Of a DNA stretch of 64,000 nucleotides, positions 1-64,000 are shown in pieces. Each line of letters starts with the position of its first letter. Position 1 is the stretch's first letter. The stretch is from Dendrophyllia cribrosa (lineage: Eukaryota > Cnidaria > Anthozoa > Scleractinia > Dendrophylliidae), in NCBI GenBank assembly GCA_024195265.1, contig JAJLRJ010000007.1, positions 26,272,600-26,336,599 on the forward strand, given 5' to 3'. The notes beneath the pieces were generated by a model that saw only the letters and a program-made list of their open reading frames with translations, was not told the DNA's origin and did no database searches. Both the position numbers and the translations under genes were made by a program.

Positions 1-3000
1 AAAAAAACAACTGTTTAGAAATATATTTCAGCACCATTTAATTTTCTTCGTTGGTCAATATGTTCTAAAATATAATAATTGGTAGCAATAGCCTTTTGCG
101 AGCAACGATTTTTAACTCCTCTCCCCAGTCTTGCTTTCCATATTGGATGCTTTTTTCTCGTTTCCTAAATTTACCTTCTTACCATACGAGTCGAGGTGCT
201 CTTCTTGATGGAGCTGCCCCTAAAAGATGGGTATACCAGGGCTTCCTGTGGATAGCATCATGCATGTGATCTCTTTTTCACTATAAATTTCCAGTTGCGG
301 ATCCAGCTTGCTCATAAGGAGAGGGGGTGGGAGGGGGTGGGAGGGGGAGTGAAAATGGTTCTGAAAAAAAATTCGGTCCCTCGAGTCTTTTTCTTCGCCA
401 AAAAAGGGATGGAAAGGGGCCGCTTCCCTAGATCCGCCACTGAACTAAATTTGACAACTTTAGTTTACAACTACTTGATCCTTTCGGTTCTAGTAAACAA
501 CGCTGCTCGACATAAAATAAGTTCGATGTCATCCCAGTCAGGTCCGGTAAATTTCAAGACAGACTTGTGAGGTCTTGTGATTAGAGATGACCTTTGTGCG
601 CGAAAGTAAAGGGACAATTTCCGTTCCACGCTTTCGATCACGAATGTCATAACCACAAACTCCACCAACAAAGGACTTAAACGAACAAGTGCCTTCCATT
701 TTTGTGTAATACCTGGAACTGAACTCGAATCTTTGATGTACAAAGACATGCACTTTAGCGCCGCCTTCAAATAAACAAAGGCACTAGGTAATTAGCAAAA
801 CCAGGTAGTGTTTACTGTTTTGTCAACTGCATTATTTAAACAGCATTTATTGTCATTCTCGACAATTGGCGATTACTGTATTAAACTTAGTAAGTTCTTC
901 AATTTTTAGATATTCTCTCGTTATCAGCTTTAAAATCTGAGCGGGTTTCTAATTATTTTGCTACTGCCAAAAAAAATACTTAAATTTACTTAGTTTGTAA
1001 CACCGACAATGGATTAGCCAAACATTAGTCCCATTGAGTCAAATTTTAAATTGAAGGAAATGCAACAAATGGTTCTGAATTAAGGCATGACATGAATTGG
1101 AAGTAAGGCTGGGAGAAGACCCCCCCCCCCCCCACTCCCTCTCCCCCCCCCCCTTCCCTCCCCAACATCTATGGTACATATCATCGACGGAAAATTCACG
1201 AGCGAGATAAATGGTCCCACGAACCACAGGTAGCCCAAACTCACAGTAAGATTATTGACAAGTAGAAAACATCCAAATAAGTGCCCTTTTGAGGCTCTCT
1301 CTCGGTCAATTGAGAGACAAAGAAAACATCAGTTGCGGTGTGTAACGTTTGACAAACGTTTACATCACTAGTTACACTGTACAAATTGATATATTTTGGG
1401 GGCCGTGCATGTGGCGAATATTAGACTGATTTTCCCTTTTTCGCATAATGTTTCATGAAGACAGTATCCTTCTGATAAAAAGAAAAAAAAAGAAAAAACA
1501 ATACGAAAAAAGGACAGAAATAGCTAAATACCACAGTGATCTTAATCAGGTAAAAAGCTAGTGATACCATTTGCATTTCACACATTTCGTTTATACTTTA
1601 TACTGTGCAACGGCGAATGAATAATCTTTCCGGAGTAAAGGCGCTTAAATGTGCTAACGTAACTGAAAAGACTTTGTATTTTTTTTTCTCCGCTGCAAGA
1701 GTTTCAGACATAGATTCGGTGTTTTCAAGCTCTTTAGCCCTACCCCTACCCCTACCGCGCTAAAATGCCGAAGAACAGCTGCATTGCGTGACGACACAAA
1801 TAACTGCCGTCACGATCACGGCTTAAACGGCCCGACATGTTTGTTCATTCAGTACTTCTCAAGCAGTGATTAGATTTATCTATTCGTTAACTTCAAACCG
1901 AAGAACATTCGACAATGCTATAGCCTTTAAATAAGATGCCATAATGCTGAAATGTGTCGAAAGTTTAACAGAGTTTTGCGTGCGACCTTGCATGGCAGTC
2001 CGCGGCCGGCGTGCATCGGACGTTATAAATTAAAAATACGATGAACAAAAAAGAAGGGATTTATACACAAAAATGGTCTCTGAATCTGTCTTCTACCGCA
2101 AATGAGGTAAGGAAATTTCAATGTTTTTCAAAGTGGCTATTTTAATTTCATAATGGGTTAACACAGAAGCAGAAGTTGGAATATTTGTGTGACCCGCAAA
2201 TTGATTGTTGACCTCATAAGGTCAAATAACTCTTAATTTTAACGAACTTTGAAATGCTCTCGCGTCGCTCTGAATCATTTGCCCAAAGAAATTTTTACGG
2301 CAATCTTGAGATCATCTTTATAAAAATTAACCAACAAAAACTTAATCCGTTTGAAGGTTTAGCACATGGTGAAAAATTGTTTTGTTTACGAGGTACTTTT
2401 AAAGAAGTAAAATGTATGTCTTCGAAATAAAATTATTTTGCACGCAAAGAACAACATAATAATTCCATAAATCACTCTTCTAGATATCTAAAGATTGCAA
2501 AATACGATTTTCGTGTTTTAAATGCCGTAGCGCTACTTGTTTTTGTAAGCGAGACTGTCAAAGTTATGCAATAATTTTCCGCCTTAAATGGCGATTTTAA
2601 CGGAATTTCGTTTTCTGTATTTTTCTTTAAAATAAAAAGATATTTGGCCGAAAAAGGTATCCAGTGATTTTTGTTATACCTTAATCTATCTAACGTTAAA
2701 ATATCAAAAGAATCCAATTTTATCACTTGCCGCGATATGTTTGGTTTTTACAGACAGGCGCTCTTAAAACATGTGAGTAAAATGCATACCGTGCATACCG
2801 TATGTAAAAGCTTTCGTGTAATTGCAACTGATACATGTCAAGTTTACACATGGTCTTTTGCGGCAAGCGTATCAGGGGTTACATTTTTTTTATTCCCCCA
2901 CCCTCCCCTCCCCCTTCGGTCCACTTCCTTCCTTTACCCTGCTCGGGTTTGCAGGACATGGTCAGCAGGAGGACTGGTTCAATTGTGTTCACGACAAATG

Positions 3001-3101
3001 ATTCCGCCATTTTTGCTCGTAGCATCAGAACAGAAAATTTATTTTATTTCGTCGATTCAGAGTCCTGTTTAGTGACAAAGAGTCGGTGAAATTGCAGAGT
3101 C
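1..3101. other. No supported gene
   Basis: AT-rich sequence with short chance ORFs on both strands that show no recognisable domain or convincing splice pattern. It holds homopolymeric C tracts near 1117-1162, a pyrimidine-rich stretch near 2880-2945, and a CCCTAC-type short repeat near 1737-1756. I see no structured RNA or clear mobile-element ends. Confidence 0.5.
1117..1162. repeat. Poly-C low-complexity tract
   Basis: Two long runs of C separated by a short CT-rich spacer. Such tracts are common within nonautonomous elements in this window (also near 5780, 6570, 41765, 46600 and 47635). No coding meaning is inferred. Confidence 0.7.
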
Positions 3102-3222
3102 ATGTTTAAAGATAAAAGGCTGGCGAAATTGCTTTGCAAACTGCCCTTTTCGTGGCTAACTTACGATATAGCGCAAAGAAGTCTGCTTGTTCGCCGGTCA
3201 CGGACAAGAAAAGCTGGAAAAG
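3102..3222 (+). CDS. Candidate first coding exon, unknown
   Basis: An ATG opens a 40-codon frame rich in Lys, Arg and Leu that runs to a good donor site (AAAAG|GTAAGC) at 3222. The preceding bases (TTGCAG) resemble an acceptor, so it could also be an internal exon. No partner exon was identified and no family recognised. It may be chance. Confidence 0.2.
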
Positions 3223-4389
3223 GTAAGCTTAAGTGATTTGAGTTTAACTTTCAAACTAATGTCCAACTGGATAGGGTTCAGGGTTATTTTAGACCTTTTG
3301 GGGCGATTGATTATTAGTTTCTATTTGATATTGTGCACATCTAACTAGTTTAAAATTATTATTAAAGCATATTTGTTTACAAACAGATTGGCAAAAGTCT
3401 GCGACTTTGAACGCTGAAAAAAAAATATCACAGGGCGTAACATGTCGATCAAAATTGATCATCGAAAACGTAGTCGATAAGTTGACAGTACTCGATATTT
3501 GTTGATAATTGTCAATCGACAGGTTTAATTTGTCGATAATCACAAGATTTTCATGACTACGAAATTAACCAAACTAATTATAGTTCGAACGACTTTTCTA
3601 TGGAAGCATAAACCGCTCTGAAGTAAATCTTTACAGCAATAAACTTACATTAAAAAAACCCTGAGCAACCAAGTGGTTTGTTATTCAATGTAGAATCGAA
3701 TAATCACCTTGAGAAATGATAAACCAGGTAAACAGTGGTTCGTTCAGTGCTTGATGGACCCCAAAAAGCCATTAAATTCTGTTAAAATTGATTAGCGCTG
3801 GAGTTTAATCAGGTTTTATGAGAACAGGACAGAAGCAGCGTGACACAGTGTGACAGAAGGCGGCATCAAGAAGTAGCATGAAACTGAGATGCATAAATCA
3901 CTGATAAGACGTAAAATGATTTGACATGAAAATGAATCACTTTATTGAAAGAAAAGAGTAGTTTCTGATTTCAGCTTGTGTTTATTTGAGCTTCCAATTA
4001 CAGTGTGAAATCGGTAAAATAAAGTCTTGACATGGCCGATCCTGCTTCATTGATCCGCGTTCGCCAACTTCGTTTTTTATCTCGTTAATGCGCGCGCATG
4101 CGCGCAAACCAGATGTAGGAATCAAGTCTGAAAAAGGGGCAAAAGTTGTTAACAAAGGCTCTTTGTTAAGTTTTGTTAACTTTTGTCCGGGGAGGTTACT
4201 TCTTTCTTTTTTATAGGAGCTATATCAGGGCATTGAGGATATGGTTGGTTAAACCGGGTAGGATTTCAAGAAGTGCGTCACATACCGCCAGTACAATTTT
4301 TGAGGAGCACCCCAGGACCTATTGTTAATTTCCCTAGGGTATTGAAATGTCATGAACTTGTTATGTCTTACGGTACGTCACCACAAAGG
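3223..4389. other. No supported gene
   Basis: Noncoding sequence. Around 3410-3545 it has repeated CGATAA/TCGATT-type words that resemble another stretch near 41170-41340, suggesting a shared degraded repeat. A 14-bp GC palindrome (GCGCGCATGCGCGC) sits near 4091-4106. The last 13-19 bases form the left flank of the large transposon. Confidence 0.4.
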
Positions 4390-4395
4390 CATTAC
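4390..4395. repeat. Target-site duplication CATTAC, left
   Basis: The hexamer CATTAC directly precedes the left terminus (TATGGTGGCC...). The same hexamer follows the right terminus at 18862-18867 in the same orientation. This is the footprint expected of a 6-bp staggered insertion. Confidence 0.85.
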
Positions 4396-4945
4396 TATGG
4401 TGGCCCAGCATTCTCATAGTAATATTGCACAAAAATATTACGCGGAAGAGCAAAATCCCAACTGATATTGTTAAAAAAATAAATTAAAAGGAAATATTTC
4501 TATATTTTAATTTATTTCTTAATAAAATTTTGTATTTTATTTTATTTTATTTTTGAAATAAAAATTACATTTTTTATATTAATTTTTTTTAATAAAAAAA
4601 TTAAACTAAAAATTAAGTTATTAAAACGGTAAAAATTAAAAAAAAAGAAAATAAATTAAATAGAAAAAATAAAATAAAAAACGACATGTGAAATCTAAGG
4701 AAAAAAGGCGGCATGAAAAAAAAAAAATAAAATAAAAATCGACATGTGAAATCTGAGAAAAAAATTCGACATGAAAAAAAAAATCCAAAAAAAAAACTAT
4801 TTGATTTTCAATTTCATTTTGAGTTTGCTATGAGAACAATGGGCCGTCAAATGGAAAATCAAAAACCAAATTGAAAATTCGATGTTGCCTGAAAGACCAG
4901 CGTTCTCGTAGCCCGAGATGTCGTTGGTCAGCGGATACGTTTCCT
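4396..4945 (+). repeat. Left terminal inverted repeat of the 14.5 kb transposon
   Basis: Matches the reverse complement of 18315-18861. The outer 69 bp differ at one base. The middle is an A/T-only-like stretch with ACATGTCG-type words (4681-4780), whose mirror lies at 18480-18600. The inner part contains a mirrored reading frame (residues MKIRCCL) that lies upstream of both genes, so both genes appear to take their 5' flank from the same TIR sequence. Confidence 0.85.
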
Positions 4946-5138
4946 GCTAAGCCATCCGGCGTTTCCTTCGCTCGGTTGCCGGTTGCTGCCTTTAATTGCT
5001 TTCTCGTGAGTCTTTTCAGTCAACTCTTCAGTCGATTTCAGCTATCAGACCCTTTTACAGACACAGTTTCCGCTAATACTTGGTTGATCAAAGGCAAGAA
5101 TGAAACGATAGGCGGTTTGGAACGATCTTCAAGTGAAA

Positions 5139-7666
5139 ATGAGCGAGAAGAGATCTCGAACTGATGCAGCTCGTAAAAACAAGAAGGGATCAAATGCCCC
5201 ACATGAAATCATTGTACAACAACTGGCATCCGAGCCAGATAACAAACAAACATTCAAGCCCGTACAGCCGAGAGAATTTGTTCAATTTGATTATGAAGAA
5301 CTTTCTTTGGGAAACCTCAAGAAAGCATGTGCAGGACATTTTAACTTGCCAGCGAGTACATGTGATGTGCTGGTTTCGAACAAGGGCCCTTCCTGTTCGA
5401 ACATAAACCAAATTCCTCACAGAAAAGATAAGGTAAGATAAAAAAAAACCCTATGATTACTAAGCTTGTCAGTCTTTACAATTATGTCATAAAATTATGA
5501 CATAATTTTATGTTATATTTAATAACAGACTCACAGAATTAATGTATTTTTTATGCTAAAACAAGAAAATAATGGGCAAGGGAACCCACTACTTAAGGCA
5601 TGACAAATATACCTGTATTGTGTTTTTCGGAAAGAATGGGACGAAATGGTGGGGTACCTTTAAAAAAAATAAGGAGTCTCTCTCCCCCCCCCAGTATAGT
5701 GTCAGCTTCTTCTTTTCTCTCAAAACTGAAGTGAAATAAACGTTTATAATGCACCAATCAATTGGAAACATCAACATCCCCCCCCCTCCCCCACCAACCA
5801 GGAATGCCTTGGGCATTTGAATGTTTTCTGTACTTGGGGAGTTGGGAATTTGATGTGGAAGGAACTTTATTGACTTTATTTATTTACTTTATTGACTTTG
5901 GGTGGGGAGTTTGACTTTGCCTGGGTGGGGTGGGGAATTTGATCCGTACTGTAAGTGTCAAGTTAAAAATCTTTTCTTGGCCAGCGCCTATCAAACACAC
6001 GTGGTAGCAGTTCAGGTTCAACATGGAACAATTTAAAGGAAAAATATTGTTTTTGTTAGTGAATGGCTAGTGAAAAAGGAGCTGACAAAGCTTTGCTTTG
6101 TTTTTTTGTTAGTATAAATAACTGAAGTTTGAGAGAACAATGTACATGTAAGTGGTAAAAAGGGTAACATCATATATTAAAAGGGTCAAGAAACATGTTT
6201 AATACCGTGACTCCAATAATCATCACTGCCTCAGTTACACCAGTTTTACACTATATTTGTCAGTATTGTCAGGAAGTACTTTACCTGGTTCACTCTGACA
6301 GACGACCGGAATACTGTCTAGTTTAGTGTTATATATAAAAAAGGTGACTACATTGCCATATATAAGTGACATTTAAATGCATATACCAGAATAAATCAGA
6401 ACTGATTGCAAAGTGTATTTTTTGTCACTAAGAACATTTTATCTTAAATTAGGAGGGGCATTTGACAGTCAAATCCAGTGCTAGGGTGGGGTATATAAAT
6501 GCAATTTTGGCCCAAGGGGGCAGAATTTGAACAAGTCGATCTTCAAAAGTTCAAATACCCGGGGCATTGCCGGGGGGGGGGGGGGGGGGGGGATGTTGAT
6601 GTTTTGAATTGATCACATAATGTATAATGCAATAATTATTCTCTTCAATATTATCTCATGATAGTAAGAGTCCTTTTCACAGGTTTATCTGGTGCGATTT
6701 GTTTTGCAAGAGCTGGAAGATCAAGCACTCACTGAAGATAACAACTTGAGTCATGAGCTGAGTTTTACTTTTGAAAAGAGGTCCAGTTCATTACCAACCA
6801 CAAGGGCATGCAAGAGTGCCAATGAGGTCTGTGGCAAAACACAAAGGAATACATTTGTGGAAACAGCTTACCCAGCTTCTGTGTCAATAGATGCTTTATT
6901 ACAAGCTGGTAAGTTGGTCAAGCCACAACCCAAAAACAAGGTAACTCTTACTTTTGAGAAGTTCAATGTAAAAACTCGAGAATGGGTAGAAATTATGGAA
7001 GAGGAAGTTCTTGTTAACAGTAAGAAATTTTCTTCTGGTGCCTTAAGAGATGCCTACCATGCAACAAAAAGTAAGCAAGCTGGAGGAAACCAGCAATCAA
7101 CCGAATGGGTTGTAAAAACTTATAATGCTAAGGCTTTGAAAACAATTGAAGAGACACTTAACAGTTCAGTAGAAAGCCACTGCCGTAAACAGGTGCAAAT
7201 GCATGCTGTGGCCAGGCATCTTGCCAAAAACTTTGAGCTGAAAGCGCCACCACAATTTGGGAAGTGTTTCCAATATAACCGCTGCTTTTACACTACTTAC
7301 AATGGCCAGCCAGCCACTGTAGAGGAGTATGTGTCAGGCTCATTTGTCAAGATTATTAACAATAATGGTGAAAGTGTGAAGCCTCCAGAGGAAGCAAGCT
7401 ATGAGTGCAAACAGCTATGTGCCAAAGCACAGTGCTTGGTGCATTATACCTATTTTTCAACGGAGAAAAAGCTTATGCTTCTTGACATTCAAGGATCAGA
7501 CTACACTCTGTATGATCCAGAAATTGCTACAGACAAGTTTATGGATGAAGAAACACATGAACTATACTTTTGCTGTGGCAATTGCACTACTGTGGGGATA
7601 GAAGCCTTCTTAAAAGGTCATACTTGTAATGAGTTCTGTAAGTTGATGGCTTTGCCTGACGAATAG
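5139..7666 (+). CDS. Alpha-kinase (MHCK/eEF2K-type), two exons, transposon cargo
   Basis: Exon 1 is 5139-5432 (98 codons, donor AAG|GTAAGA). Exon 2 is 6683-7666 (acceptor TTTTCACAG|GTT). The phases join cleanly to give 425 aa. Exon 1 resembles a ubiquitin-like/PB1-like N-terminal module, and the alpha-kinase domain spans about residues 215-420. Visible hallmarks are a GALRDAYHA ATP-loop segment, WVVKTY with the ATP-binding Lys near 243, a VEEYVSGSFVK hinge, LLDIQG with the catalytic-region Asp near 366 followed by a YDPEI segment, and a C-terminal GIEAFLKGHTCNEFC zinc-type motif. The family phosphorylates Ser/Thr. Its role within a transposon is unknown. It lies convergent to the transposase and starts just inside the left TIR. 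No disabling mutation was seen, so it may still be functional. Exon 2 alone covers the whole kinase domain. Confidence 0.85.
5757..6612. mobile_element. Nonautonomous inverted-repeat element in the kinase intron
   Basis: Lies entirely within the intron between 5433 and 6682. The left end (TCAATTGGAAACATCAACATCCCC..., continuing to TTGGGCATTTGAA) matches the reverse complement of the right end over about 60 bp (6548-6612), including a long C/G homopolymer and an ATTTGAA motif. Internally it is G-rich without coding potential. No clear target duplication was found. Confidence 0.6.
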
Positions 7667-8644
7667 TGCACTTAAGTAACAGCAAGTATGAATGTATGGA
7701 AAGATGCACCTATCAACTTTAAGCCAGCCCCACCCAGGCAGCAGATAGGTGGTCAAACATACACAAGACCTTGCCAAGAAGGGGAAGGAGGGTTCACTTC
7801 TTGGTTGTCTCCATTTTAAAATGCCTTCTGTCACTAATTCAAAAGGCCCAAATGGGTCTTACAGTGCTGTGCACCATACATTTACCATTGCCACTTGGGT
7901 AAAGTTTTCGATTGGACAACTTTTGGACAACTGACAAATGAAATCCACAAACTGCGAGCAGAGAAGTCATGGGCATGAACATGAAACTTGACAACTCAGC
8001 CTCTTACAGTTCTTTCATTTTAACTGGTCAGTAGAATGAAGCCATGAAAAAGGTTTCAAAAAAGTTGTGTGAAACTTATCAAAGTGGCAATAGTATGGTA
8101 GTTGTAGTTGTTGCTGTTAGTATAAGCTTATTTCAAAAAAGTCTTCTATACCAAAACAAACTGAAGCTTCTTTGAAATAAGGGAAATGGTCAACACTTTT
8201 GTACTCAGACAGGACACCATTTTACAAAGACTGGTGGTCTCTATGTACCCCCTCTCCCCACCTAAAAAGATGGACTTGTGTCTTGTTGGTATAGCCCCCA
8301 TTCTATCAAGAGTAGAAACTGAGAGAAAGATTCAAATCTTCCTGTGCCGTTTTACTATCAATGCAAGCTTCATGCACACAGAATATTAAAGTCTCATCTT
8401 CAATTTTTAGGCCAAAATATTTTGTCCATTGGACTTATCATATAGGTGGTATTTTGTGCAACCCCCCACCACTACACAAGGTGGCTCCTCATTGAGTATA
8501 CTTGTTATGACCACTTCCCTAACAGTTATTTCACAGTTACTGTTAGGCCCACTGTTAATTATATCCTGCCACTGAAGCAACCCTAATTGGTTGTGAGTTA
8601 CTAGAAACAAGCTCAGTGTTTTTCATCTAGGATATTTGAGTTTC
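7667..8644. other. Noncoding interior of the 14.5 kb transposon
   Basis: 3' flank of the kinase gene. Short ORFs here have no recognisable domain. Nothing else is evident. Confidence 0.5.
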
Positions 8645-8995
8645 TGTTATATTTTGAGAGTATTATGCAGTGATTTTCAGAGTGAAAGAGAATATAAAAC
8701 TTTACTTGATGTTCAACACAAACTATATGGCAGTTTATCGCTAAGGCTAGATGTGTTAATTAAACAAAGGTATTCATTTAAATTTAGTTCAGAAAATTAA
8801 TAAAATTTGGGTTTTGACAGTAACATCAATTTTGTTAAAAATGCTGTTATTTGAGAGTATTATGCAGTGATTTTCAGAATGAAAGATAATATAAAACTTC
8901 AGTTGATGTTCAACGCAAACTATATATGGCAGTCTATCACTAAGGCTAGATGTATTAAATAAAGGTATTCATTAAAATTTAGTTTAGAAATACAG
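8645..8995 (+). repeat. Direct repeat, two units of about 150 bp
   Basis: Sequences beginning GAGAGTATTATGCAGTGATT occur at about 8655 and again at about 8851. They run in parallel for about 150 bp (both include GCTAAGGCTAGATGT or a near form) with moderate divergence and a short AT-rich spacer. This is a local segmental duplication in the noncoding interior. Confidence 0.75.
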
Positions 8996-9157
8996 AAACC
9001 TACAACCTTTATATCAAGAATTTAATGTTACATGTCCAATTGTTGAATGAAGTTCTTGTTCATACACATGTACTTAATTTTTTTGCACAACAGTTACATA
9101 ACTACTTCAAGAGAATTTTGTCCCAGTGTCCGTAGTGTTCTGGGTAGTTGTTCTTAG

Positions 9158-9736
9158 GGACCAGTCATAAATAATTGTTATAGGAGGGGGGTGGTGGGTG
9201 AGAAAAAGGGGGCGCCTGAAATATTTTTCCATGAAAACGGGGGTGGTCTTAAACCTGAAAAATGTTTCAGGGGTGGCTTGAAAATGATTTCAATGTTTAC
9301 ATGTATTCTACACATAACACTTGTACATAATTGAATTCAGCTCCACAAGTGTATTTAAGTTATAAAGTGTAAACATGTTCAACATAAACTTTCTTCAAAT
9401 ATATGTATTCCAGAGTCTGGTTTAATATTTAGGTGTTATAACACATAGTGAAAGTCTTCACACTAAATAGCAATGTCAGTTGTTTTATAGAACAACATCG
9501 ATAGTTCAAGTTTTTAATACCCTCTTAGTCTGTATGAGAATATCACAACATATTAATCTGCCAACCCAGTGGAGCAATGTGTAAAACACAAGTTCCAAAT
9601 CATGATTTTTAATTTTTATAGGGGTGTCCTGAAAAACAGTGGCTTGTCTTTTGGGGCATCCTGAAAAAAAAATCAATTCAGGGAATTTCTCACCCACCAA
9701 CCCTCTTCCATAATTAAATTCCCTTATGGCTCCTTG
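9158..9736. mobile_element. MITE-like element with G/C-rich ends
   Basis: The left end (GGACCAGTCATAAATAATTG...GGGTGGTGGGTGAGAA) is mirrored at the right (TTCTCACCCACCAACCCTC...TTATGGCTCC), giving imperfect inverted repeats of about 50 bp. The interior has repeated CTGAAA-containing words and no coding capacity. Its ends are uncertain by several bases and no duplication is obvious. Confidence 0.5.
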
Positions 9737-9793
9737 TAATATAAATACCAATAATAGCTAGTGGCATCATATTGATATGACAATATTAAGCTA

Positions 9794-10228
9794 CCCCTAG
9801 AAAGTTATATTTAGAATCAACTTTATGTACATTGAATAGTTGAATGGTAAAATATTTCTTGTTTTGAACGTCGCATTTGTGAGTTACAGAGATTTGAATT
9901 TACAAAATGCTAATAAGATGACATCAACCTGGGACTTTGCCATTATTTTTATGCCAATTTACAATGCGCAGTTTACAGCTTTAGGATAATTAATTTGATA
10001 AATACTAAAAATAAACTGTGGATAGTCAATTAATTCGTAAAAAAATATTACCTGGAGGTGAAAACAAGTGGTTGTATAATAAATGATTCCCGGGTTGATG
10101 TCATCTAATTAGCATTTTGTAAATTCAAATCTCTATAACTCACTAACACAATGTTCAAAACAAGAAATATTTTACCATTCAACTGTTCAATGTACATAGA
10201 GTTGATTCTGAAAATAACTTTCTAGGGG
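9794..10228. mobile_element. Palindromic MITE-like element, arms of about 140 bp
   Basis: CCCCTAGAAAGTTA at the left is mirrored by AACTTTCTAGGGG at the right. Inner segments such as the tract around GATTTGAATTTACAAAATGC (9892-9911) reappear inverted near 10110-10130. The arms are 9794-9935 and 10090-10228 with a non-repeated centre. No target duplication was confidently found and there is no ORF. Confidence 0.65.
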
Positions 10229-11300
10229 TGATAGGCAATTTAATGCTGAGTAATAAAATTTCCATTACAACAGCAAACAATATTGAAACCTTATAACAAT
10301 CTGATTGCCTGATTCGCATGGGGGGGGGGGGGGTATTATTAGAGATGAGCTTGGTGATGAGCTTGGTAATAAGCTTTCAGGAATAGAAACGTGTCCGCAG
10401 CATCAGTGGGCTTTATGCCATTGACATCTGGGATAATGCGTTCACATTCAGCTCTCACAGTGCCTGGTAAGAAGTCCTCCCCAATGGACATGACATATGA
10501 CAATTCTGCGACTTCATTTAATGCCTCCAGGGCGACTGGCAAACCTAGTGAAACATGAAATTACTTAACTATTTATATATACATGTATATGGATCCAAGG
10601 AGTAGGGTGAAAATGATAACTGCAGTGGCATACAGATAATTCAGACCTCTAGGGAAATAAAGTTGAACTAAATTTATCCATCAGCAATCTGAAGTTTTCT
10701 AGTAAGTTATTTGAGGTTATAAAAAATCCAATAAACAAGCATGTCGCTTTCCATAACTTTGCAGAATGCAACCAAATTTTTAGTGACACAAAACAGTCAT
10801 CTAGGGTAAAACATTAGGTTCAACTGGTGGGTGAAATTGCATTGACTAGTAACAGTTAAACTTTCCTGGTTCAAGTTAAGTGAAAAGATTGGGTTGTTGA
10901 AATTTTCCCACGTGACAGAGTAGAGGAATTCCAATGGGGAAATGGTTTGAGGTAGAGGTTTGTGTTATCATGTGCAGTGAATTGAATGTAACTTGCTTTA
11001 TAAATGCTGTATGTAAGTGATTAATTACTTAGTTTCATATTATTTTGTGCATGCATAACCATACCACATTCTTGGGCACCATATCTTTCTGGAAAGGAAT
11101 ATAAATGATTGGGGATTCCTTTGGGCATTTGTGCCTCTTTCTGGCTTCTAACTCGGTGAGAATTCCAGATGGTTTCCCTGAAAATGTCCATTTCTTTTTC
11201 TATTACAGGAATGAAGACAAATGCCAGCAGGTTTCTGTCTGTCTGGTTGTCTGGGTCATAGTGCCCTCTCTCCAACAACATTCTTAACTGTCTCTTGAGT

Positions 11301-11554
11301 CACAAGAAGAACGAACACGTTCGTTCTTCTTGTGCTTATGCTATGCTTGTGTCACATTTATGTCAAGTGAGAACGGGGATGAAATAAGCATAGCATAAGC
11401 ACAAGCATAAGCACAAGGCAGTCAACCAAATCATCCGCCAATTTCGTTCATACTGCGCTTGCATATGTCTTTATGCTTATGTTCTGGCGTTCTCACTTGC
11501 TTTTCGGCCGATTATGCTTATGCTTGTGCTTATGCGCTAGTGAAAACCAGCCTT
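11301..11554. mobile_element. MITE-like insertion with a perfect 15-bp-arm hairpin
   Basis: The sequence is built from repeated CTTATGC/GCATAAGC words in both orientations, and one end reads GTGAAAACCAGCCTT (ends 11554). The other end is a 34-bp palindrome at 11301-11334 (15-bp arms, 4-nt loop). It abuts a transposase exon and probably displaced or removed the exon expected to encode the catalytic Glu. No target duplication was identified. Confidence 0.55.
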
Positions 11555-14342
11555 AACGAGGCCAGTGAGGCTGATCAACATACATATAAAAGAATAAATA
11601 AATCGGCCGCCATTATGAAAGGGCTATAAGTAGGTTTATTGGATTATTTTATATCGGACAAGAATATACTTCTTGTTGCTTGTTGGTTTAGATCTCCGTA
11701 TAGATCTTTCATCAATCATTTCAATGACTGCTTCGCCAAATGCAAAAAGAGTAACTTCTGCACACACCACAGAACATGTCTTACTGTATATTTTTCACTC
11801 ACCATGTTTCTTTGAATGAATTAGCAGACAATAACTAAGAAAGAATTATGTCAAGAAATTGCAGACTGTCTGAGCTGCCTGAGTTTGACTAATTAGTACC
11901 TTGTTGTTGGTAGACGGACCATAATGAACTGTGTCATCTGCATCATGATTTGCAGCATTCTCTTGGCTCTTTCTCAAATAGGCATGAATAGTTGCCATGT
12001 GACCAGTCTCCGTCCCCTTATCCAGTCTCAGTTGATTACTGATCACTATTGAAGGTGACAAGAAAAAATACAAACTCAGGCACGGCACACTATCAAATTT
12101 AATTAGAAGGTTATAAATATACCTTATTTATGGCCTTATGTGTTTAACATGAAGAGAACTAAGTAGTAAGTAAGTATCAATATAATCATTTAGTGGTTCC
12201 AATTTGGTTTTGGTTCAAATTTTGTTTTCCTTCATTTTGGCTTCTCGTCATTAATTTACTGATAATCTGAAACGATGGAAATAAAAGTAAAAAATTGAAC
12301 AACACACATGGGAACGAGTCTCATGTGTCCAATATGATACCAGCTGTCAAACTTCACCAGACAAGGTAAAAACTTGTAATAACCATTGAGACTGCTATAT
12401 GCTTTGAATTAAGTTCCCCTTCACCAATGTTGGAAACTACAGTGTATAGAATTTGGTGTACAGCATCAGTATTGATTTATGCTGAATCTTTTAAACAGCA
12501 GTTTACATGTACTTCCATAACCCACTCAGGATGCACACTGCATGGATATCACTCAGAAAAATAAATTCAACATTTTTTATACCTGGTGGCACAAGAAACT
12601 GTCACAGGCCACAGGATAAGAACTACATGTGTAACATATCAGTCAATTGAATGTCCAAATTTACATTTGTTCAATCAACTATTTTGTTGTGTTCCACCAA
12701 CCATGGTGTGTAAGGGAAAAATAATATCCAGCCACCTAGGGCAATGTACTGAAAGTACAAATTGAATGTCAAATGTTATAAAAAAAAGTTAAAATAATAC
12801 CTCTTGAATTGTAAAGATGCTCTAAATACCATCGTCCTATCAGCTTGGGGTCAGAATTTGATGTCCACAGTTTTAAATAAAGGATATAACCACTGAATAC
12901 ATCTTGAAGTCCATAAACAGCCAATGGAAATGTGTTATTCATGAAATCCATTAGCTTGTCATGACCATCTCCTGAGTGTGTGTGGTTAGGCCCTTTCAAT
13001 TTGAAATGCATAGGATTATGGTTATTATTATGGGCACCACTGCACCACCATCTAATTAGCTGATAGCTGTACAGTGTAGACAGGTGCAAATGAAGCCAAA
13101 ATTTAATACCCTCAAAATTGGCCAGTTTATGCATTTAAGACGCAGTCTCCCTTAGATCCTCATATTGATTTTCGCTCCAGAAATAGATTTCGCTTATAAT
13201 TTTTCTGTTAACTTCTATTGGCAAGTAAGTCACAAATATGAAATTAGATCAGAGAAATTCTGCTTTATAAAAATCTTCTGCCGTAAACTTTCCGCGCCCC
13301 CTACTGTCTTCGAAACTCAGTGACGAGATCGTGAATTTTGCCAAAACTACAGCTATTCGCTCTGGACAAAATAGTTCACTTCAAACCTTCAAATTTGCTA
13401 GCTATAAACAGTGACCCTTTATCTTAATAATCAGACGAATTGTAATCATAAACACTAATTAGTATAATAAAACCGAGGATACAAAGTTTATCCATTTTGA
13501 GTACTTATCACAACATGCGATTTGATCCAAATTCAGGGGAAAAAATCTCAAAAGTGGTTCGTACTCACAGGCTTTCCTACATATCATGGGAAAGTTCCAT
13601 CTATCGGCTACTGGAATCTGTTAAAACATTTGGCCGTTATCCAGTTGTTGGTCCGCAAGTGAGTGTTGAACTTGTGCTACTCAGCTAAATACGGCCATAT
13701 TTCCATCGGACATTTGGTGAACGAATGCCAGTAATAAAACACGAAATACGTTTTTCTTCACCATATAGTTTATCCAGGCACGAAGATCAAAGTTTCTCAA
13801 CCAATGTCATCTGAATAGAATCGCTGGATGCGTTTTATAAAAGCAGTCATACAGCAAGATATTTCTGTTGTCCGCGAAGGGAATTCGCAGTCCGCCATGT
13901 TTTCTTAAACCGCTGGCCAGTATTTTTGTCGGCTCACAAACCATATGTTTAGGTTTTGCCGCAAGATCAGAACAGTCGGCGATAATGTTTTCCAGTTTTT
14001 GTATAAGTTGTATTTTCTGTTTTTTGACTTAAAAGAAATTTCAAAATGATTGTAGATTGATTTCAACATTTCTATTCAAAATTTCCTTCGTTTATGTTGC
14101 GTCCTAAAGTCTGTAACAAAACCAAGCTATATTTTCTTGTATGACCATTGGTAGGTCAAGAAACGACCAATATGGCTAGGATTTGCTCAGTTGACGGTAA
14201 ATTAGCACAATTTGTCCCACATTTTGACACAACATTATTAAGCAAGTTATCATCCTTTATAGAAATCGGCAGATATTTTTGCTAGGCCGCTGACCACATA
14301 CATCGCAACGGAGCATACCTGCAATAAACAAACAATAACCTT

Positions 14343-14564
14343 GTGAGCGCACCGACTAGGCCGATTGTATGTTCATTTTTTGGAAGTGGGAAAATAACAT
14401 GCAGAGAATCACGAGGTAAAGAAGAAATGGTTCCCCTTATTCAGTATATTTCTAATGTAACAAATCATTTAAAGAGTTGTCATCTTTCGCGCGAAAAAGT
14501 GACGGAATACGAATTGATACTGGCTAGGGCGGGAAAGTTCAATCTTGCATTGGACTGGACATAG
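14343..14564 (+). CDS. Short ORF inside the TTAA element, unknown
   Basis: A 73-codon open frame starting just beyond the left TIR of the nested element. It has no recognisable domain and no clear splice partners. It could be an exon of the element's gene or chance. Confidence 0.2.
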   Translation: MSAPTRPIVCSFFGSGKITCRESRGKEEMVPLIQYISNVTNHLKSCHLSREKVTEYELILARAGKFNLALDWT

Positions 14565-14609
14565 AGAAGTTATCAATCTGTCCGAAGCACCGTCACAATC
14601 TAAGGCAAT

Positions 14610-15730
14610 ATTAAGTATTGTTCCACATAAGAACGATAGCAAACTTCATTGTTCTGCGGCATTGGCTCTTTCCCACATAGAATATCTTTGATTTCAAGAA
14701 TAGAGGAGGACCTGATGGTTAATAATTATATTTCATTATAAAAATAAAGAAAATCCATTTGCGTCAAATAAATTGTAGGAAATGTTCGTGCTTAACCAAT
14801 CAGAATAGCAGAAGACAATAGCTAATAATTTTGCTTCTTTGATGAAGTTCCCCAAATACAATTTCTTTTAAAAAGTGTATGTTGTGCGATTGGGTCTCAA
14901 ATTACTTGAAACCTTAAAACAATTAGACAAAATGCACCTTGAACCTTAACTTTTTAGCAGTTTTTGAGTCTAGGCCAATGAGATCACTAGTTTTAACAAT
15001 GAAAATTCTTGACATTCCATCGTGTTTGACATTCCATTGCCGTTGGCGCTATCCTTCTTATGCGGATCATTACTTAACGACCTCTGAAGACAGGTCAGTA
15101 TCCTAATCACGAAGGAAGGAAAATTCCCTTGCACTGTAAGAATCCCGTGAACTAGCAGATGGCACAAAAGATACAGATGATGTTTATTACACCTGTACAA
15201 GTTGGGTCGCGTAAGCATTTTTTTTCAGTTGTGCAAAGTTTCCTGTTTTTCAGGTTTCTAAAAGAGGCTTTTAAGTAACGCTCCACATAAGAACTACAGT
15301 AAACTTCATTGTTCTGCGGCATTGGCTCTTTCTCACATAGAATGTCTTTGATTTCAAGAACAGGGGAGGAGTTAATGGTTTATAATTATATTTCAGTATA
15401 AAAATAAAGAATATCCATTTGCGTCAGATAAATTTTAGGAAATGTTTGTGCTTAACCAATCAAAATAGCAGAAGACAGTAGCTAATAATTTTGCTTTTTT
15501 GATGAAGTTCCTGAAATACAATTTCTTTAAAAATTTGCATGTTTTGCGATTGGGTCTTAAATTACATGAAACCTTTAAAAAATCAAACAAAATGCATCTT
15601 GAAACCTAACTTTTAAGCGGTCTTTGAGTCTAGGCCAATGAGATCACTAGTTGTTACAATGGATAAAGTTGACATTCCATCGTGCATTGCCGTTAGCATT
15701 TTCCTTCTTATGCGGATCATTACTTAAAAC
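14610..15730 (+). repeat. Direct duplication of about 0.45 kb within the TTAA element
   Basis: The segment at about 14610-15075 recurs at about 15277-15727 in the same orientation with scattered substitutions. Shared landmarks include TCATTGTTCTGCGGCATTGG and the end CTTATGCGGATCATTACTTA. The spacer between copies is about 200 bp. The divergence indicates an old duplication. Confidence 0.85.
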
Positions 15731-16486
15731 GTAAAGCGAATAAAAGCGAGATAATTTTGAATAAAATTGGGCCACACAAAATTGGTCGTGTTAACTATCT
15801 TCTATTCCAACAATATTTGAGAATGTCACGTAACACAATGAATTAAAGAGATAAATGTTGGAAGGGGTCTGATTCTTTAGTTAGTAAAGTGATTCGAAAA
15901 AACAACAAAGGAACGGAGGAAACAAAATGTAGTACACGAGGTCACACAGTACAGGAAGGCTGCAACTTCAGCTTTGAAACTTTTGACTCCCTACAACGTC
16001 ATCTTGATTGTGGTCAACATGAAAACAAAACAAGCCAAGAATCGGTCTACGATATAAAGTTACGACGTGACTGGGCGGCAAGGTTTTCCACTCTTGTTCC
16101 TGAAAATCATCCGAGGCCGAAATCAGACATTTCCTCAATGGCCATTCCCAGTTCTTCCCTTCCAATGGGTTTGGCACTCCAAAAGCCAAGAGGAGATGGA
16201 ACAAGGTACTCTTCTAAAGTGAAGGATTAATTGAAAGCAATTTGATGTTGGCGAAGAATCAGGATGTAAAGCTGATCCTCAGCAAGTTTCTATCGACATG
16301 AGAAATACCCGGACGGAAGATAACAAACGATTGTTCTCGAGAGATGAGTGGCTGTCAAGAAAGCAGGTCCAGTTCTACGTTTCAAGACTATCCGTGCTAA
16401 AGAGAAAGTAAACTAACACGTCATCTTCCCGTCAAGCAACTATAGATGACTTGGAAGACGTGGTGCACGAAGAAGATTGGTTGCAG

Positions 16487-16495
16487 CAGGTGGAC
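16487..16495. repeat. 9-bp target duplication CAGGTGGAC, left copy
   Basis: Identical to 16603-16611 on the other side of the 107-bp hairpin element. Confidence 0.9.
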
Positions 16496-16602
16496 TAGCC
16501 TCGTACGCAGACGTCCTTAGGGCTCGTCACGCAATCTTTCCTCCCCACAAGAGGGAGGAAAGATTGCGTGACGAGCTCTAAGGACGTCTGCGTAGGAGGC
16601 TA
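16496..16602. mobile_element. 107-bp hairpin MITE with perfect 9-bp target duplication
   Basis: Begins TAGCCTC and ends GAGGCTA. The two halves are near-perfect inverted copies (about 48-bp arms with a short GACGTCC-containing core and ACAAG-like loop). The 9-bp repeat CAGGTGGAC flanks it exactly. A 9-bp duplication is typical of the Mutator/MULE superfamily. It is inserted in the decayed zinc-finger gene between a Val-Asp codon pair and Glu-Val-Tyr, and removing it leaves the frame continuous. Confidence 0.9.
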
Positions 16603-18314
16603 CAGGTGGACGAAGTTTACGAAAAACTATGATGCGTATAATCTTTGTGACTTGCGTAAAAAAAAAAGCAAGCCAGTTAGTTCCTGACATGTAATATGGA
16701 AATGTTAAAAACAACTGCCAATCTTTAAGTTGAAAGACAGAAAAATACAAACTTATTGAAAAACTAGAAAACATGATCGCCAAGTGTTCTGATATTGCGG
16801 CAAAACCTAAACATATGGTTCGTGAGCCGACAAAAAATCTGGCCAGCGGTTTAGGAAAACATGGCGGACTGCGAATTCCCTTCGCCGACAACAGAAATAT
16901 CTTGCTGTATGACTGCTTTAATGAAACGCATCCAGCGATTCTATTCAGATGACATTGGTTGAGAAACTTTGATCTTCGTGCCTGGATAAACTATATGGTG
17001 AAGAAAAACGTATTTCGTGTTTTATGACTGGCATTCGTTCACCAAATGTCCGATGGAAATATGGCCGTGTTTAGCTGAGTAGCACAAGTTCAGCGCTCAC
17101 TTGCGGACCAACAACTGGATGACGGCCAAATGTTTTAACAGATTTTAGTAGCCGATAGATGGAACTTTCCCATGATATGCAGGAAAGCCTGTGAGTACGA
17201 ACCACTTTTGAGATTTTTTCCCCTGAATTTGGATCAAATCGCATGTTGTGATAAGTACTCAAAATGGATAAACTTTGTATCCTCGGTTTTATTATACTAA
17301 TAAGTATTTGTGATTACAATTCGTCTGATTATTAAGATAAAGGGTCACTGTTTATAGCTAGCAAATTTGAAGGTTTCAAGTGGACTATTTTGTCCAGAGC
17401 GAATAGCTGTAGTTTTGGCAAAATTCACGATCTCGTCATTGAGTTTCGAAGACAGTAGGGGTGCGGAAAGTTTACGGCAGAAAATTTGTATAAAGCAGAA
17501 TTTCTGTGATCTAATTTCATATTTGTGACTTACTTGCCAATGGAAGTTTACATAAAAATTATAAGCGAAAACTATTTCCGGAGCGAAAATCAATATGAGG
17601 ATCTAAGGGAGACTGCGTCTTAATACAAACTCCAGCTCACTTTTCAACCAAGTATCCCACTCCCTTATGATAAGTGTCCCTGGCCCTGGGACACTTACTT
17701 GACTATTCAGTGACATATTACATTCGAAAAGCCTTTCAAATGAAAACAAGGAATCATGGCATCACCAAAAGCATGGTAATTTCCTTACCAGTGAAGTAAA
17801 AGTGCCGGTGGCCCCTCTGTGTCGCTTCCTTTTTCCGACATTACCCCGGCGCTCAATACCTTCAGGGTTTACAAGGGTCATCAGGTCATATACCAACCCT
17901 CGTGGCACTGCAAGCTGGTGCTGCTCCCGCAATATTTTATGCATGGACCTATACCCCAGCAGTTGCCCGGGTCCATCACTTTCATCTCGTACAGCTTGTT
18001 CGACTGCTTGCACATCTGTTTCGTATTCAATATACTTTATGCCGAAGTGAGCAATTATTCTAGTGAGCGTTCCAAGACTCCAAGCATATTGAGGATAATC
18101 ACGTTTCACAATGTCTAACAGCTCACTGCGGCTGAGGTTCTGGAGAACATATCGCTGGATGTCACCTTTAAAGCCCTCGTCAGTCTCCCAATCCGGATTT
18201 CTAATTCTGCTCATTTTAAGTTTGTAAAGCTTGAAATCTAAGAGACTATAAAAACGCAAAGTTTGCCGCCATCTTGGATGTTCGGGCCAGCCCAAAGACC
18301 CTGGGAACGGCTTT

Positions 18315-18861
18315 GCAGCATACCCTGTTGACCAAAGGCATCTCAGGCTACAAGAACGCTGGTCTATCAGGCAACATCGAATTTTCAATTTGGTTTTTGA
18401 TTTTCCATTTGACGGCCCATCGTTCTCATAGCAAACTCAAAATGAAATTAAAAATCAAATGTTTTTTTTTTTGTTTTTTGTTTTTTTCATGTCGAATTTT
18501 TTTCTCAGATTTCACATGTCGATTTTTATGTTATTTTTTTTTTTCATGTCGCCTTTTTTCCTTAGATTTCACATGTCGTTTTTTATTTTTTCTATTTAAT
18601 TTATTGTTATCTTTTTTTTTAATTTTTACCGTTTTAATAACTTAATTTTTAGTTAAATTTTTTTCTTAATTTTTTTAATATAAAAAATGTAATTTTTATT
18701 TCAAAAATAAAATAAAAAAAATAAAATACAAAATTTTATTAATAAATAAAAATATAGAAATATTTCCTTTTAATTTATTTTTTTAACAATATCAGTTGGG
18801 ATTTTGCTCTTCCGCGTAATATTTTTGTGCAATATTGCTATGAGAATGCTGGGCCACCATA
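18315..18861 (-). repeat. Right terminal inverted repeat of the 14.5 kb transposon
   Basis: Reverse-complement partner of 4396-4945, ending GCTGGGCCACCATA. It includes the T-rich mirror of the left arm's A-rich stretch. The transposase 5' region starts just inside it, as the kinase does at the other end. Confidence 0.85.
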
Positions 18862-18867
18862 CATTAC
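18862..18867. repeat. Target-site duplication CATTAC, right
   Basis: Direct copy of 4390-4395, immediately outside the right terminus. Confidence 0.85.
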
Positions 18868-19325
18868 AGTTCTTATTTACAGTGATCTGCGCGAGTTGCG
18901 CTTTGACATTGCTAAGACGAAGCTAAGAAATTTCACCGTGTATCTTTGTCCGCTTTTTGAGGTTTATAACTCACATTTTCCGCGCTCAACGAAGCTAAAA
19001 AATTTCACCTTGTATCTTTGTCCGCTTTGAGGTTTATACCCGGGTTTATAGCAGAGTTCTTTTTCAACTGTTTTAGAGCTATGACCTCACCACAAAGGTA
19101 TCACAGTTCTTATTTACAGTGATCTGCGCGTGTTGCGCTTTGACATTTTCCGCGCTCGACGAAGCTAAGAAATTTCACCCTGTATCTTTGTCTGCTTTTT
19201 GAGGTTTATAGCTCACATTTTCCGCGCTCGACGAAGCTAAAAAATTTCACCTTGTATCTTTGTCCGCTTTGAGGTTTATAGCAGAGTTCTTTTTCAACTG
19301 TTTTAGAGCTATGACTTCATCGCCT
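18868..19325 (+). repeat. Tandem duplication of about 235 bp containing a paralogous empty site
   Basis: The unit beginning AGTTCTTATTTACAGTGATC at 18868 recurs at about 19105. Both include two internal copies of a GACGAAGCTAA...TTTGTCCGCTTT module and end near GTTTTAGAGCTATGAC. The boundary between units (19085-19110) reads CACCACAAAGG-TATCAC-AGTTCTTATT. That is what the transposon's left flank joined to its right flank would look like. Confidence 0.85.
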
Positions 19326-19424
19326 GACAGATTGTTTGTTATCTAGGATTTATTGTTTCTGTGGTTTTAAGCACAGATAAAATCTACACATGTTAAATAG
19401 AAAATTGATAGAAAATTCTAAAAA

Positions 19425-19640
19425 TTGGCAGGAATGTTCTGCGATACCTTGTCTATCCGGGAAGATTAACCACGAGGAGCGATTTTTGAAGTTGCTTAGT
19501 GAGTGACAACTGGAAATCTCATGAAAAGAAAAATTGTCAGGAATGTTCTGCAATATGTTGTCTACTTGGTATGACTAACCCTGAAGAGCGATTTTTCAAG
19601 TCGCTTAGCGAGTGACAGCCGGAAATCTAGTGAAAAGAGT
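19425..19640 (+). repeat. Tandem duplication of about 110 bp
   Basis: Two head-to-tail units share AGGAATGTTCTGC, a GAGCGATTTTT segment and GGAAATCT.GTGAAAAG. No coding content is recognised. Confidence 0.75.
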
Positions 19641-21533
19641 TGGTTTTCCAGCTTAATTGAATTAAACTCTCGTTAAATTTAAGCCACCAAACCAGGTAGC
19701 TTAAGCGAGTCGGCAATTAATTCTAGACAATGAGAAGCAACTTGTGATCATTTATCCGACAAGGCTGTCAAATCGGAAATAAAACATGTGTTCTATTTTC
19801 ATGCATCGCTCGTGAAGGGGCCTAATTTGATTGTATTATACAATGGATTTGCTTTTGTGCAAAATTAACGTTAATGTCCCTTTTCAGTAGTCATTGGAAT
19901 ACTGAATCATTCCTATTACGGTTTGATTATTAAAGAGAAATTTCAATTTTGAATGGTTATTAAATGTTGAGGTGTCATGATTATGCAATAGTATGCAAGA
20001 GAGGTGAGGTTTTGCCGATTCAGCTAACTAAAAATGTTCCCGTTTGATTGTGCAAGAGTATGGATTTGGCTTTTGTTCTATTTTGGAACACTGAATCATT
20101 GCCATTATTATGATTATGCAATAGTATGCAAAAGACGTAATAATTTTGCTGATTTAGTTAACAAAAGTTTATCAAGCAAGCATTATAAGCGATTTCAGCC
20201 TGTTGATTTTTTTGAGAGAAATATTGGCACTTTTTGGGAGCTAATTGACAAGACAAACAAAAAGATAATGTATTATTTTAGTGGCAAGGAAGACAGAGAA
20301 AACGTTCTCCGCTTATAAAAAGAAGAGGAATATCAATACGTCGGTGTGTTATTCTCATCACATTCAAATCCTGAAGCAGACAAGACCTTAGAGTGCTCAA
20401 CGTAGCTTGATCGCATTGAAATCCTGACGCAAGAGAGTTGCCTTAGAGTGCTCAACGAGCTCAATTAGCAAAGAATATAGCAGACTTAAAGCAAGAAAAT
20501 ATATATTGAAATTCAGTTAACTACTATTTTTTCGGCGAATTGTCAGTTAACAAGAGGCTACACTGGTAGCCTATACTCATGCGCTTGTATAAGAAAGTTT
20601 TATGTTTTCTTTTTAACTGGGTCACGCTGTCGGAAATCGGTTCATTTCAATATTTTCATTTATTGATCTTATCAAGTGATTTAGTTTGACACGTAGGAAA
20701 TTACGTATATCAGTAAGCCTTTTAAATTTACAAAGTTAAGATAAGGTTACTTTACAGGCCATGTATGACCAGAGTGAATGCGTTTTCGGGATCGGTGAAC
20801 ATTGTGACTAAGGATCTAGGGACTTTGTGATTAAATCATTCTTACTTGAGAATTGTCATGGACATCTTGTGCCAAACAGAGGCGTTTGCGACAATGCACC
20901 CCTTCCCTCTCAACGAATTTTGCGTGACTTAAGTCTTGTTTTGTTTACAAGATATCATTAATTTTATTACGACTGAATTTACGACTGAATTTGAACACGT
21001 TTTATAAGCATTTCTCCAAAGGTAGCGAGAACACAAAGAAAAAGTCAATCACAGAATTGATATCAACATAAATTCCCATTGAAAAATGAAATTTCTTAAC
21101 CGGTAAAGTCCAAATGCCAGTGGGGTTGACTCGGCTATTTAAAAGCAGAAAAAACCTCCACCAATAGTGAATAGTGTGAGTTATAAGGAAACTACACCAA
21201 TGCTATTGATTCAATTAAACGAGCCAATGAGAAAACGGAACATTCGATCCTTCCCAAGAATACGTAAGCGGCAAACATTTCATGGACAACGGAATTATCT
21301 CATATTATTCCGCGAGACATTTACTTATGGGAGCAACTGATGAGGTTCACCTAAAATGCGAAACTCGAGTCTTGCTTAAGAAAAATGTAAGAATTCACTA
21401 GCATCCATGAGATTTTCAAAACAGATCACCATATCTGTACAAGCCATGTCGGGATGCAATAACGCCATGATGAAACAACGGAGGTTCTTCACACTCCAGG
21501 AAACACTACTCAAAAACAGCATAAAACAAGGAG
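19641..21533. other. No supported gene
   Basis: Noncoding sequence. Two imperfect copies of a stretch containing ATACTGAATCATT/ACACTGAATCATT with ATTATGCAATAGTATGCAA occur near 19895-20000 and 20090-20130. A GTTAACTACTAT...GAATTGTCAGTTAAC stretch near 20515 resembles one near 22700. The ORF at 20034-20318 has no recognisable domain. Confidence 0.4.
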
Positions 21534-22340
21534 CTAAACCATAACTGCAAGAGGTCATGATTCCAATAGAGACACGGCAGCTTCAGACGTTGATCTTAGA
21601 TGATCACATCCGTGATAAAGATCCACTTTCTCGCGAGTCTTGCACACCGCAGACTTAGACACTAAATCACGGGCTGAGAGATTGATTGATTCTAGCATAT
21701 TCATAAGAAAAGCTACGGCCGATCACTACTTATCTTGCAAAAAAGTTAGCCAAAGAGGCTCTAACATAATATGCCAAGAGAACTAGCATAACGAAGGCAT
21801 AGAGAAACAATAATTCTATAAATGGCTACACCGCATAAAAACTATCGTCGTTTAAGAGATTTATATCCCAAAGATTATCAAAGGGTCATACAATACATAT
21901 CGAGCATGCTAAACTGAGACAAAAACCATAATTTCTCACCTGTCAAGATAGCTTCCAAAACCGTAATAAGGATCGTTAAGATGTCTGTTTGTACAGGATC
22001 GTACACAGAGAGTATGGGAAGGAAAAAAATCGAAACTCACTGATGCTTGTGTCAATAAAATACGGTGTGTCCACTTCCTCTGTAACCAGAAATCTTACTC
22101 ATTTAATCTAACACTGAAAGGGCTCGTGTGGTCAACCCTTGGGTCAACCCGCGTTCGCGTGCTGGACAAAATTCTAAACAAAAAGACGAAACAAAATACA
22201 CAGCATGTATCTCACTTGTCGCATTTCCCATTAGAAAAGGTAGCTGCATTTCCAACTGAGCCTTTGTAACAGCTTTCCCGTCGATCTTCTCTAATCGGAA
22301 CAACTTTAAATCAAACACACCGAGTCCAAACTTTCCGCTT
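21534..22340 (-). CDS. Candidate small-exon gene fragment, unknown product
   Basis: Three consecutive minus-strand exons join in frame: about 22340-22216 (donor ACAA|GTGAGA), 22079-22041 (acceptor TTACAG, donor ATCA|GTGAGT) and 21984-21940 (acceptor AAACAG, donor ACAG|GTGAGA). Read through, they give a polypeptide with a basic FDLKLFRLEKIDGK segment, then EVDTPYFIDTS and a hydrophobic NILTILITVLEAIL stretch that may be a membrane helix. A short last exon (21544-21534, stop TAG) is possible. The start exon lies upstream and was not found. The family is not recognised. Consistent phases over three small exons are the main support. Confidence 0.35.
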
Positions 22341-24071
22341 ATTGTTCGATTAAATGTTTACAAGCTATGTCCATTGAATTGTGCTTTGTCATGTCAAACG
22401 GTATGCGATCTATGTGTTGTTCGAATGCCGATCCTTTGTCATCATCTCGATAAAAACTCGGAATAACTTTGACCACGCCACTCGACACCATCACGGAGAT
22501 CAAGGTCAACGCTCTACGACCCTGGTACCTTTCGCATATAATATCGGTAAATATGTCACCTGGTCACGCAGCGAGACAGGTAAATGTCACAAAATAGCTT
22601 TGCTGTTAGGAAAAAACTATGTTGCTTTTATTAACAACAACAATCGTTAATTTAGTATAATTAATAAAATGTCACTTAACTGTTAACTTTTCATTTATCA
22701 GTTAACTACTATATTTTTGGGCAATTGTCAGTTAACTGTTGACCCCATTAGCACCCTCCTAAATGCACTGGTATTCTGAATTTCACTTTTGCCGGAACGC
22801 AATTGGCATTAAAAAACAAAACGAAAAAAACTCACGAGATAATAATGCCTTTTGTCACAACATTTCACCCACGACTGAAAAACCTTAAACAAATACTGAT
22901 GAAAAAATTAATGGAGTTTCGTTCAAAACCAACCATTCCTGAAAACTATTTACAAAACGCCGCCTATCATATCATACAAGACGTAAATCACTTAACGACA
23001 TACTCATAACAGCCAAACTTTGAAAGCTAATATAAATGTATCGCAACCGCAAAACCACATAGCGGAGTCGGTGTAGGCCTGTCATGAACCTCATTTCGAT
23101 CTAAGGGAAACTAAAAAAGTGACCGCCAGGAGTGGTGTCCTGTTTACCCGCTCCAGACCCAACATTTTCTATATAAGTGCGCCCATAGCAGACGTGACCG
23201 AAAAATGACACGTGTTCACCATTTTCCTGCCATTTGACGTCAAAATATATAAAACAGCAGACTTGATACTTGAGCTAACTACAAAACTTTCTGTTTCATT
23301 ATGCAAGAGTAGGAACAGCAAAATACCATAAATTTTGACTTTTGTTCTATTTTCGAATACTGCTGGAGAGTTGAAAAAGAAATGGCTGATGGCGCGATGT
23401 CTGCTAAACATAGCCCAAATTATCCTGGCATGGGGACAGGCAGCTCTAGAGAAATGACATGTTGTTACGGTCTCCTTCCATTAGATTCGGCACATGTGAA
23501 GTTCAAAGTTTGAACCGGGCCTTACTTGAAAGAATATTAAAGATTCAATCACCATTTGTTGTGTCAATTGATATTTTGATAATTAATATTAATACGTCAC
23601 CTGCAGTAACTTTATATCTAATAAAACACCACATACTAATTTATAGGACTGTTTTTATCAGATATAAAGTTATACCATGCTCAAAATAGGACATGATTTT
23701 CTTTTTTTTTCTCTTAGTACCATTGAACAACGTACTAGGAGAAAAATGAAAATAATGTGATGCAATTTTATTTGTCTGTAATTTCTTATTAGTAAGTTCG
23801 AGTTATACTTACAAACAACTTACAGACAAGTAGTACTTAGTGTACTAAGACTCTAATGCACAACAGTTTATGAGATACACGGTAGCATACTAGCGCAGGG
23901 TTGTCATTAAGATTTAAGACAGGCGTTGCTCTGATCTTCAGCCATAATAATCTTGTTGCTTTGTCATTCAATTTAACCTATGACAGGCAAGATATCCCGT
24001 AACATCAGGGTCTCGTCAAGTGCACTCACCCGTAACAGATGCTAATGGTGACGGCCCTTAATGACAGCCCT
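22341..24071. other. No supported gene; dispersed repeat copy
   Basis: AT-rich sequence. About 23395-23490 carries a copy of a dispersed repeat (AGCTCTAGAGAAATGACATG, TGTTACGGTCTCC) found again near 37390-37490 and inverted near 27435-27530. From about 23840 the sequence has precursors of the minisatellite that follows (GTACTAAGACTCTAATGC). Confidence 0.45.
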
Positions 24072-24780
24072 GTAGCGTACTAAGACTCCAATACGTAACA
24101 GTTGAGGAATAACACCTTGACTAGCGTACTAGCGTACTAAGACTCCAATACGTAACAGTTGAGGAATAACACCTTGACTAGCGTACTAGCATTCTAAGAC
24201 TCCAATACGTAACAGTTGAGGAATAACACCTTGACTAGCGTACTAGCGTACTAAGACTCCAATACGTAACAGTTGAGGAATAACACCGTGACTAGCGTAC
24301 TAGCGTTCTAAGATTCCAATACGTAACAGTTGAGGAATAACACCGTGACTAGCGTACTAGCGTACTAAGACTCCAATACGTAACAGTTGAGGAATAACAC
24401 CGTGACTAGCGTACTAGCGTTCTAAGACTCCAATACGTAACAGTTGAGGAATAACATCGTGACTAGCGTACTAGCGTTCTAAGACTCTAATACGTAACAG
24501 TTGAGGAGTTACACCGTGACTAGCGTACTAGCGTACTAAGACTCTAATACGTAACAGTTGAGGAGTAACACCATGACTAGCGTACTAGCGTACTAAGACA
24601 CTAATACGTAACAGTTGAGGAGTAACACCGTGACTAGCGTACTAGCGTACTAAGACTCTAATACGTAAAAGTTGAGGACTTACACCGTGACTACAGTACT
24701 AGCGTACTAAGACTCTAATACGTAACAGTTTAGGACTTTTTTCACCGTGACTAGCATACTGACTCTAATACGTAACAGTG
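24072..24780 (+). repeat. 57-bp minisatellite, about 12 units
   Basis: The unit contains GTACTAAGACTCCAATACGT, then AACAGTTGAGGAATAACACC, then a GACTAGCGTACTAGC end. Period is 57 bp across about 12 copies, and divergence increases toward the 3' side. It is rich in CTAG and GTAC words. A related array in the opposite sense is at 40135-40470. No spacer variation or nearby cas genes, so it is not CRISPR. Confidence 0.9.
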
Positions 24781-25283
24781 CCAAAATAAACCTAAATTGG
24801 AGGAATTTGGATCTCAATGCCAAATCATTTGATCACCACTTAGCGTTATGCTAAGCTTGGTTTGAAAATTTTCAAGCCTTTTTAATTACTAAGTGACACC
24901 CCTGACCTGTAGGTCTTTGGGAAATGCATGAATTCTCTGAGGACATTGCTATCTGTGACATTATTGTCATGATACGATGCATTATGTATTGTGCTAAAAA
25001 TGGCTGTACATGTACAACTGTTCTTAGAATTCATATTAAATTATAATTTATTTAACATGCACTGACAATTCTTTTATACCCATTTAGCCAATTCTGAACA
25101 CATATACCCTTAGGATTCCATTTCGTACTACACTGGTTGAAGTAGCAGTCTGTAACAATCCGAAGTTATTATCATTTCCTTACCTTTGCTGCACCCCTTG
25201 CTTGTAGGCAACAGCAATTTACTTGAAGTTTAAGGTTAAAAGAGTCTTGCTTGTGAACAGCCCGCAAAAAGAAAAGAAAAGAA
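24781..25283. other. No supported gene
   Basis: Unremarkable AT-rich noncoding sequence between the minisatellite and a short ORF. Confidence 0.5.
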
Positions 25284-25606
25284 ATGCCACGAGCGAAACG
25301 AGCTGTTGGGAAACATTCCCGTTTCCCTCTTCCCAGTTTTTTGTTAGTTTGCTTTTCTGTTTTCGGCTTTTCTTTTAGCCCTGTTCACAGGCGACAGTTT
25401 GATGTTGGTGAGAGAGTTACCTTGAACTTTACATTGGACGAAGATGAAGATTCGAACGTACCTAATTGTAGCCAAAGTGAAGATGTCAGTGAATCTGTTG
25501 ACAATCTTGAAGGCAAAGAATCATGAATATGAAAGTAGCGAAGAAGAGGTGGAGCTCAATGTAGTAACCAGCGATGCAACTTCAGATCATCCGTTCCGAG
25601 AAAATT
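25284..25606 (+). CDS. Possible degraded short coding region, unknown
   Basis: An ATG frame (25284-25526) begins with a basic stretch, then a hydrophobic VCFSVFGFSF segment, then an acidic tail. One frame over, acidic coding-like sequence continues to a stop near 25606 (YESSEEEVELNVV), which suggests a frameshift or intron. No family recognised. Confidence 0.2.
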
Positions 25607-25947
25607 AAGTTGGGGAGACTGCAACTAATTTTGTTTGGTGCCAGGCAGGCCATGATATGAGGTTCAATAATCTACTGTTATTTTAAAAGGTACTTTAATG
25701 ATTTCGAATGAAATGTTTTCATCCTTCAGAAGAAGCAAAACTACTCGTCTTTCTTTGATTTAAAGTACACGCCATATTTTGCAGTTGTATTAAGGGTTGG
25801 GGGTTGATGTTTTTGGATTTGAATTATTATTCCTGGAAATTTTAAGTGGTTTTCCTGTTTCTAATAGCCCCCAACGCTCTCCTACTTCATCAGTTCTTTT
25901 ATCTCCTTGAGGCTGTTAAATGGTGCAAGTTTTACACCCAGCATTGT

Positions 25948-26675
25948 CAGGGCTCGAGACTAACTTTTCAGCTTACTAGTCAAGTGGCTAGTAACAGGTT
26001 AGAATTCACTAGCCAAAATGAATTTTCACTAGCCAAAATTGTACAGGAGGTGGGGGTGGGGGTGGGTTGGGGCTGGGGATTGGGCGGGGGAGACAATAAC
26101 ATGTGTCACACTGATTAAGAAAAAAAATCTCCAAGACTTGGAAACACAGCTTGATGATATATTTTAGTTTTCTTCATAAATCTCATACTAACACCTTACG
26201 AACCTACTAAACATAATTATGGAAAAACGTCGAGAATATAAGACTAACATTTTACAAACGTCCTTACGTACAGGAAAACATTGAGAAGATAAGGCTGACA
26301 ACTTACAAACGCACAATGTAGGAAACAACATTAAGAAGATTAGGCTAACAGCTTACAAATGTACGAATGTAAGAAATGACATTGAGAAGATAGGGCTAAT
26401 AACTTACAAACTTACGGAAAACATTGAGACGGTAAGGTTAACACTAACACCTTAGGAACATACGAATGTACAGGAAAACATTGAAAATGTAAGACTAATG
26501 CCTTACTTAACGAAAGTACAGAGGTGAAACATAATTTTCAGTTTGGTTTTGTTACGTCTGGTGCTTCGATCAAGATTTTTACTAGCTCAAATGGCTAGTG
26601 AAAGCAAAATCCACTAGCCAAAACTGAATTTTTACTAGACTTTGGCCAGTTGGCTACCGTTAGTCTCGAGCCCTG
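25948..26675. mobile_element. hAT-like nonautonomous element, CAGGGCTCGAG termini
   Basis: Starts CAGGGCTCGAGACTAAC and ends with GTTAGTCTCGAGCCCTG. Subterminal regions repeat CTAGTGGCTAG/ACTAGCCAAAA motifs in inverted arrangement. Flanks ATTGT and GTTGT suggest a 5-bp target duplication with one mismatch. The centre (about 26185-26505) is an array of about six 55-bp units containing ACATTGAGAAGATAAGGCT. The termini resemble those of the element at 55464-56356, suggesting one superfamily. Confidence 0.75.
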
Positions 26676-26680
26676 GTTGT

Positions 26681-27804
26681 CACCAATCAAACAACGTTCC
26701 AGTGCTACCAAAACAGTGGATGCGTGAGATTCACAACAGTTGAGATCTTTGTTAGCTCATTTGCTACAATTCGGTTGAGAGTTATTACCCAGTAATTCGG
26801 ACATAATATTCCTTTTTTCGATGGAATTGTTATAGCCGCCAGTCAAGCATTATGTCTTCATGTCAAATTTTATTCAAGTCCAATTACTATTACCAATCGT
26901 ATCAATAACCAAACTCAGTGTTATTACATGTGGTAAATTTTTTACACAAAACTCGGAACTGTCAAATGGGAAAAACGGCGAAAACCGAAATGATACACAA
27001 ATCCACAAAATAACATCCTCAGTTGGCGGAGTCAAAAGACAACTCTTTTTCCTCTCTGGTCTCTCGCAAAAGTACACGCGACAAACATGCGACTTGCAAC
27101 AAACAAGCTCCAATAGCGCGCGCACGACAAAGTTTGCAAAACAAAATTAACGGCGTTCATGAATTCTGTTGCATGTTCATATATGGAAAATTCAGCTTGG
27201 TTTACCGGGATGAAAAATTTTCACTTATCCATGATGAGTTTCAATTCATCGTTCGCATCATTCTGTTAGACTCTTTTGATCAAGAAAAGATTTTTCAATG
27301 CTGCATGCGTATAGACTTTCTGAAAGACCCTTCCGATACTAATTTTCGGTAAGTTAGGTTCTTCATTGGAAGGGACTTTTCCCACTTGCAGCGAGGGAAA
27401 TTTAAATCCACCGGTGATGTAAGAAGCATACTAGCAGGAGCCATAATCAGGGACGGAGACCGTAAGCGTGGGTCCCACGCAAACCCATGTTAAGGACGTG
27501 TTGGGCTATTTTTAGCAGAAATTGCGCCACCCTTGACGCAATGAGAGCGCGCGCACATACTACCTTATATGGAAAATGATTGTCTTTCGGGCTTGTTGAT
27601 TGCAAATGAAGTTTTTACGTGGACGCTAGAAGTTTACTGAAACAAAGTGACTGAAACGACAAAAATAACTTTTTATCTACCGTGCACTTAACAGAATAGA
27701 CACTGGTGTAAGATTAATTATAATTAACTTTTTTAACAGAACGTGCAGATTATCGAAAAAGTCATTTGATGGTCTTTTTTATACTTGTTTACTTGGCTAA
27801 GAGA
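26681..27804. other. No confident gene; unknown ORF and repeat copy
   Basis: The longest open frame (27023-27352, +) has no recognisable domain. About 27435-27530 is the inverted copy of the dispersed repeat also seen near 23395 and 37390 (AGGAGCCATAATCAGGGACG). The stretch ends at the target duplication of the Polinton-like element. Confidence 0.4.
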
Positions 27805-27810
27805 CATCTG
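27805..27810. repeat. Target-site duplication CATCTG, left
   Basis: CATCTG lies directly before AGTAGTAGTA at the left end of the Polinton-like element. The same hexamer follows ...ACTACTACT at 32493-32498. Confidence 0.85.
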
Positions 27811-27885
27811 AGTAGTAGTAGGTGATTAGATTTAAGCCCCGCTACGGCCTTCCCCTGCCTTTCCCTCATTAGCTATGCTTAATCA

Positions 27886-27893
27886 TGACGTCA
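27886..27893. promoter_or_regulatory. CRE-like palindrome TGACGTCA, left TIR
   Basis: A perfect 8-bp CREB/ATF-type site in the outer left TIR, mirrored at 32341-32348 although surrounding bases have diverged. Function is inferred only. Confidence 0.35.
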
Positions 27894-28045
27894 CAATATG
27901 CCTTCCTGCATACTAATAAACGGATTCCCTTTTCATGACAATAGGAACAATAGACCAGCCCAAACTTGCCCGCTCTATTCCGACTCACTTCAAAACAAAA
28001 CACAACTGACACAGATTTACTTTACAGACGTAGAGCAAAACAACA

Positions 28046-28117
28046 TGCCTTGGCCAGGACTCGAACCTGGGTTACTGCGGCCACAACGCAGTGTCTTAAC
28101 CACTTGACCATCAAAGC
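28046..28117 (-). tRNA. tRNA-His(GTG)-like gene within the left TIR
   Basis: 72 nt on the minus strand, starting GCTTTGATGG and ending CCAAGGCA. The anticodon arm is CTGCG-TTGTGGC-CGCAG (anticodon GTG, His). The T arm is CCAGG-TTCGAGT-CCTGG with an intact B box. The D arm TGGTCAAGTGGTTAAGACA fits an A box. The acceptor pairs GCTTTGA with CCAAGGC with one G-U and one mismatch. It looks transcribable by Pol III. Its placement inside a viral-type TIR is unusual. Confidence 0.8.
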
Positions 28118-28464
28118 TGTGGATATTATAACCGGATAAAACTAATTAGAGGTTTCCGAAACATTCAAGTTTAGAAGCAATAAAATTGCACAGTATAAAA
28201 AACCGCTTCTTATTCGTATTTTTCGCAACATTCTTATTGCCGCTACATCGCTAGCCTCTATGTCGATTTTCAGTTTGCCAGCCATTTCCAACTTTAAGTT
28301 TTAATTTCTTTTCCGGTAGCTTCAATGTTCAAACTTTTAATTATGCGAACATACACTGAACTAAATTTGCATGAAAAATTAGCACCTCGGAAAAATTAAC
28401 AAAGCAACCAATTACATGCGTTACTCAAACAATAAACCCACACTTTGTTTAAGGTCAAACTATA

Positions 28465-28470
28465 TTTATT
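28465..28470 (-). terminator. Poly(A) signal AATAAA, left TIR
   Basis: AATAAA on the minus strand, at the end of the leftward transcription unit. It is the mirror of 31738-31743. Confidence 0.55.
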
Positions 28471-28631
28471 GATAACAAACAATTTCATAATTATACAGAC
28501 AATTTAAAAGCTTAGATGGAAAGGAACAGACAGAGTTGATTTATTCTTTTTCATCGGGTTTATACAAAGTGCTCTTTGATTCCCTTGGTTTTCTGTGTCT
28601 CACCGCACTGCAATCATCGTTTCGGATGAAA

Positions 28632-29225
28632 TTAATCCTCTTGATTCTTAGAATGTCTGTAACGCCGCGATCGCCTTTTAGGTTTATCATCACCAACATC
28701 TAAGTAATTTACTAATTGGATTCTAGGTCGTTTGCGCTTCGGCGCTGGCGAGGGTGTTTGAACTGTGGGGGGAGGGGTCAAGACGGCTGGATTTGAAGGT
28801 AGTGGCGTTACTGCGGAAGTTTCTTGTATGGTGGGCGCTGGGGAGGGTGTCGCGATAAATGGATTTAAGGGTGTAGAGGTTGTCACCGCTGTTACTGCTG
28901 AGGGTTCTTGTATAATGGTGGGTAAATTAGCTTCCAGATGACTTGCAAAACTTCTTTTCATTTCATCAGACTGTTGACGTCTTCCATTCAATTGATGTTT
29001 AAACGTCAGATATCTGTTTTGCAGCTCAAGGTACTGTTTGGCTTTGTCATATTCCCCAAGGTCTGATCGAGAGAGAAGGCTGTCCATTCTGTCCTGTACT
29101 CCCTTGCATGACTGAGAGAACTGGAGATGTCGAAAGGTTCTGTTGTCTGAGATACTTTAGTAGCTCCTGAGAAATATTGTCTTGTACTTCTGTTTGATCA
29201 AACTGTTTTTCACCGGGTAGTACAT
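28632..29225 (-). pseudogene. Pro-rich basic protein of the Polinton-like element, nonsense codon
   Basis: From an ATG at 29225 an open frame runs 22 codons to an in-frame TAA at 29157-29159. The same frame then continues open for about 175 codons to the stop at 28632, so a nonsense mutation is likely. The distal part has a helical, coiled-coil-like segment (DKAKQYLELQNRYLTFKHQL), a Pro/Thr/Ala-rich middle, and a Lys/Arg-rich C terminus (PKRKRPRI, KPKRRSRRYR) that may bind nucleic acid or act as a nuclear signal. Similar ORFs accompany cnidarian adintovirus-like elements to my knowledge. Function unknown. Transcribed leftward behind the ATPase. Confidence 0.6.
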
Positions 29226-29234
29226 TCGTTCACA

Positions 29235-29956
29235 GTCTACAATTATCTTGTGTGGTTGTTTTTAAATCCACCAGGAGATAACCATAGGGTCTTTGTACAG
29301 CCTCTTCGTACTGGTTTATAAAGAAAGCCGTTTGCCCAGGATACATTTGCTTGGCTAGTCAAAATTTGCAGTTTGTCTCTGGGATTCTTAAAAAGGACCA
29401 AGTAGTGACTGTTTAAACTGATACTTCGGCTTTCCTTCCCCTGATGAAATAGATTCTGTACTATATAAATGGCACTCAGGTTGCGGTGATGAGAACCTCG
29501 TGTAAAAAGGTTTACTATTCGCTTGTCTTTGCCAGCGTCAATCATCTGATCGTCAAAGACGATTAAGTTCCGTTTGTTGACATCAAAATAGGAATCGTGT
29601 TCCAACGCGGGAGGAATACCTTTGACAAATTCAATTTGTGGTATTGTGACTAGCATTTGTATGTACGCGGGCTGCCATTGTGAATAACACCAGACAATCC
29701 TCTCAGGTGGTGGGTTTATCACGTCTGAGGCCTGTTGTAACAATGATTGAACCCAAAACGTTTTCCCCGAACCGGTCATCCCTGCAACCATGCAAGTAAA
29801 AGGGTGCTCGAAGTGAAACCGCTGACACTTTTGTGTAGAAATCGGCATTGCTTTAAATGGAGTGAAAGTAGGACTGGCGTGTTTGTTGGTCATGTGTCTT
29901 TGCATACTATATTTCCTGCTAAATGTCTTCATACAAACGGGACAGGATAAATTCAT
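29235..29956 (-). pseudogene. FtsK/HerA-type packaging ATPase of the Polinton-like element, frameshifted
   Basis: Starts at ATG 29956. The N terminus has a C2H2 zinc finger (CPVCMKTFSRKYSMQRHMTNKH). Then comes a Walker A motif (GMTGSGKT, about residues 58-65) and a Walker B-like segment (LIVFDDQM). This is the A32/FtsK-HerA class of DNA-packaging ATPase found in Polintons, adintoviruses and relatives. A one-base frameshift near 29350 diverts the last third into a frame ending at 29243. The neighbouring frame stays coding-like to a stop near 29235. It is read leftward from the central promoter region. Confidence 0.75.
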
Positions 29957-30418
29957 GTCAACTCAATGAAAGCTCAATGTGAACTGAGAAAGAGGCGAAT
30001 GTTACTCACTTATATAGACTTGTCTAGTTCCTCCTCAATTCTATTGTTTTCACCACCACCACCACCGCAATTTTATTGTTTTCACCACCACCACCACCAC
30101 CACCACAATTCTATTGTTTTCACCACCACCACCACCACCACAACTCTATTGTTTTCACCACCACCACCACCACCACAATTCTCCACCACCACCACCACCA
30201 CCACAATTCTATTGTTTTCACCACCACCGCCACCACCACCACCACCACCACAATTCTATTGTTTTCACCACCACCACCACCACCACCACAATTCTATTGT
30301 TTTCACCTTCACCACCACCACAATTTTATTGTTTTCACCACCACCACCATCCATTGTTTTTTCCTTCTATTCCACGATATAAGACAGTAACTCACTATTC
30401 TTAGCTCATTCTACAGTT
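29957..30418. promoter_or_regulatory. Divergent promoter region with two TATA-like boxes
   Basis: Between the leftward ATPase ATG (29956) and rightward core-like ATG (30419). TATATAAG on the minus strand (30009-30016) lies about 55 bp before the ATPase start. GATATAAG on the plus strand (30376-30383) lies about 36 bp before the other start. Between them is a CAC/ACC microsatellite. The bidirectional arrangement is inferred from these positions. Confidence 0.5.
30047..30352 (+). repeat. Compound (CAC)n minisatellite
   Basis: Runs of CAC/ACC are punctuated by AATTCTATTGTTTT, giving units of about 30-40 bp repeated about eight times. Apparent His-, Pro- or Thr-rich frames across it are artefacts of the repeat. 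Confidence 0.9.
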
Positions 30419-30745
30419 ATGTCTCAAGTAGTAAAGAACAACCGGGGTTTTCTACAGCTCTTAGCTAATGGTCCCGATCATCAGCGTCAATTTCTCTTAA
30501 GGACAGCTTCTCCACAACAGGTTCACGTCTTGTTACATATTCTTTATAATGTTCTTACGAAAAACATTCCCTGTCCTGAAACAAATAAGCGTGTTTTGCT
30601 CCGACATAAGGATGCTCTTATTAATCTGGCCAACCAAAACGTTCCATTCAAGACAAAGAAGCAAATTCTTGTACAAGAGGGTGGTGGCTTTATACAAGAC
30701 TTATTGGCCCCCGTTGTTACAAGCTTGGGCGTTTTGATGCTATAA
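30419..30745 (+). CDS. Small core-protein (pX)-like ORF of the Polinton-like element
   Basis: A 108-aa protein. It has a helical N-terminal half rich in Gln, Leu and His (SPQQVHVLLHILYNVLTKNI), a basic middle (LLRHKDALINLANQ, FKTKKQILVQ), and a hydrophobic Gly-rich C terminus (EGGGFIQDLLAPVVTSLG). The KKQILVQEGGGF...LLAP pattern is what I associate with the adenovirus pX-like core proteins of adintoviruses. Intact. Its stop codon overlaps a TATAAAAG box for the next gene. Confidence 0.6.
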   Translation: MSQVVKNNRGFLQLLANGPDHQRQFLLRTASPQQVHVLLHILYNVLTKNIPCPETNKRVLLRHKDALINLANQNVPFKTKKQILVQEGGGFIQDLLAPVVTSLGVLML

Positions 30746-30748
30746 AAG
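30741..30748 (+). promoter_or_regulatory. TATA box TATAAAAG before the zinc-ribbon gene
   Basis: TATAAAAG lies 59 bp upstream of the ATG at 30807 and overlaps the stop codon of the preceding ORF. This suggests the downstream gene has its own promoter. Confidence 0.5.
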
Positions 30749-30806
30749 AAACTATGCATCGTTGCACTGATCATTTGAAGCTTGTCTTTAACGAGTAAGG
30801 ATCGAT

Positions 30807-31667
30807 ATGAAGAGAAAAGTAGACTGGGATGAAGAAGAAATAGAGAGCGGTACGGGAGACACTATTACCTCCGATGAGGACAACGATGACGAGGAAGATA
30901 ACAAGGAGCCAAGAATTAAAGATGTTTTAAGCAATCTTTCCAAAGCGGTGTCAAAAGAACGTGATTCTGATTTGTTGCATAGCATGGCCGCTTCCAAAGA
31001 TATCCTGTTTTGGGCACCTAGAGGCCAATTACTCCGAAATCAACGCATAATACCCGTGACAAACATCGCAGAGCTGGTTGAGTATGTGCTACTTCCCCAT
31101 AACGATGATGTAGCCCGACCCCGTGCTTTAAATACCTTTTTAGATGGACTCGCAGAGTTGGGAATTGATAAGCGTTTAATCAAGAATAAAAAACTGTTAA
31201 GCGATCTTTTAGAGAAAGAAAAGATCTATCAAGAACAAAAAGAATCCGACAACGAGACTTATGAAGGAGATTCAACCGACAACGAAGGGGAGGAAAGCGC
31301 TTCTGAGAACAGTCCGGCCGATGAGTCTGAAGAGAGCGACCAAGAAATTAAAAGTGATGAAGAGGATGAAGGAAATTCAACCGACAACGAAGAGGAGGAA
31401 AGCAGGAAAATAATTCAGGCAAAAAGTCAAATTCCATGTCATCATTGCGAGAGTTCAAATGTACATGTAACCGGAGTCGTGAAATGTCCCAAATGCTTTT
31501 GGCATGATAATAAAAAGATTTGCCCCATATGCGAGCACAAGATTCCTTTGGACAAAATTAAACACGTGAAAGAAACCCTTGCTCGTTGCGATGATTGCAG
31601 TGCGGTGAGACACAGAAAACCAAGGGAATCAAAGAGCACTTTGTATAAACCCGATGAAAAAGAATAA
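30807..31667 (+). CDS. Acidic zinc-ribbon protein of the Polinton-like element
   Basis: A 286-aa intact ORF. Residues 1-35 are very acidic. A conserved-looking core follows (LFWAPRGQLLRNQRIIPVT, ELVEYVLLP, RALNTFLDGLAELGIDKRLI, KKLLSDLLEKEK), then a long Asp/Glu/Ser-rich linker (about 150-205), then paired zinc-binding motifs (CHHC, CPKC, CPICEH, CDDC). The core block recurs in ORFs of cnidarian adintovirus-like elements as I recall; function unknown. The last ~26 codons lie in the right TIR, so part of them is repeated in inverted form at 28545-28619. Confidence 0.65.
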   Translation: MKRKVDWDEEEIESGTGDTITSDEDNDDEEDNKEPRIKDVLSNLSKAVSKERDSDLLHSMAASKDILFWAPRGQLLRNQRIIPVTNIAELVEYVLLPHNDDVARPRALNTFLDGLAELGIDKRLIKNKKLLSDLLEKEKIYQEQKESDNETYEGDSTDNEGEESASENSPADESEESDQEIKSDEEDEGNSTDNEEEESRKIIQAKSQIPCHHCESSNVHVTGVVKCPKCFWHDNKKICPICEHKIPLDKIKHVKETLARCDDCSAVRHRKPRESKSTLYKPDEKE

Positions 31668-31737
31668 ATCAACTCTGTCTGTTCCTTTCCAACTAAGCTT
31701 TTAAATTGTCTGTATAATTATGAAATTGTTTGTTATC

Positions 31738-31743
31738 AATAAA
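31738..31743 (+). terminator. Poly(A) signal AATAAA, right TIR
   Basis: AATAAA about 70 bp after the zinc-ribbon gene's stop codon, mirrored in the left TIR. Confidence 0.6.
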
Positions 31744-32090
31744 TATAGTTTGACCTTAAACAAAGTGTGGGTTTATTGTTTAGCACGCGTATGTTATTGG
31801 TTGCTTTGTTAATTTTTCCGAGGTGCTAATTTTTCATGCAAATTTGGTTCAGTGTAAGTTCGCATAATTAAAAGTTTGAACTTTGAAGGTACGGTTAAAG
31901 AAATTAAAACTTAAAGTTGGAAATGGGTGGGAAAGCTGAAATCGATATAGAGACTAGCGATGAAGCGGCTATAAGAATGTTGCGGTAAATACGAATAAGA
32001 AGCGGTTTTTTATGCTGTGCAATTTTATTGCTTCTAAACTTGAATGTTTCGGAAACCTCTAATTAGTTTTATTCGGTTATAATATCCACA

Positions 32091-32148
32091 GCTTTGATGG
32101 TCTAGCGTTGTGGCCGCAGTAACTCAGGTTCGAGTCCTGGTCAAGGCA
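32091..32148 (+). pseudogene. Internally deleted tRNA-His-like copy, right TIR
   Basis: Same ends as the left copy (GCTTTGATGG...GTCAAGGCA) and the same anticodon segment (GCGTTGTGGCCGCAG) and T arm, but 14 nt are missing from the D arm and the 5' side of the anticodon stem. It could not fold as a normal tRNA. The TIR copies have diverged since insertion. Confidence 0.8.
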
Positions 32149-32340
32149 TGTTGTTTTGCTCTATGTCTGTAAAGGATATCTGTGTCAGTTGTGTTTTGTT
32201 TTGAAGTGAGTTGGAATAGAGCGGGCAAGTTTGGGTCGGTCTATTGTTTTGAAATGGGTGCGGAAGGTAATTATGTACATATCAATGATTTACCTAGGCA
32301 CTATCCCTAGTCATTTATTAACACAAAAGGTATAGGTAAT

Positions 32341-32348
32341 TGACGTCA
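32341..32348. promoter_or_regulatory. CRE-like palindrome TGACGTCA, right TIR
   Basis: Mirror of 27886-27893, in a part of the TIR that is otherwise poorly conserved between the arms. Confidence 0.35.
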
Positions 32349-32492
32349 TGATTAATATATATTAATAAGTTACCTATCCCAAACTACGTCATCACCTAGG
32401 CACCTAATCAACCTATCCACTAATGCATATTAATGATTTACCTATCCTTACCTATCCATTTGCGAGGTTAAATCCATACTTATACTACTACT

Positions 32493-32498
32493 CATCTG
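32493..32498. repeat. Target-site duplication CATCTG, right
   Basis: Direct copy of 27805-27810. Confidence 0.85.
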
Positions 32499-33129
32499 TC
32501 AGAAGAGCTTCCCGACAAAAAAACCTTGACGACATTTGGCTAAGCTTCAATTATTTTTCCGCAAATGAAAACACTGATAACTGACCCAGTTTACGATTTT
32601 TCATAATTCAAGCCAAAAATGCTCGAAAATACTTCGCATTGAAGTGGCTTACCAATCCCTGAACAGGCTGGTTTGAGGTCACTCTTTCTATCATAAGAAA
32701 CTTTTTCAACGCGGCCGCTTCCACCAACCGGTGCAAGTTCGCTAAAACCCACTGAAACACACATAAACTTATTTGATACTATTACAATCAGCTGCGTTTA
32801 TTAATTTGAGAAGTAGAAGACACAGCTTATGAATGATACATTCTGGTATATCCCTGACAGTAAGTTTATACTATTGAAGCAAATATAGTACATAGAAAGC
32901 TTCCAAACATTCTTCACTTTTTTAGGAAAATTGAAGATGATTCTCAGGATTCTTACTATTGAATTGGCCACTGAGAAACTAGACTAATGTTCAGTGACGT
33001 TAATTTTTATAAGATCTTGTATGTTGAGTGAAATGATCAGGAATTTTAAAGTAACTTACGCCAAGATGTATTTCAAGTTTAAACTAAAGAGAAGTTAAGT
33101 GTAAGTACTGATTTTCCCAAGATGTAAAC
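32499..33129. other. No supported gene
   Basis: AT-rich noncoding DNA between the Polinton-like element and the LINE 3' end. Confidence 0.5.
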
Positions 33130-33874
33130 TTAGTTTATAATAATAATAATAATAAATAATATTTAAGAGGAAGCCTCCAATCACCTGAAGGTGGTTTTCA
33201 AGAGGGTCCTCTAAATGAAGGTCAAAAATACATAAAACTAAATGCGGCTAAAACTAAGACTAAGATTAAAATACTAAATCACAATTCAAAATGATTTTAT
33301 AAAAACTGTTTCAGTTTGTGTTCAAAAATCGTTTTTGGCGTCAGTCTCTTGAGCTCACTCGGCAGGAAGGCCCAATCGTTAATTGCTATATAAGTTTTGT
33401 TTCTGCCCCACTACGTTCTTGGCCTATTGACTTTGGGCATGTAACCATTTCGGGTATTATAACCGTGATGTTGGCTCATTGTAGAACTGAACACCTCGAA
33501 ATGTTCGGGGATCTTTCCCTGCAATGCATCTTGCACAAGACAGCATCGATGACCGAAACGCCTCGCGTGCAATGGGGCCCACCACAACAATGTCAGGGCC
33601 TCAGCTGATGTCACTTTTGCTTTTACAATCGTTCTTTTGGAAAGACTGCAATTGTTTCATCTGTGTTGAAAGACCCAGCTGATCTCCCCAGACAACATCT
33701 GCATAATCCAGGTGTGGTAGGACAAGGCCATTAAAGTATGTCATGAGACTTCTCTTATCGAGCATATGATAAATTCGGTTAAACACTGAAAGGCGATGCA
33801 CTAGTTTTTGTAAGAGGCTAATGATATGCATCTTCCAATTCCATTTCTCATCCAGTACTACCCTTAGATACTTA
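33130..33874 (-). pseudogene. LINE reverse transcriptase C-terminal fragment (main part)
   Basis: Minus-strand coding with frameshifts. The reading includes KYLRVVLDEKWNWKMHI, then LVHRLSVFNRIYHMLDKRSL, then FNGLVLPHLDYADVVWGDQ, the classic non-LTR reverse-transcriptase thumb region. A shifted frame toward 33411-33600 continues the C-terminal region (EALTLLWWAPLHARRFGHRC). The element's 3' end is at a TTA-type microsatellite tail near 33138-33156. The coding is interrupted at 33874 by a pogo element and resumes at 36618. Confidence 0.75.
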
Positions 33875-36617
33875 CCGTATTTTCCGGTGTATAAGTCGAC
33901 CTCTGAAACCACGAAAATTTGCCCCAAAAATCGACCTCGTCTTATACACCGGCCAAAACTCAAGAGCTGTCGGTTCATAAGGAAATTAGCATAACAATGG
34001 CACCCTGAGATTACTAGTAACATCGAAGTGACATTTATTGCAGTAAAGGAGCAACGATCGATCTTGGTTTCACTTTCCGAGCAAAATACGCGTTCTTACC
34101 TTTACGAGTGTGAATTCTTCACATTAGGGATTTGTCATTAGAAATGTTCATTTTCCCGCTCAATGCGTGCAAGTTTGAGGTTATTTTGTGCTTGAAATCC
34201 ATGACTAATAATACTTCTGAAGGAAACAAATCGCACATCGATCGACAAAACGCTAGAAACTTGGTAACCGCACACTTGCTTAGCAACCCAGCATTGGCAA
34301 CACGCGCGCGCGAGCCAATAAAATTCTCTAAAACAAGTCTATTGTGTCATCTTTTGTTAGTCTTGTTGTTGGGAATAACGAAATGCCAATCAGAAAGCTG
34401 AAAAACAATAGAGGGATGCATTTCCTAGTACTGTTAATCACTGAATTAGATCAATTGAAATCACTTAGTCTCATCTTTGTTTCAAACAAGATTTCAGCTT
34501 ACCTGCTTTGGAAAATGCCTTCGAAACGTATAAAGTATTCCGCTAAGTTTAAACTGAGTGTTGTCCAGTTTGCTGAAAAGTCGAACAACTGTGCTGCAAG
34601 TAGAGAATTCTGTGTAAACGAGAAGCTGGTGAGAGACTGGCGACGTCAAGTAGAAAAACTAAAGTGCATGCCGAAGAACAAATGTGCTGATCGAGGGAAG
34701 CAGTGTTACTGGCCAGAAATAGAAGACAGCCTTGCCAAATGGATAGAAGACCAACGAAGCTGTGGCTACATTGTGACGCGGAATCTAATCCGAATCAAGG
34801 CCAAAGCATTGGCAAGTGAACTGAAAACGAGCGTCTTCAAAGCAACCAACAGCTGGTGCACGAGGTTTCTTCGCCGAAAGAACTTTGTGTTACGGCAAAA
34901 GACCAAAATCGCCCAGAAACTGCCAGACGATTTAGAGGACAAGATAACAAGATTCCACAGATTCATCATCAAACATCGCAGAGAGAAACAGTATGAACTA
35001 GTCCATATTGGAAATATGGATGAGACCCCGGTGTGGTTCGACATGCCATCGGCGAAAACCGTGAACTCTCGAGGAGAGAAGACTGTGGCGATCAAGACAA
35101 CTGGCCATGAGAAGTCACGATTCACTGTCGTGTTGTCTTGCCTCGGCGATGGAACGAAATTGAAACCAATGGTAGTTTTTAAAAGAAAAACCATGCCTAA
35201 AGAGAAATTTCCACCTGGAGTAGTTGTCCACATCCATCCAAAAGGGTGGATGGATGAAGAAGGATTGAAAATCTGGATACAGAAAGTTTGGTGTGCGAGA
35301 CCAGGAGGCCTGCTTCGAAAGAAAAGTTTATTAGTGTGGGACTCATTCAGAGCTCATCTGGTCGACTCTGTTAAGCAAGCTTTGAAGGAAACCAACACCG
35401 ACATTGCAGTCATTCCAGGAGGACTCACTAGCGTTTTGCAACCCCTTGATGTGAGCCTCAACAAACCCTTCAAGGATCGACTTCGTGAAAAGTGGACGGA
35501 ATGGATGATCGAGGGACAGAAGGAGTACACTGCTGGTGGAAATTTGAAGGCCGCTTCACTAAGCACTGTCTGTCAATGGGTCAACGAAGCATGGAAAGCT
35601 ATTCCTGCGGACATTGTTTCACGCTCCTTCAAGAAATGCGGAATCACGAATGCAATGGATGGTACCGAAGATGACATTCTATGGAATGAAGAGCAATCGA
35701 CAGCTCCTGAAATCCCTGTGGCTGAAGAGGAAGAAGAATTCGGAGACATCTACGATGACCGATTGTCAGAAGAACAATGGCGAGACTTGTTTGGAGAAAG
35801 TGACAATGAGGAGTTTGAAGGATTCTGAACAATTAATGAGACACAGACTGATATGACATTTTTCTTTATTCACTTTTTTGTATACAGAATTGTAAAATTT
35901 ATAGTTACCCGGTAATTCATGTAATCGGTATTCATAGCGTAACTTGTTTAAAAAAAAAAGTGATTATTGTGGACAACAATCGATCAACACGAGGCACTGA
36001 CTTTATTCACTTTGTTTGTATATAAAATTGTAAATAGTTTAGTCCATCTTATTCGTGTAACATAGCTTTAAGAATATTAAATGTTTGTGGACCAAAATAT
36101 CAGTTTATTTTGAATTGAACTGTTGAAGGGGGACCTAGAACCGGCATCTTTTTCTAATCGAAATGAGCACGTGCTTCTGGCTACTGGTTTCCAGTGTTGT
36201 CCGAGCTTAGCTGGGTTACTAAGCATCCAAGATGGCGGCCTGTTTACAGACTCGTTCGATCTATGGCTTCATGCGTTCATTTTACGGCATTTCTTCATTG
36301 TAAAAAGCCTCAAAATGACCCACAAACATAACAAAAGCAATTTTAGAGCAGGTATCTTAAGAATTTGGATTCATATTTGTCAATTTATTAACGAAGTGCA
36401 TTCGTTCGCGTGTTAGTCGATCAATGTGGTTCATTCAGTTTACTTTGACTTTGGGTCTCGAAGATGCTCTGCAAGAGAGACAAGACTTGTTTTCCTAGAA
36501 AATCGTAAAGAATTTTTCTACTCATACTTGATGCCAAATCAAGAAAATCCTAATTTTTAGGCTCAAAAAGTGGGGTCGACTTATACACCGGTTCGACTTA
36601 TACACCGGAAAATACGG
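33875..36617. mobile_element. Complete pogo/Tigger-type transposon, 2.74 kb
   Basis: Terminal repeats CCGTATTTTCCGGTGTATAA (about 24 bp, perfect) with TA on each side (33873-33874, 36618-36619). The right end has a second tandem copy of the CGACTTATACACCGG part. It contains one intact transposase gene. It is inserted into the LINE coding region between a Pro-Ser-Ile and Lys-Tyr-Leu reading, which confirms both ends. The intact ORF and matching TIRs suggest recent or possible activity. Confidence 0.9.
34515..35828 (+). CDS. Pogo/Tigger-type transposase, intact, 437 aa
   Basis: The start is placed at MPSKRIKYSAKFKL, where the helix-turn-helix DNA-binding region begins, since upstream frame has no motif. 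The N-terminal region (1-60) is a Psq/CENP-B-like HTH. A second HTH (about 65-135) follows, with CWPEIEDSLAKWIEDQR and SWCTRFLRRKNF. The DDE region shows NMDETPVWFDM (first Asp), LLVWDSFRAHL (second) and TSVLQPLDVSLNKPFKDRL (third). The tail is very acidic. No stop or frameshift. It is the only visible gene of the element. The family cuts and pastes at TA. Confidence 0.9.
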   Translation: MPSKRIKYSAKFKLSVVQFAEKSNNCAASREFCVNEKLVRDWRRQVEKLKCMPKNKCADRGKQCYWPEIEDSLAKWIEDQRSCGYIVTRNLIRIKAKALASELKTSVFKATNSWCTRFLRRKNFVLRQKTKIAQKLPDDLEDKITRFHRFIIKHRREKQYELVHIGNMDETPVWFDMPSAKTVNSRGEKTVAIKTTGHEKSRFTVVLSCLGDGTKLKPMVVFKRKTMPKEKFPPGVVVHIHPKGWMDEEGLKIWIQKVWCARPGGLLRKKSLLVWDSFRAHLVDSVKQALKETNTDIAVIPGGLTSVLQPLDVSLNKPFKDRLREKWTEWMIEGQKEYTAGGNLKAASLSTVCQWVNEAWKAIPADIVSRSFKKCGITNAMDGTEDDILWNEEQSTAPEIPVAEEEEEFGDIYDDRLSEEQWRDLFGESDNEEFEGF

Positions 36618-36710
36618 TAATAGATGGAACACGATTTTCCTAGCTGCAAGTCGATCTTTATCGTAATCCAACCAAATTGTGCTATAAACTTCTACAATTA
36701 TCACCAATCA
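36618..36710 (-). pseudogene. LINE fragment, upstream part beyond the pogo insertion
   Basis: Minus-strand sequence that continues the LINE reading into the 33130-33874 fragment when the pogo element and one TA are removed (Val-Pro-Ser-Ile joins Lys-Tyr-Leu). An in-frame TAG occurs a few codons upstream, so this copy is dead. Confidence 0.55.
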
Positions 36711-37074
36711 AGCTACAAATCAAAACTGATATGGCTAACAAAGGGAATAACGAAAACAAATGAATCTGAACACATTCAAAATGCGGTACATCATTGACCA
36801 AAAATACGACTTCTCGTTTTACAGGTGAACAAGTGAATGAAAATATTTTGAACCAATAAAATAATGATGACAACATTGAATTAATATCTTCATCTTATTT
36901 TAAGGTGACAACAATTATTGAAGAACTGTTTTAAAAAAAGGCTTAATTTTAGCGGTTTACATAACTGTTGCACACAAGAAAAGAGCATTTCCATTTCCAC
37001 TGTAGAAAGTCGCGATGAAAGCGTCAGTTCTTTTGTTTCCAAGCTGCAAACTGAGCCATTTCTTCATCTCAGCG

Positions 37075-37334
37075 TAAGGTGATGTTACACGGGACGATTC
37101 GCAACGACAATTTTTAGCGCAACATTGCACTAAAAGTTGACGCCGTGTAACATGGGTGCGCGGACGATTTTATGCGCAATTTTTGCGTTGCGAGTTTATC
37201 AGCTTCAAAAACTCGCAACGCACAGATTTCGAAGAAAATTGTCCGCGCACCCATGTGACACGGCGTCAACTTTTAGCGCAACATTGTTGCGCTAAAAATC
37301 GTCGTTGCGAATCGTCCCGTGTAACATCACCTTA
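37075..37334. mobile_element. Palindromic MITE, arms of about 115 bp
   Basis: Begins TAAGGTGATGTTACACGGGA and ends with its reverse complement. The arms share blocks such as CGATTCGCAACGAC and AGCGCAACATTG, and a short centre joins them. TA or TAA/TTA at the edges may be the target duplication. No coding content. Confidence 0.85.
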
Positions 37335-37374
37335 AATTGGTATTGAGTGTTTCGTGTTCTCTGTGCGAGTCAAA

Positions 37375-37490
37375 GTACAAATGGCGCAATTTCTGCTAAA
37401 AATAGCCCAAATTGTCCTTTATATGGGGATAGGCAGCTCTAAAGAAATGACATGTTGTTACGGTCTCCGTCCCTGATTATGGCTCCTGAT
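37375..37490 (+). repeat. Dispersed repeat copy
   Basis: Shares AAATAGCCCAAATTGTCC, AGCTCTAAAGAAATGACATG and GGTCTCCGTCCCTGATTATG with copies near 23395 (+) and 27435-27530 (-). Likely a nonautonomous repeat family. Ends not defined. Confidence 0.6.
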
Positions 37491-38112
37491 ATTAGCCAAT
37501 GAACAAGCAATTTCTACCTGCGTTATAAGCTAGCGCGCGGTCAACATGTAGTAGTTGAACTCTCGTCCGACGCTATTCGAGGTCGCGATGTCTGCGCGCG
37601 GAGCGCATATAATTTGCGAGGTGTTGATCATTTTTTTGCGCAAATTGTTGAAAGTGAAACAAGTCGTCCTTCGCGACTTAAATTAATTCCGCGCGCAAAT
37701 TTATTGAATAAAACTCGACTAAAATAAGTGAAGGTCGACTTGTGGCAAGTCTTAATGAGTAAAGCTGTAAGAATTTTCACAATTAAAGCGAAGACTGGCT
37801 AGCGGGTGGTTTCCTTCCCCGTTTTAGGTTTTTCTTCCAAGTCAGCTTTGTCTCCTCGTTTGGTTTGTTCCTCCGCCTCATTTACCGTCGCCCTTTACCA
37901 GGCACAGGCTCACCCTCGCCTCATACAGTGGTGTAATTGAGAGAAAAAACCCGTTTATAGACGGTTCACGAAACTAGCCCGTGCGGAATTTGTACCTACT
38001 TTTAACACCCTGGTGTGTCTCTAGATTTGTGTGGCTTTAGTAGTTATTTCGTTAAGATGATGGATCCATCTCAACTAGCTATCGGTCCCAAAAATGTTCT
38101 TGGCGCCAAATT

Positions 38113-38414
38113 TTGCTGGGTGCCCACCCCTATAAAGAAGGAACCCCTGATGAGAATCTACGTGAAAACATCATTGAAGGCCTTCTTGTTTGCCGGACAT
38201 CACGTAGCATGGCGAGCTCCTCACCCGTCAAGTCCATTTCTATCCGTTCGGATGGCGACGGGAAGAGATCTATCCATGTAAAGAAATCAGCAAACCTTTC
38301 CAAATCAATTTCAAATTTTTATTTTCGAATTGATAGCTTCGTTGAATTCCCAGATGAATTGAAGCGGTACAATGGCTACCTTCTTCACGTTCAACGAAAG
38401 GACAACGTTCACAT
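38113..38414 (+). CDS. Candidate coding exon, unknown
   Basis: An open frame of 101 codons ending at a good donor (CACAT|GTAAGT). The peptide includes ENIIEGLLVCRTSRSMASSS, then FYFRIDSFVEFPDELKRYNG. The even amino-acid composition and the donor suggest a true exon. No domain is recognised and no partner exons identified. Confidence 0.3.
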
Positions 38415-40134
38415 GTAAGTACACAAAGCTTATTCATTTCTTTGTAAGTCTAAAATCCATGGCTAAAGAACAGTATTGCGAGTGCATGGACTGCTGACTG
38501 TTACCTTTACCAGTAAAGTGGTTGTTTCCAAATTTGTTGTTGGAATGTAGCTCCTGGCCGGGACAAATCGGCCAGAAAACGGAAATCAATATCGGCCGCG
38601 GAGAATACATGTATGCATGGTCACTTTCCAAAGAAGTATTACTCAAATGGCTTGACGAGTCGTCGGTGAGGAAAAAGGCTAATAAACTATAACCTTAACT
38701 CTTAAACTTAAATCAGGAAGGTAGGCTTTGTAGCTCGAAATGTAAGAAAAACTTGCACAATTCCGGATACAATGAGCTCAATTGTTCAGTGAAGTATCAA
38801 GTGATGATCTGTACTCGAAGCACGTTTCGCTTTAAGGACTTTAAGAAGCAAACCAATGTTAATCTAAATAGATTTTTTGTCTTAAAATGTTTCTTTTCCT
38901 TTTTTTTTTGTTTTATTTCATTTATCCATTGAAACGATCGCGTTAAAATTGGAGCATCAAGCCAACAGTCTCACCTTGGTTAATTTTTTTTATATCAACT
39001 TAGAGATGTCAGTCGGCGAACACTGAATTTCCGGCCTTTTTCCAGGGTGTCTGGAAAACTAAGACCGAGAAAAATAAGACCTGACTCTGTCTTATATAAA
39101 AATCATGAAATGTCTTATACAAAATCCTGGCCACTTGCCAACAGTGTAAGACCTAGAAAAATAAAACCCTGTCTTCTATAAAAATCATGAAATGTCTTAT
39201 ATAAAATCCTGGTCACTTGCCAAGGTATTTTTGTACCGGTGTCATGCAGTGATGGTTTTCGGATTTAAAAGATCCATTTGTCCTACTGCTAATAACATTC
39301 ATGGTTTTCGCACGGCATGAAAGCAAATAAAAGGTTAAGACCATGCGATACGTTTCTCAGAATATTTGATTCAATTACTGGAACGCTAAGGTAAAAGAAA
39401 TTCGATGTTTTATTGCAGATTAACTTTTATTTATTTATTTAATTTCCTCTAAAGAACACTCGACCGTCGATAAAGTGGGATGTGGAAAACTTAAAGCGTA
39501 AATCGTGTAGAAAGCCACGTTTTTGCGAAGGCGAAGAATTTGAAAGCATTAAATTCCAGTGAATTGATGCAATATGTTTCTCAGAATATTTGAAGCAATT
39601 CCTGGAGCTCTGCGGTAAAATAAATTCGATAGTTTATTGCAGTTTCACTTTGTTGTATTTATTTAATTGATAGAATGCTGCAGTTATATTAAGAGCTTTT
39701 GTTTAAAATAATGTGTCAAACTTTTGTTGCACATGCTAGTCATAAACATTCATTCATTCACAAGTCGCCATAAACATTTACCAGGTCCGCAGTTAGACCA
39801 GCTTGTGTACATGTATTATATCTGACCTCTCACACGTTCGAGCCGTTCGCTTGTAATTGTCGTTTATCAGCCGTAATTTGGCGAGCGAAGCTACAAGGAT
39901 AACAGAGAATTCTTGCAAGCGCATGGTCTTTATTCAGGTTTCAAATTACCCTTTTGACACATGCAAATTTGGTGCACTTTTACTAACTACTAACTACGTA
40001 CAACAAACTAAAAACCGCTAAATTTGTTTTCCTGATACATAACTTTCCCTGCTGTCTTTAACTTCGATTATATTTAGGTTGTTGTTACGCTATTCACCGT
40101 GTATCTAGAATCTTAGTACGGGAGTCCCTAACTG
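38415..40134. other. Noncoding, local duplications
   Basis: Two tandem units of about 90 bp at 39057-39222 share AAAATCATGAAATGTCTTAT. Two direct repeats at about 39348-39440 and 39568-39670 share TTTCTCAGAATATTTGA and TTTATTGCAG. No gene seen. Confidence 0.6.
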
Positions 40135-40470
40135 TTTCCTATTACAGCTATTTAATAGAGTCTTAGTACTCCTAGTACTCTAGTCACAGTGGACCTAGAG
40201 TCTTGGTATGCTAGTACTATAGTACTCCTAGTACTCTAGTAACTCCTAGTACTCTAGTCACAGTGGACCTAGAGTCTTGGTATGCTAGTACTATAGTACT
40301 CCTAGTACTCTAGTCACAGTGGACCTAGAATCTTGGTATGCTAGTACTATAGTACTCCTAGTATTCTAGTCACAGTGGACCTAGAGTCTTGGTATGCTAG
40401 TACAATAGTACTCCTAGTATTCTAGCAACTCCTAGTACTCTAGTCACAGTGGACCTAGAGTCTTGGAAAA
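40135..40470 (+). repeat. CTAGTACT minisatellite, related to the 24 kb array
   Basis: About five or six units of 56-75 bp contain CACAGTGGACCTAGAGTCTT and GGTATGCTAGTACTATAGTA. Its reverse complement shares GAGTCTTAGTACGCTAGTAC-like and CTAGTCACGGTG-like words with the 24072-24780 array. It is followed by two copies (40475-40515, 40605-40655) of an AAAACAGTCCTAGTA/AAGGAAAAAAAC segment. Confidence 0.85.
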
Positions 40471-40655
40471 AAAACAGTCCTAGTAACTTAATCATTGGTA
40501 TTAAGGAAAAAAACTACAACCAATTTTCACAAAGCTACAGAACTCTATGAATGTATACATGCCAGTCATCGGCATTTAATTACCTTGATCTGGGACGTCA
40601 ACTAAAAAAAAACAGTCCTAGTACCTTAATCATCGGTACTAAGGAAAAAAACGTC

Positions 40656-43600
40656 AAAAACATGTCCTATTTCAGGCAGCGTATGTATAAAGTCACTGCA
40701 CGTGACGTATTATCGATCACTTGATAGGTGTGTGGGCTTTTAATTGTTTTGAAATTGCGGCAACCTATTGTATTTGATTTAGAAATGTTTTTCTATTGTC
40801 AAATATCCCAACAGAAAATAGACAATGAATAACTGAAAATGCATTGTGCAAATTGACCCAACAACACATTTTCATCGTCAATTAACTAGCAAGGCGGAGA
40901 AAGGCTTTCACTTTCACTTCACTAACATCAAAATTATTTACATTCACACTCTTGATTCTTTGTTACTCAACTTTTATTGACTTGCACCAACACGAATTTT
41001 CAAACTTTCTCTCAATCTTCTCTATCCTGCCAAGAACCATATCCAGTTGACTACTGCGCCTCGCATTTTCTACGTAATGTCCGATTCTACAACGCCATCT
41101 TTACCATATTCACTATCACGTTCTAATGCATTAACGAGCCCCGGGGGTAACGCGGTGGCTTTAAGAGCCCTTTGATTATATTTTGATACTTTTTGATTGA
41201 AATCAATCAAAATCAACCTGTAAAAAAAATCGATAATCACAAAAAATTGTGTGATCGACTTTTATCGAATTCCGATATTTGTCGATTGATTAGTATCGAA
41301 TTCAACAGAGAACGATTGATGTTTATAGACTATAAAAATTATTGACATGTTATGCCCTGATATCAGCTCAATAGTAGCTGTTTTGTCCACATTTGAACTT
41401 GTAAGAGGTTTTAAATATGACGTGTAGCAAGAAAGATGTTTCATTGCCTTTCATTTCACTAGCTGTTTCACTGTATTTCAAGCGCAAAGATGTACAGTAG
41501 ATCTTTGACAGTGGAAATTAGAGGTGGAATTAAAACAAAAACCTGAGGGTCTGCATCTTGCATCATGCTCTAAAATTAAATTTAACATCGACTACAGTAA
41601 GTTGTATTGCTATTTCGAAGTTTGGTTTATTTTTGTTCAACTAAGGTACCGGTAATTAGACTTTCAAAGACTACAGTCACATGTACATGTTTTGGTTTAC
41701 ATTTCAAAGAAGGAACAAGTCGAATAAAGTTAATTGCTTCGTCAATTCCAAGCCCGCTCAACCCCCCCCCCCCCCCCCCACCCCCAATGGCTCCGTCAAT
41801 TCCAAGCCCGCTCATCCCCCTGGCATTTGTCAGGCATTGGTCTTTTTTTTAACAATGTTGCAAATGCCTCATGGTGGGGTCAGCTTTTGGTTCTATTTTC
41901 CTATGGAAGTAGCTGGGGTCACGCTCATAGTAGCCAGGGGAAATCCCCGGCCCCTGGCCTTTAGTGACAGCCCTCCCTCGACTGAACTAGGTGCATGTAC
42001 TGTATACCAGCAGTTAATCCTTTTTTTATGTCTGAAAAATTTATCAATCAATTCAAGATGTTCACTTACTATATTATTAACATCACATACTCTACATGTA
42101 CTGTCATGGATTATGGACATAAAAGTCTACACCACATTGTAAAACCCACTGCAAATCTGATCTTTCTAAGGTATGTTAATTTGAAATTGTTAATATACAA
42201 GTTTCCATGTAAATAAGAATAATTGGTTGTGGATTTATATTACATGCATGTTTATAATTGTTATGTTTTCATCGTAAATACTGAACATTTACATGTATAT
42301 TTTGGGCCTCTTCATACATGTACATACTGTACGACTGCTACAGCACAGCGTTAACAATATTACTATTGTTTAGTTATACTGTACGATGCCTATTATATGG
42401 ACTACACATGCTCAGAACATAACTTGCAAGAAATTGTCTCTTTCATTGCATAGTGACAGTAATTGCATTGCCAATTTCATTTAGCCAAAACGTCCTGATC
42501 CATGAGTTCTTAGGAAGATACTTCTTAATGAAGAAAAGTAGCAAAACTGAATATTGCCCTTGAGAGGGGGTTGGCCAAAAATTTTCTAACACTGATTATT
42601 TTTGTAATACTTTTGCTACTGATACTGATACTTTTGTGTGTATTTATGCTAATCAGATGTCCCCGGATAAATAAATGAATTAAAAAAAATGAATGCAAAA
42701 AAATGGGGGTGACACCATCTTTTATTTAGCAAAGTTAATGCAATGGCTACCAACCGTTGATGTGGTTAGTTTTCTTCCTCTGTGCACAGCTGAGTTGCAT
42801 GATGGTAGCATGGCATTGTGACAAACTGTATGTGCAGTAAGGATGCACATAAACAATAAGTGCAAACGTGCTTAAATTAAAAGTTTTCTATTTCAACAGA
42901 CTGTTGAAGAGGCATCCCTTGGTATATTCAGTATAAGCATAAGGTGGATTTTCTACGACTGAAGCAGTAAATGGAATTTTTACAATGACTATTTAAATAT
43001 TTTTAATTAATAATGATACTGTCTGTTTGTAAAAAGCGTTGTAGTGTAATTATGTGACCTTTCCTTTAAATCATTAAAGGGTCAGTCTCATCCAGGGTAT
43101 ATTGCTTTCCTCGGTTCTGTTTGTGGCCATTTTTGGGTGCTGCGAAAAAGGCCACCCAGTGATTATTGCAAAAGGTTAAGGTTCTATTGAGGTACATGTA
43201 CATGTACATTGAAACATTGGCAAACTGGATTTCTTTCTTTCTTAAAAACATGAAAACAAATAGTAAATTAAAGTAATAAACAAAAAAAATGAGGAGCTGT
43301 CAAAGTGATTTAGATCACTCGATGGATAGGACATTCTTAGTGAATTGGTTATATACATGTACATGAACGGTTTGATCATCCCCAGATCACACAGAATAGA
43401 GAGTTCAAGCATCATGACAATGTTCTTACTTTTTTCTAAAGCTTTGTCATCTTCCAAGTGAATGTACACTGGTTGATATAGGGAAGATACATGTATGGAA
43501 AGTGACAATAGTTTAATAATAATGACCAGTACATTTTGTCAGATCAATTATCTTTTATGTATGTCAGAAAGTCTTTTTAATGTATTATCATTGAAATTTA

Positions 43601-43822
43601 AATAATCCCATATCTTAATATGGATACTCGCGGGTATTGTTAGTACGTGAATGTATCACTATTCTAAGTACTAAGAATAATTGCGAGTATTTACATGACA
43701 ATAGATATCCGGTCATGCACTGCAATGTATAAATTACCTCGCACACATGCTTTTGTGCCAGTCTCATCTACGATGCCGTCTAGAGAGTTAGCTCCTGAAT
43801 TTTAACTGTTTCGCAACGCGTC
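40656..43822. other. No supported gene
   Basis: AT-rich sequence. Around 41170-41340 it repeats TCGAT/ATCGA words like 3410-3545. About 41735-41830 has two copies of GTCAATTCCAAGCCCGCTCA around a poly-C tract. ACATGTACATG-type words are frequent at 42240-43500. A stretch ending GGATAAATAAATGAATTAAA near 42685 could be a retroelement tail. Open frames show no domains. Confidence 0.4.
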
Positions 43823-45612
43823 ATGGCCGAGGACAATCAGATTCAACGCCTGTTATAGCGGGCCCTGTACATGTTCCTGCTCCGCAAGCTGCCCAAGGCG
43901 AACCTGCCCAAGGCGAACCTGCCCAACGACCACAAGCTGCCCAAGGCGACCCAGCCCAAGGCGAACCAGCTCAACCACCGGATAACGCTCCACAACCTTT
44001 AGAGGTATACTTCGATAGATATCAACTAGTTTGACATTTACCCCCATTCCATGCCTATAGTCTTCATAGAATTCAGTGTTTAGCGTTTTGCTTTCCCATT
44101 CAAGTTCGTGTATATGCAGGTAATTAAAGTTCTAGCTTTAAAACTAAGAAGTTCCCCGTTGTATTTTGTACGCCCCTTGTACACGCAGGTTTTTGCAACT
44201 TCTTTTGAGCATTTTAATGTCCTTTACTTTATAGAGTTGCTTTCCCTTCGCCACACTTTTAACAGAACTTCGATTCACTAGTTAGTAGATTCCATTGTCT
44301 CCAGTTCGTAGTATGCAAATTTTGGTAAAATCTTCAAGTTTGTTTTTTTGTCTTTTTATTAGGCATTTGTTTTCTTTTGTTGTGATTGCTCGAAGAATAA
44401 AAGTCATTGAGCCAGGTTGGAGTCTACCGCTCATGTTTTAGTGATTGCTTCGAAGAATAAAAGTAATTGAGCCAGGTTGGAGGCTACCGCTCGTGTTATA
44501 GTGATTGCTTCGAAGAATTAAAGTAATTGAGCCAGGTTGGAGTCTACCACTCACGTTTTAGTGATTGCTTCGAAGAATAAAAGTAATTGAGCCAGGTTGG
44601 AGTCTACCGCTCATGTTATAGTGATTGCTTCGAAGAATTAAAGTAATTGAGCCAGGTTGGAGTCTACCGCTCGGGTTATAGGGATTGTCTTGTAAACTAA
44701 AGTTATTGAGCCATGCAGGTCGAAGTCTACCGCTCATGTTATAGTGATTGTCAGTCTATTGTGAAATAAAACGGGTTATTGAGCCAGGTTGGAGTCTACC
44801 GCTCATGTTAAGAGATTGTCTAGTAAACTTAAGTTGTTGAGCCATGCAGGTTGGAGTCTACCGCTCGTATGTTATAGTGATTGTTTTTGTGATATAAAAT
44901 TTTTGAGCCAGGCTAGACATTTATAAAAAGCAAAATGAGCAAATATATCAAATAAATAAAATAAAATGTGACATCCTACTTCCCGCTTGCCCCCTTATCC
45001 CTACATAGTCTATACATGTCGCCCTTACACAGCCTACCCGCGTTTTTTCAGCGTGTACACACGTTAGAGGAGAGGATTAAAATACTGGAGGAACAGGGAA
45101 AGAGCAACTCTGTCGCTGTTACCCTCCAGACCCTTCATGGAACCCTTGACAAAGCAAGGTTTGACCCCGATGATGCTATAGCCGACCTGGAAACCCTGGT
45201 CCGTGTTGCTAAAGTAAACAACGACAAAAAAGCGCATGAATATGAGTGTATCCTCGACGAAGTTCAGAAGCATGCCAAGCTCCTCAATAACAGTGCCCTT
45301 AAAGATCTCTTCGTCGCCTTGGTTGGTGACCCAGTGAAGGGCAAGGTGTTGGAGAAGGCCAGCAAAGTCTTGAAGAACATAAAGGCCTCAACAAAAAGCA
45401 CAAAACCTGAGGAGAGCATTCCGCCTTTGATGGACTTCCCTACCTATAACCAGGCTGCATGGAATCCCAGGCCAGCAAGTATCCGCGGCCGTAACCAGCG
45501 TTTTGGCCAAAGTCGCCCCTATGGGCGGCGTCCTAATTACAAGCGTTTGATATGCTTTATTTGTGAGTCAACACAGCACTTGTATAGAGAATGCCCACAT
45601 AGAAAGCGTTAG
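43823..45612 (+). CDS. Two-exon CCHC zinc-knuckle gene, gag-like or cnidarian multi-copy family
   Basis: Exon 1 ends at 44004 (CCTTTAGAG|GTATAC). Exon 2 starts at about 45050 (TTTTTTCAG|CGTGTACAC) and ends at 45612; phases agree. Exon 1 encodes a repetitive Ala-Gln-Gly-Glu-Pro peptide (AQGEPAQGEPAQ). Exon 2 encodes a helical, coiled-coil-like start (TLEERIKILEEQ), a conserved-looking block (HEYECILDEVQKHAKLLNNS, LKDLFVALVGD), an Arg/Gly-rich region and a C-terminal CCHC knuckle (CFICESTQHLYREC). In exon 1 the only ATG (MAEDNQ..., 43823) is in a different frame from the repeat and hits TAG after 11 codons, so this copy may carry a frameshift. AATAAA follows at 45667. Nucleic-acid binding is implied by the knuckle. 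Confidence 0.6.
44381..44925 (+). repeat. 60-bp minisatellite in the intron of the CCHC gene
   Basis: About nine units contain ATTGAGCCAGGTTGGAGTCT then ACCGCTCATGTTATAGTGAT then a GCTTCGAAGAATAAAAGT end. The later units are more diverged and carry indels. It fills about half of the intron. Confidence 0.9.
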
Positions 45613-45666
45613 CTTCATTTGTAGTTGTAGCCATGTACTGGCATCCATTCAAAATCGTCCTTATTT

Positions 45667-45672
45667 AATAAA
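45667..45672 (+). terminator. Poly(A) signal AATAAA of the CCHC gene
   Basis: AATAAA 55 bp downstream of the stop codon at 45612. Confidence 0.6.
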
Positions 45673-45983
45673 GCATTGATTCACTCTTCCAGAATTACCT
45701 GTGATTTGTTCTATTTTCTTTTCTATTCTCCTACTGGTAGGATGGGTGTCTGAAAAAGGAGGAAAATCTGTCCCCCCGGTTTTGCTGGGTCAGGCTGCCA
45801 TTCCCTCCTCCAGGAGGTTCGGGTCCTTTCGGGTGACATTTTACATGCCATATTAAGACTTTAAAATTTCTTGACGTGGTCAATTTAATTACGCGTCACT
45901 TTAGAGCTTATATGCCTTTGTCGCGCTTCCGCCATACTGGATTGAAAACGAGGCTAGCCGTGCATCACTGGAAACTGGCCAAC

Positions 45984-47190
45984 ATGGCCGCGGCTGAGAA
46001 GTCTGCGTGTTGGACAAAGTAGTTGAAAGATGTTCCACAAATCAGCCTTAAATTTGTTGACCAATGGATTAAACATGAAATTAAAATTCCATAGAAATTG
46101 CTGATTCGAGGTTATAGCAATTTTTGCGAAGGTTACATCTTCGATGTTGAAGGTTTGCACCGAAGTATCGATAATCTGTACTTGACTGTTCTAGAAATTC
46201 TGTCGGTTTTTGTTTACAGGCGTACAACTAACAGGGTAAACAATTCACTTTAACAGTAAAAAATGTCGGAGAAAACGAAATGATAGTGAGAGCATGCAGT
46301 TATAAATCTCAAAGGAAAAACGATGATCCCTGGAGACTTCAGGTACAGTGATGCGAAATATTGTTTAATCAGCTTTCATTTACTAGGAATGTACATGTCC
46401 AAGTTATTTTGATTTACCTTAAATTGTAATCAAGTCACAGCAGGATACTTAGCCTTCCTGTAATATTTTAAATCTATGAGTGCAGTATGTGCATTGCATT
46501 CAGTTCTTTCTTCCGACGGCTGTTCAGCGAGATTTGAGCGGCATTTAATGTCTTGTCTTATGCGTCTTATGCAACTATCAATAATATGCCCAGGGTGCAG
46601 GGGGGGGGGGGGGGGGGGGGGGATGGCTAGGGAGTGGGTTGGGGATTGGTCAAACCTAAGGGAATTTGACAATTTCAGGGAATCCTGTGTCAAATTCTCC
46701 ACCTCCTGCCAACAAATGCATGTCAAATTACAGCATCCAGAGTAAATCCAAATGTTTCTGTGGCAGTTGTTGTCGAAAGAAAGATTTTGAGTCTCTAGCG
46801 GCATGTTTTATGAAGAAGACAATTCAAACGGCTGCAATGAAGTACGGCATTGCAAATGAAGAAAACGCAGCCACGCACTATGCCGAAATCACTCGTCTGA
46901 ATGTTTATCCCTGTGGTATACTCATTAATCCTTCATGTCCTCATCTGGCATGTTCCCCTGACCGCAGAGTTTACGACCCGGCTGAGGCAAACCCATGGGG
47001 GACTCGTGAAATAAAATGTTCTTTGTCTGACTCTGTCGTCAAACTTCCGTACTTAAAAGAGGTCAATGGCACATTGAAACTGAAGAAAAGCCACGCTTCC
47101 TACTACCAAGTTCACGGGCCATTACTCCTGTCTGAAACCGAGTGGGTTGATTTTTTTGTTCTGTGTAAGAATGACTATCATTTAGAATGA
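45984..47190 (+). pseudogene. SWIM/YqaJ-type nuclease gene, copy 1, degraded
   Basis: From ATG 45984 (MAAAEKSACW...) the frame has two in-frame TAG codons but stays coding-like to about 46190 (DVPQISLKFVDQWIKHEI, RGYSNFCEGYIFDVEGLH). After a noncoding stretch with a long poly-G run, an open region (46666-47190) encodes a YqaJ/lambda-exonuclease-like domain: MKYGIANEENAATHY, CPHLACSPDRRV with the catalytic-type Asp, REIKCS with Glu-x-Lys, and SYYQVHGPLLLSE. The family are DNA exonucleases or recombinases. Similar genes accompany DDE transposases in some eukaryotic DNA transposons (ISL2EU-type, as I recall). Confidence 0.6.
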
Positions 47191-47344
47191 ATCAGATCAG
47201 ACAGTCAAATGTTAACAACGATGAAAGACAAACTAGACCAATTTTATTTTGAATATTTCATGCACAGTGTAATGAAAAGTTGATGTTAACATGATTTTAC
47301 ATGCATCGTTTTATTTTTGCGAGGACCATTAGGACGTAAGGGGA

Positions 47345-47655
47345 CTGCAAAACCCGGGGTAGGGACTCCCATATAAAAATGACGGGGGTGCTCGTCGTAC
47401 CGCTTAGGGTACTGAAATCTAAAATGACCAACGTTAGAATTATCGCGGTACCTTTTAGAGTATTGAGCCAAAAGATTTTACAGAATGTCACGTGTCTGTT
47501 TAGAATTGGTACCTCTTAGGAGTAAAAATTAATTTGAGCCATGCCCATCAAACGAGATTATGGTACCTTCGAGGGCGTAACCAGTGTTCTTCAAAAATTT
47601 TCAACGAGCACCCCATCATTTTTATATAGGACCCCCCCCCCCCCCCCGGGGGGGG
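47345..47655. mobile_element. MITE-like element between the YqaJ and DDE remnants
   Basis: Inverted ends: GGGACTCCCATATAAAAATG...GGGGTGCTCG at the left and CGAGCACCCCATCATTTTTA...TAGGACCCCC at the right. Interior has TTAG/GGTACC words and no ORF. Confidence 0.65.
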
Positions 47656-47702
47656 ACTGCAAACATTACACAAAAAAGTGACTTCGAGTGATCGTGTTCA
47701 AC

Positions 47703-47930
47703 TTAGAATAATGGTCCTTTGAAATTGATCAGAAAACAACAAACACTCCAGATCTGATTTACTGAACCTCCTAAAATAAGAGGCTGAGCTCTGTCAAAAA
47801 CATGATACTCTTTGATACGCCTTATCGCTCTCTCAACGTGTATCCTAAGTCTTGCAATCTCTTGTGTATTCGAAACCTCTGACGCTGTAAACTGTTTACT
47901 TCCAGCATAAAAAAAAATGAGGACCCTCAC
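47703..47930 (-). pseudogene. DDE transposase (DDE_Tnp_4 class) C-terminal fragment, copy 1
   Basis: Minus-strand frame with KQFTASEVSNTQEIARLRIH, VERAIRRIKEYHVFD, then VNQIWSVCCFLINFKGPL. This is the C-terminal end of the HARBI1/THAP-associated DDE_Tnp_4 class, where ERAIRRIK contains the final Glu region. No upstream catalytic part is readable, so only a remnant remains. It faces copy 1 of the YqaJ gene. Confidence 0.65.
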
Positions 47931-47954
47931 AAATTACAAGTTGCGCTTTGTTTA

Positions 47955-49250
47955 GTAAGTGGAGCTGTAAAATATGCTTCATGTACCTGTGTGGCAGGAT
48001 CTGTTGGCTTTTGTAATCATGTGCTTGCATTTATGATGAAACTCTGTAAGTTCAGCTTGTATAGTTGTCAAGATATTAAGGAGTTGGACCATGAGTCTGA
48101 TATGACACCATCTAAGGCATGCACTTCAAGTTTACAACTATGGCACAGGCCTGTAAGAGGGGATAAAATCAAGCCCCAACCTGTCATGGGACTTGAGGTA
48201 AAAAGGTCCAATTTAGATAAAGAGTATAACCCTGATAGTGGGGTAAGGTGTTTGTTGTATGAAGCTAGGAAAAACTTGAGCACACAAACATCTGATGAAG
48301 TTATGTTGAAAGACAAGCTTCAAAAGATCAACCCTAAATTTGCCCTGTCCCAAATCATGTCTCCTGGTGGTACCAACTTACAGGAAACTAAATTCGGAAT
48401 ATCTCCAAGTGGTTCATATGCAAGTTACCAGTTACAGTTCACAGAGTCCAATTTTCAAGTTTTCGGTAATATTGACTCAGTGCCTAGAGTGGACTGTAAT
48501 GGTGACCAAAATGCTATTTCTACATTTCCTGCATTTCCTTTGTCATAATCTGAGCAGTATGAAAAGCCAGATGGTTTAAGCAGCAACCAAGAAGCACTCC
48601 TTGATCATTTGATTGTTGATGAGGCAAAGCTCAATAACATAGAGAAGACTACAAGAGAACAAGCAGCCTCTCAAGAATGGAAGGCTCAAAGGAAATTTCG
48701 GTTTACAGCATCTAATTTCCACACTATTGTAAAAAAAGAAAAGGAATCATGACACTCTAGTAAACAATCTGCTTCATCCCAAGCCATTTACTGCCAAACA
48801 AACAACACATGGGAACACCTATGAACCTGTAGCCTTAAAAGAGTATGAAAAGTATATGTTTTCAACTAGGAACCCAGTTTCATTGTTTAAAAGTGGCCTT
48901 GTTGTGAGTATGGCCTCTCCATTTTTAGCAGCATCACCAGATGGCAAGGTCATTGACCATGGTTGCAGTAAGCCTTTTGGGCTAGTAGAGATTAAATGTC
49001 CCTACAGTAAGTTTCATGTAAATCCCTAAGATGCATGTGCAGACGAAAGTTTCTTTGCAGAAAATGTAAATGGTAAACCAAGGCTGAAAAGGGGACATCA
49101 GTACTATTTCCAATTACAGGGCCAACTTGGTGTTTCAGGGGCAAGCTGGTGTGACTGTAATCTACACTAGCAAAGGAATGAGTATAGAGAGGATCACATT
49201 TGATCCTCAGTTCTGGGACACATTGAATGAAGGCCTTAAACAACACCTAT
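47955..49250 (+). pseudogene. SWIM/YqaJ-type gene, copy 2, frameshifted
   Basis: Starts within a SWIM-type zinc motif (ASCTCVAGSVGFCNHVLA, C-x-C...C-x-H). It continues open to 48548 through a region with PVMGLEVKRS and SQIMSPGGTNL. It then continues in changing frames: EEAKLNNIEKTTREQA-like, then ASPFLAASPDGKVIDHG, VEIKCPYSKFH and YYFQLQGQLGVSG, the YqaJ nuclease core. Several frameshifts and stops. Same family as copy 1 but a different subfamily by sequence. Confidence 0.6.
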
Positions 49251-49654
49251 TTTAATCATTTTATAGGGCCAGCTGCATTAGAATTCTGTAACCATTTGAG
49301 TTAACGCAATCTAATCATGGCACGAGTCATGTCATTCTTGTTAAATTGTATCAGTGTCTCATATGTCTAAAACAGAGTATCAACCCATATCTTCTGTATA
49401 ATATCCGAGTTCAAGATACAGCTTTTGTAAGTTTAGTCTCTCTTTATTTTTAGATCTTAAGAACAAAGACTGCATGTAAATAACTGACAATTTACTAGCT
49501 CCCGGGGCTGAAAGCAGCCAAAACACAACCTTAGTTAACCAAATCTGCGATCTTTTTTAGATATAACATTACAATAGTGTCATACTTTTATTAAATTGAG
49601 TGGAGCCTCCGCAGTACGCCTCAGTGCTCTGCCTAACTGTTACATGAAAATAAG

Positions 49655-50026
49655 AGCGTCATGAATGTTGCACAAAAAAGCACAGACACTCCACATTTAG
49701 TTTACTACCCCAAACAAACTGAGTGGTACGACACTATCCCAAATGTGGAAATTCTTGATTTTGTTGATAGCTCGTTCAATGTGTATTCTAACAGAAGCAA
49801 TTTCCTGGGTCTTGACAACATCTTGTGCTGTCATTTGGGTATTGGACCCTTGAAAAGGTGGAATGTTTAGGGTTACAGAAAAGCGACTGAGGTTTCGGAA
49901 ATTTCCCAGGTATATTTTACAGCTGGATGACTCAGTCGATAAAACTAAATTCTCTATATATTTAGTATGAACCCTCCCAATACCACAATTAGCACCTTTG
50001 AAAAGCAGGCCATGTGGTATACACAT
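49655..50026 (-). pseudogene. DDE transposase C-terminal fragment, copy 2
   Basis: Minus-strand coding with NTQMTAQDVVKTQEIASVRI, HIERAINKIKNFHIWD, then VVNQMWSVCAFLCN after a frame end. Same DDE_Tnp_4-type C terminus as 47703-47930. It faces the second SWIM/YqaJ gene, repeating the tail-to-tail arrangement. Confidence 0.65.
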
Positions 50027-50518
50027 ATGTTTATTTGCAGAATTTACTTGAATGGCGCAGATTTTTCTTCAACGTTGTTGAAGTTCTTTTCTGGACTATA
50101 GTCTATGGAATATGTTAAATTAATTATAATATATTATTTCCGGTTTGACTTGTAATAATAATAATAATAAAAATAAATACAAAGTAAAAAGAATATCAGA
50201 TAACTCATAATATAACCTTCAGAACTGAGTAAAACAACCTGAGTCAGGCCTATTAATTTATCTTAAATTTCTTATCTTGAGAACTTATAGCCTAATTGAG
50301 CCTCCAATGCAAAAGAAATGGGGGCTGAAAAGAAACGACATGGCTGGGCTAGAATATAAGACTTGTATTTATAATACAGCAACAATTACAAACCATAGAA
50401 TATTTCCTTTAGTATTGAAGGAAAATTACAAGCGTTAAAAACCTCGAGGCCGCCATCTTTTTTTTTTCATGTAATAATCAGCGCACGCAGACATGTCGAG
50501 CGAACTCTGGGGACGAGA
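50027..50518. other. Likely promoter and 5' region of the small-protein gene
   Basis: Noncoding. GC content rises toward 50450-50518, where GCCGCCATCTTT (a YY1-like GCCATCTT word) precedes the start codon of the next gene. An AATAAT microsatellite is near 50155-50170. Confidence 0.4.
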
Positions 50519-51435
50519 ATGGGGCTAACTGTTTCTCACTTCCGGTGGGTAAGATTTGCGGGAAGACCGGGAAGACGATCGTGGGACAATTTGTACAAGA
50601 GACAAAGACAAAGACAAGAATAGAAATGTTGAATACGCAGCCTCAAACGGTGCGAGGGCTTCATTTCAACTATTCAACAACTGTTTTCCATATACTTTGG
50701 GGTTCAAACTCAAAACTAAGGCTCAAACGTTTCATCTTGCAGCTTACTTTTACTGACGGCCAGCTCGCCGATTTCCTAGAAGAAATGAGCTCATTTCTAG
50801 AGGCTCATTTAGCTCAATTGGATGTTGTAAGTACAAAGAGTAATTTTTGTAACTGACGAAATATAAAAAAAGAAGCTTGCACTTATACATAGACCTGGGG
50901 AAAAGCATCGTTTCAGTCTTACACTGTTTTGACACGTACTTTATTCAGTAGTATGTGTTGTAAGGCTTATACTAAGACTCTTCAATTTGCACTGATTTTC
51001 AGAACCAACCGCAGATGAACTACATCACTAGATGGTAAGTACTAAGCAGATGATTGAAAAAAAAATCAAAATTATGAACCAAAAAAATCACACATCTGTG
51101 ATTCAGAGACTCACTGTATGCTCTCCTATCACCTTTACAGGAACCTCATGATCGTGATGTCACTTGTGTTTATTATCGAACAAATAATGGACCAGGGAAA
51201 CAGTGATACTGGTAAATATATTTTCCTTGTTTATTAATTATGTTATTTAGCAAAGCTGACTGATTTTCGAAAAAGTTTAAGTGATCTGAAACGGTTGAAT
51301 GATTGAAAGTTGACTCTTCCAATTGGCCTGCAGGATTTCATTGGAAATCGAAATCAGTCACCTCAGCAAAAATTTAACAATCACTTGCTTGTTCTTACAG
51401 TATGATTTCTGTTTTGTTTCGTAGACCGGCAGTGA
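50519..51435 (+). CDS. Five-exon gene for a 75-aa membrane-like protein, unknown family
   Basis: Exons 50519-50548, 50743-50826, 51003-51034, 51141-51211 and 51425-51435 all have GT-AG borders (donors TGG|GTAAGA, GTT|GTAAGT, ATG|GTAAGT, CTG|GTAAAT; acceptors TTGCAG, TTTTCAG, TTACAG, TCGTAG). They sum to 228 nt, exactly 76 codons including stop. The protein starts MGLTVSHFRW, has an acidic amphipathic segment (ADFLEEMSSFLEAHLAQLD) and a hydrophobic segment (NLMIVMSLVFIIEQIM) that could span a membrane, and ends in a short polar tail. No family recognised. The clean phase agreement makes it the best host-gene candidate here. Confidence 0.65.
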
Positions 51436-51701
51436 CAGATTACACTTACCCGGCAACTGAATGGAAGGAGCTGAGAAAAAGATTGTAAGGGAAGCGAGGG
51501 AGGGAGAGATTAAATAAATGTTATTGCTTAATGAATGAATGGCTTAATAATGTCTACATTTAGTTTAATAACTCTATATGAAATGATCTTGGTTAGCAAT
51601 GGACTTTGCCCGCTTGAGAATGTCAAGTTGGTCATCAACTTTTACTATGTTTGGTGGCTTCTAAAGAAGCCGTTTTTATAATACTGGTAGGAGCTATCAG
51701 C

Positions 51702-52138
51702 TCACTGCATATTTCCGGTGAACCAACTCTTTGTGAACTTTACTTGAACTTTCTCCACTGGACGGGATGTTGTTTTACGCCCTTGTTCATCAAAGAAGGC
51801 AAGCGACTTGCCTAGAAATAACTTTATGTTGACAGGAGCGTCCACATGACAACAACCGCATGTTACTGTCAAGCATTTCTTTAGAGAAGATCCAAAGCCC
51901 GCTGCTATCAACTCCTCTTCACTGGCGAGATAAGGAGTCACATGAAGGTCTGATGGCAAACCATGAAAAATCGTTCGCAACACATCGTGCCACATGATGA
52001 TGGTCTCATTGCATGCCAGGGGCACTTTCAAACCCTTCTCGAATAGAAGAGCGAGTCTCTCTCTGCATTCATCTGTGCGAACTGGATCCACAGCTCGGCC
52101 GGCTCCCACAAATTCTCTGTTGGAGAGTAATTCTGCTA
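51702..52138 (-). CDS. Probable last exon of an uncharacterised gene
   Basis: Minus-strand open frame from an acceptor-like site (CATTCAG|TAGCAG) at 52138 to a stop at 51702, about 145 codons. It contains GRAVDPVRTDECRERLALLF, LACNETIIMWHDVLRTIFHG and a Cys-rich KKCLTVTCGCCHVDAP segment. Composition is even and protein-like. Upstream exons were not found. It converges on the 75-aa gene. Family not recognised. Confidence 0.45.
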
Positions 52139-53559
52139 CTGAATGAAATACTCAAAGTTGCCTCCTCGGTTTCGTTTTGCCACTATTCGCTAAACTTCAT
52201 AAATACCCATAACAACAGGTTTTGCCTTGGGTCGGCATTTGGAATTTATGCCACGATTGCGATCATAATCATTTAAAAATGATGCGTAAAAGCCGGGCTG
52301 ATGTCTCACACGCTTTAACATGTTGTTCGAAAGAAGTTTTTAACAACTGAATGGTTGGAATTTAACTTGGCCTTTTATATGTTTTGTTCAATTTAACCGG
52401 ATCCAAATTTGAATATTTAAATGTTTCCTCAGGCGCGAGACCCATGCGGTTATACTTTTTGCTTGTTCCAGTTAGGATTTCAAAGAGAAAAAACATTTAT
52501 TTCACTTTTCTCATTGTCTTGCAAACAGAAAAGACATACATTATTTTTTAAATGAATGGTTAACGTCTGGACTGTGTTAATCGATTGAGTAAAAGGGCGC
52601 GTCTAGATCTGGACTGCATTAATCGGTCGAGTAAAAAGGCGCAACGATTAAGTACAAGCAAGTGTCTCGTGCATCGCGTTGGCTATTTGGCAAAGCTTTT
52701 CAAAAAATCCTGTTTTGGGAAAAATGATTTGGCCTTCACGCTCTAACCATTGCAGCCATTGCGAGTCTGGCGAGTCGAAAAAAAATCTTGCTTCACACGA
52801 ACTTGTTGACAAAACGCTTTGTAAAGAGTGCTGCCCGCCTTTAATTAAGGCGTTATTGTTAACTTTTATCACACCTTGGGATTTACTTCACACATCAAAC
52901 CGTTTGATTGACAGCAACCAAGTCCGTGGATTCATTCTTTGAGCAATAAAGGAATGGTGGAAAGGATTATCTGATCCATTCTCCTAAACTAGATTACTTT
53001 CCAAAAAATTATCTTAGAAGATCTGCTGGTAATGTATATCGATTAATTAGGGTTTCCTACACGTCTCTTTTTTTAGCAGAAACAGAATGTTGGCTGAAAT
53101 TCTCTGCCAAATTCAAGGCAGGATCAACAGAGGGGAACTATCCTTCATAAACGTGCAGAGAAGCGCGATTTGGTTAGACACCTGACGCCAACTGCTGCGG
53201 AAATGCTTTTTTCCCAACAATCACATCTCTGTCAAGTTTGTCAACAATGAGGGTTAGAGCGAAAGGGCCGTGGAAAGGCTTGTATCAGGAATTATTTATA
53301 GTAAAAGGTTTGTTTAAAAGGTGATTTCAAAGGAGTGAATTGTTTGTACCCCACAACTTCGATACACTGTGACAAATAAGAGATATGACTCAGTTTGTAA
53401 AAAGGAATAAGTAATCAATTGTTAGTGGTTTCAAAAAGATTGTAATCCGATTATACTCGGTAATTAATAATAGATAATTGCAGCCCACGCTATCCTTTAG
53501 GAATTAGTATTATGGACAAGCCTTTGATGGTCAAGAAACAATAATAAGAATGATCAGAA
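52139..53559. other. No confident gene
   Basis: Two imperfect tandem copies of CTGGACTG.GTTAATCG.TTGAGTAAAA lie at about 52565-52641. Short ORFs around 52648-52942 occur on both strands without domains. Confidence 0.4.
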
Positions 53560-53850
53560 TGATCACAACGGATGTACGTACGAAGTCTCAATAAAGTGAA
53601 GAAAACGATAGATACAGTCCTGAGTGTTTGTTGAACCAGCGAGTGCGGAGATATTCCTAACGCACGTATTGTCACGTATGAAGGGCCAAATTAAGAGATT
53701 AAAAAAGGAACCGGATGTACTTGAGGAGTACGATTCTATCGTAAAAGAGCAATTAAGTTCGGGTGTCATTGAAAGGGTAATGGAATTGGCGAAGTCCATT
53801 ATTTGCCTCATCAAGCTGTCATTCGCAAGGACACATTTTTTTATTTTTCT
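53560..53850 (+). pseudogene. BEL/Pao retrotransposon fragment (upstream pol)
   Basis: The frame 53624-53854 includes RLKKEPDVLEEYDSIVKEQL and SSGVIERV. A shifted frame continues with VHYLPHQAVIRKD, the conserved segment before the BEL/Pao reverse transcriptase. The frameshift lies near 53780. The reverse transcriptase proper, which should follow, is missing. Confidence 0.65.
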
Positions 53851-54739
53851 TTAAAATGCCAATGCATGTATGATCCGTTGTATTCAGTCAGCAGTCATTG
53901 TATTTGTAAGCTTTTCTTTTTAACTATCCAATATTTTCGAGTTGCACCAAATTTGTATTTCAAGAGTATTGTAAACGAGTAGTGATTTACATATCGCTCT
54001 TGCCATGGCCGAAGGAAGATTTCGCTCCTCGAGAACTATCGAGGAAGAGGAACTTTGCGTTGAGAGAAGTGTACCAAATCACCTGTAGGTATTAATACAC
54101 TAAACGTTTATTGTCTGATATGTGCATGTTGCCAAAATCAAGCGAGAAACTGCGCACTATTTGCGTGTTACGTGTCCCTCAACAGCAATCTAATTCGTGA
54201 TAAAACCAGTCATAGATCGGATGCTTTGATGAAGTATGAAAAAGCTAATGAAAAGGTTCAGTTCAATGTATCAGCAATACTAGGTCCTAAGTTGGAATCA
54301 CCAACAGTTACTGCGACAGGTAGTGTTGAGTTGAGCAGTGAATCAGTGTCAGGGGAGATAGAAAAAGTTTCTCGCAACGTAGATATGAATGCCTTGCCAG
54401 TTTCCTTTGGCGACTTGATTATTGTACTGTAAACTTCAATTTCAAATGACAAGTAAGCCTGTACGTAATTTGAAATGTATTTGCCTTCCCACTGTTTATT
54501 TGAGACAATTAAAGTTATCGATTCTTGTTAAGCCGTATTTGAGTTGTTTCTATGAATATGCAGATTAAGAACAATTTTATCCCTAGTGATGAAAATATGA
54601 TGAAACACTAGTGATTTTCAACTGGTGTTTCATTGGGGTTTCAAAAGTTATGCACATGATCAGATCCGATGCTGTGGTTGGCCAATAACCTCATGAATTA
54701 TTAATGAGTTTGAGAAGATCAGAAGATGAAGAAACGTAT
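53851..54739. other. No recognised coding; interrupts BEL/Pao sequence
   Basis: Sequence between the two BEL/Pao pieces where the reverse transcriptase should be. An ORF at 54172-54432 with Ser/Val-rich composition has no recognised domain. Confidence 0.4.
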
Positions 54740-55463
54740 GTGAATCCCAGGGTGAGTCGAAGGGAGAAAAGGTTCTGGGTGTTATGTGGAATTGCAAATC
54801 GGAGAAAAAGCAGGTTTAGAACCCACCAAGCGTAATGTTTTGAGCTTGCTAGCCAGCTTGTTTGACCTATTGGGGCTAATCAGTCCAGTGACAGTTTGCA
54901 TTAAAATTCCTGTTCAGGAAATTTGTAGTGGCAAGTTTGATTGGGACGAAACATTGACAGGGGAAATCAAAGGGAAATGGTGTAAATGGGTCGAAAGTTT
55001 GTTTCAAACAAGGGAAATTAAAATCAGTAGGTGTCTGTATGAGGCGAGAGAAGAGTGTGTGACAATGTTATTTACATGGGTTTGGGGACGCCAGTAAGAA
55101 AGTGTATTGTGCCATGGTTTATTTCATGTACCATACAGATGGAGAGGCCCATACAAGGTTGGTTGCAAGTAAGACAAGAGTTGCTCCTTAAAAGAGTTCT
55201 CCATTCCACGGCTCGAACTGATGTCAGAAAACTGGCACAATTGATGAACACAGTACATAACGCATTACAGTCACAGCTGAAAGTAGATGGTGTGAGATTT
55301 TGGCTGGACAGCAAAACAGTGCTCAGTTGGATCCAAAACAAGGGTGAATGGAAGCAGTTTGTGCGACACAGTAAATGAGATTCTCAAGCTGACAAACAAG
55401 AAGGAATGGGCCTATTGTTCGACTGTTGAGAATCCAGCAGACCTTGGTTTAAGAGGAGTGCTA
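54740..55463 (+). pseudogene. BEL/Pao retrotransposon fragment (Pao/A17 region)
   Basis: Coding-like in several frames. It includes EPTKRNVLSLLASLFDLLGL, ISPVTVCIKIPVQEICSGKF, then a shifted frame with RFWLDSKTVLSWIQNKGEW and later WAYCSTVENPADLGLRG. This is the Pao-peptidase/RNase H region typical of BEL/Pao pol. It is interrupted at 55464 by a hAT-like element and resumes at 56357. Confidence 0.75.
55459..55463. repeat. 5-bp target duplication TGCTA
   Basis: TGCTA precedes the hAT-like element and recurs at 56357-56361. Removing the element plus one copy restores the BEL/Pao frame. Confidence 0.75.
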
Positions 55464-56356
55464 CAGCGCTCGACCTTAGCGGTAGTCCACTAGTCCTGGA
55501 CTAGTACGAAACGCTTCTTGACTAGTAAAAAATTAGAGCCACTAGTCACAGGACTAGTAACTATTAGTAGCATGTGTAGTGCTAGTATGTAATTTGTAAT
55601 GTTTAATAAAAGATAAAACACAAATCCTTTTGTCCTTTGACTGTTGTTTGAACGCGTTTCTTCGCAAACGTTCTGAAAACAACCACGAAAACGGAGAAAT
55701 CGCCGAAAAGCCGAGGCGAGGACTGGGCACTAAGCTTAAGGCGAGGCGAGGACTGGACACTAAGCTCGGCCCTTAATCACCGCCATCTTCGTTTTGACTT
55801 GTTCACTCGTGTGTGTGATTATAATGAAGAGGTTGGAGGCCTATTTTTCTAGTTCCAGCGGCACTGATACTCCAAACAAGCGCCAGAAAGAAGGAAGAGA
55901 TGACACAGGTAATAGATCAGACAAGAAAGAGATCGACAGAGAAAGATAAATCGACCAAGAAATCCTCAAATAATCAAGAAGAGGATCGAACCATTAAAGT
56001 TAGGCATTTCCATCCTGAATGGAAAAACACTTTTTCTTGGGTTTCATACAACGATGGTAAAATGTTTTGTTTGACCTGCCTTTGTTGTCCAGACAAATCA
56101 AATGATTCGTCAAATTTTGTAAGCGGTTGCAGTAATTTCAGATTCGAATCTTTGAGAAGTCACGCAAAGTCAACAGGACACATCCAGGCTGAAGAGGCGA
56201 TTCGTGTTAAAGCAAACCCTAGAGATGCACCCCTACCATAAAATTACATAATGTATGAAATTGTAAAAGGACTACCACAAATTTTCTTTCGACTAGTAAA
56301 TTTTCAGCTCCACAAGTCCCAGGACCAGTGACTCAAAATGTTAAGGTCGAGCACTG
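55464..56356. mobile_element. hAT-like element, 893 bp, with 5-bp duplication
   Basis: Termini CAGCGCTCGACCTTA and TAAGGTCGAGCACTG are inverted repeats with one mismatch. Subterminal ACTAGT motifs are repeated (CCACTAGTCCTGGACTAGT). It retains the N-terminal part of a transposase gene but not the catalytic region, so it is an internally deleted derivative. Related to 25948-26675 by terminal sequence. Confidence 0.8.
55824..56241 (+). pseudogene. N-terminal TTF/BED-type zinc-finger part of a hAT transposase
   Basis: Starts MKRLEAYFSSSSG at 55824. After a one-base shift near 55895 it continues to 56241 with RHFHPEWKNTFSWVSYNDGK, MFCLTCLCC and GCSNFRFESLRSHAKSTGH. This is a TTF-type zinc finger as in ZNF862/hAT proteins (Cys-x2-Cys...His-x-His). 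The dimerisation and catalytic regions are absent. Confidence 0.7.
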
Positions 56357-56560
56357 TGCTAGCTTTGCAACTGAAAGGCGAACTTTGGTGGTGTGGCCCA
56401 CAATGATTGACAGGACAGACGGAAGATTGGCCAGTCACATCTGAGAACTTTCAAACTCTCGAGAGTATGTCCGAAGTGAAGAAGTCCACATCAGCATTGT
56501 TGGTCGAAAAAAAGTATGGCATTGCATCATTTGTACAGCTTTATTGTTATACTTTGCTAT
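56357..56560 (+). pseudogene. BEL/Pao fragment downstream of the hAT insertion
   Basis: LALQLKGELWWCGPQ-like reading directly continues the upstream fragment, and SENFQTLESMSEVKK follows after a stop. No longer-range coding. Confidence 0.55.
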
Positions 56561-56814
56561 AAATCCTTCCACCAAAAATGAATCATCAATAAGAATAAGG
56601 TGGGCGTTATACCCAGTACATGTACATTTTGAAGACATGACACAGATCATGTTAAGAATTATAGTAACTCTTTTGAAACACACCCTTTAACCAAGATCGC
56701 ATTTAAGCCCCAAGATCGCATTTAAGCCTTTTCAGTCATTACTTATTGAATGTGAGATTATGTAAAAATATGCCCATCCAAAATTAAATTGTCACAGAAA
56801 TCCACCAATTCACT

Positions 56815-57245
56815 GTCCCCCATCCCTCTTCTTACACACCTTGACTTTATATAACCAACTCCTCTTTGTTCTCTCCCACCATTATTGGACGATATTTTTG
56901 GAACGATCTTCCCCTTTCCATCCGCTCTAAGCCTACTAAAAAACTATTGAAGAAATCTCTTTTCAGTCATTACTTATCCCAATACTAGATTGACTTAGTT
57001 GCTTTATCTACTCGTACTTAATATACATAATTATTGCTTTCATGTGTGTGTATGTGTGTGTTTATTTGTTTATTGTATGTTATTAGCATTTTCTCTTTTT
57101 ATCCACTTAATTAAAATTAATATCCTTTATATTTTCCAACTATGAGGGCAAGGTATTAGTTTAACTATTTTTTGCCCCTTTTCTCTGTTTCTTAATTATT
57201 CATTGCTGTAAACTTGTTAATTTTTGGACAATGAATAAATAAATT
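56815..57245 (+). mobile_element. LINE 3' end
   Basis: The end of a reverse-transcriptase ORF is readable (FWNDLPLSIRSKPTKKLLKK, SLFSHYLSQY then stop at about 56988). It is followed by a 3' UTR with TGTGTGT and a tail GAATAAATAAATTTAAAA. 5'-truncated. Confidence 0.65.
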
Positions 57246-57691
57246 TAAAAAAATCAATCTTTTCGTTGCATTAAAAATAACTGAAGTGGCTACCCTGTTT
57301 AAATATTTGTTGTTATTATTATTATTATTGTTCTTAAAAAATATTAATTTTTTATTAATAGATACACTTGTCTGTCGGATTATACTGATAGAGGGTCAAA
57401 CATATAAATAGCTATTCAATTATATCAGATTGTTATTGTTTGTGAGCGAGCCATTGTACTGAGAGGATAGGACTGGAATTAAATCCTTTAGTTGTTGGTT
57501 AAATTGTGATATACTGAAGTATGGCCTAACGGCATTCACAACATTTTGTAGCCTAATTGACCTGCCACACTGTCACGCCCCTTGAAATTGAACACAAATG
57601 TGTGCTAGTTCACAACATCTTGTCTTTTGGCAAACTTGACCTCTGTGTTGTTCATTCTTACTTTATCCAAGACTCTTGATAATATAAATAT
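57246..57691. other. No supported gene
   Basis: AT-rich, with an ATT microsatellite near 57312-57330. Confidence 0.5.
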
Positions 57692-57907
57692 TCAGTATCC
57701 CATTTTCTCACAGCGGCAAGCATCAATGAATAATTGAATCCCAAAACAATCAGCTTCTTGAAGTGGGTCTATGTTTTCCTTAAGTTCATCCAATTTCTCA
57801 TCTGAGAGTGGGCAAGAAATGTCTTCTAGCCAAACATCACCTCCTAGCTCTGGATCAGTAATTTCTTCACTGTAGTCTATCCCACATTGACTCCAGTCCT
57901 CGTGCAA
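57692..57907 (-). CDS. Candidate terminal exon, acidic, unknown
   Basis: A 71-codon minus-strand frame, acidic (HEDWSQCGIDYSEEITDPEL, SDEKLDELKENIDPLQEADC), ending MGY. Looks like the C terminus of a protein, possibly element-derived. No family recognised and no upstream exon identified. Confidence 0.3.
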   Translation of the reverse strand: MHEDWSQCGIDYSEEITDPELGGDVWLEDISCPLSDEKLDELKENIDPLQEADCFGIQLFIDACRCEKMGY

Positions 57908-58856
57908 GGGGATGGCTTAGTGGGAACCCACTTAGTTTTTTTTAAATGTTCCTTAACTCATTTCCCCCGGATACCAGAACCGTGATCACTGGAGATCAAA
58001 ATATGAAAAAACAATAGAGAAAAAGTTGCATTACTTCCTTGTAGTGCCTATTGAGAATTTAGACTATTCACTAGTTCTTTCAAAATAGGTTCGTGTTTTC
58101 TAAAGTGGAAAAGGTGCTTGCTGGTCCAAATGGGTTGGGTCCATTTCTTTTGTCTAACAAACATCGTCTTAAAAGTAAGACAACATGTACATTCTAAGGA
58201 ATACACACCCTGCTCTTTATCTAGTACAGGCAATTATTTGTGTATGTTGTAGGTTAAAAACAAAGCTTCGCTTTGGTTTCAACTTTGCTAAGATCCTGGA
58301 TGTTGTGTGGCATCTTATGCATGTTTTGCAACGTCATACGCGCCTGAAAGTTAGCTCGTACACACACACGTGACAGATGCCGCCCACGAAACATTCTGCT
58401 AGCCATGACCATGAAAATTGATGGGCATAGGTTCTATGAGTTTGAAGCTACGTAGCGGGCCTTCACTAAAAATTTGACAGGTCAGTTATGCCCTCAGCCC
58501 TTACATGCTGACGTCCAATCTCACTCCTTAATTGAATATTAAAGTGCAGTTGAACATTTATGTTTTGGTTCAAAAAAATTTTTTTTAAACCAGTTTAAAA
58601 ATTTTTAACTGGTTTGGGATTTTATTTATGGGGTGTGGTTTAAAAAATAGGGGCTTGTTTTTTTTGGGAGGGGGTCTAAATGGAATACACCAAAAAAAAA
58701 TAGCCTTTCCCTCTCCTCTTCATGTACTCCCCCTGACTGCTCCCTGTGTTTCCTCTTCCTTTCACCCTTCCCCTCTTCTAAACCCCCCTAACTCCCAAAC
58801 CCTCTTACAACTACCAACAATTATCCCCCCTTGCTTTTTTTTTTTTTAAAAAAACA
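57908..58856. other. No supported gene
   Basis: Contains C/T-rich and T-rich low-complexity tracts (58690-58850) and short ORFs without domains. Confidence 0.5.
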
Positions 58857-58975
58857 TGGCACTTACTGGGATTTGAACCACCAACCTCTGGATCTGCAGT
58901 CCATCTTCTTATCCACTTGACCACCATGACATCAGTTGGAAATTCCACCCATAATTGTTAGTATGATTACTAGGA
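58857..58975 (-). repeat. tRNA-derived SINE-like or Penelope terminal segment
   Basis: On the minus strand it has an A-box-like TGGTCAAGTGGATAAGA, a segment GGACTGCAGATCC that resembles a Cys anticodon arm, and a B-box GGTTCAAATCC. The acceptor and T stems do not pair, so it is not a functional tRNA. An 85-bp part recurs in the same orientation at 60686-60772. Confidence 0.6.
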
Positions 58976-58989
58976 CACCTCGGCCAAAG

Positions 58990-60685
58990 TTTTCATTTAT
59001 TATTTAACAACTGACAACTGAGGGACTATTACAAGTCCCCGAAAAAGCTGGCATAAGCAATGACGATGACTTCAACATGGAGCAAATAGAACACCAAAAT
59101 GAAGCAGAGCTATTAGACTATGTAGAATCCCAGGAAGACATTGAACCAAGCCAAAGACCACGAGGCAAAAAAACACACTGGTGAGAATGTGAGCCATAAT
59201 CACGGAGCAGATCGTAGCCATAATCATGGAGAAGATTGTAGCCACAATCGCAAAGGAAATCAGACCAGTCGAGAAGACCAGACCCATCGAAGAGACCAGA
59301 CTAGAAAACGCCGCCACAGCGAAACGCTGGAACCAGAAGTCCTGATTGAGCAAAGTGAGAAGGCCATTAAGGCTCTTAAAATACATTCTGACAGCAAAAC
59401 TTGCCCTAAGACCCTACAGTACAGAGCACGTGCTTGAATCAGAGCGGACAAGTACTTCAAAGAAGACATCAAATGCATTCGCAGCCAAGCAGAACAAGGG
59501 ATCGTAGGAGCTCTCACCAGATTTCACTACTGTCAAATAGAAAAGCATAGAATCGCTTTAAAAAGTCAAAAACGACCTTTAGCTCCATTGGGCATGAAAG
59601 CGGCCCATGGTACTGTTGTAACTAAGGTTCATTCGAAAAGAACATCGCACTCGGCAACCAGTGAAACCAATGTGAAATATTCTGTAACTAAGCTAGCTGA
59701 GAACATCCAGGATAAGTTCAATGAATTCAACCAAATGCTGTTAAATTTTCAACAGTCTCTCGATAAAGACGTTAAACAGTACATGTATATATGTCTGTTA
59801 CCTGAACTCCATAACATTAACAAGGGTGAACGGGTTTATAAAAAGAAAAACATTGCTAACATAAAACGAAAAGAACGCAAAAAAGACAAAAGTATATATC
59901 TCGCAAACGAGACCCTTGACAAAAATAGAATACACATCAAAAGTCTCTCAAATAAAGAACTGTCAAACGACCAAATTAACCTTGTGTCGAAAGGACTTAA
60001 ATTCATTCCTACACCCACTACGAACGATAATCTTACTAGACGTCAGGTCTTGCGCGATTTTTCAGGATTTTGCAAGATGAATGCGCCTACAATACATATA
60101 TCATGAGCAAGATAATGAACCACATCCTTTCCATGTTAAATCTAACTGGGAACCACCAGTGCAGCCATCAGTTGCTTTAGAGAGCTATCTAGAAAGGGTC
60201 CAATTCGAACTCGCAGAAGTACCTATAACAAAGCCAAATAATAATTTGCCTTCAGTTGAACATAAAGCGCTAGGGCTCTTAAAAAACAACACAGACATTA
60301 ACATCAGGAAAGCTGACAAAGGAACCACAACTGTGTTCATGAGCCTAGCTGACAAGAAAAATGAAGGGCTTAATAGTTGAGGAGACATCACGTAAAGTTC
60401 AGCAATTGATTACTGAACTTCACGATGAGCACCACATTGACGAAATGACTAAGAATGGCTTTGTCAAACACCAAACCCACCTCGAATTCCAGTATTCTAT
60501 ACCCTATCGAAAATCCACAAACCGACCCCGGTCGGCAGACCAATTATTTCAGGAGTTTCAAGCCCAACAAAGAAATGATCAGCCTTTGTTGATAAACTAC
60601 TCCAGCCGATAGCACAACAACAAAAGTCATATCTCAAAGATACAACTGACTTTATTAATTTCATTGGAAGAACTAAAGTTCCAGA
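58990..60685 (+). pseudogene. Penelope-like element reverse transcriptase, multiply frameshifted
   Basis: Successive frames carry Penelope-family landmarks: 59588-60106 with LSNDQINLVSKGLKFIPTP; 60081-60380 with RLQYIYHEQDNEPHPFHVKS, then LLKNNTDINIRKADKGTTTV; 60361-60612 with QQLITELHDEHHIDEM; and a shifted frame near 60480-60680 with IPVFYTLSKIHKPTPVGRPI (RT motif region), then DTTDFINFIGRTKVP. Coding stops abruptly at about 60685, where the tRNA-like segment begins. The remaining RT palm and the GIY-YIG endonuclease are missing. Confidence 0.8.
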
Positions 60686-60772
60686 GATCTGCAGTCCATC
60701 TTCTTATCCACTTGACCACCACGACATCAGTTGGAAATTCCACCCATAATTGTTAGTATGGTGACTAGGACA
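60686..60772 (-). repeat. Second copy of the tRNA-derived segment
   Basis: About 96% identical to 58889-58975 but lacks the B-box end. It sits exactly where the Penelope reading breaks off, as expected if it is a terminal repeat of the element or a SINE inserted twice. Confidence 0.7.
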
Positions 60773-60810
60773 CAATCCAGACAAACAAATCTTCACCACT
60801 CACTTTATTT

Positions 60811-61498
60811 TTGGAGCAAACGTTCTATGATAAAGCCAAAACATATCTAAAAGCAACAACTGAAGAGAATCTTGGATTGGCCTTGAGCGAAAAACCAGTG
60901 CTCAAGAAATGTGATAAAACCAAAACATATCTAAAAGCAACAACTGAAGAGAATCTTGGATTGGCCTTGAGCGAAAAACCAGTGCTCAAGAAATGTGATA
61001 AAACCAAAACATATCTAAAAGCAACAACTGAAGAGAATCTTGGATTGGCCTTGAGCGAAAAACCAGTGCTCACGAAATGGGAGGAAAATACTTTGAACAG
61101 AAAGAAATGGAAGCACTCCAATAACAAATTGCTAACGAGTGACAATAAAGAAGTTGTCAGCAAAGACATGCTTTACGATATTCTCTCCTTCTGCCACCAA
61201 ACAATTGCTCACCGAGGCCGACCAAAAAAAAACACAAAAATGGCTGTGACAATTACTCCATCAAAAAGTCATCAATATTTTTGTGTCATTTTGTAAATTT
61301 CATGCAGAAAAAAAACCAATTACTAGTAGAGTCAAAGAAGTCAAACACCCTCTTCACTCTGAGTCCTTCTTAGCATTATTAGAAGTGGACCTAATGCACT
61401 TTCGCAATTGCCCATGTAGCTGCAAGGAAACAAGGGTTTTAATACTTGGATCAAATATAGTAATTACTATGGTTACCCGACCGCGGTCATCCACATGA
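60811..61498 (+). pseudogene. Integrase (H2C2 zinc plus rve start) remnant
   Basis: The 60811-61296 frame starts with three in-frame copies of a 28-residue unit, then KWEENTLNRKKWKHSNNKLL, then DMLYDILSFCHQTIAHRGR (an H2C2-type integrase zinc-binding region). A frameshift moves to 61283-61498 with FCKFHAEKKPITSRVKEVKH and LALLEVDLMHFRNC, whose EVDLM holds the first Asp of an rve core. The rest of the catalytic domain is absent. Resembles integrase-domain genes of cnidarian retroelement or Ginger-type origin. Confidence 0.55.
60838..61075 (+). repeat. Triplicated 84-bp in-frame unit
   Basis: The unit encoding KTYLKATTEENLGLALSEKP and the following residues occurs three times head to tail, nearly identical, keeping the frame open. 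Confidence 0.9.
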
Positions 61499-61675
61499 CA
61501 GTATTGTAATATATATATATATATATTGTGACTTGTCAACATGCTTAGCTTCTTGCGTGTTATTGCAATCTCATGTCAATCGTGTAAAAGAAAGTAATCG
61601 TAACCTCTGGTTGCCTTTTGAGTCAATCTCTTTCATTGTAACCTTGACTCTGAACGCAACCACCTCTCCTCTACG
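61499..61675. repeat. (AT)n microsatellite and short spacer
   Basis: About ten AT units at 61507-61527, followed by unremarkable sequence to the next coding-like region. Confidence 0.8.
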
Positions 61676-62660
61676 ATGGCAATAGCAAGAGATCTTAATT
61701 TTGAATACAATTTGGACAATCTTACCCACCTTATGGAAGAGCAAGAACTTGGCTCTACACAAGGGGCTCGACCAAAGAAAAAACCAAGAAAGCCACAAAA
61801 GCTAAAGCTAGCGACGATATCCCGTCATCGACCACCTCCTCCCAGCTAGAACAATGCACAAGGCAAGAGAATCTCAAACTGCAGCTGGAGATTACTAAGG
61901 CACAATTGGAATTGGCGAAAATCACAGCCTCGAACACAACGCCTGGCCGCACCCCAGATCAGAACTCGCCGGATCACCTGCACGCAAGCCCTGATCTGCC
62001 TCTACGCAGCCTGTACGCCCTTAAATCCAGCTCAAGTTAATTTTCCGAATTTGGAAATGCTCCGGACGTGCCAGAAAGCATCATCAACGTTACCTAACCA
62101 ATATGTTTTCTCTAGCTAAGGTATGTTGTCCATGAGTGAATTTGTTAGTGGCTATTCAGAATTCCTGAAAACACAGTCAGAGCTCTCCAAATCCAGCCTG
62201 CTAAACCATTTACAGTTGCTCATGGACAAAGCAACTACTTACTCCTGGTCCAGTGTACGTAATTTTCACCTGTTCGTCCATAACACAGTTCAGAACAAGC
62301 ATATGACATGGTCTGACAATGACAAAATCAGGGAGCGTGCACAAACATTCAGCACCTGGCAAAGCTCCACTCTGTGCCGCCAGATCGAAGCAGAATAAGT
62401 CATGCGAGACATGGAATTACACTGGGGAGTGCTCTTGTGACCAAACCCAAAAACAAAGAACACCACCACTGCCGTGTTTGCAAGAGTGCAGATCACCACA
62501 TGCTTCACTGTAAAAAGCGTAAATATCAAATTCCAACGCTCGCTACTGGAGGGAAGGTCACAAAACAATCATATAATAACAAACCTCCCCGTATCCTTGG
62601 CCGATGCAGTTCACGCCTACAGCCAAGGAGTTCCAAATTATATATATATTATATATAATA
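61676..62660 (+). pseudogene. Gag-like protein remnant with CCHC-type knuckle
   Basis: Coding-like in several frames. It begins MAIARDLNFEYNLDNLTHLM, then a helical QLEITKAQLELAKITASN segment; 62123-62398 has SSVRNFHLFVHNTVQNKHMT; a shifted frame ends with HHCRVCKSADHHMLHCKKRK, a CCHC zinc knuckle. Multiple stops. It lies downstream of the integrase remnant, so they are probably from different or rearranged elements. Confidence 0.5.
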
Positions 62661-62769
62661 TGACTACCAGTGGTAAAACTGAAGACTTCATCTGCTATAA
62701 AAGTGCTCGATGGTAGAACCAGAGCTGTGAAGTCCGACTCCAGCAATTCATCTTTATTATATATAATAT

Positions 62770-63421
62770 GGGTGGAGAGCCTCGTAAGAGGTGTTCACTA
62801 TTGGCATATTGCTTCGCTCACTGCTTGCAGTTTGAGCACTCTTGTGACTCCACAATGCAATCCAACAATGTGTAACCGTACATCCTGTGCCCAAGTTCAG
62901 GAGTTGCCATAAAGCCATTATGGTAACAACCGGGAGGGCACATTGTATACATAATTGTATGTTACGCTCACTGTTCATACAGTTTGAGCACTCTCTGGAT
63001 TGGGTGGAGAGCCTCGTAAGAGGTGTTCACTATTGGCATATTGCTTCGCTCACTGCTTGCAGTTTGAGCACTCTTGTGACTCCACAATGCAATCCAACAA
63101 TGTGTAACCGTACATCCTGTGCCCAAGTTCAGGAGTTGCCATAAAGCCATTATGGTAACAACCGGGAGGGCACATTGTATACATAATTGTATGTTACGCT
63201 CACTGTTCATACAGTTTGAGCACTCTCTGGATTGGGTGGAGAGCCTCGTAAGAGGTGTTCACTATTGGCATATTGCTTCGCTCACTGCTTGCAGTTTGAG
63301 CACTCTTGTGACTCCACAATGCAATCCAACAATGCGTAACCGTACATCCTGTGCCCAAGTTCAGGAGTTGCCATAAAGCCATTATGGTAACAACCGGGAG
63401 GGCACATTGTATACATAATTG
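62770..63421 (+). repeat. 232-bp satellite, about 2.8 units
   Basis: Unit starts GGGTGGAGAGCCTCGTAAGA. Nearly identical copies start at 62770, 63002 and 63234, the last truncated in an AT run. Repeated short ORFs on both strands are by-products. Contains two copies of a CAGTTTGAGCACTCT word per unit. Confidence 0.95.
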
Positions 63422-63506
63422 TATATATATATATTTATTTATTTTAGTAATTAACAGGACCCCCTTTGATACCAGTGTTGTTACACTGACAGGGTTATCC
63501 TGTATA

Positions 63507-63508
63507 AA

Positions 63509-63572
<64 letters not shown>
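63507..63572. repeat. (ATT)n microsatellite
   Basis: About 21 ATT units directly before the DIRS-like reading frame. Confidence 0.95.
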
Positions 63573-63574
<2 letters not shown>

Positions 63575-63577
63575 GGG

Positions 63578-64000
63578 GCGCGATTACCAGTTTTTTCACA
63601 TTTTAATATTTCCGCATGGGAATCATACCTTACAACGTACAAAGACAAGATTGTTGTCAATTTTCTAAAGTTCGGTTGGCCCATTAATTGCGACACTACA
63701 GTCTTACCAAAATATACTTTGAAGAATCATGGATTGGCAGCTGGAGCGAACTGTGAATGTGTGTTGAACACATACATTTCTAAGGTGTTATCATATCAGT
63801 CAGTTTGTGGCCCATTTCAATACAACCCTTTCAGTACGGGTTGCATGATTTCACCATTACCGTGCATACCCAAGCGTGACTCGACCGAACCAAGAATTGT
63901 ACGTCAATTCTCACATTCCATCAGTTTCCTTAATGATCCTTACAAATTAAAACTACCAGGAATCGACCAACTTGTAGAGTTTGTGAACCGACTCGGCCAA
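63578..64000 (+). CDS. DIRS-like reverse transcriptase, N-terminal part, runs off the window
   Basis: A continuous open frame of about 140 codons to the end of the window, without a visible start codon in the expected place. Landmarks: PVFSHFNISAWESYLTTY, then VVNFLKFGWPINCDTTVLPK, then GPFQYNPFSTGCMISPLPCI, PKRDSTEPRIVRQFSH, then YKLKLPGIDQLVEFVNRLG. This pattern (FGWPI, GPF..NPF, SPL...PK.D, LPGID) is typical of the RT lead-in of DIRS-type elements or relatives common in cnidarians. RT catalytic residues would lie beyond the edge. Confidence 0.6.

What the first reader, a model, noticed from the sequence alone, without database searches (positions are those of the whole stretch)
27805..32498. 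Miniature Polinton/adintovirus-like element with only a packaging and core gene set
Seen: AGTAGTAGTA termini, perfect 6-bp CATCTG duplication, long TIRs, ATPase plus pX-like plus zinc-ribbon plus Pro-rich basic genes in 4.7 kb. Established: full Polintons and adintoviruses are 12-20 kb or more with PolB, integrase, protease and capsid genes. Inference: this is a satellite-like or internally reduced lineage moved and perhaps packaged by a helper. It could represent a defined class if other copies share the layout.
Basis: partly seen in the sequence, partly recalled or inferred. Interest (0 to 1): 0.85.

Follow-up and report, generated by a model that had tools for sequence, protein, structure and literature searches.

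The report
Miniature coral Polinton, probable viral satellite
A short virus-derived mobile element, present in many copies in what looks like a coral genome, has lost the genes for copying and inserting itself but keeps a DNA-packaging motor under natural selection, so it probably lives as a parasite (satellite) of larger virus-like elements with matching ends.

Summary
The observation largely holds. An element at 27811-32492 (4682 bp) has AGT...ACT ends, long inverted repeats and a perfect CATCTG duplication. It carries a packaging-type ATPase, a pX-like protein and an acidic zinc-ribbon protein. The 'Pro-rich' gene is the C-terminal part of the ATPase, split off by a frame change.

It is not a one-off deletion. 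In 15 of 18 fetched loci of this type all three genes (some broken) keep order and orientation; 8 of 18 have their own 6-bp duplications, a ninth a palindromic one. None of these 9 nor the window matches local Polinton PolB, integrase, capsid, penton or protease proteins. dN/dS is well below 1 (ATPase core 0.14, pX 0.27, zinc-ribbon N-half 0.29). One protein of a fuller Polinton covers domains that here sit in two proteins, so the layout was reorganised, not just cut.

A decayed integrase-bearing Polinton end shares its last ~260 bp with this element (82%, 100 bp exact), while the genes compared have only 47-58% DNA identity. Best reading: a helper-dependent, satellite-like Polinton lineage with its own packaging module. 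Helper dependence is likely; packaging into helper capsids is inferred. Many terminal repeats carry a tRNA-His gene.

The parts
27805..27810 (.). left copy of the 6-bp target-site duplication CATCTG
27811..28619 (+). left terminal inverted repeat; starts AGTAGTAGTA; its inner end includes an inverted copy of the last codons of the zinc-ribbon gene
28046..28117 (-). tRNA-His (anticodon gtg) inside the left TIR
   Evidence: ARAGORN; Rfam RF00005 56.7 bits; also predicted in both arms of L009, L013, L016, L017, L020, L024, L025
28632..29087 (-). 'Pro-rich' ORF, 151 aa: C-terminal part of the ATPase protein, out of frame with the ATPase core in this copy; its start is homologous to the N-domain of a 252-aa Polinton protein
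29243..29956 (-). packaging-type ATPase core with an N-terminal C2H2 finger, 237 aa here; 448-aa open frames in other copies
30030..30349 (.). CACCACCACC-rich variable tandem repeat between the divergent genes
30419..30745 (+). pX-like protein, 108 aa
   Evidence: 39% to L027 pX-like protein, E 3e-25
30807..31667 (+). acidic protein with C-terminal 8-Cys zinc ribbon, 286 aa; its N-half is homologous to the C-domain of the 252-aa Polinton protein
31589..32492 (-). right terminal inverted repeat; ends TACTACTACT; outer ~280 bp shared with the integrase-bearing Polinton end L036
32091..32148 (+). degenerate tRNA copy in the right TIR (short deletion)
   Evidence: Rfam 27.3 bits, below the gathering score of 29
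32493..32498 (.). right copy of the 6-bp target-site duplication CATCTG

Best explanation
This is one copy of a miniature, non-autonomous Polinton/adintovirus lineage that behaves like a viral satellite. SHOWN: repeated insertion with 6-bp duplications; AGT...ACT TIRs; a recurring set of three genes (ATPase with fused C2H2 and helical tail, pX-like, zinc-ribbon) with no PolB, integrase, capsid or protease match; coding sequences with dN/dS well below 1; terminal sequence shared with an integrase-bearing Polinton in the same genome. INFERRED: the helper supplies integrase, PolB and virion proteins in trans, recognising the shared ends. The satellite's own ATPase, with the pX-like and zinc-ribbon proteins, gives its small genome preferential loading into helper particles, much as phage satellites redirect helper packaging with their own terminase subunit (recalled). 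The TIRs turn over by recombination with helper ends.
Confidence: 0.62

Rival explanations
1. Passive non-autonomous Polinton derivative: mobilised by a helper only through its ends; the genes are hitch-hiking remnants without function in the element.
For: TIR-sharing elements with different or no coding content seem to exist (L030, L031; R-type end pairs 1-8 kb apart without a listed ATPase hit, both capped), so ends alone may suffice for movement. Several copies share a frame-changed ATPase, and many copies have broken frames.
Against: dN/dS 0.14-0.29 in the main parts of three genes, lowest in the most diverged ATPase pairs; related proteins from other corals; 448-aa open ATPase frames in 5 of 18 fetched loci and 451 aa in a sixth.
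Confidence: 0.2
2. One segment of a multipartite Polinton-type virus whose other segments (polymerase, capsid) are integrated separately with the same ends.
For: Inverted pairs of the R-type end enclose 1-8 kb without a listed ATPase hit at several places (e.g. C12:35090107-35098170); the gene set is complementary to a polymerase/capsid segment.
Against: The one such enclosed element read through, L031, holds a Mutator-like transposase, and L030 looks like a short foldback; Polintons with their own ATPase, pX-like, PolB and capsid-like genes exist in the same genome (L027, L028). The other enclosed elements were not read.
Confidence: 0.07
3. Helper-interfering element kept because it protects the host (defence-like, as proposed for virophages and Polinton-like viruses).
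For: A packaging module without a capsid could poison helper particles (my inference); protective roles are proposed for protist Polinton-like viruses (abstract start of PMC12220804).
Against: No host benefit tested; copy number and young TIRs fit selfish spread equally well.
Confidence: 0.08
4. Autonomous transposon using an unrecognised replication and integration function in the zinc-ribbon or ATPase protein.
For: The zinc-ribbon protein has no Pfam hit and no viral fold match (poor model).
Against: Parts of it are homologous to a Polinton protein; ends and 6-bp duplications are of the Polinton type; an integrase-bearing element shares the terminal sequence.
Confidence: 0.03

Closest known systems
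Polinton/Maverick and adintovirus elements (here L027, L028, L036 of the same genome)
   Same: AGT...ACT TIRs and 6-bp duplication (Polinton hallmark recalled), ATPase (55% to L027), pX-like protein (39%), domains of the 252-aa protein, terminal sequence shared with L036
   Different: 4-6 kb instead of 15-20 kb; no PolB, integrase, protease or capsid match; ATPase fused to C2H2 and a tail; divergent transcription; tRNA-His in many TIRs
Phage-inducible chromosomal islands (SaPI/PICI type; recalled)
   Same: small integrated element that lacks replication/virion genes of its helper but keeps its own packaging component
   Different: unrelated proteins and host; redirection of packaging not shown here
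Virophages and transpovirons (recalled, apart from abstracts)
   Same: small dsDNA elements that depend on, or travel with, a larger DNA virus
   Different: virophages encode capsids; transpovirons encode a helicase; neither has this gene set
MITEs and other non-autonomous DNA transposons (recalled)
   Same: mobilised in trans through TIRs; a TIR-only derivative of this family seems to exist (L030)
   Different: this element keeps three genes with low dN/dS

Membership tests
Polinton/Maverick (autonomous) | long TIRs with AGT...ACT ends and 6-bp target duplication | tested here: met
   window plus 8 further copies by script and L009 by eye, palindromic
Polinton/Maverick (autonomous) | protein-primed PolB | tested here: not met
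   no tblastn match in 10 of 10 bounded elements, control loci positive
Polinton/Maverick (autonomous) | rve integrase | tested here: not met
   no match in 10 of 10; present in L033 (rve E 5e-14) and L036 (42% to L033; rve itself only E 0.049)
Polinton/Maverick (autonomous) | FtsK/HerA-type packaging ATPase | tested here: met
Polinton/Maverick (autonomous) | capsid proteins (MCP, penton) and protease | tested here: not met
   no match to local capsid-like, penton-like and protease-like proteins (named by my reading, no Pfam hit) in 10 of 10 elements; very diverged forms not excluded
Viral satellite | depends on a helper for replication or virion | not testable with these tools
   inferred from missing genes and shared ends
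Viral satellite | own genes kept under selection | tested here: met
   dN/dS 0.14, 0.27, 0.29, with the sampling caveats given
MITE / non-coding non-autonomous element | no selected coding capacity | tested here: not met
Phage-satellite-like packaging redirection | own packaging component directs loading of helper capsids | not testable with these tools
   ATPase present and constrained; loading not shown

The most novel reading that the evidence does not exclude
An animal-genome class of viral satellites that steals the virions of Polintons (adintoviruses) by encoding its own packaging motor and core proteins under helper-matched ends: a eukaryotic counterpart of phage satellites that redirect packaging. 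It is probably spread among stony corals, and some lineages carry a tRNA-His gene in their terminal repeats.
Probability: 0.4. Interest if true: 0.88.

Novelty: new variant of a known kind. Interest (0 to 1): 0.74.

Why it matters
Whether Polintons make infectious particles is a long-standing question. A satellite that keeps only packaging and core genes under selection would be indirect evidence that such particles are made and worth stealing. It also supplies natural probes (ends, 4-6 kb genome size) to look for in virion fractions, and it would extend packaging-based satellite parasitism to animal viruses.
Full report
OBSERVATION. The element lies at 27811-32492 (4682 bp) between two copies of CATCTG (27805-27810, 32493-32498). 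It begins AGTAGTAGTA and ends TACTACTACT. The inner inverted repeats are 94% complementary over 517 and 144 nt, 92.8% over 676 aligned positions; the outer ~150-250 bp differ between the arms. Pfam finds Pox_A32 (E 1.1e-6, above its cut-off) and a weak C2H2 finger in the 237-aa ORF, and nothing significant in the other ORFs. The left arm holds a tRNA-His (ARAGORN; Rfam 56.7 bits); the right arm holds a degenerate copy (27.3 bits, below the gathering score).

THE WINDOW'S GENOME. The window is part of a 627-Mb, 22-contig assembly. The named proteins among the listed hits are from the corals Oculina patagonica and Porites, so I take it as a coral-like genome; the species is not given.

COPIES. 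The ATPase has 154 matches in the genome with 150 of 1275 candidates scored. Of 141 rows I grouped, 64 are at 79% identity or more. I fetched 20 stretches: 18 around ATPases of this type and 2 around distant ATPases. In 15 of the 18 the ATPase, pX-like and zinc-ribbon genes are all detectable in the same order, ATPase on the opposite strand to the other two, several with broken frames; L012 has a pX fragment only, and L014 and L024 gave no pX or zinc-ribbon hit. Eight of 18 have AGT...ACT ends and a perfect, non-palindromic 6-bp duplication by script: L011 CGCATT (4868 bp), L013 AATTAT (5236), L016 AACTTT (5034), L018 GGCGAA (6007), L020 CACATA (5323), L022 GTTGTA (5429), L024 ACTTTG (4021) and L025 CACCTG (4814). 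L009 has CGCGCG by eye, a palindrome and so weaker. The other 9 of 18 gave no duplication. Arm-to-arm identities are 96-99.8% in 7 of the 10 bounded elements and 90-93% in the window, L024 and L025, so some insertions are recent. None of the 10 matches PolB, integrase, capsid, penton or protease proteins taken from Polintons of the same genome; each of 5 control loci is hit, self-hits and cross-hits together.

GENE COUNT. In L011, L013, L017, L018 and L019 the ATPase frame is 448 aa and in L021 451 aa; the window's ATPase aligns to residues 1-200, and the window's Pro-rich ORF to residues 291-448 (291-451 in L021). The window copy therefore has one ATPase gene whose frame changes after about residue 200. 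Several other copies match the window protein across this point (98%, 94%, 86%, 86% and 85%, the last three with a stop inside), so the change seems to have been carried through amplification.

SELECTION. Pairwise NG86 dN/dS, ratio of means: ATPase residues 1-200, 17 copies, 0.14; pX, 14 copies, 0.27; zinc-ribbon first 120 codons, 12 copies, 0.29; zinc-ribbon sequences of 275 aa or more, 8 copies, 0.46; ATPase tail, 10 copies, 0.54. The four most diverged ATPase pairs have 0.09-0.12, and several of the closest pairs lie near or above 1 (e.g. 1.28 and 1.01), which fits constraint while the lineage replicates and drift after insertion. Caveats: loci were picked by ATPase similarity, pairs share ancestry, and pairs with dS of zero were dropped.

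RELATION TO FULLER POLINTONS. L027 encodes PolB (PF03175 E 5.7e-6, just over the cut-off), ATPase, a pX-like protein, a 252-aa protein, an adenain-like protease and a capsid-like protein (the last two names are my reading, no Pfam hit). Its ends were not read. Window against L027: ATPase 55% (E 1e-58), pX 39% (3e-25), zinc-ribbon N-half 25% (3e-7), Pro-rich start 36% over 36 aa (2e-5). With family profiles, residues 21-75 of the 252-aa protein match the ATPase tail (E 7e-6) and residues 122-212 match the zinc-ribbon protein (E 4e-7). One Polinton protein is thus divided over two proteins here, and transcription is divergent instead of co-directional. This needs rearrangement, not only deletion. 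In the protein collection 9 of the 120 listed ATPase relatives (of 1874) carry both the C2H2 finger and the tail motif (patterns of my own). Most of these hits name no source organism; by eye the Oculina protein P0008 has the finger and the Porites evermanni protein P0048 the tail, so the fusion is probably not private to this genome.

ENDS AND HELPER. The outer TIR differs among copies but is alike within most bounded copies. One subtype (L018) has a ~1.5-kb TIR with an ORF of 164 aa stop to stop in it. The window's R-type end also occurs at C16:40426678-40426846 (76% over the 193-bp query), 9.6 kb beyond an ATPase of the L027 type (53%, one stop inside). The 2.7 kb before that end (L036) encode an integrase in two frames (tblastn 42% to the rve integrase of L033, E 9e-36; rve on its own only E 0.049) and a 245-aa protein homologous to the L018 TIR ORF (29%, E 1e-19). 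They then run without another end motif into a terminal block 82% identical to window 32210-32492 (E 2e-78) with 100 bp exact. Coding DNA of ATPase and pX is only 58% and 47% identical between the window and L027. Non-coding ends more alike than genes point to exchange of ends with, or selection for recognition by, an integrase-bearing Polinton. I did not see that element's left end or polymerase, and this copy looks decayed.

OTHER ELEMENTS WITH THE SAME ENDS. L030 looks like a short foldback of TIR sequence, and L031 carries a Mutator-like transposase (E 2.7e-86) between such TIRs. Pairs of R-type ends 1-8 kb apart occur at several other places without a listed ATPase hit (both capped) and were not read. 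A multipartite arrangement is therefore not excluded.

NOVELTY. Non-autonomous elements are a known kind, and viral genomes of this group lacking recognisable polymerase and integrase are mentioned in print (passages of PMC11071296; PMC10120064 says many of its elements lack a detectable polymerase). A repeated 4-6 kb lineage with only ATPase, pX-like and zinc-ribbon genes was not seen in the listings and passages of the library searches made. I file it as a new variant of a known kind.

Noticed in passing
window 28046-28117: A tRNA-His gene (56.7 bits) sits in the element's TIR; ARAGORN also predicts it in both arms of 7 of 18 fetched loci of this type, once in 3 more, and not in 8. Function unknown: captured gene, Pol III promoter or replication aid.
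   Followed up: partly
window 4396-18861: A 14.5-kb element with ~465-bp TIRs starting TATGGTGGCCCAG and a 6-bp duplication CATTAC, with an ORF having a weak HTH_21 match (17762-18436) near its right TIR.
   Followed up: partly
window 13139-17619: A second TIR element (about 875-bp arms, 95-96%) with a TTAA duplication nested inside the previous one.
   Followed up: partly
window 34332-35828: DDE_1/Tc5-type (pogo-like) transposase frame of 498 aa without stops.
   Followed up: no
L031 275-7289: TIRs of this family enclose a Mutator-like transposase frame of 807 aa and a coding-like tandem repeat; a different Polinton seems, by my reading, to start right after it.
   Followed up: partly
L018 2478-2969: An ORF with a CxxC...DPSQ..H..C motif lies inside the TIR, homologous to an end-proximal gene of an integrase-bearing Polinton (L036).
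   Followed up: partly
genome C5:15273474-15432840: Ten ATPase matches of the 40-42% group lie within 160 kb of one contig, a possible Polinton cluster or array.
   Followed up: no
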